64,000 nt of DNA, taken from Deltaproteobacteria bacterium (GTDB lineage Bacteria; Myxococcota; Myxococcia; Myxococcales; 40CM-4-68-19). Under the pieces are notes generated by a model. The model made no database searches. It was not told where the DNA came from and worked only from the letters and a program-made list of their open reading frames with translations. The DNA is taken from assembly GCA_005879315.1 (NCBI GenBank), contig VBLC01000048.1:17919-81918 (forward strand), given 5' to 3'. Every line of letters begins with the position of its first letter. The first letter of the stretch is position 1. This document shows, in pieces, positions 1-64,000 of this stretch. Position numbers and translations under genes: made by a program.

Positions 1-1
1 C

Positions 2-181
2 GCCGAGCTGTCATCCTCCTCGCCGGAGGTGCAGCGGCTGATGGTGCAGATCAAGGGCCTCGTCCTGCAGCTCGCCGACGCGCAGCAGCAGGTTTCAGAG
101 CGCGACGCGCAGATCGAGAAGCTGCGCGAAAAGCTCGACATCATCCGCTCGGCCCTGGCGCGCGCCGTTCGCAAGTCCTGA
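2..181 (+). CDS. C-terminal end of a coiled-coil-like protein (truncated by window start)
   Basis: Open frame from the window edge to TGA at 179-181; heptad-like LQLADAQQQVSERDAQIEKLREKLDIIRSALARAVRKS. Confidence 0.6.
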   Translation, partial: AELSSSSPEVQRLMVQIKGLVLQLADAQQQVSERDAQIEKLREKLDIIRSALARAVRKS

Positions 182-218
182 GTTGTGATAGAAGCGCCCT
201 CCCCTGAGGAGGAAATCC

Positions 219-1061
219 ATGGGCTTGCTCGAGGGAAAAGTCGCCATCGTCACCGGCTCGGGCGGCGGCATCGGCCGCGAGCACGCGCTGCTCTTCGCGC
301 GCGAGGGCGCGAAGGTGGTGGTCAACGACCTGGGCAGCGACCGGCACGGCGGCGGACGCGGCGGCGAGATGGCCGACAAGGTGGTGGCCGAGATCAAGTC
401 GGCGGGCGGCGATTCCGTCGCCAACTATGACAGCGTGGCCACGCGAGAGGGCGCCGACGGCCTCGTCTGGAGCGCGCTGAACAAGTTCGGCAAGCTGGAC
501 ATCGTCGTCAACAACGCCGGCATCCTGCGCGACAAGACCATCCTCAACATGAGCGAGCAGGACTTCGATCTGGTGCTCGACGTGCACTTGAAGGGCACCT
601 TTCTCGTCATGCAGGCCGCTGGCCGCGTCTTCAAGGTGCAGGGCAAAGGGGGACGCATCGTCAACACCACCTCCCTGAGCGGCCTCTTGGGCAACTTCGG
701 CCAGGGCAACTATGCGGCCGCCAAAGGCGGCATCTATTCGCTGACGCGGACGGCGGCCCTGGAGTTCCAGCGCATGGGCGTGACGGTCAATGCCATCGCG
801 CCGGTGGCTCTGACGCGCATGACGCAAGACCTGACGATGTTCAAGGGCATGACACCCGACCAGATCGGCCCCCAGTACATCGCGCCGGTCGCCGCGTTTC
901 TCGCCAGCGATCTTGCGGCCGACATCACCGGCACCATCGTCGGGGTCCAAGGGCCAAAGATCTTTTTGTACAAAATGACCGAGACCGAAGGCGCCACCCG
1001 GGACGGCGGCCCTTGGAATGCCGCGGAAATCAAAGAGCGCTGGGCGGAGATCTCGCGGTAA
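219..1061 (+). CDS. SDR family NAD(P)-dependent oxidoreductase
   Basis: TGSGGGIGREHA cofactor motif, NNAG, S...YAAAKGG active-site region. Confidence 0.93.
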   Translation: MGLLEGKVAIVTGSGGGIGREHALLFAREGAKVVVNDLGSDRHGGGRGGEMADKVVAEIKSAGGDSVANYDSVATREGADGLVWSALNKFGKLDIVVNNAGILRDKTILNMSEQDFDLVLDVHLKGTFLVMQAAGRVFKVQGKGGRIVNTTSLSGLLGNFGQGNYAAAKGGIYSLTRTAALEFQRMGVTVNAIAPVALTRMTQDLTMFKGMTPDQIGPQYIAPVAAFLASDLAADITGTIVGVQGPKIFLYKMTETEGATRDGGPWNAAEIKERWAEISR

Positions 1062-1068
1062 AAGAGAA

Positions 1069-1141
1069 GGGGGCACCGCCCTTTGGCCTGTGCCCCCGTC
1101 TGCCCAGCCGTCTTCCTGCCGGGCGCCCGCCTCTAGGCGGG
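1069..1141. terminator. Two hairpins between convergent genes (possible bidirectional terminator)
   Basis: GGGGGCAC(1069-1076)/GTGCCCCC(1090-1097) and CCCGCC-TCTA-GGCGGG (1126-1141); no T-tract follows, so weak. Confidence 0.35.
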
Positions 1142-1330
1142 AATGCTGTCTGCCGCCGGGACGGAGTAGTCGATGATCACCACTCCGCGCGGGGGCGTCT
1201 CGTCTTCATCGCCGCGATCGTTCTGGCGCTGGGGTCTGGGCTCGGGAAGGGGCAGATCGATCCGGGGGCGCTGCTGCTCCTGCTCGCGCTCGCGCTTCTT
1301 GATCTCTTCGATGATGAAAGCGTCGAGCAC
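1133..1330 (-). CDS. Small hypothetical protein, 65 aa
   Basis: Compact ORF with charged linker and GVVIIDYSV tail; convergent with the SDR gene. Confidence 0.55.
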   Translation of the reverse strand: MLDAFIIEEIKKREREQEQQRPRIDLPLPEPRPQRQNDRGDEDETPPRGVVIIDYSVPAADSIPA

Positions 1331-1440
1331 GGAGCAACCTCCTCAGTTGGATCGATGCAATCCGGACACCATCGATTCACCGTCCCCGCGCAATCCTTAC
1401 CTTCTCCGACCCTCCAAGGGCCTGCTCGCCCTCTGGTAGA

Positions 1441-1469
1441 CTTTTAACAGCGTCTCCTACCTCGGTCAA
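1441..1469 (-). promoter_or_regulatory. Possible sigma70-type promoter for the 65-aa ORF
   Basis: TTGACC-N17-TAAAAG on minus strand. Confidence 0.3.
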
Positions 1470-1505
1470 CATACCCATCTCGAGCGAATTTCAGAACCGC
1501 CGCGG

Positions 1506-1961
1506 CTAACGAACACCCTGCAGCTTCTCGGCGCGCGCCTTGAAGTTGGCGAGCAGGTTGGGCAGCCCGCGCTCTGCCAGCACCTTCTCGAAGGTGCGAG
1601 GGATGAGCGGCCCGAAGGCGATCTCGATGGCATAGGTGGCGCGCGTCCCGCCAGAAGCCGTCCGCTCCAGAGTCCAGGCGCCTTCGTTCTGGCGGATGAA
1701 GTCGCCGCCGCGAACCAGGTGCCAGTCGATGCGCTTCCAGGGATGACCGACGTGGCGCAGCGTGAACTCGTACATCTTCAATTTGACGTCCAGCCAGTAA
1801 GTGACCTCGACCGCCTCCCCCTCGCGCGCGCCCAGCTTGACCGCCTTCACCTCGGGCAAGAACTCGGGATAACGGGCGTAATCCCGCAAGACGCCGAAGA
1901 ACGCCTGCGGAGGAACCTCGATTTCGATCGCCCGGCTCGCCTTCGCCATGCTGTTTGACAT
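1506..1961 (-). CDS. SRPBCC/RatA-like (START-fold) protein
   Basis: IEIEVPPQAFFGVLRDYARYPEFLPEVKAVK pattern typical of coenzyme Q-binding/RatA-like proteins; start chosen internal to ORF. Confidence 0.75.
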   Translation of the reverse strand: MSNSMAKASRAIEIEVPPQAFFGVLRDYARYPEFLPEVKAVKLGAREGEAVEVTYWLDVKLKMYEFTLRHVGHPWKRIDWHLVRGGDFIRQNEGAWTLERTASGGTRATYAIEIAFGPLIPRTFEKVLAERGLPNLLANFKARAEKLQGVR

Positions 1962-2010
1962 CCTGCATCGGAACGGGCTGGCTTGCATCCCATTCCCGCC
2001 GGCGAGGCCC

Positions 2011-2973
2011 TCAACCGTAATTCGGTTTGTGGTCGAACTGGTGACGGGACTGTAGATAGCGGACGGTGCGCGACTTGGAGCGCATCACCACCGAGTGCGT
2101 CTCCGAGCCACCCTTGAAGAAGCGCACCCCGCGGAGGAAATCGCCGGAGGTGACGCCGGTGGCGGCGAAGATGACGTGGCCGGCGGCGAGCTCCTCCAGC
2201 TCGAAGAGCTTGTTGACCTCCTTGATCCCCATCTTCTTGGCGCGCTCGATCTCTTTCTCGTTGCGGGGCTTGAGGCGGCCCTGCATGTCGCCGCCCATGC
2301 AGCGGATGGCGGCGGCCGCGATCACTCCCTCGGGCGCGCCGCCGATTCCCATCAGCACATCCACACCCGTCTCGGGAAAGCAGGTGGCGATGGCCGCGCT
2401 CACGTCGCCGTCGCCGATCAGCTTGATGCGCGCTCCGGTGGCGCGCACTTCGGCGATCAGCTTCTCGTGCCGCGGGCGATTGAGGATGATGACGGTGAGG
2501 TCGTCGACATAGACGCCCTTGCGGTCGGCGATGGCGCGCAGATTCTGGGCGGGGCTCTTGTCGAGATCGATCGATCCCTTGGCGGCAGGGCCGACGGCGA
2601 GCTTGTCCATGTACGTGTCGGGCGCGTTGAGCAGGTTGCCCTTGTCGGCCATGGCGATGACGCTCAGCGCGTTCGGCCCGCCGGTGGCGGTGATGGTGGT
2701 TCCCTCGAGCGGATCGAGCGCGATGTCCACCTCGGGATCGGTGGCGTCGCCTTTCCCCACTTTCTCGCCGATGTAGAGCATCGGCGCCTCGTCGCGCTCG
2801 CCCTCGCCGATGACGACGGTGCCGCGGATGTGCAGGTCGTTGAACGCGCGGCGCATGGCGTCGACCGCGGCCTGGTCGGCGGCCTTCTCGTCGCCGCGCC
2901 CCATCAAGCGGGCCGAGGCGATGGCGGCGGCTTCGGTCAGCCGCACGGCTTCGAGTCCGATGTTCCTATCCAT
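2011..2973 (-). CDS. glpX: Class II fructose-1,6-bisphosphatase
   Basis: MDRNIGLEAVRLTEAAAIASARLMGRGDEKAADQAAVDAMR and DPLEGTTITATGG motifs. Confidence 0.95.
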   Translation of the reverse strand: MDRNIGLEAVRLTEAAAIASARLMGRGDEKAADQAAVDAMRRAFNDLHIRGTVVIGEGERDEAPMLYIGEKVGKGDATDPEVDIALDPLEGTTITATGGPNALSVIAMADKGNLLNAPDTYMDKLAVGPAAKGSIDLDKSPAQNLRAIADRKGVYVDDLTVIILNRPRHEKLIAEVRATGARIKLIGDGDVSAAIATCFPETGVDVLMGIGGAPEGVIAAAAIRCMGGDMQGRLKPRNEKEIERAKKMGIKEVNKLFELEELAAGHVIFAATGVTSGDFLRGVRFFKGGSETHSVVMRSKSRTVRYLQSRHQFDHKPNYG

Positions 2974-3367
2974 GCCCTCTTCCCTCCAGTTTCTGCAGAA
3001 GCCAGTCGGGCGCGCGGGTCGGCCGCCCTTCCTTGCCGACGCAGACGTGAACGGTATGCCCCAGCGCGAGGACTTCGTCACTGCCCGACCTGTGCACCTT
3101 GTACTCGAAGCGAATCTTCACCCGGGTGTGGGTCGAGATGACGTGGATCTCGAGCAGGTCGTCGTACTTCGCCGGCTTCAGATACTGCACCGCCGCCTCG
3201 TAGACCGGCAGCATGATGCCCGCCTCCTCGATGTCGCGGTAGGTGATGCCGAGCGCGCGGATCCATTCGTTGCGGGCGCCCTCGAAGAAGCGGAGATACG
3301 TGGCGTAATAGACGACACCCATCTGGTCGGTGTCGCCGTAGATGACGCGATAGCGGTAGGGCTCCAA
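2966..3367 (-). CDS. Acyl-CoA thioesterase, YbgC/4HBT family
   Basis: YRVIYGDTDQMGVVYYATYLRFFEGARNEW hotdog active-site signature. Confidence 0.9.
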   Translation of the reverse strand: MEPYRYRVIYGDTDQMGVVYYATYLRFFEGARNEWIRALGITYRDIEEAGIMLPVYEAAVQYLKPAKYDDLLEIHVISTHTRVKIRFEYKVHRSGSDEVLALGHTVHVCVGKEGRPTRAPDWLLQKLEGRGHG

Positions 3368-3400
3368 GCAGGCTCCGGGCCTCAGCCTTCAGACCTCAGG

Positions 3401-3946
3401 TTACTGCGCGAGATGGTACGCGACCAATTGCAGCTTCGTCTGGTCCTGCTCTTTTCCTGAGGCGGCCAGGGTCTTGGTGGCAACCTGAACGAGCCCGACT
3501 CGAGGAGCGTACGTCCATTCGGTGATGAACTTGCCGCCCTTGGCGAGCGGCTGCTCGTTGCGCACCAGGGCGCAGCGGGTGAAAGTGCCGGCCTCGGTGA
3601 CGGCGCTTGCGTCGGTCGAGAGCACCTCGAAGCGCTGCACCACCAGGTTTTCCACCGCGCTCCACTTGGCGCCGGCGGCGACCGGCGAACGCAGCAGATA
3701 ACGGTCGGCGTCGCGCACACCGTCGTTTTCGTAGCGCAGCCGGCCGCGGTGGTCGTCGATGAACCAGGGTCCGTCGCGTCCGACGACGGTGATGGTCTCG
3801 CGCTTTCCCGCGCTCTGGTAGGTCCAGGAGTTGCCGACGGCGAGCGGATAGTAGAGGCGCGCGTCCTCGGCCGCCGCGGCGGGGGCAGGCGGTGGCGCGC
3901 TCTTGCAGCCAAGGAGCAGCGCCAAGAGCAACGCCAATCTCTTCAC
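3401..3946 (-). CDS. Putative lipoprotein, hypothetical
   Basis: GTG start, VKRLALLLALLLGCK lipobox; GTGA overlap with upstream gene. Confidence 0.65.
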   Translation of the reverse strand: MKRLALLLALLLGCKSAPPPAPAAAAEDARLYYPLAVGNSWTYQSAGKRETITVVGRDGPWFIDDHRGRLRYENDGVRDADRYLLRSPVAAGAKWSAVENLVVQRFEVLSTDASAVTEAGTFTRCALVRNEQPLAKGGKFITEWTYAPRVGLVQVATKTLAASGKEQDQTKLQLVAYHLAQ

Positions 3947-4875
3947 GGAGCTTTCCGGCCGTCCGAGACGCGCGCGGCGTCCTCCTGCTTCTTGCGCAAC
4001 AGATCCTGATAGGCGCCGCGGGCGGCGCGGCGGATCTCCTCGTCGGGAGAGCCGCTCTCGAGCGTGAAGAGGAACGCCTCCGCCTCCGAGCCGCCCAACG
4101 ACCCGATGGCGTAGAGGATGGGCCCGACGTCCTCGGAGCGGCGCTTGCGCGTCATCTCGATGAGCGGCACCACCGCGCGCCGGTCGCCGATGGCGATGAG
4201 CGCTCCCGCGGCCCGCCGCGCCACCTCGGGATTCTCGTCCTGCAAGCGCGTGATGAGCTGCGGCACCGCCGCGGGGCTGCGCCGGTCGGCGAGCACCCGG
4301 ATGGCGTAGTCCCGCACGCGCGCCTCGGGCGAGGCGAGATCGGCGAGCAGCTCTTTCTCCGTCTTGCGCCGCGCGTCGACCTGGTCGCGCAGCGCGATCA
4401 CCGCCTCGTGCAGCGCGGCATCGAGGGCGGCGTCGAAAGCGGCGTGGCGCGCGGCGGGGTCGAGGCTGTCGTCGGCGCCCGTCGGCCGGCGCGCCTCGCC
4501 CTCGGCCACCAGGCGATCGACATCGCCCTGCGCGCCCATCGAGGTCATCTCCAGCGTGATGGCCACGTCCGCCATCTCGCGGTCCGGCCCGGGGGGCTGG
4601 GCGGGCAACACCATCGGCGCGGGGGCGAGAACGCGCTGGACGCGATCGATCTCCATCCGCACCTGCACCGGCCCGCCCTCGCGCACCGAGAAGCGTCCCG
4701 TTCCCTCCAGCACCTGCTGCAGCTCGCCGCGAAGCTGCGCCGCGGTCTCGCCGATCTCGGGTTTGCCGGCCAGCCCGGCTTCGCTCACCACCAGAGAGAC
4801 GCGCAGCGCGCCGGGCCGCGCGGCCGGCTTGCAAGCCAGAGCAGAGAGCGCGAGAAGCAGGCTGGCGCGGGACAT
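3943..4875 (-). CDS. HEAT-repeat lipoprotein
   Basis: SALACK lipobox; repeated AVPQLITRLQDENPEVARRAAGALIAIGD / VVPLIEMTRKRRS...AIGSLGG HEAT-like units. Confidence 0.75.
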   Translation of the reverse strand: MSRASLLLALSALACKPAARPGALRVSLVVSEAGLAGKPEIGETAAQLRGELQQVLEGTGRFSVREGGPVQVRMEIDRVQRVLAPAPMVLPAQPPGPDREMADVAITLEMTSMGAQGDVDRLVAEGEARRPTGADDSLDPAARHAAFDAALDAALHEAVIALRDQVDARRKTEKELLADLASPEARVRDYAIRVLADRRSPAAVPQLITRLQDENPEVARRAAGALIAIGDRRAVVPLIEMTRKRRSEDVGPILYAIGSLGGSEAEAFLFTLESGSPDEEIRRAARGAYQDLLRKKQEDAARVSDGRKAP

Positions 4876-4917
4876 TCTTTCCCGATGCTACGGTTCCGCA
4901 GGCGCGCGGTCAAAGCG

Positions 4918-6534
4918 TCACTGTGCGCCGCTGTCTCCTTCGCCTTCGGACTCTTTTTCCGGCTCGTCGGGCGGCGCGCTTTCCGGCGCGGTTTCGCTCT
5001 CCTTCGGCGCAGTGGCCACGGTCGGTCCCGGCGGAGGGGCGAAGCGCAGCGTGCCTGCGGGCTGTCCCCAGGCCTGCTCGGCCGGTGTCGTCGCGCGCTG
5101 GCGGTCGTCGCGTCCGCCGCGGCGCCGGCCTTTCTCGCGCTGAGGCTCCTCGACCGACTCCCGCGGCGCCTCCACCGGGACGGGCGGCGCCTCAAGCTCG
5201 GCGGGTGGCAGCTGCGCTTCGGCCTGCGGTTCAGATTCAGGCTGCGCCGCGGGCGGCTGCTCGGGCGGTTCCTCGCGCTCCCGACGCCGCGGCTCCTCGC
5301 GATGGCGCATCAGCCCGACGAAGAAGGCCTCGTCGACGTCGGGCACTTCCACCGCCTGCACGGTGACGCCGACGCGCACCGCGATCATCTCCTCCGGCAG
5401 CGCATCGCCGGCATAGAGCGCCACGGGCGCCTCGCCGGCTGCGCTCGCTTCGCTGCGCGCGTCGCGACCGGCCTGGCCGGGCGCCAGCACGAGACCCATC
5501 TGCGCCGAGTAGTGAGCCAGGTCCTTGCGCAGCTCCTGCACGTCGGCGCGGCCGATCTCGCGGGTCCCGCGGACGAGCTTGACGGCCACCCGCAGATCCG
5601 AAACGCCGCGCCGCTGCCGCGCCAGATAGAGCGGCCCCTCCTTGCTGCGCTTGGCGACGCGCACGTCGCGCATGCCCATCTTCTCCAGCAAGCTCGAGCA
5701 GAGCGCCTCGAAGGCCGACGTCTCCATCTCGCTCAATCTGCGCCGGAGCGCCCGCACCACCGCCCGGCGCGTCTCGGCGAGAAGCTGCGCACCGCTCATC
5801 GGCCGGGCTCCGCCCTGCGGCGCGCGGGCCTCGGCCAGCTCCGGCGGCGCGCTGGGCGGCGGGAACTCCACCAGCGTGACGCGCTCACCGTCGACGATGA
5901 ACGCCGGCTTGCGCCCCGCCTCGGTGCGGCGGCGGTTGTCCTCGAGCAGCGCCGCCACCAGCGAAGGCACGTCGCGCGCCAGCCCTTCGGAAAGCATCCC
6001 TTTCTCACCCAGCTGCGCCGCGAGCTCGGCGAGTTGTGCGCCCGCCTGGCGCTGCGCCAGTGCTTCGAAGATGACCTCGGCTGGCGGAGGGAAGCGGCGC
6101 TGTCCGCGGCGCGACTGGTCCTGCCGGCGGCGCTCCGCCTCGGCCTCCTCGTAGCCATCCTCGTGCTCCGCCTGCAACTCCGCCAGCCGCCGCCGCGCCT
6201 GCGCGTGAATGGCGCGCGGCTCGCGCTCGCGCGGCCGGTAGACCGGCTCTTCGGCCTCCGCCGGCTGCAAGGGTGGCGCGACCGGCTCGATCATCGCGTC
6301 GGGCGGCACGTTCCATTCGAGCAGCGCGAACGTGCCGTCGGGCGCGACCGCCACCACCTTGCGCTCCTCGTCGCGCTTGGCCATGGCGGCGAGCCGCTGG
6401 CCCATGGTCACCTCGGGATCCTGCCCGACGTGCGAGAGCAGGTTCTCCTTGAGGGCGACCTCGGCGATTTCCCTGTAATGGAGCGGTTTGCCGGCGCGGC
6501 GCAGCACCTCGACCGCCGCTTCGGTGAAAGTCAT
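4918..6534 (-). CDS. HARE-HTH domain protein with C-terminal restriction-endonuclease-like (Mrr-like) region
   Basis: N-term MTFTEAAVEVLRRAGKPLHYREIAEVALKENLLSHVGQDPEVTMGQRLAAMAKR resembles HARE-HTH; FEALCSSLLEKMGMRDVRVAKRS...DLRVAVKLVRG resembles Mrr_cat. Confidence 0.65.
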   Translation of the reverse strand: MTFTEAAVEVLRRAGKPLHYREIAEVALKENLLSHVGQDPEVTMGQRLAAMAKRDEERKVVAVAPDGTFALLEWNVPPDAMIEPVAPPLQPAEAEEPVYRPREREPRAIHAQARRRLAELQAEHEDGYEEAEAERRRQDQSRRGQRRFPPPAEVIFEALAQRQAGAQLAELAAQLGEKGMLSEGLARDVPSLVAALLEDNRRRTEAGRKPAFIVDGERVTLVEFPPPSAPPELAEARAPQGGARPMSGAQLLAETRRAVVRALRRRLSEMETSAFEALCSSLLEKMGMRDVRVAKRSKEGPLYLARQRRGVSDLRVAVKLVRGTREIGRADVQELRKDLAHYSAQMGLVLAPGQAGRDARSEASAAGEAPVALYAGDALPEEMIAVRVGVTVQAVEVPDVDEAFFVGLMRHREEPRRREREEPPEQPPAAQPESEPQAEAQLPPAELEAPPVPVEAPRESVEEPQREKGRRRGGRDDRQRATTPAEQAWGQPAGTLRFAPPPGPTVATAPKESETAPESAPPDEPEKESEGEGDSGAQ

Positions 6535-6593
6535 AAAAGTTCAGGGATCGTATTGAGTTGCACAGCGGGTGTCAACGAACTTAGCCTGCCCTC

Positions 6594-8627
6594 GTGATCC
6601 GCATCCGGCCAGGCCGCTCCTGGCGCCACAACCCCTCCTACCTGCGCGAGCTGCGCGAGGGCAAGAGCGGGGCGGACATTCTCGACGTGCTCGGCGTCGA
6701 GGTGGACGGAGTCGACATCGCCGCGGGCGTGGGCGAGGCGCAGGTGCTCCTGGCGGTGGCCGAGCTCGCAGCGGCGCTGCAGCACATCGCCGAGGGGACG
6801 GCGGCCGCCCAGGCCACCATCGGACCCGGGCCGACCGAGCTGGTCCTCGAGGCGCGCGGGCCCGACCTGCTCATGACACTCGTCTCGCTGGCGCCGCCGG
6901 CGCGCATCGTCGCCGGAGGCCTTCTGGTCGATGCCGCCCGGATGCGCGCCGCCACGCTGCACGCCGCGCGCGGGCTCCTGCTCGATCTCTTCGCCATCAG
7001 CCCCGGCGCCACCGAGCTGCCGCTGGCGCGCCAGCTGGGCGATGCCTGTGCGCTGCTCTCTCGGCGGCCGCAGCGAAGCGCGGCGCAGTGGCCGGTGAAG
7101 GAAGGGCGCTGGGTTTCGAGCCGCACCGGCGCGAGGCCCTCGCTCGAGCTGTCGGTCACGCCCGCGGCGCACGCGCGGTTGCGGGCGAGACGCGAAGTGC
7201 CGCACGCGCCGCTCGCGCCGCATCTCGGCAGCGGCCGGCTGACGCTGCGGCAGAAGGGCGCGCCGGGGCTGACCTGCGAGGGGCCGCTCTTCCTGCTTCT
7301 GCGCAATCTCCTCCAGGATGCGCAGGCGCTGGCCGAGGCGTGGGAAGCTGGCGAGCGCAGCTTCACCCTGCATTTCGGGCCGCACGAAATGCGCTGCGAC
7401 CTCACTACCGACGAGCTGCGAGTGCCGGGCTGGCGCAATCCGCTGCAGGCGCCGGCGCTCCGCTTCGCTGCCCTCGCTGCCGACGGCGCGCTCGCCTACG
7501 CGCGCCTCTGCGGCCGCGGGCCAGCCGACGACTACCTTTCCGACTTGCGGGATTCCGCGCACCGCCTCCTGCGCCATTGCCGCGATGTGGAGTCGGGCGA
7601 TCTGCGGCGCGCGCCCGAGACGGTGGCGGCTCCGCCCTCGCGGACGCCGCGGCAGAGGCCGGCGCCGCTCGCGCCGGGCCGGGTCCGCCGGCTGGTGTAT
7701 CGCGAGGCGTGGCGGTCCGAAGCACCGGATGCAGAGCGGCTGATCCTGCCGGCCGACGGGCCGCTCCTGGTCGAGCGGGCCGATTCGCTGGAAGCGCGCG
7801 ATCCGAGAACCGGCGAGAAGCTGTGGAGCGTGCCGGCCATGCCCGGCGCGGTAGCGCGCGGGACCGACCTTTTCTACGCCGAGCCCGGCGACGCGCTCGT
7901 GCGCCTCGATCTGCAGACCGGCGAGCCGCGCTGGAAGCGGCGGCTGCGCGGCGCTGCCCATCCCTGCCGGCTCTGGCCCATCGACGGCGGGGTGCTGCGC
8001 TCGTTGCCCGGCGAGGGTCTCGCGCTGGTCAAAGACGGCGGCGCGCTCGGCTTCCGGATCCGGCTCGCCGGCGGAGCGCCGCTGTCGGCCGCCCTGCTCG
8101 AAGGCGAGATCGTCGCGGCGCTCGCCTCCGGTTCGATCGCCGGCCTCGATGCGGGCGACGGCAAGGCGCTGTGGAAATTGCGCCACCGGACGCAGGCCAT
8201 CCTGCCTTTCGACTCCGGGGTGCTGCTCCTCCGCGCCGCGAGCGCCGCCTACTTCGAGCCGGGCAAACACAAGATCGCCTGGGAGCGCGAGCTCCCTTTG
8301 CAGGGGGAGCTGGCCGTCTACGACGACGTCATCATCGTCGCCGGCGCTGGCGGGGCCGCCACTCGCCTCGACGAGAATTTCGCGCCGCTCTGGACCCTGT
8401 CCGCCGAGGGCAATGCTCCGGCCGTCCCCGCCGTGCTGCAGCGCGAAGTGGTGCTGCTCCAGCGCGGCGAGATCTGCCTGCACGATGCGGCCGAGGGCCT
8501 GCTCATCGCAAGGTTCCCCTCAGCGCGCGCCGCCGCGCTCGGACCTGATCTCTCTTGCGCTCTCTTGCACGAGAGCGAGATCTCCTTCCACCGCCTCGCT
8601 GCGCACCTGAGCGTGCTCACCACTTGA
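6594..8627 (+). CDS. PQQ-like beta-propeller repeat protein with uncharacterised N-terminal half
   Basis: Repeats ARDPRTGEKLWSVP, LDLQTGEPRWKRRL, LDAGDGKALWKLRH, KHKIAWERELP. Confidence 0.75.
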   Translation: MIRIRPGRSWRHNPSYLRELREGKSGADILDVLGVEVDGVDIAAGVGEAQVLLAVAELAAALQHIAEGTAAAQATIGPGPTELVLEARGPDLLMTLVSLAPPARIVAGGLLVDAARMRAATLHAARGLLLDLFAISPGATELPLARQLGDACALLSRRPQRSAAQWPVKEGRWVSSRTGARPSLELSVTPAAHARLRARREVPHAPLAPHLGSGRLTLRQKGAPGLTCEGPLFLLLRNLLQDAQALAEAWEAGERSFTLHFGPHEMRCDLTTDELRVPGWRNPLQAPALRFAALAADGALAYARLCGRGPADDYLSDLRDSAHRLLRHCRDVESGDLRRAPETVAAPPSRTPRQRPAPLAPGRVRRLVYREAWRSEAPDAERLILPADGPLLVERADSLEARDPRTGEKLWSVPAMPGAVARGTDLFYAEPGDALVRLDLQTGEPRWKRRLRGAAHPCRLWPIDGGVLRSLPGEGLALVKDGGALGFRIRLAGGAPLSAALLEGEIVAALASGSIAGLDAGDGKALWKLRHRTQAILPFDSGVLLLRAASAAYFEPGKHKIAWERELPLQGELAVYDDVIIVAGAGGAATRLDENFAPLWTLSAEGNAPAVPAVLQREVVLLQRGEICLHDAAEGLLIARFPSARAAALGPDLSCALLHESEISFHRLAAHLSVLTT

Positions 8628-9039
8628 CGGGCGAGAGGTCCTGCTCGGCGTGGTCGACGAACTGCACCGTCCGCGTCCCGCCCGCGAAGGGGATCTTCAC
8701 CGTCCGGTTGTAGGTGAGCCAGATGTTCACGTACGCCGGCACCTGGCTGCGCTCGATGCGCAGGTCGTCGGGGTCGGCTTCGATGCGCATTGCCGTGACG
8801 ATGCGGCCGTGGTCCTCGACCTGCTCGTCGAACAGCTCGTGCAACTTGCGGAAGACGAAGCGCCTGATGTTGCCGTCGTCGTGCTCGCGGTAGCACATGT
8901 TGGCCGCCTGCTTGAGGACGTTGTTCACCTCGATGTTGTCCCAGTAGGCCTGACCGAAGGTGGCGATCCAGAAGAGGCCGGCGGTGACGGCCAGCGCGAT
9001 GAGCAGCGTGACGAGAGTGATCCCGCGCGGCGCTTTCAA
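8617..9039 (-). CDS. DUF4845-like membrane-anchored protein downstream of lepB
   Basis: GITLVTLLIALAVTAGLFWIATFGQAYWDN anchor; 140 aa; ATGA overlap with lepB. Confidence 0.55.
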   Translation of the reverse strand: MKAPRGITLVTLLIALAVTAGLFWIATFGQAYWDNIEVNNVLKQAANMCYREHDDGNIRRFVFRKLHELFDEQVEDHGRIVTAMRIEADPDDLRIERSQVPAYVNIWLTYNRTVKIPFAGGTRTVQFVDHAEQDLSPVKW

Positions 9040-10204
9040 TTCACGCTCCGGAAGAGCCGCTCGAAGCGGATGCCGTGCGGGCCGCCGAAAGAGATCCAGA
9101 TGATGCTGGCCCGCCCCTTGATGTAGCTGAAGGGAGGCTCGCCGATTCCCCCTTCGACGCGGCTGTCGGCGGAGTTGTCGCGGTTGTCGCCCATCATGAA
9201 GACTCGGCCCTCCTCGACCACGAAGGAGCCGGAGCGCTGGAAGGCGGGGTCCTTGCGGACGATGATGGGGTGCTCCCGCCCCTCGAGGTTCTCGATGTAC
9301 TCGCGGGAGACCACCTCCACGTCGCTGTCGGTGTACTCCGAGTGCTCCTTGTAGACGTAGTCGCCCACCTCGCGGCGCTTCTGCTCGACGCCGTTGACGT
9401 AGACGACGTTGTCGCGGATTTCGATGCGGTCGCCGGGCAGGCCGATCACCCGCTTGACGTAGTCGACGTCGGGATGCTGCGGGTTGATGAAGACGACCAC
9501 GTCGCCCCGCTTGGGCGGCCGCTCCCAGAGCTTGTGGACCTTGGCGGGATCGGTGAAGGGGATGCGCAGGCCGTAGGCCATCTTGTTGACGAAGATGAAG
9601 TCGCCCACCAGCAGCGTCGGGATCATCGAGCCCGAAGGAATGTGGAAGGGCTCGAAGACGAACGCGCGCAAGAGCAGCGCGACGAGGATGGCGCCGCCGA
9701 TCGACTCGGTGTACTCGCGGGCGGCGCTCTTGCGGGCGAAGGCGAGGTGCTTGTCGAGCACCGCATCGAGGGCGAGCCGCGCCTGCAGGGCGGGGAGCCC
9801 GGCTTTGCCGGCGAGCGCATCGTCAACGCGCTTCAAGGCCGCTTCCACTTCCGCCGCGGCGGCGGGAGCGATGCGCCCGCGGTTGCGCTTGAGCAGCCGC
9901 GCCCCGCTGCGCCGCAGCCCCTTGGCCTCGTTGCGCGCGCGCTTGCGCACGCCCCAGGGCGTCGCCGAGCCGATGGTGGAGAGCACGAAGACGGCGAGGA
10001 AGACGGCCAGCGAGCCGAGCAGGAAATTCTGCTGGCGCAAGAGATGCTGCGCGACCAGCGCGATCACCACCGTGGCAGCGACGATGCTGCCGACCTTGCC
10101 ATAGCCGGCCGCCGCGTAGAAGGCGCGCGCCCCTTTGTCGGCCGCCGCCACCAGCTCCTGCTCGCGCCGGGCCTGGGCCGAGGCCTTGCTCTCTGCCACC
10201 GCGG

Positions 10205-10208
<4 letters not shown>
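9036..10208 (-). CDS. lepB: Signal peptidase I
   Basis: [29 protein letters not shown]...[24 protein letters not shown] motifs. Confidence 0.93.
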
Positions 10209-12013
<1,805 letters not shown>

Positions 12014-12065
12014 GCGGAGGGCGGGGGGATAACATGCGCCCCGGGGGGGCACAACGACGAGCTGC

Positions 12066-12998
12066 CTACAGGCCGAGCTCTCGCTTGAAGTACTCGATGG
12101 TCGGCCGCAGGCCGTCCTCGAGGCGCACCTGCGGCTCCCAGCCGAGCAGCGCGCGGGCGCGGCTGATGTCGGGCTGGCGTTGCTTCGGATCGTTCTCCGG
12201 CAGCGGCCTCACCGAGCGGACCGCCCCTCCCTTCCCCACCGCCCGCCGCACCACCTCGGCGAATTGCACGAGCGTCATCTCCACCGGATTGCCCAGATTG
12301 ACGGGCCGCGCGTCGCCCTTCTCGAGGAGGAGCAGAAGGCCCGAGACGAGGTCGTCCACGTAGCAGAAGCTGCGCGTCTGCGTGCCGTCGCCGAAGACGG
12401 TGAAGTCCTGCCCGCGCAGCGCCTGGCTGATGAAGGCCGGCACGACCCGTCCGTCGTCGACCCGCATGCGCGGCCCATAGGTGTTGAAGATGCGCGCGAT
12501 GCGGATCGGCAGCCGATGCACCCGCGCAAAGGTGCTCACCAGCGCTTCGCCGTAGCGCTTGGCCTCGTCGTAGCAAGCGCGCGGCCCGACGGGATTGACG
12601 TTGCCGAAGTAATCCTCGCGCTGCGGATGCAAGAGCGGATCGCCGTAGACCTCGGAGGTCGACGCTTGCACCAGGACCGCCGAGGCCATGCGGGAAAGGT
12701 CGAGAGCATTGCGCGTGCCGAGCGCGCCGACCTCGAGCGTCTCGAGCGGCAGCCGCGCGTAGTCGAGCGGCGAAGCCGGCGAGGCGAGGTTGAAGACGGC
12801 CTGGGCCGGTCCGATCACCGGGATCGGTCGGCAGATGTCGTGCTCGACGAAGGTATAGCGGGACGCGCGCCGCTCGGCGTTCTCGCGGCGGCCGGTGAGG
12901 AAGTTGTCGACCGAAACGACCTCGTCGCCGCGCGCGAGCAGGCGGTCGACCAGGTGGCTGCCGACGAATCCCGCTCCTCCGAGAACGACCGCGCGCAT
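12066..12998 (-). CDS. NAD-dependent epimerase/dehydratase, UDP-glucuronate decarboxylase-like
   Basis: [28 protein letters not shown] motif, [10 protein letters not shown]. Confidence 0.88.
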
Positions 12999-13001
12999 CG
13001 A

Positions 13002-13355
13002 TTACTTCGGCGCCCGGCCGTAGCGATCTTCCAGGCGGACCACGTCGTCGAGCTCGGGCGTCGAGGCCTCGAGCACGTCGCAGTCGGTCTCGGCGATCAT
13101 CCGATGGCGCATGCGCGGGGTGATGTGGAAGCTCTCGCCGGCCTCGAGCACCCGGTCGCGAAGCTCCTTCTCGCTCTCGCCCGTCTGGAAGCGCATCCGG
13201 CCCGAGAGCAGGAAGACGGTCTCGTCCTTGCGCTCGTGGTACTGCAGGCTGAGCGCATGGCCCGCTTTGATGTGGAGGATCTTGCCCACGTAGCGATCGG
13301 TCTTGGCCCAGATCAGCTCGTGGCCCCAGGGCTTGTCGACGCGGATGGGCTTCAT
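13002..13355 (-). CDS. Cupin / mannose-6-phosphate isomerase-type protein
   Basis: VDKPWGHELIWAKTDRYVGKILHIKAGHALSLQYHERKDETVFLLSG. Confidence 0.85.
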   Translation of the reverse strand: MKPIRVDKPWGHELIWAKTDRYVGKILHIKAGHALSLQYHERKDETVFLLSGRMRFQTGESEKELRDRVLEAGESFHITPRMRHRMIAETDCDVLEASTPELDDVVRLEDRYGRAPK

Positions 13356-13369
13356 CGCGGTTGGTCCTC

Positions 13370-13912
13370 TCAGTGCGTGCTCATCACCACCGCGGCGGAG
13401 CGCAGCTCGCGCTGCACGTCCTTGCGATAGCGGTCTGCCGCATCCTTGTCCTTGAAGGCTCCGACGCGCACGCGGTACCAGGTGCCCTTCTTGCCCAGGT
13501 CCGCTTCCACCACGTAGGGCTTGAGGCCCGCGGCGCGCGCCCGCTGCTCGATGCGCGCCGCCTCGGCGCGGTCCTGCGAGGCGCCCACCTGGACGGTGTA
13601 ATCGCCCCGATCCTTCGGAGGCGGCGTGAGGACGACCGGCTTTTCTTTCTCCGGCGCAGGCGCCACTTCCAAAGGCTTCGGCGGCGGGGGAATCGTCACC
13701 GGCTTTGCCGGAGCGACGGCCGCAGGCGGGGTCGGCTGCTCGCGCGGCGGCTCGGCAGGCGTTCCCGCCTGCGCCACCAGATGCTTTCCGATGACGAGAC
13801 CGAGCGCAAAGACGCCGCCGAGCAGAAGCAGGCCACCCACGGCGACCGCACCCATCTGCCGGTCGTCGAAGTTGACTGGAGTCTTTTCCCGCAGCCGTTC
13901 GGCGTCGCGCAT
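13370..13912 (-). CDS. SPOR domain-containing membrane protein
   Basis: TM segment, Pro-rich linker, C-term GDYTVQVGASQDRAEAARIEQRARAAGLKPYVVEADLG...YRVRVGAF. Confidence 0.85.
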   Translation of the reverse strand: MRDAERLREKTPVNFDDRQMGAVAVGGLLLLGGVFALGLVIGKHLVAQAGTPAEPPREQPTPPAAVAPAKPVTIPPPPKPLEVAPAPEKEKPVVLTPPPKDRGDYTVQVGASQDRAEAARIEQRARAAGLKPYVVEADLGKKGTWYRVRVGAFKDKDAADRYRKDVQRELRSAAVVMSTH

Positions 13913-13943
13913 GCAATTTTCCGTCTACCACCGAGTCGGCGGG

Positions 13944-15674
13944 TCAGGCCACTTCCTCTGCTTCGGGAGCTTCCATCCGCTCCGGAGCGGACACTCCGAG
14001 GAGCGCCAGGGCATTCGCGAGCGTTCGCTGCAGCGCCCAGATGAGAGAGAGGCGCGCGGCGGTCTTGCGCGCATCGTCCGAGATGACCCGCTCGGTGCGC
14101 TTATATTTAGTATAGTAACCGTGGAAAGCGGCGATCGTCTCCTGGAGATAGAAGACGATCCGGTGCGGCTCCAGCGCCTGCGCCGCGTGCGCGACCAGCT
14201 CGGGAAACTGGAGCAGCCGCTTGATCAAGTCGATCTCCTCGGGGAGCTGCAGCGCGGCCACCGCCTCCTTGTCCCAGCGCGGCTCGATGCCCTTCTCCTC
14301 CTTCGCCTTGCGGAGGATGGCGGCGCAGCGCGCGTGGCCGTACTGCACGTAGAAGACCGGGTTGTCGTTGTCGCGCCGCTGGGCCAGGCCGACGTCGAAG
14401 TCGAGCGCCATGTCGCCCCGCCGCAAGAGGAAGAAGACGCGAGTCGCATCGGGCCCGGCGACTTCCAGGAGCTCGCGCAGCGTGACGAAGTTGGCGGCGC
14501 GCTTGCTCATGCGGAAAGGCTGGCCGTCCTTGAGGAGATTCACCAGCTGGAAGATGATGATCTCCAGCTCGCCGCCCATCGCCTTGACCGCCGCTTTCAT
14601 GCGCGCGACGTAGCCGGCGTGGTCGGCGCCCCAGACGTCGATCAATCTTCGATAACCTCTCGATAACTTATCGAAGTGGTAGGCGACATCGGCGGCGAAG
14701 TACGTCGGCTCGCCGTTGCTCTTGTAGAGCGGCCGGTCGCGGTCGTCGCCGAAGCGGCTGGTCTTCACCACCTTGAGCGGCTTCTCGACGTACTCCTCGT
14801 CGGGCTCCTGGCCCTTGGGCGGCGGCAGTACCTCGACGGCGGTCAAACCCTTCTCGTCGAGGAGACGGACGGCCGCTTCCAGCGCGTGCTCGTCGTGGAG
14901 GCGCTTCTCGCTGAAGAAGTGATCGAATCGGATGCCGAAGAGGCGCAGATCTTCCTTGATCAAATTTTGCAAAATCCAGTCGGTGGCGAACTTGCGCAGG
15001 CTTTCGCGGATCTCTTCGAACGGCCGGGCAGGATCGCCGCCCGCCGCCAGCCAGGCCTCGGCCACCTCGCGCACGTACTCGCCCTGGTAATCCTCCGCAT
15101 CGAGCGGCACGCGCTTCACCTCGGGCCGCAGCTCGGTCGCGCGCGCGAGCACCGAGTGCGCCAGCCGCCACACCTGCCCGCCGGCGTCGTTGATGTAGAA
15201 CTCTCGATACACTGAATATCCTGCCCATTCGAGCAGGTTGGCGACGACGTCGCCGATGACCGCTCCGCGTCCGTGGCCGACGTGCAACGGTCCGGTGGGA
15301 TTGGCGCTGACGAACTCGACCATCGTGCGCGTGCCCTTGCCGGCATCGCTGCGGCCGAACCTTTCCCGCTCGCGCCAGATCGTCTCCAGCTCGCTCTGCC
15401 AGACTTGACGCGCCAGCCGGATGTTGAGGAAACCGGGGCCGGCGATCTCGATCCGCTCGATGATCCCCTCAGGGTCCTCGATGCGATCGATGATCTCCTG
15501 CGCCAGCTTGCGCGGATTCGCTTTCGCAATCTTTTGCAAGACCAGCGCGGCGTTGGCGGCGAAGTCCCCGTGCTCGGCCTGCCTGGGCGGCTCGAGCTGG
15601 AACTCGCGCGCTTCGGGCAGCCCCAGCCGGCCGATGGCCGCGCCGAGGATCGCGCGGAGCTTCTCCTTCACCAT
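13944..15674 (-). CDS. argS: Arginyl-tRNA synthetase
   Basis: VEFVSANPTGPLHVGHGRGAVIGDVVANLLEWAGY and C-terminal anticodon-binding region. Confidence 0.96.
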   Translation of the reverse strand: MVKEKLRAILGAAIGRLGLPEAREFQLEPPRQAEHGDFAANAALVLQKIAKANPRKLAQEIIDRIEDPEGIIERIEIAGPGFLNIRLARQVWQSELETIWRERERFGRSDAGKGTRTMVEFVSANPTGPLHVGHGRGAVIGDVVANLLEWAGYSVYREFYINDAGGQVWRLAHSVLARATELRPEVKRVPLDAEDYQGEYVREVAEAWLAAGGDPARPFEEIRESLRKFATDWILQNLIKEDLRLFGIRFDHFFSEKRLHDEHALEAAVRLLDEKGLTAVEVLPPPKGQEPDEEYVEKPLKVVKTSRFGDDRDRPLYKSNGEPTYFAADVAYHFDKLSRGYRRLIDVWGADHAGYVARMKAAVKAMGGELEIIIFQLVNLLKDGQPFRMSKRAANFVTLRELLEVAGPDATRVFFLLRRGDMALDFDVGLAQRRDNDNPVFYVQYGHARCAAILRKAKEEKGIEPRWDKEAVAALQLPEEIDLIKRLLQFPELVAHAAQALEPHRIVFYLQETIAAFHGYYTKYKRTERVISDDARKTAARLSLIWALQRTLANALALLGVSAPERMEAPEAEEVA

Positions 15675-16174
15675 GCCGCGACCTTGCTGAATTCCTTCTC
15701 GAAGAGCGGCCGCAGGCGGTCCCAGCTGGTCTGCAAGTGCTCGATCATCACCTTGGTGTCGCCCAGCACGGGCATGAAGTTGGTGTCGCCATTCCAGCGG
15801 GGCACGAGGTGCCAGTGGAGGTGATCGGCGATGCCCGCCCCTGCCATCCGGCCGAGATTCATCCCGAGGTTGTATCCCTGCGGGCCGTAGGCCTGCCCGA
15901 CCAGGCGCACCGCGACGCGCAGCATCTCGGCCAGCTCGGCGTTCTCCTCGGGCGAGAGCGCGAGCAGCTCGGCGGCGTGCGTGCGCGGGACGACCATCAG
16001 ATGACCGTTGTTGTAAGGGAAGCGATTGAGGATGGCGAACGTCCGCTCGGTCCGGCCGAGGACCAGGCTTTTCCGGTCATCGCGCGAGCGCGGCAGATCG
16101 CAGAAGATGCAGCCCGCCGGCTGCTCGCCCCTGGCGATGAGCTCCATGCGCCAGGGCGCCCAGAGCTGATCCAT
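15668..16174 (-). CDS. HIT family protein
   Basis: CIFCDLP zinc motif, HLHWHLVPRW histidine triad; TGATG overlap with sppA. Confidence 0.92.
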   Translation of the reverse strand: MDQLWAPWRMELIARGEQPAGCIFCDLPRSRDDRKSLVLGRTERTFAILNRFPYNNGHLMVVPRTHAAELLALSPEENAELAEMLRVAVRLVGQAYGPQGYNLGMNLGRMAGAGIADHLHWHLVPRWNGDTNFMPVLGDTKVMIEHLQTSWDRLRPLFEKEFSKVAAW

Positions 16175-17115
16175 CAGCGCCCCAGCGAAGGCGCGAGCAG
16201 CTGTACTCCCTCGGACCCCTCGGCCGCGCTGCGCACTCCGGCCGCCGCGCCTTGGAACGCGCCGCGCACCAGCTCGCGCAGCGAGAGCACTTGCTCTTTG
16301 GGCGGGTACTGCACCTTCGCCTCCCCGCTCTGCCCCGCGAGCGACCAGGCTGCCTGCACCGCCTCGTCGAGGCCGCCCAGCTCGTCGACGAGCTTCAATT
16401 CCTTCGCCTTGCGGCCGGTGTAGATGCGCCCCTCGGCGATGTCGCGCACCTTCGTCTCCGGCAGCCTGCGCCCTTCGGCGACGGCGCGGACGAACTGGCC
16501 GTAGACGTCGTCGGAGATGGACTGGATCTCCTCGCGGTCGGTCTCTTGCAACGGCCGGAAGGGCGAAAGCGTGTCCTTGTACCTGCCCGTCTTCAGCGTC
16601 GTCTCGTCGATCTTCGCCCAGTCGAGGAGGCCGCGGACGTTGAAGTGCATGAAGAGGACGCCGATCGAGCCGGTCAACGTGCCCGGTTCCGCGTAGATCT
16701 TGTCGGCTGCGGCCGAGATGTAATAGCCACCCGACGCCGCCAGGTTGCCCATCGAGACCACGACCTTCTTTTTCGCCTTGATGCGCTTGATCGCGTCGTG
16801 GATCTCCTGCGATGGGGCCACCGCGCCGCCGGGGGAATCGACCCGCAGCACGATGGCCTTGATGTCGTCGTCCCTCTCGTACTTGCGCAAGAGCTTGCCG
16901 AGCTTGTCGGGGTCGACGCCGTTCTCCCGGTCGCCGATCGTCCCGCGCGCCTCGACGATCCCGACGCGCGCGCCGGTGGTGCTCTCCACGTCGCTCATGT
17001 TGATGCTCGTCCCCGCGCCCCTCACCGCCGAATAAGCCAGCAGCATGAATCCGAAGAGCACGAGAAAAAGCCCGCCGAAAATGACTGCCAAGACGACTGC
17101 TGCTCTCTTGTCCAC
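16174..17115 (-). CDS. sppA: Signal peptide peptidase SppA
   Basis: RVDSPGGAVAPSQEI and GNLAASGGYYISAAADKIYAEPGTLTGSIGV. Confidence 0.93.
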   Translation of the reverse strand: MDKRAAVVLAVIFGGLFLVLFGFMLLAYSAVRGAGTSINMSDVESTTGARVGIVEARGTIGDRENGVDPDKLGKLLRKYERDDDIKAIVLRVDSPGGAVAPSQEIHDAIKRIKAKKKVVVSMGNLAASGGYYISAAADKIYAEPGTLTGSIGVLFMHFNVRGLLDWAKIDETTLKTGRYKDTLSPFRPLQETDREEIQSISDDVYGQFVRAVAEGRRLPETKVRDIAEGRIYTGRKAKELKLVDELGGLDEAVQAAWSLAGQSGEAKVQYPPKEQVLSLRELVRGAFQGAAAGVRSAAEGSEGVQLLAPSLGR

Positions 17116-17158
17116 GCGGGCTTGCTACCATTCGCCCCCTCTGGGTACAAGCGCTCCC

Positions 17159-17497
17159 GTGGGCTTCCGCCAGATGCTCGCCTCGCTTCTGCAGCGGACC
17201 AAGGGGACACGCGGGGTTGTCTTCTGCGACGGCGACGGCGAGTCGGTCGACGTGGCCGTCGGCGACCCGCAGCTCTCCGACTTCGACATGAAGGTCCTCG
17301 GCGCGCACGCGGCGGCCTGGCTGGCTCCCCCGGCAAACGTGCAGGAGCTGAAGATCCGCTGCTCGAAGGGCACGCTGCTCTGCCGGAGCGTACGCGAGGG
17401 ATATTACCTGGTGCTGCTGCTCGGGCAGGACGTACCCACCGGCGCCGCCGCCTTCGAGCTGCTGCGCACCGCCGCCGAAGTTTCTACAGAGCTGTAG
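17159..17497 (+). CDS. Roadblock/LC7-like small protein
   Basis: GTG start; LLQRTKGTRGVVFCDGDGESVDVAVG...LLCRSVREGYYLVLLLGQD pattern. Confidence 0.55.
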   Translation: MGFRQMLASLLQRTKGTRGVVFCDGDGESVDVAVGDPQLSDFDMKVLGAHAAAWLAPPANVQELKIRCSKGTLLCRSVREGYYLVLLLGQDVPTGAAAFELLRTAAEVSTEL

Positions 17498-18929
17498 AGG
17501 CGCCCTTCACCAGCGCGGCGAGGTCGGGGCGGTCGGCGTCGATGCGGTCGAAGTCGAGCAGGAGTGGCTTTTGCGCATCGAGGTCGGCGGCCTGCCTCAG
17601 CCAGGCCTGCGCAGTCGCCTGCGTTCCTTCGGTCACGGCGAGCACGGCGAGGCCGGCGAAGTTCAACGCCGCGATCCGCTTGTCGAACACCGGCCGCATC
17701 CGCCTGCTGGAAGCGACCAGCGCGACGCGCGGCCGCGCCGGCTCGGCGGGCCGCCAGAGCCAGGCAGAGAACTCTCGTCCGTCGGGCGCCGCGGCGTGCA
17801 CCAACTTTGGCCGGGCGATCGACTCGCGCGGCAATCCCGGTCGCGGGCTGCGGGTGAGCCGGACCGGCACGCCATAGCCCATGCGGAAGGCCCAGATGTC
17901 GGTGGTGTCGTCGGAGAGCCGCCAGCCGAAGAGCAGCCGATCTCCCGCGCGGCTCCAAATCATCGGCGACTCGCCCGACACGGCCGGCGCGAGCGCCCCG
18001 CTGGGCGGCACCGGCAGAGGCTGCGGCCGGAGGCTGGGCAACTCCAGGACGGAGAAGAGCGTCTCGCCCTCCTGCTCGGCCCCCACTGCGAGCCGGTGGC
18101 CATCCTCGCTGATCGCATAGGCCTCGAGATTTTGCGGCGGCGCGTAGAGCGTCTTGCGCACGCGGCCCAGCAGGGTGATGGTGTCGACGCCCATCGTCGT
18201 CCGGCCGGCGTCGGTGAGGACGAAGACGGCCCTGCCGTCGGGCGAGAACCGCGGCAGGCGGAAGCGCGCCCCGCCGTCGCCGGGGACGATCACTTCGCCG
18301 CGCGCGGCCGACAGGTCGATGAGCACCAGCCCTTGCTCGGTCACCGCCAGCGCCGCGCGCCCGTCGGGAGAGGGAGGGCCCAGCGAGATGAAGCCGGCCA
18401 GCGCCTGCGCCAGCGCGAGCGATTTGGGCGCGGCCGGCTGCGGGCCCGCCGCGGCAGGCGGGGGCGCGATCTCGGCGGGCGACCGCGTGTCGAGCGGCAG
18501 CTGGCGCAGCGAGACCTTGCTGCCCTCCGCGACGGCGTAGAAGAACCTTTTACCGTCGCGCGTGAAGCCGCCCGGAACTTGATCGCCCGGCGCCGGATCG
18601 ACTTCGCCCGCCGGCGCGCCCTCCTCGTCGATGAAGAGCAGCCGCCGCCGCGCGCCCCGCATTGCCAGGGCGATGAGCACCTTGGGATCGTTGGGTGCGT
18701 AACGGAGGGCGATGACTCCGCCCGGCTCGTCGGTGAGCTGGTTGGGATAGCCGCCCTCGGAAGCCATCGAGGCCGCCTGCCGGGTCCCGAACAAGGTGGT
18801 GACGAAGGCGATCCGGGAGCCGTCGGGCGAGGAGGCGGGCGCCTCGGCGCTCCCTGCCGACTCGAGGTGGCGCAGGCGGCTGGCCAGATCTTCGGGCGCG
18901 GCAAGGAGAACAAGAGCGAGCAAGAGCAT
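17484..18929 (-). CDS. Beta-propeller protein related to S9 peptidases/TolB with degenerate C-terminal domain
   Basis: SPDGSRIAFV, SPDGRAALAV, SPDGRAVFVL repeats; C-term VHAAAPDGREFSAWLWRP lacks GxSxGG. Confidence 0.65.
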   Translation of the reverse strand: MLLLALVLLAAPEDLASRLRHLESAGSAEAPASSPDGSRIAFVTTLFGTRQAASMASEGGYPNQLTDEPGGVIALRYAPNDPKVLIALAMRGARRRLLFIDEEGAPAGEVDPAPGDQVPGGFTRDGKRFFYAVAEGSKVSLRQLPLDTRSPAEIAPPPAAAGPQPAAPKSLALAQALAGFISLGPPSPDGRAALAVTEQGLVLIDLSAARGEVIVPGDGGARFRLPRFSPDGRAVFVLTDAGRTTMGVDTITLLGRVRKTLYAPPQNLEAYAISEDGHRLAVGAEQEGETLFSVLELPSLRPQPLPVPPSGALAPAVSGESPMIWSRAGDRLLFGWRLSDDTTDIWAFRMGYGVPVRLTRSPRPGLPRESIARPKLVHAAAPDGREFSAWLWRPAEPARPRVALVASSRRMRPVFDKRIAALNFAGLAVLAVTEGTQATAQAWLRQAADLDAQKPLLLDFDRIDADRPDLAALVKGASTAL

Positions 18930-19013
18930 TGAATTTCGACCTCCTCCCTCGTTCTACTGTGTAGCGTGGCCGCGGGCGACTGCCGCGCGTCACCATCTGT
19001 CCGGAGGAACGAC

Positions 19014-19895
19014 ATGCGCAACCTTCTCGCCCTGCTGCTCTTGTCGGCGGGGTGCATCGCCGGGCACGCCGCCGCCGAGCGCGACGACCGGCTTCTGCGC
19101 GAGATCGTCCGCCAGCAGCGCTGGTCGCAGCAGGCCGTCGAGTCGCGGTTCTCGCCGGAACAGCTCGATCGCATCCGCGGCAGCGATTACGAAGCCGTGG
19201 GCGCGGCACGCAAGCAGCTGCGCCGGCTCATCCAGGCGATCGACCGCGGCACCTGGGTGCGCGAGGCGGCGGCGGAGGCGATGCGCGACGACGACGATCC
19301 TCAGCTCCAGCAGGAGTTCGACCACGCCGCGACGCTGCGCAAGGACGCCATCAACGCCGCCGACGAGCTGGCCGACGCGCTCGCCGAAGCGAAGGGCGGA
19401 CTGACCATGTCCGACCTCCGGCCCGCTTTCGAGGCGATGCGCAAGGCGCAGCAGAGCGAGGACCGGATCGCCAAGCTCCCGGCGCGCGCCGCGACCAAGG
19501 CGCCGCGGCTCGTCGCGGTCGCCCTGCCCACGCCGCGGCCATTCATCGACGCCGCCGCCAAGCTGATCCACGCCCACGCCGAGATGGCCAAGGAGCTGGA
19601 CAAGCTCGCTCCCGAAGACGCGACCAAGATCCGCGCGAAGATGGCCGAGCTCGATCTGCAGCAGAAGGAGACGGCCGCCTCCGCTCCGCGCGCGGAGCCG
19701 CCGCCTCCCGAGGCGGAAGCGCAGGGTCCGGCGGACACCCTGACCATCTCCAACGACGTCGCCAACCTCATCGTCAGGAAGGGCGCGCCCAAGTCGATCA
19801 CCTGGCGGCCCGACGGGCTCTTCGCGCTCCACTGGGACGACGGCGATACGCTGGTCTATCCCGACGGCAAGCTCGCGCCGCCGCCCAGGCAGTAG
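19014..19895 (+). CDS. Secreted hypothetical helical protein
   Basis: MRNLLALLLLSAGCIAGHAAA signal; SD ggagg upstream of ATG. Confidence 0.6.
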   Translation: MRNLLALLLLSAGCIAGHAAAERDDRLLREIVRQQRWSQQAVESRFSPEQLDRIRGSDYEAVGAARKQLRRLIQAIDRGTWVREAAAEAMRDDDDPQLQQEFDHAATLRKDAINAADELADALAEAKGGLTMSDLRPAFEAMRKAQQSEDRIAKLPARAATKAPRLVAVALPTPRPFIDAAAKLIHAHAEMAKELDKLAPEDATKIRAKMAELDLQQKETAASAPRAEPPPPEAEAQGPADTLTISNDVANLIVRKGAPKSITWRPDGLFALHWDDGDTLVYPDGKLAPPPRQ

Positions 19896-21224
19896 TCAGC
19901 GCTGGAAGTCGTAGACGCTGCCGAGGCGGAGGATTCGCGTCAGCTCGTCGAGCGCCGCCAGCGTCTCGCGCCAGAGGCGCACGTCGGCGAGGTCTTTGCC
20001 GGTGAGCCGGTCGCGATAGTGGCGCTGGACCCAACGTTCCAGCTCGGCGCCGAGCTCCTCGTCCCAGAAGACGCGCGCCCCGACCGCCGCGCGCTCCTCG
20101 TCGGAGAGGACGATCCGCTGCCGCAGGCAGGCCGGGCCGCCGCCGTTCTGCATCGACTCGCGCAGGTCGAGGTAATGGACGCTCGCGACCGGCGCCGACT
20201 CGAGGAAGCTCCGCGCGCGCGGATCCTCGCGCGACTCGACCGGCGCGACGATGGTCATGCTTCCGTCCGGAAGCGTGAGCAGCTGTGAATTGAAAGGATA
20301 GGCCGCCACTGCGGAGGCGAGGGGCAACTGCGCCTCGGTCGCGACCTTGGCGATGAACTGATCGCTGAGCAGCTCACGCAGCTTCTTCAACAGTGCATCG
20401 GTCTCGGCGAAGGCCTTCTCGTGCAAGAGGAGCAGATGGCCATTTCCCACCGCGACGACGTCGGTGTGGAAGGCGCCGGCGTCGATGCCCTCGGGATGTT
20501 GTTGGGGGAAGAGCGCCCGCGCCGGATCGACCTGCCCCAGCCGCGCTAGCGCATGCGAGGCCTCCCGGGTCTGTCGCGCCGGATAGCGCTGCGACTCTCC
20601 GGCTCGCGGCTGCTCGCCGAAAGCGACACGGCCCCAGGCGAAAAGATGCACCGCCGGCCTTCCCGGCACCAGGAGCCTCGTATGATTGGCGGCGCCCTCG
20701 TCGGCGAAATGCGTTCCGCCCGGCAGCGGATCGTGCACCTCGAAGCGGCGCGGGTCGGCGAAGATGGCGCGCAGCACCCGCGCGGTGGTCTCCGCTTCCA
20801 GCGAGCGGTGGAACATCGCCGTCAGATTCGCCGGCATCAAGTGGAGGCGGCCGTCCTCCGCATCCGTTCCGGGCACGCAGGTGGCAGCGTTCGCCGTCCA
20901 CATCGCCGCCGCGCTGGAGCTGATGCGGAGCAGATGATCGCGCAGCTCGGGATCGGCCGCAGCGCGCGCGATGACCTCCTCGTCGCTGCCGCGAAATCCG
21001 AGCCGCCGCAGAGTACGCAGGCTGGGCCGTTCGTGCGGCGGCAGCACCGCCTGCCCGACGGCGAGCGAGGCCACGAAACGCATCTTGGCGAGACCCTGCA
21101 GCGCGGCCGCGCGCGGATCGGCCGGCTGCCCGGCATGCTCCTGCGATGCGACGTTGCCGAACGAGAGCCCCGCGTAATTGTGCGTGGGGCCCACCAGGCC
21201 ATCGAAGTTGTATTCGCGAGCCAC
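19896..21224 (-). CDS. astB: N-succinylarginine dihydrolase
   Basis: EYNFDGLVGPTHNYAGLSFGNVAS, FHTDVVAVGNGH, SMQNGGGPACLRQR. Confidence 0.93.
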   Translation of the reverse strand: MAREYNFDGLVGPTHNYAGLSFGNVASQEHAGQPADPRAAALQGLAKMRFVASLAVGQAVLPPHERPSLRTLRRLGFRGSDEEVIARAAADPELRDHLLRISSSAAAMWTANAATCVPGTDAEDGRLHLMPANLTAMFHRSLEAETTARVLRAIFADPRRFEVHDPLPGGTHFADEGAANHTRLLVPGRPAVHLFAWGRVAFGEQPRAGESQRYPARQTREASHALARLGQVDPARALFPQQHPEGIDAGAFHTDVVAVGNGHLLLLHEKAFAETDALLKKLRELLSDQFIAKVATEAQLPLASAVAAYPFNSQLLTLPDGSMTIVAPVESREDPRARSFLESAPVASVHYLDLRESMQNGGGPACLRQRIVLSDEERAAVGARVFWDEELGAELERWVQRHYRDRLTGKDLADVRLWRETLAALDELTRILRLGSVYDFQR

Positions 21225-21227
21225 TCG

Positions 21228-22673
21228 CTAGGGATGCCTGCGCGCCTTGGCTTGCTTCTGCGCGGCCTTCTGCTGGTTCTTCTTGTTGAACCAGTCGTCG
21301 TGGCGCTCCATCTCCCTGCCGTGCACCTGGGCCACCCTCGAGGAGAACCAGCTCTTCGCCTTCGCCTGCAGCTTGCTCAGTCTCTCGAAGGCCTTCTTCT
21401 TGTGCTCGTCGGCCCACTTCTGCACTTGCTGCATCGCCTCCTTCTTCTTCGATTCGAACTCCCGCTTCTTCTCCTCCAGCGCCTTCTCCAGGCGCTGCGC
21501 ATGCTGCCCCGTGAGCTGGCCGAGGACATCGTCGAGCAGCGCCTTCCCTTGCTGCTTCAATTTGTTCAAGGCCTCGCCCTGCTCCTTCTCCACCTGGGCG
21601 CGCAAGTCCTGCTCCTGCTTTTCTTTCTCGCCAAAGAGGGAATGGAGCATCTCCTTGGTCGTGCTCGTCACCTCCTGCAGCGCCTCCTGGCGAAGACCCT
21701 GCTCGGCGTCGAGCCTCTCTTTCAGCTGGTTTTGCACAAGCTGCGTGAGCGTCGCCTTCTGCTCCGCCAGCTGCTTCTCGATCACTTGGCCCCTCTCTCC
21801 GCGCAGCGTGCGGAGCTTCCCCTCCAGGACCGCCGCCGCTCGGGTCGCGGCATCGTCGGCGTGGCGCTGCTTGAAGTCCTCGTAGGCCTGCTCGCGCGCC
21901 TCTTCCGTCTGCTTCCCCCGCGCGAGGACGTCCGTGAGCTCGAGCAGATGCTCCTTGCCCAGCTGCGCAAAGACGCCGATGTGGTTCCGCTCGAAATCCT
22001 CGCCGGCTTTTTGCTCTACCTCGACCAGCTCCTGGTGGTGCCGCTCGAGCAGCGCCTGGTGCGCGTCGAGCAGATCCTTGCCGTGCTTCTTTGCCAAATC
22101 GGAGACCTGCCGCGCGACGGCCTCGTGGAGGTCCTTGGCATGATCCGCGGCGAAGCGCGCGATCTTGTCGAGATGGAGCTGCTCCAGCCTGGGCATCTCC
22201 GCCTTGATCAGACCCTGGAGCTTGGAAGCGAAGTCCTGGTGGACGGCGTCGTGCTTCTTCTCCTGCTCCTGGGCGTGCTCCTCCCTCTTCTTCTCCACTT
22301 CCTCGGTGGCCTTGAGCTTGTGCTCGGCCTCGGTCTGGGTCAGCTCGGACTCGTGCTTCGCCACCAGCGCCTCTTCGTGCTTGGCGGCGACCTCCCCGTG
22401 GTGCGCCTCGAGATCGGAGGCGTGCTCCTCCTCTTGCTCGCCGTGCAGCTTTTCCAGCTCCTCGTCGTGCGTCTTCGCCTCGGCCTTGTGCTTCTGCTCC
22501 AGCTCTTCCTTGGAGGAGGCGGGGTCGTGCTGCGGGTCGCCCTCGGCATTCGGATCGACTTCGACGACGGCGCTGACCATCTCGCGGCCATCCGGCGCGC
22601 GCACCCAGAAGCGGTAGAGCTGCGCCTGCTCCTCGATGGGCTCGCTGCTGTCGTCGCCGGTCTGTTCGGCCAT
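21228..22673 (-). CDS. Long K/E/Q/H-rich coiled-coil protein, unknown function
   Basis: 481 aa, low-complexity charged helix with short N-term QLYRFWVRAPDGREMVSAVVEVDP module; TAG-ATG junction with upstream gene. Confidence 0.7.
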   Translation of the reverse strand: MAEQTGDDSSEPIEEQAQLYRFWVRAPDGREMVSAVVEVDPNAEGDPQHDPASSKEELEQKHKAEAKTHDEELEKLHGEQEEEHASDLEAHHGEVAAKHEEALVAKHESELTQTEAEHKLKATEEVEKKREEHAQEQEKKHDAVHQDFASKLQGLIKAEMPRLEQLHLDKIARFAADHAKDLHEAVARQVSDLAKKHGKDLLDAHQALLERHHQELVEVEQKAGEDFERNHIGVFAQLGKEHLLELTDVLARGKQTEEAREQAYEDFKQRHADDAATRAAAVLEGKLRTLRGERGQVIEKQLAEQKATLTQLVQNQLKERLDAEQGLRQEALQEVTSTTKEMLHSLFGEKEKQEQDLRAQVEKEQGEALNKLKQQGKALLDDVLGQLTGQHAQRLEKALEEKKREFESKKKEAMQQVQKWADEHKKKAFERLSKLQAKAKSWFSSRVAQVHGREMERHDDWFNKKNQQKAAQKQAKARRHP

Positions 22674-23651
22674 CTATTCCTCCGCTTTGCCGTGCCCGCG
22701 CCGCCCTTTGATCTGCGCGATCTCTTCCCAAGACGATCCTTGCCGCAGCTGCCGCCGCTCCAGCTTCACTTCGAAGGCCTTGCCGTCCAGCCACTTCGGA
22801 TCGACCGAGACGACCAGGTCTTCTCCGCCATGAAAAGCGCATTTCGAGAAGTGGACCGGCGACGGCGGCTGCGCCCCTTCCGGCAGCGGCGGCACCAGCA
22901 CCGAGTTCTTCGCCGCGCTGCCCCTCACGGTCGAGATGGCCTTGCCGATCTGCACCCAGTTGCCCTCCGCGTCGCTGCGCTCGAGGAAGAACTCGAGAGC
23001 TGTGCCGTCAAGATTCCTGAGGGTCGCCTCCATCCAGACGGCGGCGTTCTCCTGCGGCTTGTCGATCCACCTGAGAGCGACGATCTCGCCGGCGACGAGG
23101 GGCCGCTCGCGCTTCACAGGCGGTGCCGGGAAGACGCCTTCGTACTTGCCGTCCTCGATCTCGCCCCGCCAGCTCGCGTACGTCTCCCATTCGCCGGTCT
23201 GCGGATTCTTGCGCTCGACGCGGAGGTCGAGGAGCGCGCCCTCGTAGCCCTCGGCCTCGACGTGCAGCCCGATGCGGTCGCCCGGCTTGGCGAAGGTGCG
23301 CCTCCACTCGGCCTTGGTGATGCGGCCGCGCGGCGGCGCCTTGGGGAGCTTGAACTTCGCGCTGGCCTTGTCGCCCTCGACGGTGGCCTTGAGGGTGGCC
23401 ACCTCGCGCCACGACTTGCCCTGCTTGTCGTCGCTCGACTCGATGCGGAACTCGTACGGACCCTCGCCGATGCCCTCGCCTTCGAGGATCAGCTGGGCCT
23501 CTTCGCCCGGCAGGTACTTCTCCTTGTCCCAGTGGCGATAGACGAAGCGCTTGCGGGGAAGGACGAGCGTGAACGCCGCGCCGGTCTTGAGCGGCCGCGT
23601 AGTCACGGGCTCCGGCAGCCGAGGCTTCAGCTCGATCTCTTGCCCAGCCAC
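22674..23651 (-). CDS. Predicted multi-module beta-sandwich (Ig-like) protein, unknown function
   Basis: Repeating beta-rich modules: YEFRIESSDD...SWREVATLKATVEGDKASAKFKLP / DLRVERKNPQTGEWETYASWRGEIEDGKYEGVFPAP / EFFLERSDAEGNWVQIGKAISTV. Confidence 0.7.
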   Translation of the reverse strand: MAGQEIELKPRLPEPVTTRPLKTGAAFTLVLPRKRFVYRHWDKEKYLPGEEAQLILEGEGIGEGPYEFRIESSDDKQGKSWREVATLKATVEGDKASAKFKLPKAPPRGRITKAEWRRTFAKPGDRIGLHVEAEGYEGALLDLRVERKNPQTGEWETYASWRGEIEDGKYEGVFPAPPVKRERPLVAGEIVALRWIDKPQENAAVWMEATLRNLDGTALEFFLERSDAEGNWVQIGKAISTVRGSAAKNSVLVPPLPEGAQPPSPVHFSKCAFHGGEDLVVSVDPKWLDGKAFEVKLERRQLRQGSSWEEIAQIKGRRGHGKAEE

Positions 23652-23695
23652 CTGGCACTCCCCCTGGCGGCGACTTTACTTCATTTCATGCGCGC

Positions 23696-24154
23696 TCAAT
23701 AGAAACGGAAGACCAGCTCCGCTGCGCAGGCAGGCTTCTCTTCGCCCTCGACGTCGATGGTGGCCGCGAGGATGCCCTCGACGGCGTTCCCCGCCTCCTT
23801 GGCGTCGGCCAGCTTGACCGAGAGCCGGTACCGCTGTCCGTCCTTGAGCGGGGCGGGAAAGCGGACCTTGTTGAGCCCGTAGTTGATCACCATCGCGAAG
23901 TTCTTCACCTCGACCAGCTCGAAGAAGAGCCCGGCGATGAGCGCGAGCGTGAAGTACCCGTGCGCGACCGGTTTCTTGAAGGGCGACTCGCGGGCGATGC
24001 GCTCGCGGTCGACGTGGATCCACTGGTGGTCGCCGGTGGCGTCGGCGAACTTCTGGATCGCCTGGTAGGTCATCGTCTGCCAGGGCGACGGCCCCAGCTC
24101 CTTGCCCACCAGCGCCTTGAGGCCGGCCACTCCGTCGATGAGGGTCTTTGCCAT
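23696..24154 (-). CDS. MaoC family dehydratase
   Basis: FADATGDHQWIHVDRERIARESPFKKPVAHGYFTLALI hydratase motif. Confidence 0.9.
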   Translation of the reverse strand: MAKTLIDGVAGLKALVGKELGPSPWQTMTYQAIQKFADATGDHQWIHVDRERIARESPFKKPVAHGYFTLALIAGLFFELVEVKNFAMVINYGLNKVRFPAPLKDGQRYRLSVKLADAKEAGNAVEGILAATIDVEGEEKPACAAELVFRFY

Positions 24155-24164
24155 GGGCTGCTCT

Positions 24165-25916
24165 TTACCGCGCAGGGCCGATCCGCGCCACGGCCGCGCG
24201 CGGGAAGGCGGGCCCCGGATGCGCGAGCAGGTATCCCTGCACGAGCGGCACCCCGAGCTCCTGCACCACGCGCAGCTCCTCCTCGGTCTCGATCCCTTCG
24301 CAGATCGCCCGCATCCCTTCGCCGCGGCAATACTCGAGGATGTGCTTGATCAGCCGCGCGGCGCGACCGCCCTGCGAGATCCCGCGCACCATCGCCATGT
24401 CCAGCTTGACGAAGTCGGGCTCGAGCAGCGCCAGGCTGTTCAGGCTGGAGTACCCGGAGCCGAGATCGTCGACGGCGATGCGGAATCCGGCGGCCCGCAG
24501 CGCGGCCACCCGGTCTCGCGCGCGCTCGAAGTTGCTCACCTCGGCTGCCTCGGTCAATTCCAGCACGATGCGCTTCGTCCAGGGTTGGAGCGCCGCCTCC
24601 TTCTCGATGCCGTCTGCGACGAGGAACTCGAAGGGATGGACGTTGAGAAAGAGCAGCTTCTCCGCGGGGAGCTGGCCGATGGCGGCCACCTGGATCTCGC
24701 GCAGCACGCGACCGAGCGCCGGCACTTGTCCGCCCCGCTCGGCCGCGCCGAGCGCATCGACGATCGAGCCGAAGCCCGGATCGGTCGGCCGCGCCAGCGC
24801 CTCCCACGCCAGCTCGCTGCGCGCGGCGAGATCGACGATCGGTTGGTACACGGCGCGAAAAGCGCGCTCGCGAATGGAGCGATCGAGCGCGCCCAGCTTG
24901 TCCGCCTCGTGGCGCACCTGCGCCGCATCGAGGCGGCCGCCCTGCGACAGCTCCCGGGACCAGCAGATGAGACGGTTGCGCCCGGCCTGCTTGGCGGCCT
25001 CCATGGAGATGAAGGCGGCGCCGATGAGCGCCTCGGCCTCCTGGGCGTGCTCGGGAAAGGAGGCAACGCCGATCGAGACGGTGATGCGCGGCAGGCCCGT
25101 GCCAAGCTCGGCTCCTTCCAGCATCCGGCGCAGGGTCTCTGCGCGCGTGGCGGCACCGGTCCGGTCGGTCTCGGGCAAGAGCAGCGCGAAAGTGTCGCCG
25201 CCGAAGCGCGCCATCACGTCGCCGCCACCCAGATACGCGGGCAGGTCGCTGACGCGGCAGTTGCGGTGAAGAAAGCCGCCCAAGGATCGCAGGAGCGCAT
25301 CGCCGCCGGAGAAGCCGAGGCTCTTGTTGATGTCGCGGAAGCGATCGACGCTGGCGAGGACCAGCGCGCAGGAGGCGCCGTGGCGCCGGCCGCGGGCGAT
25401 CTCCTTGCGCACGGACTCCTGGAAGGAGGCGTGGTTGTCGAGCCCGGTCAAGGGATCTCGCGTCGCCAGGCCCTCGAGAATGGCGTTCTTGGTCTGCAGC
25501 TCGGAGAGGAGGCTCCGGTTGGCGCGGCGCAGCTTGAGGCCCTCCACGGCGCGCTGCAGGCGCGCGCGGAAGTCAGCCAGGTCGAAGGGCTTGACCACGT
25601 AATCGGCCACGCCGGCCTGCAGCGCGTCCACCGCCGACGAGAGCGTGGCGTAGCCGCTCATCACGACGATCTGCACGTCGAGGTTGCGCGCGCCGAACTC
25701 GCGGATCAGCGAGAGGCCGCTGCCGTCCGGCAGGTTCTTGTCCACCACCAGGAAGTCGTATCCGGCGGCCGCCATCTGCTGGCGCGCCTCGGCGAGCGAC
25801 TGCGCCGGACCGGTCGCGAAGCCCATCCCCTCCAGCACCTCGACCACGACCGAGCGGACGACTTCTTCGTCGTCGACGACCAGCGCGCGCAGTCCCTCTG
25901 CTACCGACTCTGGCAT
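24165..25916 (-). CDS. Response regulator with REC, GGDEF-like and EAL domains
   Basis: VVDDEEVVR and VDKNLP (REC), FGGDTF (degenerate GGDEF), AWEALARP/ELTE/DDLGSGYSSL/KLD/EGIE/QGYLL (EAL). Confidence 0.9.
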   Translation of the reverse strand: MPESVAEGLRALVVDDEEVVRSVVVEVLEGMGFATGPAQSLAEARQQMAAAGYDFLVVDKNLPDGSGLSLIREFGARNLDVQIVVMSGYATLSSAVDALQAGVADYVVKPFDLADFRARLQRAVEGLKLRRANRSLLSELQTKNAILEGLATRDPLTGLDNHASFQESVRKEIARGRRHGASCALVLASVDRFRDINKSLGFSGGDALLRSLGGFLHRNCRVSDLPAYLGGGDVMARFGGDTFALLLPETDRTGAATRAETLRRMLEGAELGTGLPRITVSIGVASFPEHAQEAEALIGAAFISMEAAKQAGRNRLICWSRELSQGGRLDAAQVRHEADKLGALDRSIRERAFRAVYQPIVDLAARSELAWEALARPTDPGFGSIVDALGAAERGGQVPALGRVLREIQVAAIGQLPAEKLLFLNVHPFEFLVADGIEKEAALQPWTKRIVLELTEAAEVSNFERARDRVAALRAAGFRIAVDDLGSGYSSLNSLALLEPDFVKLDMAMVRGISQGGRAARLIKHILEYCRGEGMRAICEGIETEEELRVVQELGVPLVQGYLLAHPGPAFPRAAVARIGPAR

Positions 25917-25945
25917 CGGCTGTGAGCCTATAGCGGGTGGTGTCG

Positions 25946-25980
25946 GCGGGAAACTTCCGTGCGTCGGATGCGCTTCCCGC
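25946..25980. promoter_or_regulatory. Inverted repeat in 79-bp divergent intergenic region
   Basis: GCGGGAA (25946-25952) / TTCCCGC (25974-25980) with inner TCCG/CGGA dyad. Confidence 0.35.
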
Positions 25981-25995
25981 GATACAGTCGCAGCG

Positions 25996-27807
25996 ATGCG
26001 CATCGGTGCCCGCGCACTTCTCGTGATGGTGCCGGTCGCCGTGCTTCCGCTCATCGGCGCGGGATGGATCGCCTTCAAGGTCTCGCGCCGCGCGCTCGAG
26101 GATCGCACCCGCGCCGCGCAGGTGGCGGCGGCGCGCTCTCTCGCCGAGCGCGTCTCCGCCGAGGTCTCCGCCAGCCTTCACGCGGCCGGCCTCGCCGGCA
26201 ACGCGATGGATTTCGCCGAGCTCAGCGCCGGCGAGCGCGTCGGAGCGTTGCGGCTGGTGTTCCGTCAAATCGAAGGCGCCGCGGCGGTGGCGCTGCTCTC
26301 GCCTGACGGCGCGCAGGTGGCGTCGCCGGTCTATCTCGATTCGCGCGCGCAGGATCCTTCTCTCGCGGACCGCGCGATCCTCGGCGAGCAGGACATCGAC
26401 GAGTTCGCCCGCAGCATCCCCCTGCGCGCGGCGGTGCAGGTCGGAGCTGCAGTGGGTCCGGCGCACGCCTCCCGTTCCGGAGAGCCCCGCGTGGCGGTTG
26501 CGGTTCGCGCACGCGGTGGACTGGTGCTCGCGGTCGAGTTCAGCCTGGCGAGGCTGATTCCGGTCGTCTCCGAGTCGCGCCTGGGCGTGCGCGGCAGCGC
26601 AGTCGTGGTCGATCGCACGGGCCGCGTGGTGCTCGGCTCGATCGCGCCGCGCTCGTCGCTGTCGGGCTCGCCGCTGGTGCAGGCGGCGCTGGCCGGGAGT
26701 CTCGGCGCGCTCTCCTTCATCGGACCCGATGGAGTCGAGCGGCTGGGCGCCACGGCCGAGGCGCCCGACCTGGGCTGGATCATCGCCATCGACGAGCCGG
26801 CCGAGGACGCGCTCGCCGAGTCACGGGTGCTGGCCCGGCGAACGGCGGCCGCAGTAGCGATCGCGCTGGTCGCGGGCGTGGCTCTCGCGCTTCTGGCGAG
26901 CAGGGCCATCGTGCGGCCCATCCGCGCGCTGCACCAGGGCGCCGCGGCGCTGGCTGGCGGAGAGCTGGGGCACCGCGTGGTCGCCGCCGACCGCGGCGAT
27001 GAGCTCGGCGATCTGGCGCGCGCCTTCAACACCATGGCCGCGGAGATCGAGCGCTGGAACCGCGAGCTGGCGCAGCGGGTCGAGGAGAAGACACGCGAGG
27101 CGCGCGAGGCGCAGGACCTTCTCTTGCGCGCGCAGAAGCTCGCCGCGGTGGGACAGCTGGGCGCCGGCGTGGCGCACGAGGTGAACAATCCGCTCGCCGG
27201 CCTCCTCGGGCAGACGCAGCTCTTGCTCTTGCAGGAGCCGGCCGACTCGGCGCGGCGCAAGAAGCTGGCGAGCATCGAGACGCAAGCGCTGCGCATCCGC
27301 GAGATCGTCCAGCGGCTGCAGCAAGGCGCGGAGGGCGCGGAGCAGACCGCTGTCGACCTGCGCGCGCTGCTCGACGATTCCCTGGCCCGCAACGGCGACG
27401 CGCTCGCCTCGGCCAAGGTGCAGATCGTCCGCGAGTACGGGCCGCCCTTGCGCATCACCGGCGACCCGCGGCGGCTGACCGAGGCCTTTGCCGAGCTGGT
27501 GACGAACGCGCGCCGGGCCATGCCGGCGGGCGGCCAGCTCACGGTCGGCTATCGCTGCATCGATGGGCAGCTCGCAGCCATCCGCTTTGCCGATACCGGA
27601 GAGGGCATTTCTCCCAGCGTCCGGCCGCGCATCTTCGAACCCTTCTTCACCACCAAAAAAGACTGGAACGCCAAGGGGTTGGGCCTCACGATGGTCCACC
27701 AGGTCTGCGAGGAGCACAACGGCCGGGTGACGGTGGAGAGCGCGCCCGGCAAAGGCGCAACCTTCACGGTGGTGCTGCCGGTGCTGCAAGAAAGGGCGCT
27801 AGCATGA
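25996..27807 (+). CDS. Membrane sensor histidine kinase with HAMP
   Basis: TM segments, HAMP, GVAHEVNNPLAGLLGQ H-box, ATPase domain ADTGEGISPSVRPRIFEPFFTTK...GLGLTMVHQVCEEHNG. Confidence 0.92.
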   Translation: MRIGARALLVMVPVAVLPLIGAGWIAFKVSRRALEDRTRAAQVAAARSLAERVSAEVSASLHAAGLAGNAMDFAELSAGERVGALRLVFRQIEGAAAVALLSPDGAQVASPVYLDSRAQDPSLADRAILGEQDIDEFARSIPLRAAVQVGAAVGPAHASRSGEPRVAVAVRARGGLVLAVEFSLARLIPVVSESRLGVRGSAVVVDRTGRVVLGSIAPRSSLSGSPLVQAALAGSLGALSFIGPDGVERLGATAEAPDLGWIIAIDEPAEDALAESRVLARRTAAAVAIALVAGVALALLASRAIVRPIRALHQGAAALAGGELGHRVVAADRGDELGDLARAFNTMAAEIERWNRELAQRVEEKTREAREAQDLLLRAQKLAAVGQLGAGVAHEVNNPLAGLLGQTQLLLLQEPADSARRKKLASIETQALRIREIVQRLQQGAEGAEQTAVDLRALLDDSLARNGDALASAKVQIVREYGPPLRITGDPRRLTEAFAELVTNARRAMPAGGQLTVGYRCIDGQLAAIRFADTGEGISPSVRPRIFEPFFTTKKDWNAKGLGLTMVHQVCEEHNGRVTVESAPGKGATFTVVLPVLQERALA

Positions 27808-28736
27808 GCGGCGCCCCCAAGCCGGCTGTAGAAAAAAAAATAATTATTTTTTTTCCCGCCGCGGCGGGGGTGCTCCTCGCCCTCGGTGGCTGCGGATTTT
27901 GCGGGAAAAAACCGGCTGCGGCGCCCCCTCCGCCTGCTCCGGTTGCCGAAGCGCCCGCGCCTGCGCCTGCGCCGGTCGCATTGAACCTTTCCAAGGCGCA
28001 GGGCGATGTGCAGGTCCGGCACGCGCAGGGGCCGTGGGTGCCGGTGCAGCCGCCCTTCCCTCTCGGCCTCGACGACTCGGTCCGAACCGCCCTCGGAGGC
28101 ACGGCCACATTGCAGGTCGGCCGCGACGGATCGATCGAGGTTCGCGAACGCACGGAAGTGTCGGTGCGGCAGCTGCTCGCCGACCGCGCCCGGTTCCGGT
28201 TGGAACGCGGCCGCATCGGGGCCACGCCAGGGCACACGGCACTGACCGTCGAGTCGTCCGGCAGCAGCGCGGTGGCCGAGGCCAGCACCGGCTCGTTCGC
28301 CGTCTTCAACGACGGCAAGGGCCTGGTCGCCGTCGTCGCCGAGGCGGGCGAGGTGAAATTGACCTCGGGCGGCGGCGACACGCTCCTCGCTGCCGGCCAG
28401 GGGGCGCGCATCGTCGGCGACGCGGCGCCCGTGCGCGAGGAGGTGCCGCGCTCGGTGTTGCTCAAGGTGGCCTGGCCGGAGCAGAAGGAAACGCGCGACA
28501 CGTCGATCAAGCTGAGCGGCGAAGCCGATCCGGGCGCGCTCGTCTCGGTCAACGGCCGGCAGCTGCAGGTTGCTGACGACGGCCGCTTCGAGGCCGACGT
28601 GCCGCTCATCCCCGGACCCAACCGCTTGTCGGTCAGCAGCACCGACCGTTTCGGCCGCACCGCCGACGCGGAAAACACGCTGCGCGTCGATCGACGGCCG
28701 CCGCCGGTCAAGGCGCAGCACGAGGGCTGGGAGTGA
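27804..28736 (+). CDS. FecR-like lipoprotein with C-terminal Ig-like domain
   Basis: Lipobox LGGC; FecR-type region VQVRHAQGPWVPVQPPFPLGLDDSVRTALGGTATLQVGRDGSIEVRERTEV; ATGA overlap with HK. Confidence 0.75.
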   Translation: MSGAPKPAVEKKIIIFFPAAAGVLLALGGCGFCGKKPAAAPPPPAPVAEAPAPAPAPVALNLSKAQGDVQVRHAQGPWVPVQPPFPLGLDDSVRTALGGTATLQVGRDGSIEVRERTEVSVRQLLADRARFRLERGRIGATPGHTALTVESSGSSAVAEASTGSFAVFNDGKGLVAVVAEAGEVKLTSGGGDTLLAAGQGARIVGDAAPVREEVPRSVLLKVAWPEQKETRDTSIKLSGEADPGALVSVNGRQLQVADDGRFEADVPLIPGPNRLSVSSTDRFGRTADAENTLRVDRRPPPVKAQHEGWE

Positions 28737-30853
28737 TCGCCGCTGCCCTGGCAGCGGTGCTCGCAACGGGGCCGCTGGGAGTCTCAGCGCCGGCCGCCGT
28801 GCGGCGCGACGGCCGCACCGCCTCGACGGTGAAGTTGATGGGAGGGCCCGAGCTCCTCGAGGGAGAGGATCCCACGCTGCCCGACCTCGGATCGATCTCC
28901 TGCCGGGGCGCCTCCGTCGTGGCAGCGAACGGGACCCTCCCGCCGCGCGTTCTTCCGCCAGCTGGATCGGAGCCGGGCGAGATCTCGTGCGTGGCGCGGC
29001 GCCGCGGCGAAGAGAGCGCCTTCTCCCTGCGCCTCGAGGCTCCCGGCGCCGGGCTCTATGCCTCGCTCTTGCAGAATCGCCCCGCCGAGGTCGCGCTGCA
29101 CCCCTTCCGCATTCCGCAAGCGAAGCTGCTCTCGCTGCACGCCGCAGCCAGCGCCGGCCGCCTGATCGAGTCGCCTGACGGCACGCTGCGCATCGCGCTG
29201 CCGCCGGGGCGGTCTCCCCGTGCGCTGGCGGTGGCTCTGCTCGATGGCGACGGCGAGGGAGCCGCCTTCTTGCCGCTGCCCGGCCACACGCGATTGCGTC
29301 TCGAGTCGAAGCGCCGCTCGGTCCTCTCGGTGCGCGTGGCCGGCGCGCTCTTCGGGCCGGTGCGCGCGCCCAAAGGCAAGGCGACCCTGCCGGTGTTCGT
29401 GCCGCCCGGCACGCAGAGCGGCGTCGTTCGAGCCGTCGATCGGATTGGCAACGTCCGCGAGGTCGCCATCGATCTCGAGACGCCCTCGCTGCCGCGCATC
29501 GCTGCGGTCGCTTCGGGGAACCAGGTCGTGGCGCGCGGCGAGCTGCGCCTGGCGTTCGCTCTCGCCGCGGCGGACGGCGCTCCCGCCGAGAACGCGCAAG
29601 TGCGCGCTGCCGCCAGCCGAGGTTCCGTCGAGGCGCCGGCCGCTCGCGGAGCCGGGCTCTGGACCGCGCGCTATCGGGCGCCGGCATCGCCGGGCAGCGA
29701 TCTCGTCACCATCGATGTCAAAGGAGATCCTTCCGCCGGCACGGTCAAGCTGCGGTTCGAGGTGGTGGCCGGGCCGCCTGCCGAGATCTCGCTCGATCTC
29801 CCCTCCTCCGCGCCGCGCGCCGGCGACGAGCTGGTCGTGCACGCGGGTGTCCGCGATGCGGCCGGCAACGCCCTCGCCGGAGTTCCGTTGGAAGCGTCGC
29901 TGGCCGGAGCGCCGGCGCGCATCTCCTGGCGGGGCAAGACAGTCGACGTGCGCGGCCTCGTCCCGGAACGGCTCCCCGCAGGTGGTGCGGTCGAGATCTC
30001 TCTGCGCTCCGGCGATGCCGCAAGAGCACAGGCGCGCATCGAAGCGCGGCCGGGCGAGGCATCGACGGCCGAGCTGCGCGCCGACCCCACCGAGCGCACG
30101 GCGCTTCTGCGCGTGCTGGTGCGCGACCGCTTCGGAAATCTTCTCGGCGCGTCGGGCTTCGCGCTCGCCGCCAGCGGGGCCAGCGTCGGACCGCTGCGCG
30201 CTGCGGCCGCCGGCGCTGCCGAGGCCGATCTCGACGCTGCGCCCCGCGTCCGCGCCGCAGAGGCATCGGTGATCGCGGGCGGCCGGGTGCTCGCGCGCAC
30301 GAGCATCGCTTTTGATCCGCCGCCCGAAGCCTGGCTCCTCTCCGCGCGCGGACAGGGCGGAGGCATGTCGAGCGGCGCGATGCGCGCGCCGCGGCTCGGC
30401 GCCGCGCTCGGCATCCGCCGCCGCTTCGGCTCCTTCGAGGGGGGCGCTCTCCTCGGCCTCGACGCCCTTTCCTACCGCGACACCATCGTCGTCGACCTGG
30501 CTGGCGCCCAGCATCCGCTCTCGCGGCATCTGTTTGCGCTCACCGTGCCCTTGCTCCTGCGCGCCCGATTGCCGATCGCGCGGCGGTTCGGAGCGTCGCT
30601 CGAGGCAGGCCCGGCAGCAGTCTTCGCCTGGACCTCCGCCTCGAGCGAAGTGAGCGGCAACGAGCGCGTCGTCAGCGTCCGGCCCGGCTTTCGCGCCGGC
30701 GCCTCGCTCGATTTTTCCCTCGGCCGCGGCCGCATCGGTCTGGGCGCGAGCGTCGGCAGCGCGCGGCTGACGAATGGCGCCGTCGTCGGCCAGATCGAGG
30801 GAACGTCGGTCTGGCTGGGCTATGAAGCTTGGTGGCTCGACATCGGTCCCTGA
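28733..30853 (+). CDS. Secreted Ig-like/outer-membrane beta-barrel protein
   Basis: GTG start (GTGA overlap); Ig-like repeats then C-terminal alternating beta strands GAALGIRRRFGSFEGGALLGLDAL... Confidence 0.65.
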   Translation: MIAAALAAVLATGPLGVSAPAAVRRDGRTASTVKLMGGPELLEGEDPTLPDLGSISCRGASVVAANGTLPPRVLPPAGSEPGEISCVARRRGEESAFSLRLEAPGAGLYASLLQNRPAEVALHPFRIPQAKLLSLHAAASAGRLIESPDGTLRIALPPGRSPRALAVALLDGDGEGAAFLPLPGHTRLRLESKRRSVLSVRVAGALFGPVRAPKGKATLPVFVPPGTQSGVVRAVDRIGNVREVAIDLETPSLPRIAAVASGNQVVARGELRLAFALAAADGAPAENAQVRAAASRGSVEAPAARGAGLWTARYRAPASPGSDLVTIDVKGDPSAGTVKLRFEVVAGPPAEISLDLPSSAPRAGDELVVHAGVRDAAGNALAGVPLEASLAGAPARISWRGKTVDVRGLVPERLPAGGAVEISLRSGDAARAQARIEARPGEASTAELRADPTERTALLRVLVRDRFGNLLGASGFALAASGASVGPLRAAAAGAAEADLDAAPRVRAAEASVIAGGRVLARTSIAFDPPPEAWLLSARGQGGGMSSGAMRAPRLGAALGIRRRFGSFEGGALLGLDALSYRDTIVVDLAGAQHPLSRHLFALTVPLLLRARLPIARRFGASLEAGPAAVFAWTSASSEVSGNERVVSVRPGFRAGASLDFSLGRGRIGLGASVGSARLTNGAVVGQIEGTSVWLGYEAWWLDIGP

Positions 30854-30861
30854 GGAGAGGC

Positions 30862-31515
30862 ATGGCTGAGACGAAAGACCCCGCACTGCTGCTCGCCGAG
30901 CTGGCCCACGAGCTGCGCCAGCCGCTGACCGGCATCCGCGCCAACGCCGAGCTGCTGCTCGACTCGCATGGCGGCGATGCGACGGTGCGTTCCCGCGCCG
31001 CGGCCATCGTGCAGCAGGTGCAGCGCATCCAGCTCCTGCTGGATCGCGCGCGACGGCCGGGGCCGCCTCCGCCGGGCACGCGCGGCGATCTCAACCAGGC
31101 GGTGGAGGCGGCGTGGTCGCTGCTCGAGGCCGATGCCGCGCGGCAAGGAGCGACGCTCGAGCGAAAGCTCGGCAAGGTGCCCCAGGTCGCTTGCGATCAA
31201 ATCGCGCTCGAGCAGACCTTTGGCAACCTTCTGCGCAACGCGATGGAGGCTCTCGGCAGCAAGGGCGGACGCATCCGCGTCACCACCGCGACCACGGGCG
31301 GAGGCGCCGAGGCCATCGTCGAGGACGAAGGAGCGGGCATCCCTGCCGAGCTGCGCGCGCGCCTCTTCAGCCCCTTCGTCACCGGGCGCGCGTCGGGCAC
31401 CGGCCTCGGCCTCTACATCTGCCGATCCCTCGCCGAGGAGGCCGGGGGAGAGCTCGATCTCCTCGAGGGCGGCCCCGGCGCGCGCTTCCGCCTGCGCCTC
31501 CCTCTCGCCCGCTGA
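30862..31515 (+). CDS. Soluble histidine kinase (HisKA-HATPase only)
   Basis: LAELAHELRQPLTGIRANAELLL; FGNLLRNAMEAL; VEDEGAGIPAELRARLFSPFVTGRASGTGLGLYICRSLAEEAGG; no TM. Confidence 0.88.
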   Translation: MAETKDPALLLAELAHELRQPLTGIRANAELLLDSHGGDATVRSRAAAIVQQVQRIQLLLDRARRPGPPPPGTRGDLNQAVEAAWSLLEADAARQGATLERKLGKVPQVACDQIALEQTFGNLLRNAMEALGSKGGRIRVTTATTGGGAEAIVEDEGAGIPAELRARLFSPFVTGRASGTGLGLYICRSLAEEAGGELDLLEGGPGARFRLRLPLAR

Positions 31516-31602
31516 TGTGCGTGGCGGCATCGAGATGGCGGCGGAAGTGATCCGCGGTGTGGATGAGAGCCTACCCGCGCGGTTGATAAAATTTCACTCA
31601 CG

Positions 31603-34600
31603 TTGGACTCGAAATTGGTCACGCCCGGGCGCATTCAGCGTGCGCGGCGCACGTGGAGTGCGCTCGCTGCGCTCGCTCTTTCCAGCTGCACTTGCGCCCA
31701 GCGCGGCTTGCCGGACCAGCTCTCGCTCGATTCCGTCGAGCCCGCGATCGCAGTCGCGGGTGTGGTCACGCCCTTGCTCTTGCATGGCAGCGGATTCCGG
31801 GCGCCGGTCGTCACCAATCTCGGCGCGAAGAGCGCCAGTGGAGATCCTCTTTTCGTGCGCGTCGGCTCGATCGATCTGGGCAATGCCGTGCTCCACGCCG
31901 ACGGCAGCATCGAGGCAACCCTGCCCGACACGCTCCTGCCCGGCGTGTATGAGGTGTCGATCGCGCTCGGCGCGCGGCAGGCGGCACGCAGCGCGGCCCT
32001 CGAGGTGGTCGCGCCCCTCGAGGTGGCCCTGGCGGCCCCGACCGATCTGGCGAGCGGCGAAGAGCAGTCGTTCTCGATCGCGCTGACCTCGCGCGCGCCT
32101 TCCGTGCAGGTGGCCATCGATTCGCTGAGCGTGACGCCCGGCGGAACGGTCGCGGTGAGCGGGCTGCTCCTGCCCTCCTTCCTCGGAGTCGATCCGATCA
32201 CGGCCTTCGGCAAGATCAGCTCGCTGCGACCTCCGGCTGCGGTCGACACAGCCCTGGCAGTGTCCGTGCGCTGGAGCCTGGGCACTGTCAGCGGCACGGT
32301 GCAGGTCTCCTCCACGCTGCACGCCTTCGCGCCTCCCCTGATGGCCGCCGGCATCGAGGCGCCCGCCGAGATCGAGCTGGGCGCTCAGCAGGCCATGACC
32401 GCGCAGCTGCTGGCGCCTGCCTGGGTCGATCTGGGGCACGTCACCGTCAACGTCAGCGCCGGCGGAGGCGCGGCGCTGGCCGCGAATGTCTCTCTTTCGG
32501 GCGCCGTGCTGCCGGCTGGCCTGGCCCTGCCCCTGCTCGGCCTGGTGCAAGGAATTGCGGCGGGGCCTGGATGGCTGCAGCTGGACGCAACCGCTCTCGC
32601 CGCGCGCGGCGACGCGCCAGCGGCGCTCTCGGTGCGGCGCGCGCTGACGGTGCGAAGCGGGCCTGCTCCGGCGCTCGCCTCTCTGGCATTGCCGGGAGTG
32701 GTGGAAGTGGGCCTGCCGGTCGCGGTCACGGTCCAGGCGCGCAACGACGGCGACGTCGACCTCTCGGGAGCGCAGCTCAGCGTCTCGGCCACGGGAGGAA
32801 GCGTCACGCCTTCGCTGGTGCAGCTCGCCATCGCGGCGGGGACCAGCTCGACGCAGACGCTGACGGTCGTTCCGCAGACCGCCGGAACCGCGGTGCAGCT
32901 GACCGTCAATCTCTCCGGCGCGAGCGCGCTCTCCGGCCGCACCTTCGCGGCGCAGTCCGCGTCGGCGTCGTCGGGTGCGGCGCGGCGGCCGCCGGCACTC
33001 TCGATCACCGGTACACCGGCGCAATCGCGCACGTCGGTGGGGCAGAGGATTTCCCTCGCCGTGCAGATCTCCAACGCCGGCGACGTGGACGTTCCCTCGG
33101 CGGTTCTCTCCATCTCGGCCGGCGGCTCGGGCTCCGTGATCGACAGCTCGGGCAATGCCGCGGCCGCGGTGCAGCTGCCGCCGGCCTCGGTTCCGGCGGG
33201 CGGTTCGGTCACGCTCTCCGCGGTCGTGCTGGGAGTTACGGCGGCGCCCGCGACCTTTGCGCTTTCGGTGGCGGGCACCGATCCGGTGTCGAGCGCAAAC
33301 GTGACGGCGTCGGGGGCGGCATCGTTCGATGTTCAGGCCGGCCCCTCCCTCTCGGTGACCCTGTCCGGGCCAGCGCGGCTGGTGACCGGCCAGTCGGCGA
33401 CGCTGGATGCGATGGTGAGCAACAGCGGCGGGGCCGACGCGGTCTCGGTCGCTCCCGCCGCGCAGGTCTCGGGGCCCATCGGCGCAGGGTCGCCGACGCC
33501 GTCCTCGCTGGCCCGGCTCACCGCGGGGACCTCGACGCATTTCTCCATCCCCGTGTTCGCTGGCTCGACCTCGGGAGCCGCATCGATCTCCGTCGTCGCC
33601 TCGGGACAAGACGGCAACGGCGCGGGGCCGGTGTCGGCGTCGGGCACCTTCAATATTGCCGTGCAGGATCCGCCGCGCCTCACCGCCTCGTTCCCGACCG
33701 CCCTGCCCGCCACCGCGACGGAAAATCAGGTCCTGCCGTCGATCATGCTCCACCTCGTCGCTGCCGGCGCGCCTTCGGCTGACGCGAGGCTGGCGGCGCT
33801 CCCTACGCTTTCTCTCTCGGGAAACGGGACCGCGGTGGCCCAAGCGCCCTGCCCTACGTTGCCCTGCGCACTCGCTGCGGGGTCGACGATGGACATCCCC
33901 GTGCAGATCACCGCAGGCACCGCCGGCAACCTCCAGGTCACCGCCTCCTTTGCGGGAGCGCTGGTCGATGCCGACCAGGGATCGGCCGTCGCGGTCTCCG
34001 CCGTCTCCACTACCGTCGTGCAAGTGCAGACCGCCGGCGCGCTCGCCGTCCAGGCGCAGGTCCCTCAGCTGACCGAAGGGTTCAGCGCGACGATCACGGT
34101 CGTCGTCTCCAACACGGGAGGGGCAGAGGTCAGCGCGCTCGCCCTTTCCGCGCTCGACGTCACCGACGGCGCCGGCTTATCTGTTGCGCACAGCACCGGA
34201 ACCCTGCCGGTCACGGCGCTGGCTGGCGGGGCGAACGCTTCCTTCACCTTCACGGTCACGCCCCAGACGGGCGCCGGGACGTTGAACGTCCATGTGCGCA
34301 TCGATGGCACGGAGACCAACACCGGGGCGGTGCGCACCGGCCAGACGACCTCGTCGACGCCGGTGCTGACTCCCGGCGGTCTGGTGGTCGATCTGCGCGG
34401 AGTGCCGGCGACGGCGTCGGTGGGACAGGCGATCAGCCTGCAAGTCCCGGTGACGAACACCGGGCAGACCACCGTCACCGGAGTGACGGCTTCGCTCACC
34501 CAGCGCGGCGCCGTCGGGGATGGAACGGTCACCATCACCGGCCCCGCCCAGGCGGCGCAGGACCTGGTCGCGGGTGCATCGGCGACGTTCACCTTCCAGA

Positions 34601-37600
34601 TCACGGTGACAGCGGCGGGGCCGGTGCATCTGACCGCGAGCGCATCGGGCACAGTCGGCGGCGGGCCGGCGACCGTCAAGCCTGCCTCGGCGGACATGAC
34701 GGCGCAGGCGCCGGCCCAGCTGACCGCCACCTTCACCACCGACCGGACGGCCGTGAGCGTCGGTCAGACGTTGCGCCTGACGCTCACCGTGCAGAACACC
34801 GGCGGCGCGGATGCCAACAACGTCACGGCCGCGACACCCACCGTCGCCTCTGGCGCGACGGCCACCACCGCGGCGATCACCGCCATTGCCGCAGGTCCCG
34901 TGACCCTGCTGCACGCCGGGGCGAGCGCATCGTTCAGCTGGACCACCTCGGGGACCTCGGCAGGCCAGGTCTCCTTCGTTTCGAGTGCGCAAGGCACGGA
35001 CGCGAACGACAGCAGCAAGACTCCCTCGACGGGCAGCGTGACCAGCGCCACCGTGCAGGTACAGAACCCAGGACAGCTCACGCTGTCGGCGGCGGCCAGC
35101 CCTGCGCGCGTGTCGGCCGGACTGCAGCGGGCCACGCTCACGCTGACCGCGGCGAATCCCGGCGGCGCGGACGTGACCCTCAACGCGCTGACGGCGCCAG
35201 TGGCGCTGACCTCGGGAAGCGCAGCGGTGACGACTGCGACGCCGCCGGCCTCGGCGGCTGGTGTGGTGCTCCATTCCGGGAATACGCGCGATTTCGTCTG
35301 GACCTTCGACGCCTCGGGCAGCGGCACGGTCTCGTGGCAAGCATCCGCGAGCGCCACCGAATCGAACACGGGCGGGACGCTCTCCCCGGCGCCGGCGAAC
35401 ACGTCGTCGATCGTCATCGAGGCGCCAGCAGGGCTCTCGCTCTCGCTCGTGGCATCGCCCGCGCGCGTCTCGGCCGGACTGCAGCGCGTGCAGCTCACCT
35501 TGACCGCCAAGAATCCCGGCGGCGCAGGCCTGCGGCTCGACGCCCTGCCGGCGCCGACCGTGGCAGTCACCGGAACGGCTGCGGCCACGGTGGCGACCTC
35601 GCCTCCGCCTGCCGGAGGCACGGTGCTGGCAGGAGGGTCGACGCAAACCTTCCAGTGGACGTACGACGTCTCGGGCAGCGGCATGCTGACCTTCTCCGCC
35701 GGAGCGAGCGGCACCGATGCCGACAGCGGCACAGCCGTTCAACCTGCCGCCGTCACGGCGCCCACGGTCCAGGTGCAAGCCCCCGGCGCGCTCTCGGCGA
35801 CGGCTTCGGCAATGCCGGCGCGCGTGTCGGCCGGGCTCCAGCAGGTGTCGCTCGTGCTCACGTTGCAGAACAGCGGCGGCGCGGGCGTGAAGCTCGACGT
35901 GCTGCCGGCGCCCACGGTGACCTCGACGGGAACCGCCGCGGCCTCGGTCTCTTCGTCACCCCCTTCGCCGGCCGGCGACATCCTCGCCGGCGGCGCGACG
36001 CGGACTTTCACCTGGGTCTGGAACGTCTCGGGCAGCGGCACGCTCACCTTCTCCGTCTCGGCCTCGGGCACGGACGTCAACGCGAGCACGGCCGTGGGCC
36101 CCACTTCCGCCGCGAGCCAGGCCGTCACCGTGCAGGCGCCGGGAGCGCTCTCCGTCTCCGTCTCCGTCTCGCCCGCCAGCGCGTCGGCGGGACAGAACAC
36201 CGTCTCCTTCACGCTGCTCGCGCGCAACACCGGCGGGGCCGACGTGAAGCTCGACGCCCTGCCCTCACCGACGGTCGCTTCCACCGGCACGGCGGCCGCG
36301 AGCGTCTCGAGCGCGCCTGCCTCGGCCGCCGGGACCGTGCTTGCCGGCGGCGCGAGCATGAGCTTCGTCTGGAACTACATCGTGTCGGGCAGCGGCACGC
36401 TCACCTTCACTGGCTCGGCCTCAGGAGTGGAGGCGAACACGCAGGGCGCGCTCGCTCCCGCGCCGGTCACTTCCTCGCCGGTCTCCGTGCAGCAGCCGGG
36501 CGCGCTCTCGCTCTCGGCCAGCGCCAGCCCGAGCCAGGTCTCGGCCGGCCTGCAGCAGGTGCAGCTCGTGCTTTCGGCGCAGAACACTGGCCAGGCTGAT
36601 GTCGTGCTCGACGCGCTGCCGCTCCCGACAGTGACGGCGATCGGCACCGCCTCGGCGAACGTCGCATCTTCCCCGCCGGCGACCGCAGGCACCGTCATCC
36701 CGGGTGGCGTGACGAAGACCTTCACCTGGACCTGGAACACGGGCGGCTCCGGCACGATCAGCTTTGCCGCTTCGGCCAGCGGACATGACGGCAACAGCAA
36801 CAACGCGATCGCGCCGCCGGGGGCGACGGCCGGTCCGGTCACGGTGCAGACCTCGGGAGCGCTCTCGCTCTCCATCGCCGCCAGCCCGACGCAGGTCTCG
36901 GCAGGGCTGCAGCAAGTCTCGCTGACGCTCTCGGCGACCAACACCGGCGGCGCCTCGGTCATCCTCGATGCGCTGGCGCAGCCTACCGTGGCAGTCACCG
37001 GAAGCGCGCTGGCCACGCTCGTCTCCTCGCCGGCCTCGCCCGCCGGCACTGCGCTGACCGGCGGCACGACACAGTCGTTCGTCTGGACCTACTCCGTTTC
37101 CGGCACTGGAACGCTCGCCTTCACCGCCAAAGCGAGCGGCAAGGAAGCGAACACCGGCAATGCCATCGCGCCCACGCCGGTCGTCTCGCCCACCGTGACG
37201 GTGCAGGCGCCGGCTGCGCTCGCGCTCTCGGCCTCGGCGACGCCGGCGCAGGTTTCGGCCGGGCTGCAGAAGGTCTCGCTGGCCTTGACGGCGAGCAATT
37301 CCGGCGGCGCCTCGGTGAAACTGGACGCGCTCGCCTCGCCGATCGTCACGACGACCGGAACGGCGGCAGCTTCGCTCGCGTCTTCTCCTGCGTCGCCTGC
37401 CGGGACATTGCTCGCGGGCGGAGCGTCGACGACCTTTACCTGGCAGTACGACGTCTCGGGCAGCGGGACGCTTTCCTTCTCCGCGAAGGCGAGCGGCGTC
37501 GACGCCAACAGCAGCACGGTGCTGGCGCCTTCCCCCGCGACGGCCGGACCGGCCACTGTCCAGCAGCCCGCGCAGCTGACGCTCTCGGCGTCGCTCAATC

Positions 37601-40113
37601 TCACGATTCTCTCCGCCGGCTTGCAGCAGCTGCAGCTCACCTTGCAGGCGAACAACCCTGGCGAGGCCGGGGTGGTGCTCAACGCGCTGCCAGCCCCTGC
37701 CATCACGCCGACCGGGACCGCCGGCGCAGCCGTTGCCTCCAGTCCTCCCTCCGCTGCTGGAACCACTCTCGCGGGTGGCGCGACGAAATCGTTCGTCTGG
37801 ACGTACTCGGTTTCGGGGAGCGGCTCGCTCTCGATCTCCGCCTCGGCTTCCGGCACCGATGCGAATGCCGGAAACACCCTTGCCCCCGCCGCCGCGAACG
37901 CCGGAACGGCCACCGTGCAGAAGCCGGCCAGCCTCACCGTCGCCTCGGTCACCGCGTCGCCTTCGCTGGCCCATCTCGGCGACGCCATCGACGTCGCGGT
38001 AGCCGTGCGCAACGATGGTGAAGCGCCCGCCATGCAGGTGGCGCTCTCCGGCACCTCCGCAAGCGCAACCGCGACGCAGGGCGCCGCGCCCGCGGCGGTC
38101 GCGCAGCTCGCCGGCGGGGCCAGCACCGTCTTCCACATTCCCTACACGGCGCAGTCGGAAGGAACTTTCACCGCGACCAGCGGCGCGACAGGCACCGAGG
38201 GCAACGCTGGCACGTCGCTCACCGCCGCCGCCGTGACTTCTGCCTCGATCAACATCACCGCCATCCAGGTGGCCATCACCTTCCCCGACAACCGGGCGAC
38301 GCTGCAGGGCGGCGGCTCGCTCAGCGCCGTCGCCAGCGCCTGGAACACCGCGGGGGCGAACATCACACAGCTCTCGCTCTCCGCGACCGGGCCGGCGAGC
38401 GTCGCGGCGCCTTCGAGCGTCTCGGGATCGCGGCCGACCGTCGGCGCGACCTTCTCCGTCTCTGCGAACTCGGGCGCCGCGGCCGGCAGCACCATCACGC
38501 TGGTGGCGAGCGCGACCGATGGGGCCGGAACGCAGGTCTCCTCGACACCGGTGACGGTGACCATCGGCCCGGCCAAGGCGCTGGCGCTCTCCTGCCGGCC
38601 GCAGCCGGTCTCCATCGCCCAGGGACAATCGAGCGAGGCGCGGCTGCAGGCGCAGATGAGCGATGGAACCCTCCAGGACGCGACGCTGTCGGCGACCTGG
38701 TCTTCGTCGTCGACGGCGGTGGCCACCGTCGCGACAGGCGTCGTGAAAGGCGCTGCGGCGGGAGACGCGACGGTCACCGGCACTTTCGGCGGGCTCTCCG
38801 CGAGCTGCCCCGTGCATGTCGCAGCGGCGCCGCCCGTCTACGCCATGATCCCCGCCGATCCGTTCCTGCTCGGCATCACTGGGCAGCTGCATCTGCGCTT
38901 CGTCCAGACGGGCCTGACAGGACGGCCGAACAGCGACGTCACCGGCGTCGTCAACTGGAGCACGAGCAATGCCTCGGTCGCGACCGTGAGCAGCGGACTG
39001 GTCACGGGTGCGGCCGCCGGCACCGCGACCATCACCGCCTGCACCGCGACCAACAACTGCGCAAGCTCGCTCGCCGTCGTGGGAAGCTCGCTCGACATCC
39101 CCGGCACGCTCACCTATCAGCGCTACGCCATCGGCAATTCGCAGACCTTCACCTCGCTGCGGCTGCGATCCGGCATCGTGACTTATCTTACCGATGTGGG
39201 CTACCCGCTCACGCTCAAGGTGACCTCCTTCCGGCTCGACTCGGGAGCCTCGCTGGTCGGAGACGGCAGCAGCGCACCCGGCGCCGTCTCCAACGGCAGC
39301 ATCACGACGACCGGCGAAGGCGGCGATGGTGCGCCCGCCGCGGGCGGCGGCGGAGGCGGCGGCGGCAGTGGCAGCAACTTCTGCACCAACGCCAACTGCG
39401 GAGGCCGCGGCGCGACCCCTGGCGACACTCCCAGCTGCGGTTTGAACAGCACCTGCGGCGGCGGAAACGGCCAGGCCGCAGCCGGCGGTCAGGGCGCTCC
39501 ACAAGGCGGGCTTCTTGGTCTTCTCGGGCCGCCAATTGGGGAGGCCGGCGGAGGCGGCGGCGACGGCGGCAAGGGCGGCCGCGGAGGGGACGTGAGCGCC
39601 GGCAGCTTCGCCAGCAACGGCGGTGGCCTCGGCGTGCTCGACGGCAAGACCGGCGGCGACGGCGGCGGTGGCGGCAACGCGGGCAGCGGCAGCGGACCCG
39701 CCGGCGGAGGCGGCGGCGGTGGAGGCGCCATCCTCTTCAGCGGCAATGCCTCCGCCTCGATCCGCATCGACGGCTTGATCTCTCTCGAGGGCGGCGGCGG
39801 CGGCATGATCCGCTCCGCCAACGGCGGCCCGGGCGGCGCCGGGTCCGGCGGATCCTTCTTCATCGACGCGAGCTCCGGCCAGGTGACGGGGACCGGCACG
39901 ATCTCGGTGCGCGGCGGGCCCGGCGGCAGCGGAGCATCGACGGGGACCTGCGGCGGAGGCGGCGGTGGAGGCGGCGGGATGATCCAGATCACCGCTCCTG
40001 TAGCGGGACCGAGTCTGGCCACGCTGGTCGAAGGCGGCCCCGGCGGCGGGGCTTGCGGCGGAGGCGGCCAGGCAGGTGAGGCCGGCGGCACAGGACAGCT
40101 GAAACGGCCCTGA
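31603..40113 (+). CDS. Giant (2836 aa) lipoprotein: CARDB/DUF11-like tandem repeats, Big_2-like modules and Gly-rich C-terminus
   Basis: TTG start; lipobox-like LALSSC; tandem VSAGLQ...TLTxxNxGGAxVxLDALPxPTV units; WSTSNASVATVSSGLVTGAAAGTATITA (Big_2-like). Confidence 0.85.
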   Translation: MDSKLVTPGRIQRARRTWSALAALALSSCTCAQRGLPDQLSLDSVEPAIAVAGVVTPLLLHGSGFRAPVVTNLGAKSASGDPLFVRVGSIDLGNAVLHADGSIEATLPDTLLPGVYEVSIALGARQAARSAALEVVAPLEVALAAPTDLASGEEQSFSIALTSRAPSVQVAIDSLSVTPGGTVAVSGLLLPSFLGVDPITAFGKISSLRPPAAVDTALAVSVRWSLGTVSGTVQVSSTLHAFAPPLMAAGIEAPAEIELGAQQAMTAQLLAPAWVDLGHVTVNVSAGGGAALAANVSLSGAVLPAGLALPLLGLVQGIAAGPGWLQLDATALAARGDAPAALSVRRALTVRSGPAPALASLALPGVVEVGLPVAVTVQARNDGDVDLSGAQLSVSATGGSVTPSLVQLAIAAGTSSTQTLTVVPQTAGTAVQLTVNLSGASALSGRTFAAQSASASSGAARRPPALSITGTPAQSRTSVGQRISLAVQISNAGDVDVPSAVLSISAGGSGSVIDSSGNAAAAVQLPPASVPAGGSVTLSAVVLGVTAAPATFALSVAGTDPVSSANVTASGAASFDVQAGPSLSVTLSGPARLVTGQSATLDAMVSNSGGADAVSVAPAAQVSGPIGAGSPTPSSLARLTAGTSTHFSIPVFAGSTSGAASISVVASGQDGNGAGPVSASGTFNIAVQDPPRLTASFPTALPATATENQVLPSIMLHLVAAGAPSADARLAALPTLSLSGNGTAVAQAPCPTLPCALAAGSTMDIPVQITAGTAGNLQVTASFAGALVDADQGSAVAVSAVSTTVVQVQTAGALAVQAQVPQLTEGFSATITVVVSNTGGAEVSALALSALDVTDGAGLSVAHSTGTLPVTALAGGANASFTFTVTPQTGAGTLNVHVRIDGTETNTGAVRTGQTTSSTPVLTPGGLVVDLRGVPATASVGQAISLQVPVTNTGQTTVTGVTASLTQRGAVGDGTVTITGPAQAAQDLVAGASATFTFQITVTAAGPVHLTASASGTVGGGPATVKPASADMTAQAPAQLTATFTTDRTAVSVGQTLRLTLTVQNTGGADANNVTAATPTVASGATATTAAITAIAAGPVTLLHAGASASFSWTTSGTSAGQVSFVSSAQGTDANDSSKTPSTGSVTSATVQVQNPGQLTLSAAASPARVSAGLQRATLTLTAANPGGADVTLNALTAPVALTSGSAAVTTATPPASAAGVVLHSGNTRDFVWTFDASGSGTVSWQASASATESNTGGTLSPAPANTSSIVIEAPAGLSLSLVASPARVSAGLQRVQLTLTAKNPGGAGLRLDALPAPTVAVTGTAAATVATSPPPAGGTVLAGGSTQTFQWTYDVSGSGMLTFSAGASGTDADSGTAVQPAAVTAPTVQVQAPGALSATASAMPARVSAGLQQVSLVLTLQNSGGAGVKLDVLPAPTVTSTGTAAASVSSSPPSPAGDILAGGATRTFTWVWNVSGSGTLTFSVSASGTDVNASTAVGPTSAASQAVTVQAPGALSVSVSVSPASASAGQNTVSFTLLARNTGGADVKLDALPSPTVASTGTAAASVSSAPASAAGTVLAGGASMSFVWNYIVSGSGTLTFTGSASGVEANTQGALAPAPVTSSPVSVQQPGALSLSASASPSQVSAGLQQVQLVLSAQNTGQADVVLDALPLPTVTAIGTASANVASSPPATAGTVIPGGVTKTFTWTWNTGGSGTISFAASASGHDGNSNNAIAPPGATAGPVTVQTSGALSLSIAASPTQVSAGLQQVSLTLSATNTGGASVILDALAQPTVAVTGSALATLVSSPASPAGTALTGGTTQSFVWTYSVSGTGTLAFTAKASGKEANTGNAIAPTPVVSPTVTVQAPAALALSASATPAQVSAGLQKVSLALTASNSGGASVKLDALASPIVTTTGTAAASLASSPASPAGTLLAGGASTTFTWQYDVSGSGTLSFSAKASGVDANSSTVLAPSPATAGPATVQQPAQLTLSASLNLTILSAGLQQLQLTLQANNPGEAGVVLNALPAPAITPTGTAGAAVASSPPSAAGTTLAGGATKSFVWTYSVSGSGSLSISASASGTDANAGNTLAPAAANAGTATVQKPASLTVASVTASPSLAHLGDAIDVAVAVRNDGEAPAMQVALSGTSASATATQGAAPAAVAQLAGGASTVFHIPYTAQSEGTFTATSGATGTEGNAGTSLTAAAVTSASINITAIQVAITFPDNRATLQGGGSLSAVASAWNTAGANITQLSLSATGPASVAAPSSVSGSRPTVGATFSVSANSGAAAGSTITLVASATDGAGTQVSSTPVTVTIGPAKALALSCRPQPVSIAQGQSSEARLQAQMSDGTLQDATLSATWSSSSTAVATVATGVVKGAAAGDATVTGTFGGLSASCPVHVAAAPPVYAMIPADPFLLGITGQLHLRFVQTGLTGRPNSDVTGVVNWSTSNASVATVSSGLVTGAAAGTATITACTATNNCASSLAVVGSSLDIPGTLTYQRYAIGNSQTFTSLRLRSGIVTYLTDVGYPLTLKVTSFRLDSGASLVGDGSSAPGAVSNGSITTTGEGGDGAPAAGGGGGGGGSGSNFCTNANCGGRGATPGDTPSCGLNSTCGGGNGQAAAGGQGAPQGGLLGLLGPPIGEAGGGGGDGGKGGRGGDVSAGSFASNGGGLGVLDGKTGGDGGGGGNAGSGSGPAGGGGGGGGAILFSGNASASIRIDGLISLEGGGGGMIRSANGGPGGAGSGGSFFIDASSGQVTGTGTISVRGGPGGSGASTGTCGGGGGGGGGMIQITAPVAGPSLATLVEGGPGGGACGGGGQAGEAGGTGQLKRP
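34753..37965 (+). repeat. Nine in-frame tandem units, exact 357-bp (119-codon) period
   Basis: Equivalent anchor codons at 34753, 35110, 35467, 35824, 36181, 36538, 36895, 37252, 37609 (all 357 apart); a diverged next anchor at 37966. Confidence 0.9.
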
Positions 40114-40125
40114 AAAAGTTGGATA

Positions 40126-40776
40126 GTGATGGCCATGGTCGGCTCAGCGAACACAGGCAGCCACGGACACCGGGGCCACGATCATCATGGCAACCCCGAC
40201 GACCTCCGGGCTTACATCGAGAAGATGGAATCGCCGGGACGCGATGAGTGGCAAAAGCCCGCCGAGGTCCTCGCGGCTCTGGCCGTCAAACAGGGCGATG
40301 TCGTCTGCGACATCGGCGCCGGGCCGGGGTACTTCGCGCTGAAGCTCGCTCGTGCGGTCGGGGACAAGGGCGCCGTCTTCGCGGTGGACGTCGAGCCACG
40401 CATGCTCGAGGTGCTCCGCGAGCGCATCGAGAAGAGCGGGCAGCGCAACGTGATGCCCGTGCTGGCGCTCGACGACGACCCGCTCTTGCCACCCGCCTCC
40501 TGCGACCTGGTGCTGATCGCCGATACCTTCCATCATTTTCCCGTCGGCGCGGCGTACCTCGAGCGCGCAGCGCGCTCGCTGCGCAAGGGCGGCCGCATCG
40601 CCGGCATCGATTTCCACAAGCGGGAGCTGCCGGTGGGCCCTCCGCCCAAGCACAAGGTCTCCCGCGAGGAGTTCCTCGAGCACGCCGCGCTCGCCGGACT
40701 CGAGCTGCGGGCGGAGCATCACTTCCTGCCCTACCAGTACTTCCTGGTGTTCGAGCCGCGTCAGCGGGCTCCGTAG
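40126..40776 (+). CDS. Class I SAM-dependent methyltransferase with His-rich N-terminus
   Basis: VCDIGAGPGYFALKLARAVG, AVDVEPRML; N-term HGHRGHDHHG. Confidence 0.88.
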   Translation: MMAMVGSANTGSHGHRGHDHHGNPDDLRAYIEKMESPGRDEWQKPAEVLAALAVKQGDVVCDIGAGPGYFALKLARAVGDKGAVFAVDVEPRMLEVLRERIEKSGQRNVMPVLALDDDPLLPPASCDLVLIADTFHHFPVGAAYLERAARSLRKGGRIAGIDFHKRELPVGPPPKHKVSREEFLEHAALAGLELRAEHHFLPYQYFLVFEPRQRAP

Positions 40777-41276
40777 AAATAGTAGTTCGCCGAGTAGTCG
40801 ATGCGCGCTTCGTCACCGACGTGCGCCGCGTCGCAGCTTGCGGAAGGCGCGACGCCGCCCACCGTGTCGATGCGCTGGATGTACGTCACCTTCGTGAACG
40901 CGCCGGACCCTTCGTTGGACCGGGCGCGCAAGAGCAGCCACGGCACCGCGTCTTGCACGGCCGAGCGCTGCAGGACCTCGCCGGCGACGCGGCTGCCGTC
41001 AGCATTCTCCCAGGTCGGGCCGCCGTAGTGGCGGCCGATCTTCGCGCCGCGCTCATCGAAGAGCTCCGCGTCGGGCGCCTTGAGCACCCATTCGAACGCC
41101 TGCGAGTCTGCCGCCTTCGCTTTGCAGGAATAGATCTGTGCGCCTCGCGCGGCCGCGCGCAGGAGCAGCTCTTGACCCTCGGGCACCTTGAGATTCTCCG
41201 GCACCGACGGTGGCCGCGGCATCGGAGCGGAAGCGCAGGCGGCCAGCATGAATGCAATGGAGAAGCGGAGGAGCAT
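40761..41276 (-). CDS. DUF3455-like lipoprotein
   Basis: MLAACAS lipobox; GAQIYSCKAK...WVLKAPDAELFDERGAKIGRHYGGPTWENADGSRVAGEV. Confidence 0.75.
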   Translation of the reverse strand: MLLRFSIAFMLAACASAPMPRPPSVPENLKVPEGQELLLRAAARGAQIYSCKAKAADSQAFEWVLKAPDAELFDERGAKIGRHYGGPTWENADGSRVAGEVLQRSAVQDAVPWLLLRARSNEGSGAFTKVTYIQRIDTVGGVAPSASCDAAHVGDEARIDYSANYYFYGAR

Positions 41277-41384
41277 GTTCGCCTCCGCCTCCTTCTACCG
41301 CCGATCACCCTCGGACGGTTTGAGTTTCGAAACATGCTCGCAATAATCGGCTGACGCCGCGACTCTTCGCTCGCGCGACGCGTC

Positions 41385-41413
41385 TTGACTCCAAAAAAAT
41401 ATTGGGGCCTACC
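41385..41413 (+). promoter_or_regulatory. Possible promoter upstream of LVIVD gene
   Basis: TTGACT-N17-CCTACC with AT-rich spacer; weak -10. Confidence 0.25.
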
Positions 41414-41448
41414 GCGGGCGCATACCTAATCACGGAGGCAGAATCGTC

Positions 41449-42996
41449 ATGACGCGATTTCTCGTGAAGCGCCCTCTTCTCGCAGTGCTTGCAGGTTTGC
41501 TCGTCCTCGGAGCAGGACGACTTGCCGCCCACGAAGACCACGACGGCGACGCAGATGAGGGCGCGAGCAGGAACATGAAGCTGGTGGGCTTCAACGACCT
41601 GCAAGCTCGCTCGGCGTACCAGCCGGTGGTCCACCAGCAGGGCGGCCGCTATATCGCTTACACCGGCCACCACGCGCTGGGGACGAATCCGCAGACCGGG
41701 GCGCCTCTGCCCTCGTTCAATCCGCTCACCGGCAAGGACGAAGAGAACGGCACGTCGATCATCGACGTCACCGATCCGCGCCGCCCGAAGTACCTCTTCC
41801 ATCTCCCGGTCCCGGACGGAAACGGAGGCGGCGCGCAGATGAACCGCGTGTGCGACGGCAAGACCCTGCCGGTGCACGACAACTTCGTCTACCTGCTGCG
41901 GACCTTCGCGAACTCCGCACAGGAGATCTGGGACGTCACCGACCCGGGCAATCCCCAGGACGTCCGCACCGTCAGGAACGGGAATCCGATCCTCGGCGCC
42001 AGCACCGGACAGCCGGGAGCCATGGCCGGGACGCACAAGAACTGGTGGGAGTGCGACACGGGCATCGCCTACCTCGTCGGCAGGCGCGGCACCGACGGCA
42101 AGGACGGATGGAAAAGCGGCAACCACATCCTGATCTACGATCTGGGCAACCCGGCCAAGCCGAAGTTCATTCGCGACTGGGCGCTCGATGGGCAGCAGCC
42201 CGGCGGCAAGATCCCACCCCACTTCACCGCGGTGCCGGCGATCCACGGGCCCATCTCGACGGGTCCGGCGGGCAACCGCGTGTACTTTGCCTACGGCGTC
42301 GGCTCGAACGGCGTGATGCAGATCGTCGATCGCAGCAAGCTGCTCGATCCCTCGATCACCGACTTCACCAGCGCGGAGCTGGGGCGGCTGGTCATGAACC
42401 CCGACAACGGCGGGCACACCAGCTGGCCCCTCGGCAAGATGACGGTCGCCGACTTGACGGTCGACACCGGCAACACTACCGGAAACGTGCGCGACATCGT
42501 GGTGGTGGTCTCGGAGGCCGGTGGGGCCTTCTGCGACGAGCCTCGCCACCTGACTTTCATGGTGGACGTCACCGCGGAGGGCAGGCCGCAGTCGATCTCC
42601 ACCTTCCAGGTGCCCGCCTCGAGCGGCAGGTTCTGCGATCGCGGCGGCCGCTTCGGCCCGCACGCGACCAATGAGGAGTTTGGGCCGCCCTTCTACCAGA
42701 AGCTCGTCTTCGTCTCGTATTTCAACGCCGGCGTGCGCGCCATCGACGTCCGCGATCCCTACAACCCGAAGCAGGCCGGCTTCTTCATCCCGGCCGTGAC
42801 CGCCAACACGGACCTGCGCTGCGGCACGCTCAACGGCGTAAAGAACGTGTGCAGGGCGGTGGTGCAGACCAACAACGTCGCGACCGACGACCGCGGGTTC
42901 GTCTACATCGTCGACCGCGCCAATACGGGGATGCACATCCTGCGGCTCACCGGCGACGCAGCGAGGATTGCCGGTCTGAACGGCGACGACCACTAG
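41449..42996 (+). CDS. LVIVD-repeat secreted protein
   Basis: Signal peptide; IIDVTDPRRPKYLFHLPVP, IWDVTDPGNPQDVRTV, AIDVRDPYNPKQAGFF. Confidence 0.82.
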   Translation: MTRFLVKRPLLAVLAGLLVLGAGRLAAHEDHDGDADEGASRNMKLVGFNDLQARSAYQPVVHQQGGRYIAYTGHHALGTNPQTGAPLPSFNPLTGKDEENGTSIIDVTDPRRPKYLFHLPVPDGNGGGAQMNRVCDGKTLPVHDNFVYLLRTFANSAQEIWDVTDPGNPQDVRTVRNGNPILGASTGQPGAMAGTHKNWWECDTGIAYLVGRRGTDGKDGWKSGNHILIYDLGNPAKPKFIRDWALDGQQPGGKIPPHFTAVPAIHGPISTGPAGNRVYFAYGVGSNGVMQIVDRSKLLDPSITDFTSAELGRLVMNPDNGGHTSWPLGKMTVADLTVDTGNTTGNVRDIVVVVSEAGGAFCDEPRHLTFMVDVTAEGRPQSISTFQVPASSGRFCDRGGRFGPHATNEEFGPPFYQKLVFVSYFNAGVRAIDVRDPYNPKQAGFFIPAVTANTDLRCGTLNGVKNVCRAVVQTNNVATDDRGFVYIVDRANTGMHILRLTGDAARIAGLNGDDH

Positions 42997-43010
42997 CAGG
43001 TCAGGTAAGT

Positions 43011-43057
43011 TGGCGGGCGCTACTGGATTCGAACCAGTGGCCTTCAGCTTCGGAGAC
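43011..43057 (-). repeat. Partial tRNA-Arg 3'-end copy (att-like direct repeat)
   Basis: tggcgggcgctactggattcgaaccagtggccttcagcttcggagac; matches 55745-55791 with one mismatch; no 5' tRNA half. Confidence 0.85.
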
Positions 43058-43162
43058 GGCTACCTGGGGGCCTTCGCCCTCTGACGCCCCACTGTTTTCA
43101 ATCAACTTGCGGTCCTGAGTGGAGCTGGATGCGCCCCACGGGAGCACATCAGATCGCCGTCT

Positions 43163-43660
43163 TCATCCAGAAGCACGCGCAGCCTTGCGGTCCTTCAGGC
43201 GCACGCTCAGCAGCTTTGTGACGCGCGCGACCGTCTCTCCCAGCCCGTTCGTGATCGTCACTTCGAAGGCAGGATTGATCTTGCCTTTGGCATCGACTTC
43301 AGCCTTCAGCGCCGCGACCTTCTCCTTCGGCAGCTCGAACCGGGCAGTGACCGTGCCGCGGCCGGGCTTGAGGAATTCGATCGTCGCGCTTTTGTCCCAA
43401 ACGAGGTAGTCGTCGCCAAGCTGCATCATCAGCATCAGCATGAAGAACGGGTCGCACATCGAGTAGAGCGAGCCGCCGAACTGCGTGCCAACGAAGTTCT
43501 GGTTGTAGGGGCGCAACTTCAACTCGACTTCCAGCGAGGTCAGATCTCGCGCAACGTGCTTCACCGAGATGCCCGCGCCGAGGTACGGCGGGTAGATGCG
43601 CATGAATTTGAGAAAGCGGTGCTGGCCGACCTTCGCGGCGAGTCGCTGCAGCAGTGCCAT
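43163..43660 (-). CDS. DUF4442-type hotdog-fold protein
   Basis: LRPYNQNFVGTQFGGSLYSMCDPFFMLMLMMQLGDDYLVWDKSATIEFLKPGRG. Confidence 0.85.
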   Translation of the reverse strand: MALLQRLAAKVGQHRFLKFMRIYPPYLGAGISVKHVARDLTSLEVELKLRPYNQNFVGTQFGGSLYSMCDPFFMLMLMMQLGDDYLVWDKSATIEFLKPGRGTVTARFELPKEKVAALKAEVDAKGKINPAFEVTITNGLGETVARVTKLLSVRLKDRKAARASG

Positions 43661-43702
43661 ACGCAGATGATGCCCGAGAACGCGCGGCGGCTCAGCTGTC
43701 GG

Positions 43703-44236
43703 TCAGGTCGACGACCCGCTTCTACCGGCCCACGAACTCCAGCAGGGCCTTGTCCCCTTGATCGCCTCGAGCGAGCGCTTTCCGCTCGCCTCGAACGGGA
43801 CGATCGCGTCGGAGTCGCCGTGGATGATCAGCGCCGGGAGGGTGATTTTCTTCAGGTCGCCGCGGAAATCCGTGCGGCTGAACGCGGCGATGCAGTCCAG
43901 CGTTCCCTTCGGCGAGGCAAACGCGGCGATGTCGCGCGCGTAGATCCGCTGCGCCTCGCTGACCTGCAGCTTGCCGCCTGCGCTGAAGAAGAGCCTGGTA
44001 AAGTCATCGACGAACGCGATGCGGTCGCGCTTCACGCCGTTTTGAAACGACGCGGCCGGTCCCTTCCATGGCTGGGACGACGACCCGAAACCGCGGCGGT
44101 CATAGGCGATCACCCGGTATCCGGCGCCGATCAGCGCAGGCACCTGGTATTCCCAAGACCGGCCGCTCAGCGGCCAGCCGTGAATGAGCACGACGGCGTG
44201 CGATGTGCTGATGCTCCGAGCCGTGCTGAAAATCAA
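43703..44236 (-). pseudogene. Alpha/beta hydrolase (haloperoxidase-like) remnant
   Basis: HGWPLSGRSWEYQVPAL...YDRRGFGSSSQPW then jump to KRDRIAFVDDFTRLFF; nucleophile-elbow segment absent, C-terminus truncated after FEASGKRSLEAIKGT. Confidence 0.7.
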
Positions 44237-44302
44237 GCCTTCCTGCGCAGGTACGACAGCCCGCGATGGCTACCGCTCGATTCCGCGTTTCTCCTCCGCT
44301 GG

Positions 44303-45292
44303 TCAGCTTCCGTCGCGTCCCTGCATGTTCTCGAAGAACAGGTCCTTCCAGCTCGCCGGCCGCTCCTTGATCCGGCCGGTGCGGTGCATGAACGTCGCCG
44401 TCCGCAGGACACCGTGGGGAGTGGTCGTGAATCTCATGCGCGGATCGCTGAGGATCGCTTCGATCTCCGCCGCGCTTTCCGACGCCTGCGCGAGCCGTTT
44501 GTAGATCCCCGCCGCCGCGGGCTTGTCCTTGTTGATGAGCTCGATGGCTTCCTCGAGCGCTTCGACGAAGGCTTGCTGCGCGCGCGGATTCCTCTCGCGG
44601 AACTGCGTGCGCGTCCAGACGGCGTTCAGCGTCGCGGGGCCACCCAGGACGTCGTACGTGGAAAGAATTGCGTGCAGGCCGGGATTTCGCAGCTCGCGCT
44701 CCATGAATGGCGGCGAGGAGAAGTGGGCGGTGAGCGCTGCGCTTCCGGAAAGGAGCGCAATCGTCGCGTCGGGGTGTGCCATCCCCACCGTCAGCGGATC
44801 GAGCTTGTCGAAGCTCGCCTCGCCGAATTCCTTTGCCGCCGCCATCTGGAGCGCGATGGCCTGGTTGGAGATCTTCACGGCCGTGACGGCGATCTTGTCC
44901 TGCGGACCGAAGTCGCGAACGGAGTGGATCTCCGACCTGCGCACGACCAGGTCGTTGGGCATGTCGCCGAGCGCGCCGACGGCCCGGACCGCGCCGCGCG
45001 TCTTCGACCAGAGCATCACCAGCGAGGGGATGCCGCCCGCAGCGAAGTCGACCTGGCCCGCGAGCAGCGCGTCGTTGATGGCGTTGATGGCGCCGAGCCG
45101 CGTCCAGCTCACGCGCACCGACGCCCCGATGCGCTGCGAATGCGCCTCGACCAGGCTGCGATCGCGCATCACCATCAACGGCAAGAAGGCGATGCCGTAC
45201 TGCTCGACGACGCGGATCTCGACAGGCTCTGCGCGCGCCGCAAGCGCGCAGAGGAGCAAACCGGGCAGAGTCCTTCGCACCGTGCCGCTCAT
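44303..45292 (-). CDS. ABC transporter substrate-binding protein (NitT/TauT-like), orphan
   Basis: Signal-like N-term; VEIRVVEQYGIAFLPLMVMRDRSLVEAHSQRIGASVRVSWTRLGAINAINDALLAGQVDFAAGGIPSLV. Confidence 0.8.
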   Translation of the reverse strand: MSGTVRRTLPGLLLCALAARAEPVEIRVVEQYGIAFLPLMVMRDRSLVEAHSQRIGASVRVSWTRLGAINAINDALLAGQVDFAAGGIPSLVMLWSKTRGAVRAVGALGDMPNDLVVRRSEIHSVRDFGPQDKIAVTAVKISNQAIALQMAAAKEFGEASFDKLDPLTVGMAHPDATIALLSGSAALTAHFSSPPFMERELRNPGLHAILSTYDVLGGPATLNAVWTRTQFRERNPRAQQAFVEALEEAIELINKDKPAAAGIYKRLAQASESAAEIEAILSDPRMRFTTTPHGVLRTATFMHRTGRIKERPASWKDLFFENMQGRDGS

Positions 45293-45383
45293 GGTCGCCC
45301 CGCGGCAGAGTAGCAGACCCGAGGCCTGACGATCATGAGTCAGATAATCCAGCCCATCGTTTTCGAGAAAGTTTGTTACCCGG

Positions 45384-45480
45384 TTGTTACCAACTGGCTC
45401 TCGCACCGCGGCGGCGCTCTTGAGCGTCCGCCAGGTCGCGGCTCAGCTCGGCGTGTGCACGGCGACCGTGTACCGGTTGG
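45384..45480 (+). pseudogene. Excisionase-like helix-turn-helix fragment
   Basis: TAAALLSVRQVAAQLGVCTATVYRLG, then similarity stops abruptly at the MntA-like frame. Confidence 0.5.
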
Positions 45481-45510
45481 GAACATCAGGCAGAGCTCGA
45501 AGGGCTCGGA

Positions 45511-45738
45511 GTGCGCTCGCTCGATCTCTTCGGTTCCATCGCGCGCGGCGACTCGGGCGCAGATAGCGATGTGGACCTTCTAGTCGAGTTCGACCGGCCG
45601 GTCGGCCTTTTCCAGTTCTTCCGCGTCCAGCGCAGGCTCGAGGCCATCGTTGGGCGACCCGTCGATCTGGTCATGAAGGACGCGATCAAGCGCCAGCTGC
45701 GCACGCGAATCCTTGCCGAGGCGGTCAGTGCCACCTAG
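45511..45738 (+). CDS. MntA-type nucleotidyltransferase, N-terminally truncated
   Basis: GVRSLDLFGSIARGDSGADSDVDLLVEFDRPVGLFQFF: GS..RG...SDVDL motif; upstream frame reads HQAELEGL without a normal start. Confidence 0.7.
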   Translation: MRSLDLFGSIARGDSGADSDVDLLVEFDRPVGLFQFFRVQRRLEAIVGRPVDLVMKDAIKRQLRTRILAEAVSAT

Positions 45739-45859
45739 AGAGTGGCGCCTCCGCATCGAAGACATCCTGGCGGCGGTCGAGCGCGTGCAGCGCACCACCA
45801 TCAGCACCCCGCGAAGGACCCGGCTCGCCTCGCTCTTCAGGCGGGCACTGGAAGCGTGA
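45728..45859 (+). pseudogene. HepT N-terminal remnant
   Basis: GTG start; VPPREWRLRIEDILAAVERVQR then divergent short tail; overlaps mntA stop. Confidence 0.5.
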
Positions 45860-47540
45860 ACCAGAAGCGCGATCCTTTTCCGGGTTCGCTCGCGACGCCC
45901 ATCTCACCGCCGTGCGCGCGCACGATCTCGCGGGAGATGTACAAACCGAGCCCGATGCCCTCGCCCTTGGTGCCCGGCACGCGGAAGAACTTCTCGAAGA
46001 TGCGCTCGCGATACTCGGGCGCGATGCCCTGACCCTGGTCGGCCACCTCGAAGCGCACCTGCTTGCCGTTCGCCTGCGCGCGCACCGTCACGTCGGTGCC
46101 GCGCGCGCTGTGGCGGACGGCGTTACTGATCAGGTTGTCGAAGACCAACCCCACGCGCTCCGGGTCTGCCAGCACCGGCAGCACCGGCTCTGTGATCTCC
46201 ACCCGCAGCTTGACGCCCGCCTCCGCCGCGCCGTCCTCACGCACCGCCACCGCCCCCTCGACCAGCGCCTTGGAAGAGATGGGCGCCGGCTCGACCTCGA
46301 CCTTGCCCGCCTGGATGCGCGAGAGGTCGAGCAGGTCGTCGACGATGCCCTGCAGCCGCTCGCAGTCCTCGCGCGCGGCGAAGAGCATCTCCGCCTGCGC
46401 GTCGTTGATGCGGCCCACCGTGCCCTCGACGAGAATGTGGATGGCCATGCGCAGCGAGGTGAGCGGCGTGCGGAACTCGTGCGCGACAGTGGCGACCAGG
46501 TCGTTCTTCAGCTCGTCGAAGCGCAACAGGCGCGTCACGTCCTGCAGCACCACGGTCGCGCCGCTGACCGCGCCCTGCTCGGAATAGAGCGGCGCGCCGC
46601 GCGGCAAGAGGCGCCTGTCGCGCAGCGGTACCGCCTCCTCCAGCCCGCGTGGCACGTACGCGCCCTTCCCGCCCACCACGTGCAGCCGCACCCTCTCGAT
46701 GGCCTCGCGCACCTGCGGCTCGGCGCGCCCCAGCGGATCGGGTCCGGCCTGGATCTGCAGGCTGGTCTCCGCGCTCTGGTTGACGTTGAGCACGCGCCCG
46801 TCCACTCCCAGCACCAGCACCGGATCGGGCAGGCTGTCGATGGCCGCCTGCGACGCCTGCTGCGCCTGGAGCAACTCGCCCAGCGAGCTATTGCGGTACT
46901 CGCGCAGCTTGTCGGCCATGGTGTCGAACTCGCGGCCCAGGCGCGCGATCTCGTCCTCGCCCGCGATGCGCGCGCGGGTGTCGAGATCGCCCTCGCCGAT
47001 GCGGCGCACCGCCATGGAGAGCCGCGAGAGCGGCCGCAGTGCGCGGTTGGTCAACGCCGCCGAGGAGACGAGCCCGAACAAGAGCCCGATCACGGTGGCG
47101 AAGACCAACAGCGACTGGTTGCTCTCGGCTGTGCGCTGCGCCTGCTCGCTTTTCTGCACCATCGCGTCCTGGTTGATCTCGAGGATGCGCTGCGCGGCGT
47201 CGCGCACCTGCGCGTAGCGCGGCTGGCCCTGCTGGTACGCGGTCCACTCCTGCCGCAGCCGCTCGGTCAGCTCCTTCTCGCCCGGCTCGGTGAGGTTATC
47301 CTCCTGCGCTTTCAGCTCGGCCTCGAACTGCGCGGCGGCCTCGGGCGAGCGCTTGCGATCCATCTGCTCCAGCGCGTCCTTCATCCGCTGCGCCGCCAGT
47401 ACGCTGCGGTAATTGTCCTTGAGGATGCGCTGCGAGCTGCGGCCCAGCTCGCTCAGCGTGCGCAGGGCCACTACTCCGAGGAGCGCGAGCACCAGCGCCA
47501 GCGGCGCCTGGGCGAGGAGCAGCTTGCTGCGCAGGCTCAC
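45837..47540 (-). CDS. Membrane histidine kinase (HAMP, PAS, HisKA, HATPase)
   Basis: GTG start; LLFGLVSSAALTNRALRPL HAMP; VATVAHEFRTPLTSLRMAI H-box; GIGLGLYISREIVRAHGG; GTGA overlap with kdpD-like gene. Confidence 0.9.
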   Translation of the reverse strand: MSLRSKLLLAQAPLALVLALLGVVALRTLSELGRSSQRILKDNYRSVLAAQRMKDALEQMDRKRSPEAAAQFEAELKAQEDNLTEPGEKELTERLRQEWTAYQQGQPRYAQVRDAAQRILEINQDAMVQKSEQAQRTAESNQSLLVFATVIGLLFGLVSSAALTNRALRPLSRLSMAVRRIGEGDLDTRARIAGEDEIARLGREFDTMADKLREYRNSSLGELLQAQQASQAAIDSLPDPVLVLGVDGRVLNVNQSAETSLQIQAGPDPLGRAEPQVREAIERVRLHVVGGKGAYVPRGLEEAVPLRDRRLLPRGAPLYSEQGAVSGATVVLQDVTRLLRFDELKNDLVATVAHEFRTPLTSLRMAIHILVEGTVGRINDAQAEMLFAAREDCERLQGIVDDLLDLSRIQAGKVEVEPAPISSKALVEGAVAVREDGAAEAGVKLRVEITEPVLPVLADPERVGLVFDNLISNAVRHSARGTDVTVRAQANGKQVRFEVADQGQGIAPEYRERIFEKFFRVPGTKGEGIGLGLYISREIVRAHGGEMGVASEPGKGSRFWFTLPVPA

Positions 47541-48766
47541 TGCTCCTCCTCGAAGGAGACGATGTGCAGGTCGAGATCGGTGGCCTCGCGCAAGAGCCGG
47601 GTCAAAACCGACCCGAAGAGCACCTGCCTCCACCACGGCTGCAGCGATCGCCCGAGGATCAGCCGCGACACCCCGTGCGTGCGGGCAAAGTCGAGGATGG
47701 CCTGCGCCGGATCGTCGGACTTGAGCCGCACCACCTCCGCCCCCAGCTCGCGGGCCTTCTCGATGTTGGCGAGCAGGTGCCGCTGCGCCTCGGAGTCGAT
47801 CAGCTCGGGCGACTCGCGCGGCGTCTCAACGTAGACCACGTACCAGTCGGTGTTGAGCCGCCCCGCCATCCGCGAGCCGCGCTCGAGCAGCGTCTTGGCG
47901 CGCGGCGGGTTGGAGGCGAGGCACACCATCACCCGCCCCGCCGGCCTCGACTGCGGCTCGGTCGGGCGGGCAGCGCGGTCGAGGCTCTCGGCCACCTCGC
48001 GGAGCGCCAGCTCGCGCAGCGTGGCCAGGTTCTGGTCCTTGAAGAAGTTCTCCAGCGCCCAGGGAATCTTGTCCGCCGCGTAGATCTTTCCCTGTTTCAA
48101 TCTTTCCTGGAGATCCTCGACGGCCAGGTCCAGGTTCACCACCTGATCCGCTTGCTTGAGAAAACCGTCGGGCACCGTCTCGCGCACCGTCACGCCGGTG
48201 GCGCGCTCGATCAGTCCGTTCAAGGATTCCAGGTGCTGCACGTTGAGCGCGCCGATGATGTTGATGCCCGCGTCGAGCAGCGCCAGCACGTCCTGCCAGC
48301 GCTTGCGATTCTGCGAGCCCGGCGCGTTGGTGTGGGCGAACTCGTCCACCACCGCGATCTGCGGCTTGCGCGCGACAACCGCCTGGAGATCCATCTCCTC
48401 CACCTGAACGCCGCGGTACTCGATGCGCTTGCGCGGCACCACTTCCAGTCCCTCGATCAGCGCGATGGTATCGGCGCGGCCGTGCGGCTCGACGAAGCCC
48501 ACCACCACGTCCACGCCGCGGCGCCGCAGATCGTGCGCCTCCTGCAGCATGCGGTAAGTCTTGCCCACTCCCGCCGCGAAGCCGACGTAGAGCTTGAGCC
48601 GGCCGCGGCGGGCGCGCTCGACCAGCTCGAGGAAGTCCTCGGGTCGGCGCGCGGTCTCAGCCGTCTTCGTACTTCCTCCGCTTGCGCCAGAGGGTGCTGG
48701 AATCGAGTCCGAGGATGCGCGCCGCCTCCTCTTGCGTCTTGCTCCGCGCCAGCACGCGCAGGACAT
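47537..48766 (-). CDS. kdpD: KdpD sensor-domain protein (P-loop KdpD domain + Usp domain, no kinase); start uncertain
   Basis: RGRLKLYVGFAAGVGKTYRMLQEAHDLRRRGVDVVVGFVEPHGR; VVDEFAHTNAPGSQNRKRWQDV; C-term Usp SRLILGRSLQPWWRQVLFGSV. No ATG/GTG/TTG close to the upstream gene's stop. Confidence 0.85.
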   Translation of the reverse strand: MSCACWRGARRKRRRRASSDSIPAPSGASGGSTKTAETARRPEDFLELVERARRGRLKLYVGFAAGVGKTYRMLQEAHDLRRRGVDVVVGFVEPHGRADTIALIEGLEVVPRKRIEYRGVQVEEMDLQAVVARKPQIAVVDEFAHTNAPGSQNRKRWQDVLALLDAGINIIGALNVQHLESLNGLIERATGVTVRETVPDGFLKQADQVVNLDLAVEDLQERLKQGKIYAADKIPWALENFFKDQNLATLRELALREVAESLDRAARPTEPQSRPAGRVMVCLASNPPRAKTLLERGSRMAGRLNTDWYVVYVETPRESPELIDSEAQRHLLANIEKARELGAEVVRLKSDDPAQAILDFARTHGVSRLILGRSLQPWWRQVLFGSVLTRLLREATDLDLHIVSFEEEQ

Positions 48767-50021
48767 GCTCGCGCTCGATCTCCTCGGCGGTGAAATCGCC
48801 GCCCAGCGCCGGTCTGCCCGCGGCGTGAGCGGCGATGCGATCGGGGAACGCCTCGGGCGCGAGCCGTTGGCCGGGGCTGAGGATGACCGCGCGCTCGATG
48901 GCGTTGCGCAGCTCGCGTACGTTGCCGGGCCAGGGATAGGCCAGGAGCGCCTTCTCCGCTTCCGGCGTCAGCTCGGGCGGCGCGCGGCGGCCGGCGCGGG
49001 CGAAGAAGGCGAGGAAACGGAAAGCCAGCGGCAGGATCTCGTCCTGGCGATCGCGCAGCGCCGGAACGGTCAGCTCCACCACATTGAGCCGGAAGAGGAG
49101 GTCCTCGCGAAAGTGGCCCTCGCGCACCGCGACGTCCAGGTCGCGGTTGGTGGCGGCGACGATGCGCACGTTGGCCGTGCGCGTGCGCGACTCGCCGATG
49201 CGCTCGAACTGCTTGTCCTGCAAGAAGCGCAGCAGCTTGACCTGGATTCCTCCGGGGATTTCGCCCACCTCGTCGAGAAAGAGCGTCCCGCCTTCGGCCG
49301 CCTCGACGCGGCCGGGCCGATCGCGGACCGCGCCAGTGAACGCGCCCTTGGCATGGCCGAACATCTCGCTCGCCAAGAGCTCCTCGGAAAGCGCCGGACA
49401 GTTGACGACGAAGAAGGGCCGGTCGCGCCGCGGACTCATGCGGTGCAGTGCGCGGGCCAGCACGCTCTTGCCGGTGCCGCTCTCGCCGCGCAAGAGCACC
49501 GGCACGTCGTGGGCAGCAGCGCGCGAAACGACTTCCATCACCGCGCGCATCGGCGCGCTGGAAGTCTCCAGGCTGACTTCCGGGGCGGCGTCTGCCAGCT
49601 GCTCTTCCAGATCGAGGAGGCGTTGTTCCAGATCGCGACGCGCGCGGGCCGCCTCGATCACGCGCTTGATCTGCGCCGGGGTGAACGGCTTGGGCAGGTA
49701 ATCCTTGGCCCCGCGCTTGATCGCCTCCACCGCGGTGTCGAAGGCCGCGTAGGCGGTGATCATCACCACGTCGAGCCCCGGCCGCTCGGCCAGGAGCCGG
49801 GGCAACAGATCTAGGCCGTCCTCGCGGCCGAGCCGCAGGTCGACCAGCGCCACGTCGTGCGGCGCGCGGGCCAGCGCCTCCAGCGCCGAGGCGGGCGAGC
49901 CGGCCTCCGTCACCTGGCAACCCAGGCCCTGCAGGCAGACCACCAGCGTCTTGCGGATGTTGCGCTCGTCGTCCACTACCAGGACGCGCAGGGCAGGCCG
50001 CGATTCCATGGTCTCCATCAT
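48657..50021 (-). CDS. NtrC-family sigma-54-interacting response regulator
   Basis: REC LVVDDERNIRK/VALVDLRLG; AAA+ GESGTGKSVLARALH, GAFTGA, FLDEVGEIP; C-terminal Fis-type HTH. Confidence 0.93.
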   Translation of the reverse strand: MMETMESRPALRVLVVDDERNIRKTLVVCLQGLGCQVTEAGSPASALEALARAPHDVALVDLRLGREDGLDLLPRLLAERPGLDVVMITAYAAFDTAVEAIKRGAKDYLPKPFTPAQIKRVIEAARARRDLEQRLLDLEEQLADAAPEVSLETSSAPMRAVMEVVSRAAAHDVPVLLRGESGTGKSVLARALHRMSPRRDRPFFVVNCPALSEELLASEMFGHAKGAFTGAVRDRPGRVEAAEGGTLFLDEVGEIPGGIQVKLLRFLQDKQFERIGESRTRTANVRIVAATNRDLDVAVREGHFREDLLFRLNVVELTVPALRDRQDEILPLAFRFLAFFARAGRRAPPELTPEAEKALLAYPWPGNVRELRNAIERAVILSPGQRLAPEAFPDRIAAHAAGRPALGGDFTAEEIEREHVLRVLARSKTQEEAARILGLDSSTLWRKRRKYEDG

Positions 50022-50031
50022 CGCGCGCACC

Positions 50032-50622
50032 TCAGCGGCCTGCCAGCGGCGGGCGCCCGAGCAGCCGATCGAGCGCGAGGTTGACGAGCAGAACGTTGAC
50101 GCGCGGCTCGCCAAGCACCAGCAGATCGCGGCCTTCGACGTTGCTCTCAATCACCGCGCGCACTCGCGCCTCGGCCACACCGCGAGCACGAGCGATGCGC
50201 GGCGCCTGCCAGAGCGCGGCGGCGGGCGAGAGGTGCGGATCGAGGCCGCTCGCGGAAGTGGTGAGGAGTTCCGGCGGCACCGGTCTTGTGCTTTGCGGCT
50301 GCAGCCGGTCGCGCTCTTTCTGCGCCCGCTCGCGCAGCGCCTTGGAAGTGGGGCCGAGATTCGACCCGCCCGAGGAAGTGGCGTCGTAGCCTTTCTCGCC
50401 AGCCGCCGAGGGGCGCGGCTGCAAGTAGGCATCGGCCGTGAAGAGCTGTGCAATCAGCTCCGACCCCACCACCTGCCCTTTCTCGTCGGTGACCAGGCTT
50501 CCCCGCGCGCGCTGGGGAAAGAGGATTAGCGCCACGCCGGCGGTGAAGAGCGGATAGGCGAGGCCAGTCAGCACAAGCGTGACCAGCGTCGCGCGAAGGG
50601 CAATGAGGAGCTCGCGTTTCAT
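50032..50622 (-). CDS. kdpC: K+-transporting ATPase subunit C
   Basis: [71 protein letters not shown]. Confidence 0.95.
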
Positions 50623-52694
50623 GTCAACCCCAGGGCGCCGAGCCCGAGATCGATCAGCTTGATGCCGGCGAACGGCGCGATCACTCCGCCCACGCCGTAG
50701 ACCACGAGCGACCGGCGGAGCAACGCCGCGGCGCCCAGCGGCCGGTAACGCACGCCGCGCAGCGCGAGCGGAATCAAGAGGATGATGATGATGGCGTTGA
50801 AGATCACCGCCGAGAGAATGGCGCTGTAGGGCGAGGACAGCCGCATCACATCGAGCGGGGCCAACTCGGGAAATGCGCCGACGAAGAGGGCTGGAAGGAT
50901 GGCGAAGTACTTGGCGACGTCGTTGGCGATCGAGAACGTCGTCAGCGTCCCGCGCGTCATCAAGAGCTGCTTGCCGACCTCGACCACCTCGAGGAGCTTG
51001 GTGGGGTCGGAGTCGAGGTCCACCATGTTGCCGGCTTCCTTGGCGGCCTGGGTACCGGTGTTCATCGCCACGCCCACGTCGGCCTGCGCGAGCGCGGGCG
51101 CGTCGTTGGTGCCGTCGCCGGTCATGGCGACGAGCTTGCCCTTGGCCTGCTCGTCGCGGATGAGCTGCATCTTCGCTTCCGGCGTGGCCTGCGCGAGGAA
51201 GTCGTCCACGCCGCTCTCACGCGCGATGGCCGCCGCGGTGCGCGGGTTGTCGCCGGTGATCATCACCGTGCGGATGCCCATGGCGCGGAAGCGCGCGAAC
51301 CGCTCGGCGATGCCGCCCTTGACCACGTCCTTCAAGTGGATGATGCCCAGCACCCGCGCGCCGTCGCAGACCGCGAGCGGCGTGCCGCCCGAGTCTCCGA
51401 TACGCCAGGCCGTCTTCACCACCTCTTCGCTCACGCTGCCGCCCTGCGAATTGACGTAGTCGACCACTGCGTCGACCGCGCCCTTGCGCACCTTGCGCTC
51501 GCCCATGTCGGCGCCGCTCATGCGCGTCTGCGCGGTGAACGGAATGAAATGGGCGATGCCCTTCGTCTCGCGCGCGCGCAAGCCGTACTGCTCCTTGAGC
51601 AACACCACGATGGAGCGCCCTTCGGGCGTCTCGTCGGCGAGGCTGGCAAGGTGCGCCGCATCGGCCAGTTCGGTGGCGGAAACGCCGGGCGCCGGCAACA
51701 GCTCGGTGGCGAGCCGGTTGCCCAGCGTGATGGTGCCGGTCTTGTCGAGCAACAATGTGTCCACGTCGCCGGCCGCCTCGACGGCGCGGCCGCTCATCGC
51801 CAGCACGTTCTTGCGCAAGAGGCGATCCATGCCAGCGATGCCGATAGCGGAGAGGAGCCCGCCGATGGTTGTGGGGATGAGGCAGACCAGGAGCGCCACG
51901 ATGGCCGTCGCTCCCAGGCGGATGCCGGAGTAGATGCCGAGCGGCACCAGGGTGACGCAGGCGAAGAGGAAGATGATGGTCAATCCGACGAGAAGGATGT
52001 GTAGTGCGATCTCATTCGGCGTCTTCTGCCGCGAGGCGCCCTCGACCAGCCCGATCATCTTGTCGAGGAACGACTCGCCCGGATCCGCGGTGACGCGCAC
52101 CACGATCCTGTCCGAGAGCACTTTGGTGCCGCCGGTGACCGCGCTGCGGTCGCCGCCGCTCTCGCGGATGACGGGCGCCGACTCGCCGGTGATGGCCGAC
52201 TCGTCCACCGAGGCGATGCCCTCGATTACCTCGCCGTCGCCGGGGATGATCTGGCCCGCCTCGACCACCACCACGTCGCCCTTGTGCAGGCGCGAGGCAG
52301 GGATCATCTCCTCCATCGCCAGCGGCAGAGTGTCCGGCGGCAGGGGCCACTCGCGGTACTTGCGGGCGATGCTCTCCTTGCGCATCTTGCGCAGCGTGTC
52401 CGCCTGGGCCTTGCCGCGGCCCTCGGCCACCGCCTCGGCGAAGTTGGCGAACACAACGGTGAACCAGAGCCAGAGCGAGACCGCGAGCGTGAACCAGCGC
52501 GGCGCGCTGCCGGCGGCCGGCGAGAAGACGTCGCGCAGCCAGATCAGCGTGGTGAGGAGGCTCCCGATCTCCACCACGAACATGACCGGGTTCTTCGCCA
52601 CCAGTTGCGGTGCGAGCTTCTTGACGCTCTCGACGACGGCCGGCCCCAGGATGCCGGGGTCGAAGAGCGAGAGTTGCTTCGCCTTGGAGGCCAC
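50619..52694 (-). CDS. kdpB: K+-transporting ATPase subunit B
   Basis: [59 protein letters not shown]. Confidence 0.97.
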
Positions 52695-52697
52695 GGC

Positions 52698-54371
52698 CTA
52701 GAACACCTTTCCCGCCGCGCCGGCGAAGTGCTCCGCGAGCGGGCCGAGCGAGAGCGCGGGGAAGAAGGTGAGCGCTCCGACGATCACCACCACCGAGATG
52801 AGCAGCGTGACGAAGAGCGCGCCATTGGTGGGGAAGGTACCGGTCCCGGCCGGGATGACCTTCTTGCCCGCCATCGATCCGGCGATGGCGAGCGCCGGCA
52901 CGATCATCAGGAATCGCCCGATGAGCATGTCGAAGCCGAGCGCCACGTTCCAGAAGGGCGTGTTGGCGTTCAGTCCCGCGAAGGTCGAGCCGTTGTTTCC
53001 CGCGCCGCTGGAAAAGGCGTAGAGGATTTCCGACAGGCCGTGCGGCCCGGCGTTGGCGAGGCTGCTGGTTCCGTAGGGCACGACCGCGGCCCAGCCGGCG
53101 AGGCTCAAGATGATGAGCGGGAAGACCAGCACGTAGAGCATGGCCAGCTTCATCTCGCGCGCCTCGATTTTTTTTCCCAGGTATTCGGGCGTGCGGCCCA
53201 CCATCAGGCCGGCGATGAAGACGGTGAGCAGCACGAAGACCAGCATTCCGTAGAGGCCCGCGCCAACCCCGCCGAAGATCACTTCGCCGAGTTGGATGTT
53301 GGCCAGCGGCACCAAACCGCCGAGCGGGGTGAAGCTGTCGTGCATGGAGTTGACCGCCCCGCAGCTCGCGTCAGTGGTGACGGTGGCAAAGAGTGCCGAG
53401 GCGGCGATGCCGAATCGCGTCTCCTTTCCTTCCAGGTTCGGCGCGTGCAGCGCGGGGTTGTCGCGGCTCTCGGCCGCGTAGGTCGCCGTGACTCCCGCGA
53501 AGAAGAGCACGGCCATGGCGGCGAAGAGCGCCCAACCCTGCCGCTGATCGCCGGCCATGCGCCCGTACGTCCAGGTCAGCGCCGACGGAATGGCAAAGAT
53601 GGACACTAGCTGTACAAAGTTCGTGAGCGGCGTTGGGTTCTCGAACGGGTGGGCGCTGTTGGCGTTGAAGAAGCCGCCGCCGTTGGTGCCGAGCATCTTG
53701 ATCGCTTCCTGCGAGGCGACCGGGCCCATCGCGAGCGTCTGCTTCACGCCCTCGAGCGTGGTCAGCTCTTTGTACGGCGCGAGGTTCTGCAGCACTCCCT
53801 GCGAGACGAGAAAGAGCGCGTAGAAGAAGCTGATGGGAAGCAGCACGTAGATGGTGGCACGCAGCAGGTCGGCCCAGAAGTTGCCGACGGTGTGGCCGCG
53901 CCCCTTGCGCGTGAACCCGCGCGCCAGCGCCAGCGCCACCGCGATTCCCGCCGCCGCCGAGGTGAAATTGTGCCAGGCGAGTCCGGCCATCTGGGTGAGG
54001 TAGCTAACCGTCGTCTCGGGCGTGTACGCCTGCCAGTTGGTGTTGGTGGCGAAGCTCGCGGCGGTGTTGAAGGCAAGCGCCGGCTCGACGCCGGACAAGT
54101 GCTGCGGGTTGAAGGGCAGGTGCAACTGAAGCCGCTCGATAGCGTAGGTGACCAGCACGCCGAAGAGGCTGAAGGCGAGCAGCGAAATTGTGTATGCGGA
54201 CCAGCTTTGCTCTTCGCCCGCGGTCCCGCAGAGACGGAACGCGGCGCGCTCGAGGCGCGGCAACAGCGGCGGCCCCGCGAAGACGCGGAACATGTACGCG
54301 CCGAGCGGCCTGGTCACCGCCAGCACGACGAGAAAGAAGAGTCCGATCTGCGCCCAGCCGATGGCGGTCAT
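52698..54371 (-). CDS. kdpA: K+-transporting ATPase subunit A
   Basis: [53 protein letters not shown]. Confidence 0.97.
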
Positions 54372-54374
54372 CGC

Positions 54375-54464
54375 TTAGAACCGCTCGGGCTTGAGGAGCG
54401 CGCAGGCGAGATAGACGGTGAGCAGCGCCGTCAGCGCGAGGCCGATTCCGTATTCGAGAGTCAC
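54375..54464 (-). CDS. kdpF: K+-transporting ATPase subunit F, 29 aa
   Basis: Manual translation VTLEYGIGLALTALLTVYLACALLKPERF*; immediately upstream of kdpA; below ORF-track cutoff. Confidence 0.85.
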   Translation of the reverse strand: MTLEYGIGLALTALLTVYLACALLKPERF

Positions 54465-54547
54465 GGCATGCCCTCGCAGTAACGCACGTAGGCCCACGAC
54501 AGCGCGAAGAACGCGACGGTCCCGAGGACGAACCAGAAGTCGAGCAT
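54461..54547 (-). CDS. 28-aa hydrophobic micro-ORF preceding kdpF
   Basis: Manual translation MLDFWFVLGTVAFFALSWAYVRYCEGMP*; gaggtg SD-like before ATG; GTGA overlap with kdpF. Confidence 0.6.
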   Translation of the reverse strand: MLDFWFVLGTVAFFALSWAYVRYCEGMP

Positions 54548-54606
54548 GGCACCTCGCTGTGCATGCGCCATGCCTGTCCGCTCAGAGGGGCGCGGCCCAC
54601 GGCGGC

Positions 54607-54651
54607 TTGCACGATGCAAGGAACGCTGCGGCGCGAGGTTGCAATGTGCAA
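54607..54651. promoter_or_regulatory. Twin dyads upstream of the kdp operon (candidate regulator binding sites)
   Basis: TTGCA-CGA-TGCAA (54607-54619) and TTGCA-ATG-TGCAA (54639-54651), centres 32 bp apart. Confidence 0.55.
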
Positions 54652-55647
54652 TCAGAAAGTCGCGACGGCGCTGGCAAGAGCCAGCGCTTGCGTCTTCGAG
54701 GAAGCGAATACGGCCGCGTCCGACGCGTCGAAGCGCCCTTCGAGCTTCAAGACGAGGTGTTCCGCCGGACGCAGCTCAAGAGTCACGGTGCCATCCTTGA
54801 GGAGCTGCGGAGTCCCGGAGAGGAATCCGTCGGCGTCATCGTAATACTCGGCGCGGAGCGCCAGAGCGGCCTTCTGGTTTAGCGCAAGGCGCGCGAACAG
54901 ACCCGCTCCGTGCCACGCCGCCGCTCCCTTGGCGCGATCCTGCCGGCCCACGTCCACCGTCGCCCCCAGCGAGAGCTGTGCGGTCGCCTTGTATTGCGCG
55001 GTGACGTCGCCGAAGAGGCGCCAGTGCGAATCGTCCCCCGGCAGCTCGGGGCCGGCGAAGGTGTTGAGAGCGACCGAGAGGCGATCACCGGCGAATGCAA
55101 TCTGCGTCCCCACCGCCTTGGCGCGGTTGTTGTCCTCGATGATTTGCCAGCCATTTAGGAAATGGATCTGCGCGGACCAGTGCGCGTCGAACGCGTAGGC
55201 GATTTTCAATCCAGCTTGATAGTAAGGCGAGAACTCGCCCATGTAGCCGCGCGTATAGTTCCAATTGTCTTTGGAGAAGAAGCTCTCGTAGCCGATGTGC
55301 GAGGGATAGATACCGGCCTCGAAGAGCAGCCCCGACCCGATGGACGCGGTATAGCTCACGCTCGCTTGATAGATGGCGCGCCAGATCTCCGGCTCGCGCT
55401 CCGCCGCGTGCACTACTTCAGGGCCGGTGCCGTAGGCGAGCGTAAGGTGGAATCCAACCGGCTTGGGCTCGAGCGCGACGTCGAGCGCCGCCGCGTTGAG
55501 GCTCACCTCGTTCGCGCGGTGCGCGGTCGTGCCGGTGCCGGGCAAGAAGTTCTCCGAGCCGTGAGCGTTGTACGCGTAGAAGACATCGACCAGGCCATGA
55601 ACGTCGACGGCCTGCGCGAGCAAGAGAGCGATAGCGAGTGCGGGCAT
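54652..55647 (-). CDS. Outer-membrane beta-barrel porin (BBP2/OmpL-like)
   Basis: LVDVFYAYNAHGSENFLPGTGTTAHRANEVSLNAAALDV...; aromatic beta-strands; GLLFEAGIYPSHIGYESFFSKDNWNYTRGY. Confidence 0.75.
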   Translation of the reverse strand: MPALAIALLLAQAVDVHGLVDVFYAYNAHGSENFLPGTGTTAHRANEVSLNAAALDVALEPKPVGFHLTLAYGTGPEVVHAAEREPEIWRAIYQASVSYTASIGSGLLFEAGIYPSHIGYESFFSKDNWNYTRGYMGEFSPYYQAGLKIAYAFDAHWSAQIHFLNGWQIIEDNNRAKAVGTQIAFAGDRLSVALNTFAGPELPGDDSHWRLFGDVTAQYKATAQLSLGATVDVGRQDRAKGAAAWHGAGLFARLALNQKAALALRAEYYDDADGFLSGTPQLLKDGTVTLELRPAEHLVLKLEGRFDASDAAVFASSKTQALALASAVATF

Positions 55648-55744
55648 GGCGTCGCCCTCCTGCATCCCGGATGCCAGGGCGTCCTCGCGCGCATCCTTCG
55701 GATGAGTCGCCGGCGCCTCTGCAAGTGATGAAGAGCAGATGGAG

Positions 55745-55821
55745 TGGCGGGCGCTACTGGATTCGAACCAGTGGCCTTCGGCTTCGGAGACCGACGCTCT
55801 ATCCAACTGAGCTAAGCGCCC
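55745..55821 (-). tRNA. tRNA-Arg(CCG), CCA encoded
   Basis: Reverse complement GGGCGCTTAGCTCAGTTGGATAGAGCGTCGGTCTCCGAAGCCGAAGGCCACTGGTTCGAATCCAGTAGCGCCCGCCA folds as cloverleaf; anticodon loop CTCCGAA gives CCG. Confidence 0.95.
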
Positions 55822-55868
55822 GCGAGGCGAAGGCTCTATCCCGCCCGGCGCGGGCAGGCAAGGCGATT

Positions 55869-56642
55869 TCAGCGGACGGCCGTGGGGGCGAGCTTGCGCC
55901 CCTCGGCCGCGAAGCGCGGGCTGCGCAACAGACCCCAGCGCGCGGCGCGATATTGCAGTGCGGTGGCGAGGACGCCGAAGCCGTACTTCACGCTGCGGCG
56001 GAAATTGATCGACGACGCCTCGGCGAAGTAGCGCGCCGGGCAGGTGATCTCGCCGATCTGGAATCCGAACCAGATCGCCTGCGCCAGCATCTGGTTGTCG
56101 AAGACGAAGTCGTCGGAGTTCTCCTCCAGCGGAAGCGTCTCGAGGAGCCGGCGGGAGAAGGCGCGATAGCCCGTGTGGTACTCGGCCAGCTTGTAGCCGA
56201 TCAACAAGTTCTCGAAGAGCGTCAGCAGGCGGTTTGCAAAATATTTCCAGACCGGCATGCCGCCCGCCAGCGCGCCGGCGCCGAGAACGCGCGAGCCGAG
56301 CACGGCGTCGAAGTGGCCGCTCGCCACCATTCCCGCCATCGCCGGGATCAGGCGCGGCGAATACTGGTAGTCGGGGTGGACCATCACCACGATGTCCGCT
56401 CCGCGCGCGAGCGCCTCGGCGTAGCAGGTCTTCTGGTTGCCGCCGTAGCCGCGATTGCTGGGATGGACGATGACGTGCAGCCCGAGCTCGCGCGCGACCC
56501 GGACCGTCTCGTCGCGCGACTGATCGTCGACGAGGATGACGTCGTCGGCGACGCCGCGGTCGATCTCCTCGGCCGTCCGCCGCAGCGTCTTCTCCGCGTT
56601 GTACGCGGGCATCACCACGCAGATGCGGCGGCCGGAGATCAT
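55869..56642 (-). CDS. Glycosyltransferase family 2
   Basis: [53 protein letters not shown]. Confidence 0.92.
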
Positions 56643-57970
56643 GCCGCCTCCCGGAAGCGGACCGCGACGGTAGCGCAGAGAAGTCCCACGCAGAGCCAGT
56701 AATAATTGCAAAAGGGCTGCTTGTAGAAGAGCAGCACCGCGAACCAGGCGGCGGCCGCGGCAGCGACGGCCTGCAAGAGGGTCGTGCGCGGGCGCAGGCA
56801 GAGGACGAGCACGATGGCGCCCAGACCGAGCGAGAGATAGACGAGCGAGCCGTAGTTCCCGGGATGCAGGTGCGCGAAGAGCGCGGGCAGCGAGAGCGAG
56901 TCGTCGCGGAACGGCTGCAAGAGCTGCATGCGGATCACGCCGCGGATGAAGCCGCGGAAGTCCCAGGCGGCGAAGGGCACCAGGACTGCGAGCGCCACGG
57001 CCGCTGCGACGCCGATCGACTTCCAGCGCCGCTCCGCCGGCAGCGCGAAGGCGAGGGGCACGACAAGATAAGGCGAGCCCTGCTTGCTCGCGGCGACAAG
57101 CCCGATCGCCGCGCCGGCCCAAAGTATCCGGCCGCGCGCAATGGCGAGAACGGCGAGCGCGAAGCAGGCCAGGACCAGCGGCTCGGTCCAGGCCTGCTCG
57201 AGGACGAAGAAGGTGCGCGGCTGGTAGAGCACGAAGAGCGCGGCCAGCTCGGCGGCGACGCTCGCGCCGGCCCGCGCCAGCGCCCAGGCCGAAAGCAGCA
57301 TCAGCGCCAGGAGCGAATAGCGGATGTCCCCGAGGAGCACATATCCCGGAAGGTCGGTGAGGATGGTCAGGGGCGGATAGGGATAGGCGGCGAGCCGGCC
57401 GTTCTGCAGGAGCTCGGCGGCGTACATCTTGCCGGTCAGGTTTCCATAGATGTTGGGATAGGACGCCGAATAGGGATCGATGCCGTGCCGAAGCGCTTCG
57501 GAAGCGCCCTGCTGCAAGATCCAGACGTCCACCCACGGCCGCGGGCTGGCGCGGATGATCGCGATGCCCATCACCGCGAAGCAGGCGAGCAGCAGAACGA
57601 AGCGCATCTTGACGAGCGATGCGCGCAGATGCACGCAGAGATAGGCGGAGAGCAAGACCAGGGCAGCGAGCGCGAACCAGCGGAAGCCGCCCTGCAGCGC
57701 GCGCTGGTCGGCATAGAAGGTCGGATTGCCGAGAAACTGGCAGGCCACGCCGAAGGCGCAGGCAGCGCCGAGAATGGCCTGCGCTGCAAAGGCAGGCTCG
57801 GGGGCAGCGCCGCGGCGCAGCCAGAGCGCGGCGACCAGCGAGAGCCCCGCTCCGAGCACGGCGAGCGCGACGGACCGCTCGTCGTACATGCCGCTCGAGA
57901 TCTGCAGTGCGAGCGCGAGGGCGGCCGCGGCCAGCGCGCAGAGGACGGCGGGCCCTCCAGCGAACTTCAC
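56639..57970 (-). CDS. Polytopic membrane protein, GT-C/DUF2029-like mannosyltransferase family
   Basis: GTG start; many TMs; [47 protein letters not shown]. Confidence 0.72.
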
Positions 57971-58010
57971 GGCCGCGCACTGTAGCAGAGGATCAGGGTA
58001 GAGTCGCCGC

Positions 58011-58898
58011 GTGATCCCCATCTCGTGCGCCTCCTGCGCGGGCGCGCTCTCGCCGCGGTTGCGCGAAGTGGAGGATCCGCAGACCCGAGAACGCTTCGAC
58101 ATCCTCGCCTGCCGGAGCTGCGGGCTCGGCCACACTTCGCCCGTTCCGGAGGATCTCGGCCGCTACTACGGCCGCCGCTATTACGGCGGCCGCCACGGTC
58201 TCACCCAGGCGCTCTGCCTCTGGCGGCGGGCGCGGCTACTGGATCGATTCGGCGGCAAAGGGCGCGTCCTCGACGTCGGCTGCGGCGACGGCAGCTTCCT
58301 CGACGCGGCCCGCGCTCGCGGCTGGGAGGTCGCGGGCACCGAGCGGAATCCGGCTCCGCCGCGGAGCAAGGAGCTGCAGGTCTTCCGATCGATCGCCGAG
58401 GCGAGCGGCCCCTTCAGCAGCGCTACTCTCTGGCACAGCCTCGAGCACCTCCCCGATCCGCGCGGCGCACTGGAACAGCTCCGCGCGCTGCTCGAGCCGA
58501 GGTCGACCGTCCTCGTCGCCGTCCCCGACGCGCAGGGAGCGCAGGCGCGCCTTTTCGGCCGGCTCTGGCGCCACCTGGACGTGCCTCGGCATCTGTTCCA
58601 CTTCGGGCGGGAGTCGCTGGCGCGGCTCCTCGAGCGCGCCGGTTTCACGCCTTACTGGTGGTGGCACCAGGAGATCGAGTACGACCTGCTCGGCTGGACG
58701 CAGTCGGCGCTCAATGCGCTGCCCGCAACTCACGATCTGCTCCTGCGCGCGCTCTCGGGCCGGCACCGGAGCGCAGGGGATCTGTTCGCCGGAGTTCTCC
58801 TCGGCGCGCTGCTCGGCGTGGCTGCTTTCCCCGCGGCGATGGCGACGGCCCTTCTCGGAAGCGGCGGGACGCTCATCGTCGCCGCGAGGCGCGCTTGA
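58011..58898 (+). CDS. Class I methyltransferase with N-terminal zinc-ribbon-like motif
   Basis: CASCAG...CRSCGLGHTSPVPEDLGRYYGRRYYGG; RVLDVGCGDGSFLDAARARGWEVAGTERNP. Confidence 0.88.
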   Translation: MIPISCASCAGALSPRLREVEDPQTRERFDILACRSCGLGHTSPVPEDLGRYYGRRYYGGRHGLTQALCLWRRARLLDRFGGKGRVLDVGCGDGSFLDAARARGWEVAGTERNPAPPRSKELQVFRSIAEASGPFSSATLWHSLEHLPDPRGALEQLRALLEPRSTVLVAVPDAQGAQARLFGRLWRHLDVPRHLFHFGRESLARLLERAGFTPYWWWHQEIEYDLLGWTQSALNALPATHDLLLRALSGRHRSAGDLFAGVLLGALLGVAAFPAAMATALLGSGGTLIVAARRA

Positions 58899-60199
58899 AG
58901 AGCGCCTTCTTTGCTCTCGCCGCTGTCGCCCTTGGCATCGCGCTGCAGCTCGGAGACGGCGGGCTCACTCCGGGCGCGCTGGGGCTGCTCACGGCCGCGC
59001 TCATCGCGCTCGTTGCATCGACGCAGGTGGGCGGCGAGCTCGACGAGCGCGGGATCGCCGTGCTGCTGGCAGCCGGCTGCGCCGTGGAGGGCTTGCTGCT
59101 CTTCACGCGCCCGCCGGGCATCTATCTCGAGCCGCGCCCCGGCGGGCCGTACCCATACTGGGCGGGGCTGGCCTTACTCCTGGCGTTCGCTTTGCTCGGA
59201 GCGCGTCAGGAAGCGCCGCGATGGCAGCTGCCGCTTCTCCTCGCGGTCCATTTCGCTCTCGGCGCCTGGGTGCTCTGGTCTTCGCCCGCGCCGCTCATCG
59301 ACGTCTTCACCTTCCAGCGCGACGCGATGGTCCACGCCCTGCAGGGCCACAATCCCTATGCGATGACGTTCGAGGATCCCTACGGCGGCAGATTCCCCTT
59401 CTATGGCGAGGGACTCCTCCGCGACGGCCGGGTGCAGGTCGGCTATCCCTATCCGCCGCTCTGCTTCGCGCTGGGGCTCGTCGCGCACCTTCTCGCCGGC
59501 GACTATCGATGGGCTGTATTGCTCTCCATCACTCTCTCCGCCGCCTGCATCGCCTGGGCGCAGCCGGACCGCGCCGGGCGCCTCGCGGCTGCGCTGCTCT
59601 TGCTCTCGCCGCGCGGATTCTTCGTGGTGGAGCAAGGGTGGACCGATCCGTACGTGCTCTTGCTCGCCTGCGCCGTCGCGCTCTGCGCCGTTCGCTTCCG
59701 GCGCGCTCTCCCCTGGATGCTCGGGGCGTTCCTGGCAGTCAAGCAATATGCGGTGCTGGCCTTGCCGCTCGTCGTCTTCATCGAGCGCCGGCCGTGGCGG
59801 CTCTTGCGCAACGCCCTGCTCTTCGCCGCCGCGCTCACCTTGCCCCTCGCGCTCCTCGATCTGCGCGCCTTCCTCGACGACGTCGTCCTCTTCCAGATCC
59901 GCCAGCCCTTCCGACCCGACGCTCTCAGCTACTCCGCGGCGCTCTTCTCCAAGACGGGCCGCGCGCTGCCTTCCTGGGCGCCACTGGCCACGCTGGCAGC
60001 GGGGATCTGGCTGGCGCTCCGCTCGATGCCGCGCGCGCCCGCGAGCCTGGCCGGCGCGATGGCGCTCTGCTACTGCGCCTTCTTTTCGGTCGGAAAGCAG
60101 GCCTTTTGCAACTACTACTTCTTCGTCCTCGGCCTCGCCGCCTGCGCCGCGGCGCTCACCGCGCCATCCGCACGATCGCCTGGTATTGCTCCTTCGTGA
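58895..60199 (+). CDS. Polytopic membrane protein, GT-C/DUF2029-like, paralogue of 56639-57970
   Basis: TTG start overlapping upstream stop; VGYPYPPLCFALGLVAHLLAGDYRW; FFVVEQGWTDPYVLLL; KQAFCNYYFFVLG. Confidence 0.72.
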   Translation: MKSAFFALAAVALGIALQLGDGGLTPGALGLLTAALIALVASTQVGGELDERGIAVLLAAGCAVEGLLLFTRPPGIYLEPRPGGPYPYWAGLALLLAFALLGARQEAPRWQLPLLLAVHFALGAWVLWSSPAPLIDVFTFQRDAMVHALQGHNPYAMTFEDPYGGRFPFYGEGLLRDGRVQVGYPYPPLCFALGLVAHLLAGDYRWAVLLSITLSAACIAWAQPDRAGRLAAALLLLSPRGFFVVEQGWTDPYVLLLACAVALCAVRFRRALPWMLGAFLAVKQYAVLALPLVVFIERRPWRLLRNALLFAAALTLPLALLDLRAFLDDVVLFQIRQPFRPDALSYSAALFSKTGRALPSWAPLATLAAGIWLALRSMPRAPASLAGAMALCYCAFFSVGKQAFCNYYFFVLGLAACAAALTAPSARSPGIAPS

Positions 60200-60611
60200 C
60201 CGGCTGCACCGAGAGCCGCATGCCGCGGCGGATGAGGAGCATCTCGCGCAGGTCCGGCTCTGCCTTGATCTCCGCCAGCGTCACCGGATGAGGGAACTTG
60301 CGCAGCGCCTTCAGCTCCACCTGGAACCAGCGCGGCTCGTCGGCAGGCGAGTCGGGATCGTAGTGGTCGTCCTTGCGATCGAACTGCGTCGGATCGGGAT
60401 GGCCCTCGCGGACCACTTCCGCTTCGCCCACCACCGCCGTCGGCTCGGCGCTGGAATGATAGATGAGCGCGCGGTCGCCCTTCTTCATCCCGTCGCGGAG
60501 GAAATTGCGCGCCTGGTAGTTGCGCACGCCGCTCCAGCCGGCCTTGCCGTCGCGCAAAAGGTCGTCGATGGAATAGCTGGAGGGCTCCGTCTTGAGCAGC
60601 CAGTAGCTCAT
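60156..60611 (-). CDS. EVE domain protein
   Basis: MSYWLLKTEPSSYSIDDLLRDGKAGWSGVRNYQARNFLRDGMKKGDRALIYHSS. Confidence 0.95.
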   Translation of the reverse strand: MSYWLLKTEPSSYSIDDLLRDGKAGWSGVRNYQARNFLRDGMKKGDRALIYHSSAEPTAVVGEAEVVREGHPDPTQFDRKDDHYDPDSPADEPRWFQVELKALRKFPHPVTLAEIKAEPDLREMLLIRRGMRLSVQPVTKEQYQAIVRMAR

Positions 60612-61483
60612 CTGCCCTTGGCGACCTTCTTGCCGGCCTCGAACTTCCAGCCCTTCTCCTTCTGCCACTGCAGCTCGTCGTCGATGGTGAAGACGAGATA
60701 TTCGCTCCGGAGAGGGAGCAGGTTGATGCGCCCGTCGATGAAGAGCGTGGGCGTGCTCTCGACGCCGGCGGCCTTGCCTTCGCGGATGTGCTTCTCGACG
60801 ATCTCGTCGAACTTGCCGGCGTAGACCTGCTTGAGCATCTCCTCGCCGTCCAGCCCGGCCTCGCGCGCGTATTGCTGGAGGTCCTTGTCGTCGAGCTCTT
60901 CCTGATGGGCGAAGATGAGCCCGTGGAGCGGCCAGAACTTCCCCTTGGTGCGCGCGTACTCGGCGCAAGCGGCGGCGATGCGGGCGCGCGGATGCTGAGG
61001 GAAGGGGAAATGCTTGGAGCAGAGGCGGACCTTGCCCTTGCGCTGCTCGAGCACCAGGTCGTGGAGCGGCTGCACCGCCGCGGCGCAGTGCGGGCACTGG
61101 TAGTCGCTGAACTCGACGATGCTGATCGGCCCTTTGCCGAGGACGCCGCAGTTGTCGCTGCGCAGCTTGATCCGCTGCCGGGGGTCGAAGGAGGCATAGT
61201 ACTTCTCCACTACCTGCACGATGGTCGAGGAAGAAAATCCCTCGCGCGCGAATTGCTTGACCAGCTCGGCCATGCGCAGCGCGTGCGGATCCTTGACGCC
61301 CGCGGCGAGACACTTGGCGAGCGTGTCCTGGCAGCCGGCGTAGTCGAAGACGTCGGTCGCTACCTGGAGGAACGTTTCGCGCTGCAGGTCGGTGAGGCTG
61401 GAGAGGTCCGCGCGAGGCACGATCTGCTTCGCCTGATCGGCGGAGACCGGCGCGGCCAGGAGCAGCGAAAGAAGGAGCAGCAT
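60608..61483 (-). CDS. DsbA-family thioredoxin-fold protein
   Basis: ISIVEFSDYQCPHCAAAVQPLHDL; STPTLFIDGR. Confidence 0.9.
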   Translation of the reverse strand: MLLLLSLLLAAPVSADQAKQIVPRADLSSLTDLQRETFLQVATDVFDYAGCQDTLAKCLAAGVKDPHALRMAELVKQFAREGFSSSTIVQVVEKYYASFDPRQRIKLRSDNCGVLGKGPISIVEFSDYQCPHCAAAVQPLHDLVLEQRKGKVRLCSKHFPFPQHPRARIAAACAEYARTKGKFWPLHGLIFAHQEELDDKDLQQYAREAGLDGEEMLKQVYAGKFDEIVEKHIREGKAAGVESTPTLFIDGRINLLPLRSEYLVFTIDDELQWQKEKGWKFEAGKKVAKGR

Positions 61484-61494
61484 GCGGCGCGGGG

Positions 61495-62709
61495 TTATAG
61501 CGCAAAGAGAGAGGGAAGCGCCCGTCCTTCGAAGCCGGGGAAGAGCTTCTCGACGTCGGTCGCGCCCAGCTGCGCGGCGGCTGCGGCCGCGAGGACGCTG
61601 CGCAGGTCGGTGGTCACGGCCAGATCGCGGCCCTCGTAGAGCTGGTCGTCGCGCAGCCCCGGCCAGCGGCCGTGGATCTTCCCGCCGCGCACGCCTCCGC
61701 CCAGGACGAACGCGATGCTGCCGTGGCCGTGGTCTGTGCCGTTGGCGCCGTTCTGCCGCACGGTGCGGCCGAACTCGGTGGCCGCGATCAGCACCACCTC
61801 ATCGGCGCGCTTGCCGAGATCGCGCCGGAAGGCGGCGAGCGAATCGCCCAGTTGCCGCAGGTTGTTTGCGAGCTGCGCTGGCTGCGCCAGGTGCGTGTCC
61901 CATCCGGCGGCGTCGGCGCAGCCCACCCGCAGGCCGATCCCCGCCTTGATCAGCTGCGCCAGCTGCCGGAGCGACTGCGCGATGGGGCCCTGCGGATATT
62001 CCGCGTCGGGCTTCGGCGCCTCCGGTCCGAGCTTCGCCTCTAGCATTTCGAGCGCCGCGAAGGTCTCTTTGGCGGAGGCATCGTCCCGATAGAGCGCCTC
62101 GAACGCCGCGCGCGCCTGCAGGCGACCTTGCGGTCCGCCCGGCCCGCCCGCGAGTGGCCGCAGCCGGAGCTGATCGAGCGAGGCGAAGGCGAGCGCCTCC
62201 GGCCCTCCCTGGAGCGCTCGTGGCAATCGCGGCGAGACCGCGACGGCATCGAGCGGGGAGCGCTCGGCGATGGGCGCCTCGCGCAGCGCGCGCGCCAGCC
62301 AGCCGTCGGGGGTCGACTTCACGCCCGGCGTGCCCAGCTCGAGAAAATCCTGCGCATCGAAGTGGGAGCGGGTCCCGTCGGGCGAGCCGACCGCATGGAC
62401 GATGGCGAGCGACCCTTCCTTCCAGAAAGGGAGCAGCGCGCCGAGAGAAGGATGCAGGCCGAATCCGGGCACGCCCAGCTCGAGCAGATCCTTGGACGGC
62501 AGCGCGATTTGCGGCCGCAGCTGCGCAAGCCGCGCCTCGCCGTACGCTGGGACGGCGTGCAGCCCATCGAGCGCGCCGCGGAGGAAAAGGAAGACGAGGA
62601 TCTTCTTCCCCTCTCGCTCCTGCGCCAGCGCGCGCCGGGCGAATCCGGGCAAGAAGGACCCCGCCGCCACCAGCGCGCCTGAGCGCAAGATCATGCGCCG
62701 CGAGATCAT
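61495..62709 (-). CDS. DUF1501-type secreted protein
   Basis: SRRMILRSGALVAAGSFLPG Tat-like leader; KILVFLFLRGALDGLHAVPAYGE; ATEFGRTVRQNGANGTDHGHGS. Confidence 0.9.
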   Translation of the reverse strand: MISRRMILRSGALVAAGSFLPGFARRALAQEREGKKILVFLFLRGALDGLHAVPAYGEARLAQLRPQIALPSKDLLELGVPGFGLHPSLGALLPFWKEGSLAIVHAVGSPDGTRSHFDAQDFLELGTPGVKSTPDGWLARALREAPIAERSPLDAVAVSPRLPRALQGGPEALAFASLDQLRLRPLAGGPGGPQGRLQARAAFEALYRDDASAKETFAALEMLEAKLGPEAPKPDAEYPQGPIAQSLRQLAQLIKAGIGLRVGCADAAGWDTHLAQPAQLANNLRQLGDSLAAFRRDLGKRADEVVLIAATEFGRTVRQNGANGTDHGHGSIAFVLGGGVRGGKIHGRWPGLRDDQLYEGRDLAVTTDLRSVLAAAAAAQLGATDVEKLFPGFEGRALPSLFAL

Positions 62710-64000
62710 CGCCGCTGCAGCTCCGGCGCGCCGAGGAGCAGGCCCACCGCGCGCGCCGCTTGCAGCTCCGGCTTCGCGGGCGCCTTCTGGAGCTGATCGA
62801 GGAGAGATGCGCGCGTCTTTTCCGACAGCTCGCCGGCGCCGAGCTGCGCCGCCGCCTTGGTCAGAACCGAAGCAGGGTCGCTGCCGGCGAGCGGCGAGAG
62901 ATCGACCTTGACTCCCTGCAGCTGCCCGTTCGCGAGCTGCAGGCCGAAGTCGATCCGCGCCAGGAGGGCTCCCGACGAGAGCCAAGCCTGCGCGGTGTCG
63001 CCATAGCCGGTCGGGGGCTGCGCTGCGTAGAGCGGCTCGCCGATGCGCGCCACGGCGCGGGAGAGAGCGAGCGGATCGCCGACCTTTGCATCGAGCGCCC
63101 GCACCGCGCCCGCCACCAGCTCGAGCGGCGAACGCACCTTGGCGCGAAGGGCCCGGCGGCTCCAGAACTCCGGCGACTCGAAGATGGCGCGCAGCATCGA
63201 GCGGATGTCGCCCTGCGTGCGTTGGTAGGTCGCTGCCAGCCGCTCGACCAGCGCCTCCGGCGGGTCGTCGCTGACGAACCTTCGCGCCAGCTTGCCGGCG
63301 ATGAAGCGTGCCGTCGAGGGATGGCCGGCGAGAATGCGCAGCACCCTCTCGCCGTCTTCCTCTCCTCCTCCGGGGGAGATGACCTGGCCGAGCACGAGCT
63401 TCGGTCCGTAGTCGTGCATGCGCGGCCGGAAGACGAAGCGCGGATCCTTCTGCGGCTCCTCCACCGTCCAGCCGGTGAAGCAGCGAGCCACCTCGATGAT
63501 GTCCCGCTGGGTGTAGCCGCCCGCAACGCCGAGGGTGTGCAGCTCGAGCAGCTCGCGCGCGTAGTTCTCGTTCAGCCCGCCGCGCCGTGAGCGCCAGTTG
63601 TCGAGGTAGATCAGCATCGCGGGGCTGCGCGCGGTCGCTTCCAGCAGCTCGCCGAAATTGCCCAGCGCATTGGGCCGCAGCGAGCGCGTTTCGTACTCCG
63701 GCAAGAGCGCGGCCTCCATCTGCTTGCCGCCGAAGACGTTGAAGTGGTTGAACCAGAAGTCGGCCATCACCTCCTGCAGCTGGCGCTCGGAGAAGGCGGC
63801 GCGCACCAGCTTGACCTGCGCCAGCTGGGCGACGAAGTCCTTCTTCTTCATCCGCGCCTCCTCCAGCTCGCGCACCAGCGAGGACGAGTCCTCCTGGACC
63901 ACGTCGAACTGGTAGATGCGGTCGTACAGAGCCGGGTCGGCGATGCTCTCGGGATGGAGCTGGTCCTCGATGAACCGGGCGATCCCTTCGCGCTCGAGCA
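62706..64000 (-). CDS. DUF1800-type protein (truncated by window end)
   Basis: MADFWFNHFNVFGGK, YETRSLRPNALGNFGELLEATARSPAMLIYLDN, GLNENYARELLELHTLGVAGGYTQRDI; frame open to window edge. Confidence 0.9.
   Translation of the reverse strand, partial: LEREGIARFIEDQLHPESIADPALYDRIYQFDVVQEDSSSLVRELEEARMKKKDFVAQLAQVKLVRAAFSERQLQEVMADFWFNHFNVFGGKQMEAALLPEYETRSLRPNALGNFGELLEATARSPAMLIYLDNWRSRRGGLNENYARELLELHTLGVAGGYTQRDIIEVARCFTGWTVEEPQKDPRFVFRPRMHDYGPKLVLGQVISPGGGEEDGERVLRILAGHPSTARFIAGKLARRFVSDDPPEALVERLAATYQRTQGDIRSMLRAIFESPEFWSRRALRAKVRSPLELVAGAVRALDAKVGDPLALSRAVARIGEPLYAAQPPTGYGDTAQAWLSSGALLARIDFGLQLANGQLQGVKVDLSPLAGSDPASVLTKAAAQLGAGELSEKTRASLLDQLQKAPAKPELQAARAVGLLLGAPELQRR

Follow-up and report, generated by a model that had tools for sequence, protein, structure and literature searches.

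A giant lipoprotein encoded in a conserved myxobacterial operon contains an old tandem array of eight CARDB-type Ig-like units

Results

An array of eight 119-residue units lies in the middle of a giant lipoprotein

We analysed a window of 64,000 nucleotides from a Deltaproteobacteria bacterium of the order Myxococcales (GenBank assembly GCA_005879315.1, contig VBLC01000048.1) and found that a giant lipoprotein encoded there contains eight consecutive Ig-like units of exactly 119 residues each. As domain amplifications go, the array is ordinary, and it is not a recent expansion. We think it fairly probable that it forms the middle of an outer-membrane-anchored fibre, which consists of old, amplified CARDB-type units, is coupled to the kinases of its operon and serves as an extended adhesin or sensor stalk. 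The observations behind this proposal are the repeats themselves, their register, their orthology among relatives, a difference in unit number and the conservation of the operon. The gene is an open frame with a TTG start (an alternative TTG lies at 31615) and has orthologues at loci L024, L025 and L026. Its parts are as follows.

31603..40113, plus strand: giant CARDB/Ig-repeat lipoprotein gene, open frame of 2836 aa, TTG start
31603..31689, plus strand: predicted lipoprotein signal peptide, read from the translation (Arg-rich n-region, hydrophobic stretch, lipobox LSSC)
32983..34722, plus strand: older upstream CARDB-type domains (unit profile and Pfam CARDB; spacing 113-117 residues)
34723..35079, plus strand: u0, a diverged CARDB domain with the first anchor (16-24% identity, gaps needed)
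35080..37935, plus strand: eight-unit array u1-u8, Ig-like, 119 residues (357 bp) each (pairwise identity, profile, offset identity, AlphaFold2)
37936..38262, plus strand: diverged CARDB domain after the array, holding the tenth anchor (weak profile match, CARDB match)
38599..38787, plus strand: Big_2 bacterial Ig-like domain, the better of two stretches (Pfam PF02368, E 7.7e-8)
39163..40110, plus strand: Gly-rich C-terminal region (kept in relatives G002 and G006)

The sequence-only reading of this DNA had described nine tandem repeats in perfect register. The register is as described: the anchors from 34753 to 37609 are all in frame at intervals of exactly 357 bp, the diverged tenth anchor at 37966 keeps the same phase, and the interval to the upstream anchor at 34414 is 339 bp. 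Inside the array (residues 1160-2111), protein identity at an offset of 119 is 0.565, whereas 2000 shuffles averaged 0.11 and never exceeded 0.154. The count of nine has to be replaced by eight. Units u1-u8 form one family with pairwise identities of 41-63%, and 25 of their 28 pairs align without gaps; the other three, all involving the last unit, take 2 gap columns (BLOSUM62). An older CARDB domain holds the first anchor (34753); it lies outside this homogeneous array, is only 16-24% identical to the other units and requires 2-10 gap columns against them. In the multiple alignment u0 carries compensating one-residue indels (SVG-Q, ANDSS), and its spacing stays at 119.

A profile built from u1-u8 gave exactly eight strong matches in consecutive 119-residue steps (155-176 bits). 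These scores are high by construction, because the profile was made from the same units, and the informative part of the result is the spacing together with the weak scores of the flanks. There, u0 reached 48 bits, four more older domains upstream scored at least 7 bits at spacings of 113-117 residues, and one diverged domain was matched downstream, the post-array CARDB domain, which is 9-17% identical to the array units. Pfam assigned CARDB (PF07705) to six stretches of the giant lipoprotein, with a whole-protein E of 8.4e-24 that is above the curated cut-off, and Big_2 to two; searches of the protein with Pfam and NCBIfam gave no adhesive-type match. In a genome-wide CARDB search the matches sit in the domains flanking the array and not individually in u1-u8. 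A second CARDB gene, an 838-aa frame, lies on the same contig just beyond the window (G000:C115:85216-85473, minus strand).

The two ends of the protein differ in kind from its middle. At the N-terminus, the lipobox LSSC was recognised by eye in the translation at residues 26-29, and the signal peptides of the orthologues finish with LGGC or WNGC. The Gly-rich C-terminal region (residues 2441-2836) is 66-72% identical in G002 and G006, has no match in Pfam or among PDB sequences, and gave an unusable single-sequence structure model (pLDDT 38). It may resemble the polyglycine tip domains of phage adhesins.

Structure prediction had been suggested for two or three units, and we modelled u2-u4 with AlphaFold2 from an alignment of the window and L023 triplets. 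The model is all beta (pLDDT 95.7, pTM 0.77), and each array unit is predicted with confidence to be an Ig-like beta sandwich. Foldseek placed the model near integrin alpha legs, ciliary central-apparatus proteins, PrgB Ig domains and antigen I/II C-terminal domains. These PDB neighbours are about 10-15% identical in sequence, and no PDB sequence was matched when the unit profile served as the query.

The amplification is older than the species that share it

A search of 40 genomes, namely that of the window and those of relatives as distant as the same order, found array orthologues in the same genus, where all relatives are draft genomes and G002 is 61% complete. Deltaproteobacteria bacterium 13_1_40CM_4_68_19 (L023/G004, MNFJ01000099.1) has eight 119-residue units in the same order as the window, and the two arrays are 73% identical and gap-free over 952 residues. 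G006 has eight units with three joints out of frame. In G002 there are three units; they fall with u1, u2 and u8 in the tree, and each contains a one-residue indel (-1, -1, +1). Outside the genus but in the same taxonomic family, G007 and G011 carry related arrays of 17 and 14 units, in which spacings of 107-115 residues are mixed inside one protein. In the per-unit phylogeny that the earlier reading had called for, positional orthologues group together for every unit, with local support of 0.88-1.00. Because unit i pairs with unit i across species, the amplification is older than those species and the units have since evolved separately. G002_u2 clusters with its u2 counterparts, and u3-u7 fall outside that group (support 0.95); a loss of u3-u7 in G002 is therefore favoured over a later gain elsewhere, and the difference in unit number fits a single such loss.

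These data bear on two rival explanations of the array. Recent amplification or ongoing homogenisation by gene conversion or unequal crossover, as in Periscope Proteins, would keep units alike, and a unit number of three in G002 against eight in the others is what such turnover might produce. However, DNA identity between units is only 54-66%, Tandem Repeats Finder did not report the array, and the G002 difference is explicable by one loss. Moreover, units group with their positional orthologues and not with their same-genome neighbours, so the unit tree rejects recent duplication and gene conversion as a general explanation, and we regard it as very improbable here. An artefact of assembling a repetitive region is harder still to credit. 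The window genome is a 125-contig draft, and the G006 copy has frame-breaking joints inside its array, but the units are too different to have been collapsed or duplicated by assembly, and the occurrence of the same eight units in the same order in L023/G004 largely refutes this explanation. In the G006 array (L025, positions 4237-6745, G006:C369), the three out-of-frame joints lose about 127, 106 and 115 bp, and two of the three have reading-frame overlaps of about 10-13 nt; it looks like a misassembly, although it may instead be a decayed gene.

Unit length is under moderate rather than strict constraint

The absence of indels had been taken to suggest a strong length constraint or amplification with purifying selection on length. 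Purifying selection is borne out by comparison with G004, in which dN/dS is 0.21 in the array and 0.29-0.34 in the rest of the gene, rough estimates with dS near 1. Gap events in the same comparison number 0 in 952 aligned residues of the array and 10 in 1327 outside it (Fisher p = 0.007, with sites taken as independent and a single species pair). This result lends moderate support to length constraint, and together with the 25 gap-free unit pairs it favours the stricter proposal that a fixed stacking geometry removes any indel. That proposal is nevertheless partly refuted by G002, where each retained unit has gained or lost a residue and indels are no less frequent in the array than upstream, and the mixed unit lengths of G007 and G011 also argue against it. 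We consider strict length selection unlikely. The freedom from indels thus holds for the window genome and the eight units of G004 and fails in G002, and unit length is conserved within the clade except in G002 but not across the taxonomic family. Given the G002 indels and the 107-115-residue units of other genera, the exact length reflects common descent plus moderate constraint and not an invariant stacking rule. The array offers a clean example of domains that were amplified long ago and show positional orthology, in which constant length can be told apart from homogenisation.

The giant gene closes a conserved operon with two histidine kinases

The giant lipoprotein gene is the last of a compact same-strand operon, in which it follows, in order, genes for a dCache histidine kinase, a FecR-like lipoprotein, an Ig/barrel-like protein and a short histidine kinase. 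Two of the joints are 4-bp overlaps.

24165..25916, minus strand: response regulator (receiver)-GGDEF-EAL gene, divergent from the operon (Pfam; start inferred near 25916)
25996..27807, plus strand: dCache-HAMP-HisKA-HATPase membrane histidine kinase, 603 aa (Pfam; dCache below curated cut-off; start inferred)
27804..28736, plus strand: FecR-like/Glucodextran_B lipoprotein, 310 aa (Pfam; ATGA overlap with the kinase stop)
28733..30853, plus strand: Invasin_D3/Ig protein with barrel-like C-terminal part, 706 aa (Pfam PF09134; GTGA overlap)
30862..31515, plus strand: short histidine kinase (HisKA, HATPase), 217 aa (Pfam)

The FecR match of the 310-aa protein is weak (E 0.0014, below the curated cut-off); this lipoprotein is conserved beside CARDB genes. 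The putative barrel of the Invasin_D3/Ig protein was recognised by eye, and we saw no membrane segment in the short kinase. Using tblastn, we found that ten other genomes from this order (L024, L026, L027, L028, L031, L033, L035, L036, L037 and L042) have the whole set or most of it next to a CARDB gene; the cluster is reduced at L029, L032 and L034, and CARDB stands alone at L038-L040. There are also FecR-like and Ig proteins that have no giant gene with them. Copies of the receiver-GGDEF-EAL gene that are 71-75% identical adjoin the operon at L024, L026 and L041.

Several related loci were encountered along the way. L041 (G006:C456) is a paralogous whole cluster (kinase, FecR, Ig/barrel-like protein, kinase and the N-terminal part of a giant protein) that runs off the contig end. 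At L026 (positions 5764-7282, G002:C132) a full copy of the FecR-like gene is followed by a partial tandem duplicate. The window's own genome has a second FecR/Ig cluster elsewhere (G000:C85:96412-97922), in which the match to the Ig gene contains one TGA. Within the window, a PAS/HAMP histidine kinase adjoins a gene for a KdpD sensor domain plus Usp at 45837-48766 (minus strand), probably as part of a Kdp-type potassium system, and the only Rfam match at the gathering threshold is a tRNA gene (55748-55821, minus strand).

Discussion

The earlier suggestion of a stalk of stacked domains agrees with the lipobox, with some 14 CARDB-like Ig domains in tandem and with the confident Ig-sandwich model. 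We propose that, before the species of the genus separated, one 119-residue CARDB-type Ig domain gave rise by tandem amplification to eight units, which then diverged under purifying selection, with homogenisation not detected. The founder's unit length may have been kept because most of the 119 residues would be strands and short interdomain joints. The eight beta-sandwich units would extend the giant lipoprotein outward from the cell surface, its presumed location, and the conserved Gly-rich region would be the distal end, a candidate tip of the fibre. Fibre length is not strictly fixed, because G002 has three units and not eight. The membrane sensor kinase, FecR-like lipoprotein, Ig/barrel-like protein and short kinase may assemble or monitor this putative fibre and report on it, possibly to the divergent receiver-GGDEF-EAL protein and hence to cyclic di-GMP. 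The stalk may act in adhesion or in sensing. It tells against the proposal that we recognised no known type of adhesive or ligand-binding domain in the protein.

The giant lipoprotein could instead be a periplasmic scaffold or an envelope-sensing component that works with the FecR-like protein and the kinases. That two histidine kinases and a FecR-like lipoprotein constantly accompany it is compatible with such a role, and a lipid anchor alone does not tell on which side of the outer membrane a protein lies. However, a chain of 2836 residues bearing some 14 Ig domains or more would seem long for the periplasm, and proteins with tandem stalk domains are usually surface filaments (PMC8286594). 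We consider the periplasmic placement unlikely. If the protein is a surface fibre as we propose, a tentative extension, which we hold to be less likely than not, is that the cluster constitutes an undescribed myxobacterial surface-sensing system with the fibre as probe and cyclic di-GMP or gene expression as output. In searches of the open-licence literature on CARDB tandem repeats, or on FecR, histidine kinase and Ig-like combinations, in myxobacteria, we found no description of the cluster. The interest of the locus is modest and rests on the conserved operon. Many genomes of the order carry this cluster, which ties giant Ig lipoproteins to two-component signalling and is a concrete candidate for a role in contact sensing or in adhesion by soil myxobacteria.

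Several known kinds of protein resemble the array or the protein that contains it. One is the CARDB family (PF07705): the neighbouring domains match it above the cut-off, the unit profile matches those domains too, and the unit has an Ig-like fold according to the AlphaFold2 model and its PDB neighbours. The family model has 101 positions, whereas the array units are longer at 119 residues. PrgB (8beg) and integrin alpha legs are likewise tandem Ig-like sandwiches, but identities of 9-12% and query TM-scores of 0.25-0.31 over three domains indicate that they have only the single-domain fold in common with the array. Fibrillar adhesins combine a stalk with an adhesive domain (PMC8286594, PMC9210967). 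The giant lipoprotein is similarly long and multidomain, and its tandem stalk domains comprise the eight 119-residue units with further CARDB and Big_2 domains, but it differs in having no recognised adhesive domain; the main text of those two surveys mentions neither CARDB nor Myxococcota. Periscope Proteins have highly similar DNA repeats and vary in length from strain to strain (PMC8201768, PMC9704523). As in those proteins, the number of tandem domains differs among relatives and is expected to alter projection length. In contrast to them, the array has repeats of 54-66% DNA identity with positional orthology, its units are old and individually diverged, and the difference in unit number lies between species.
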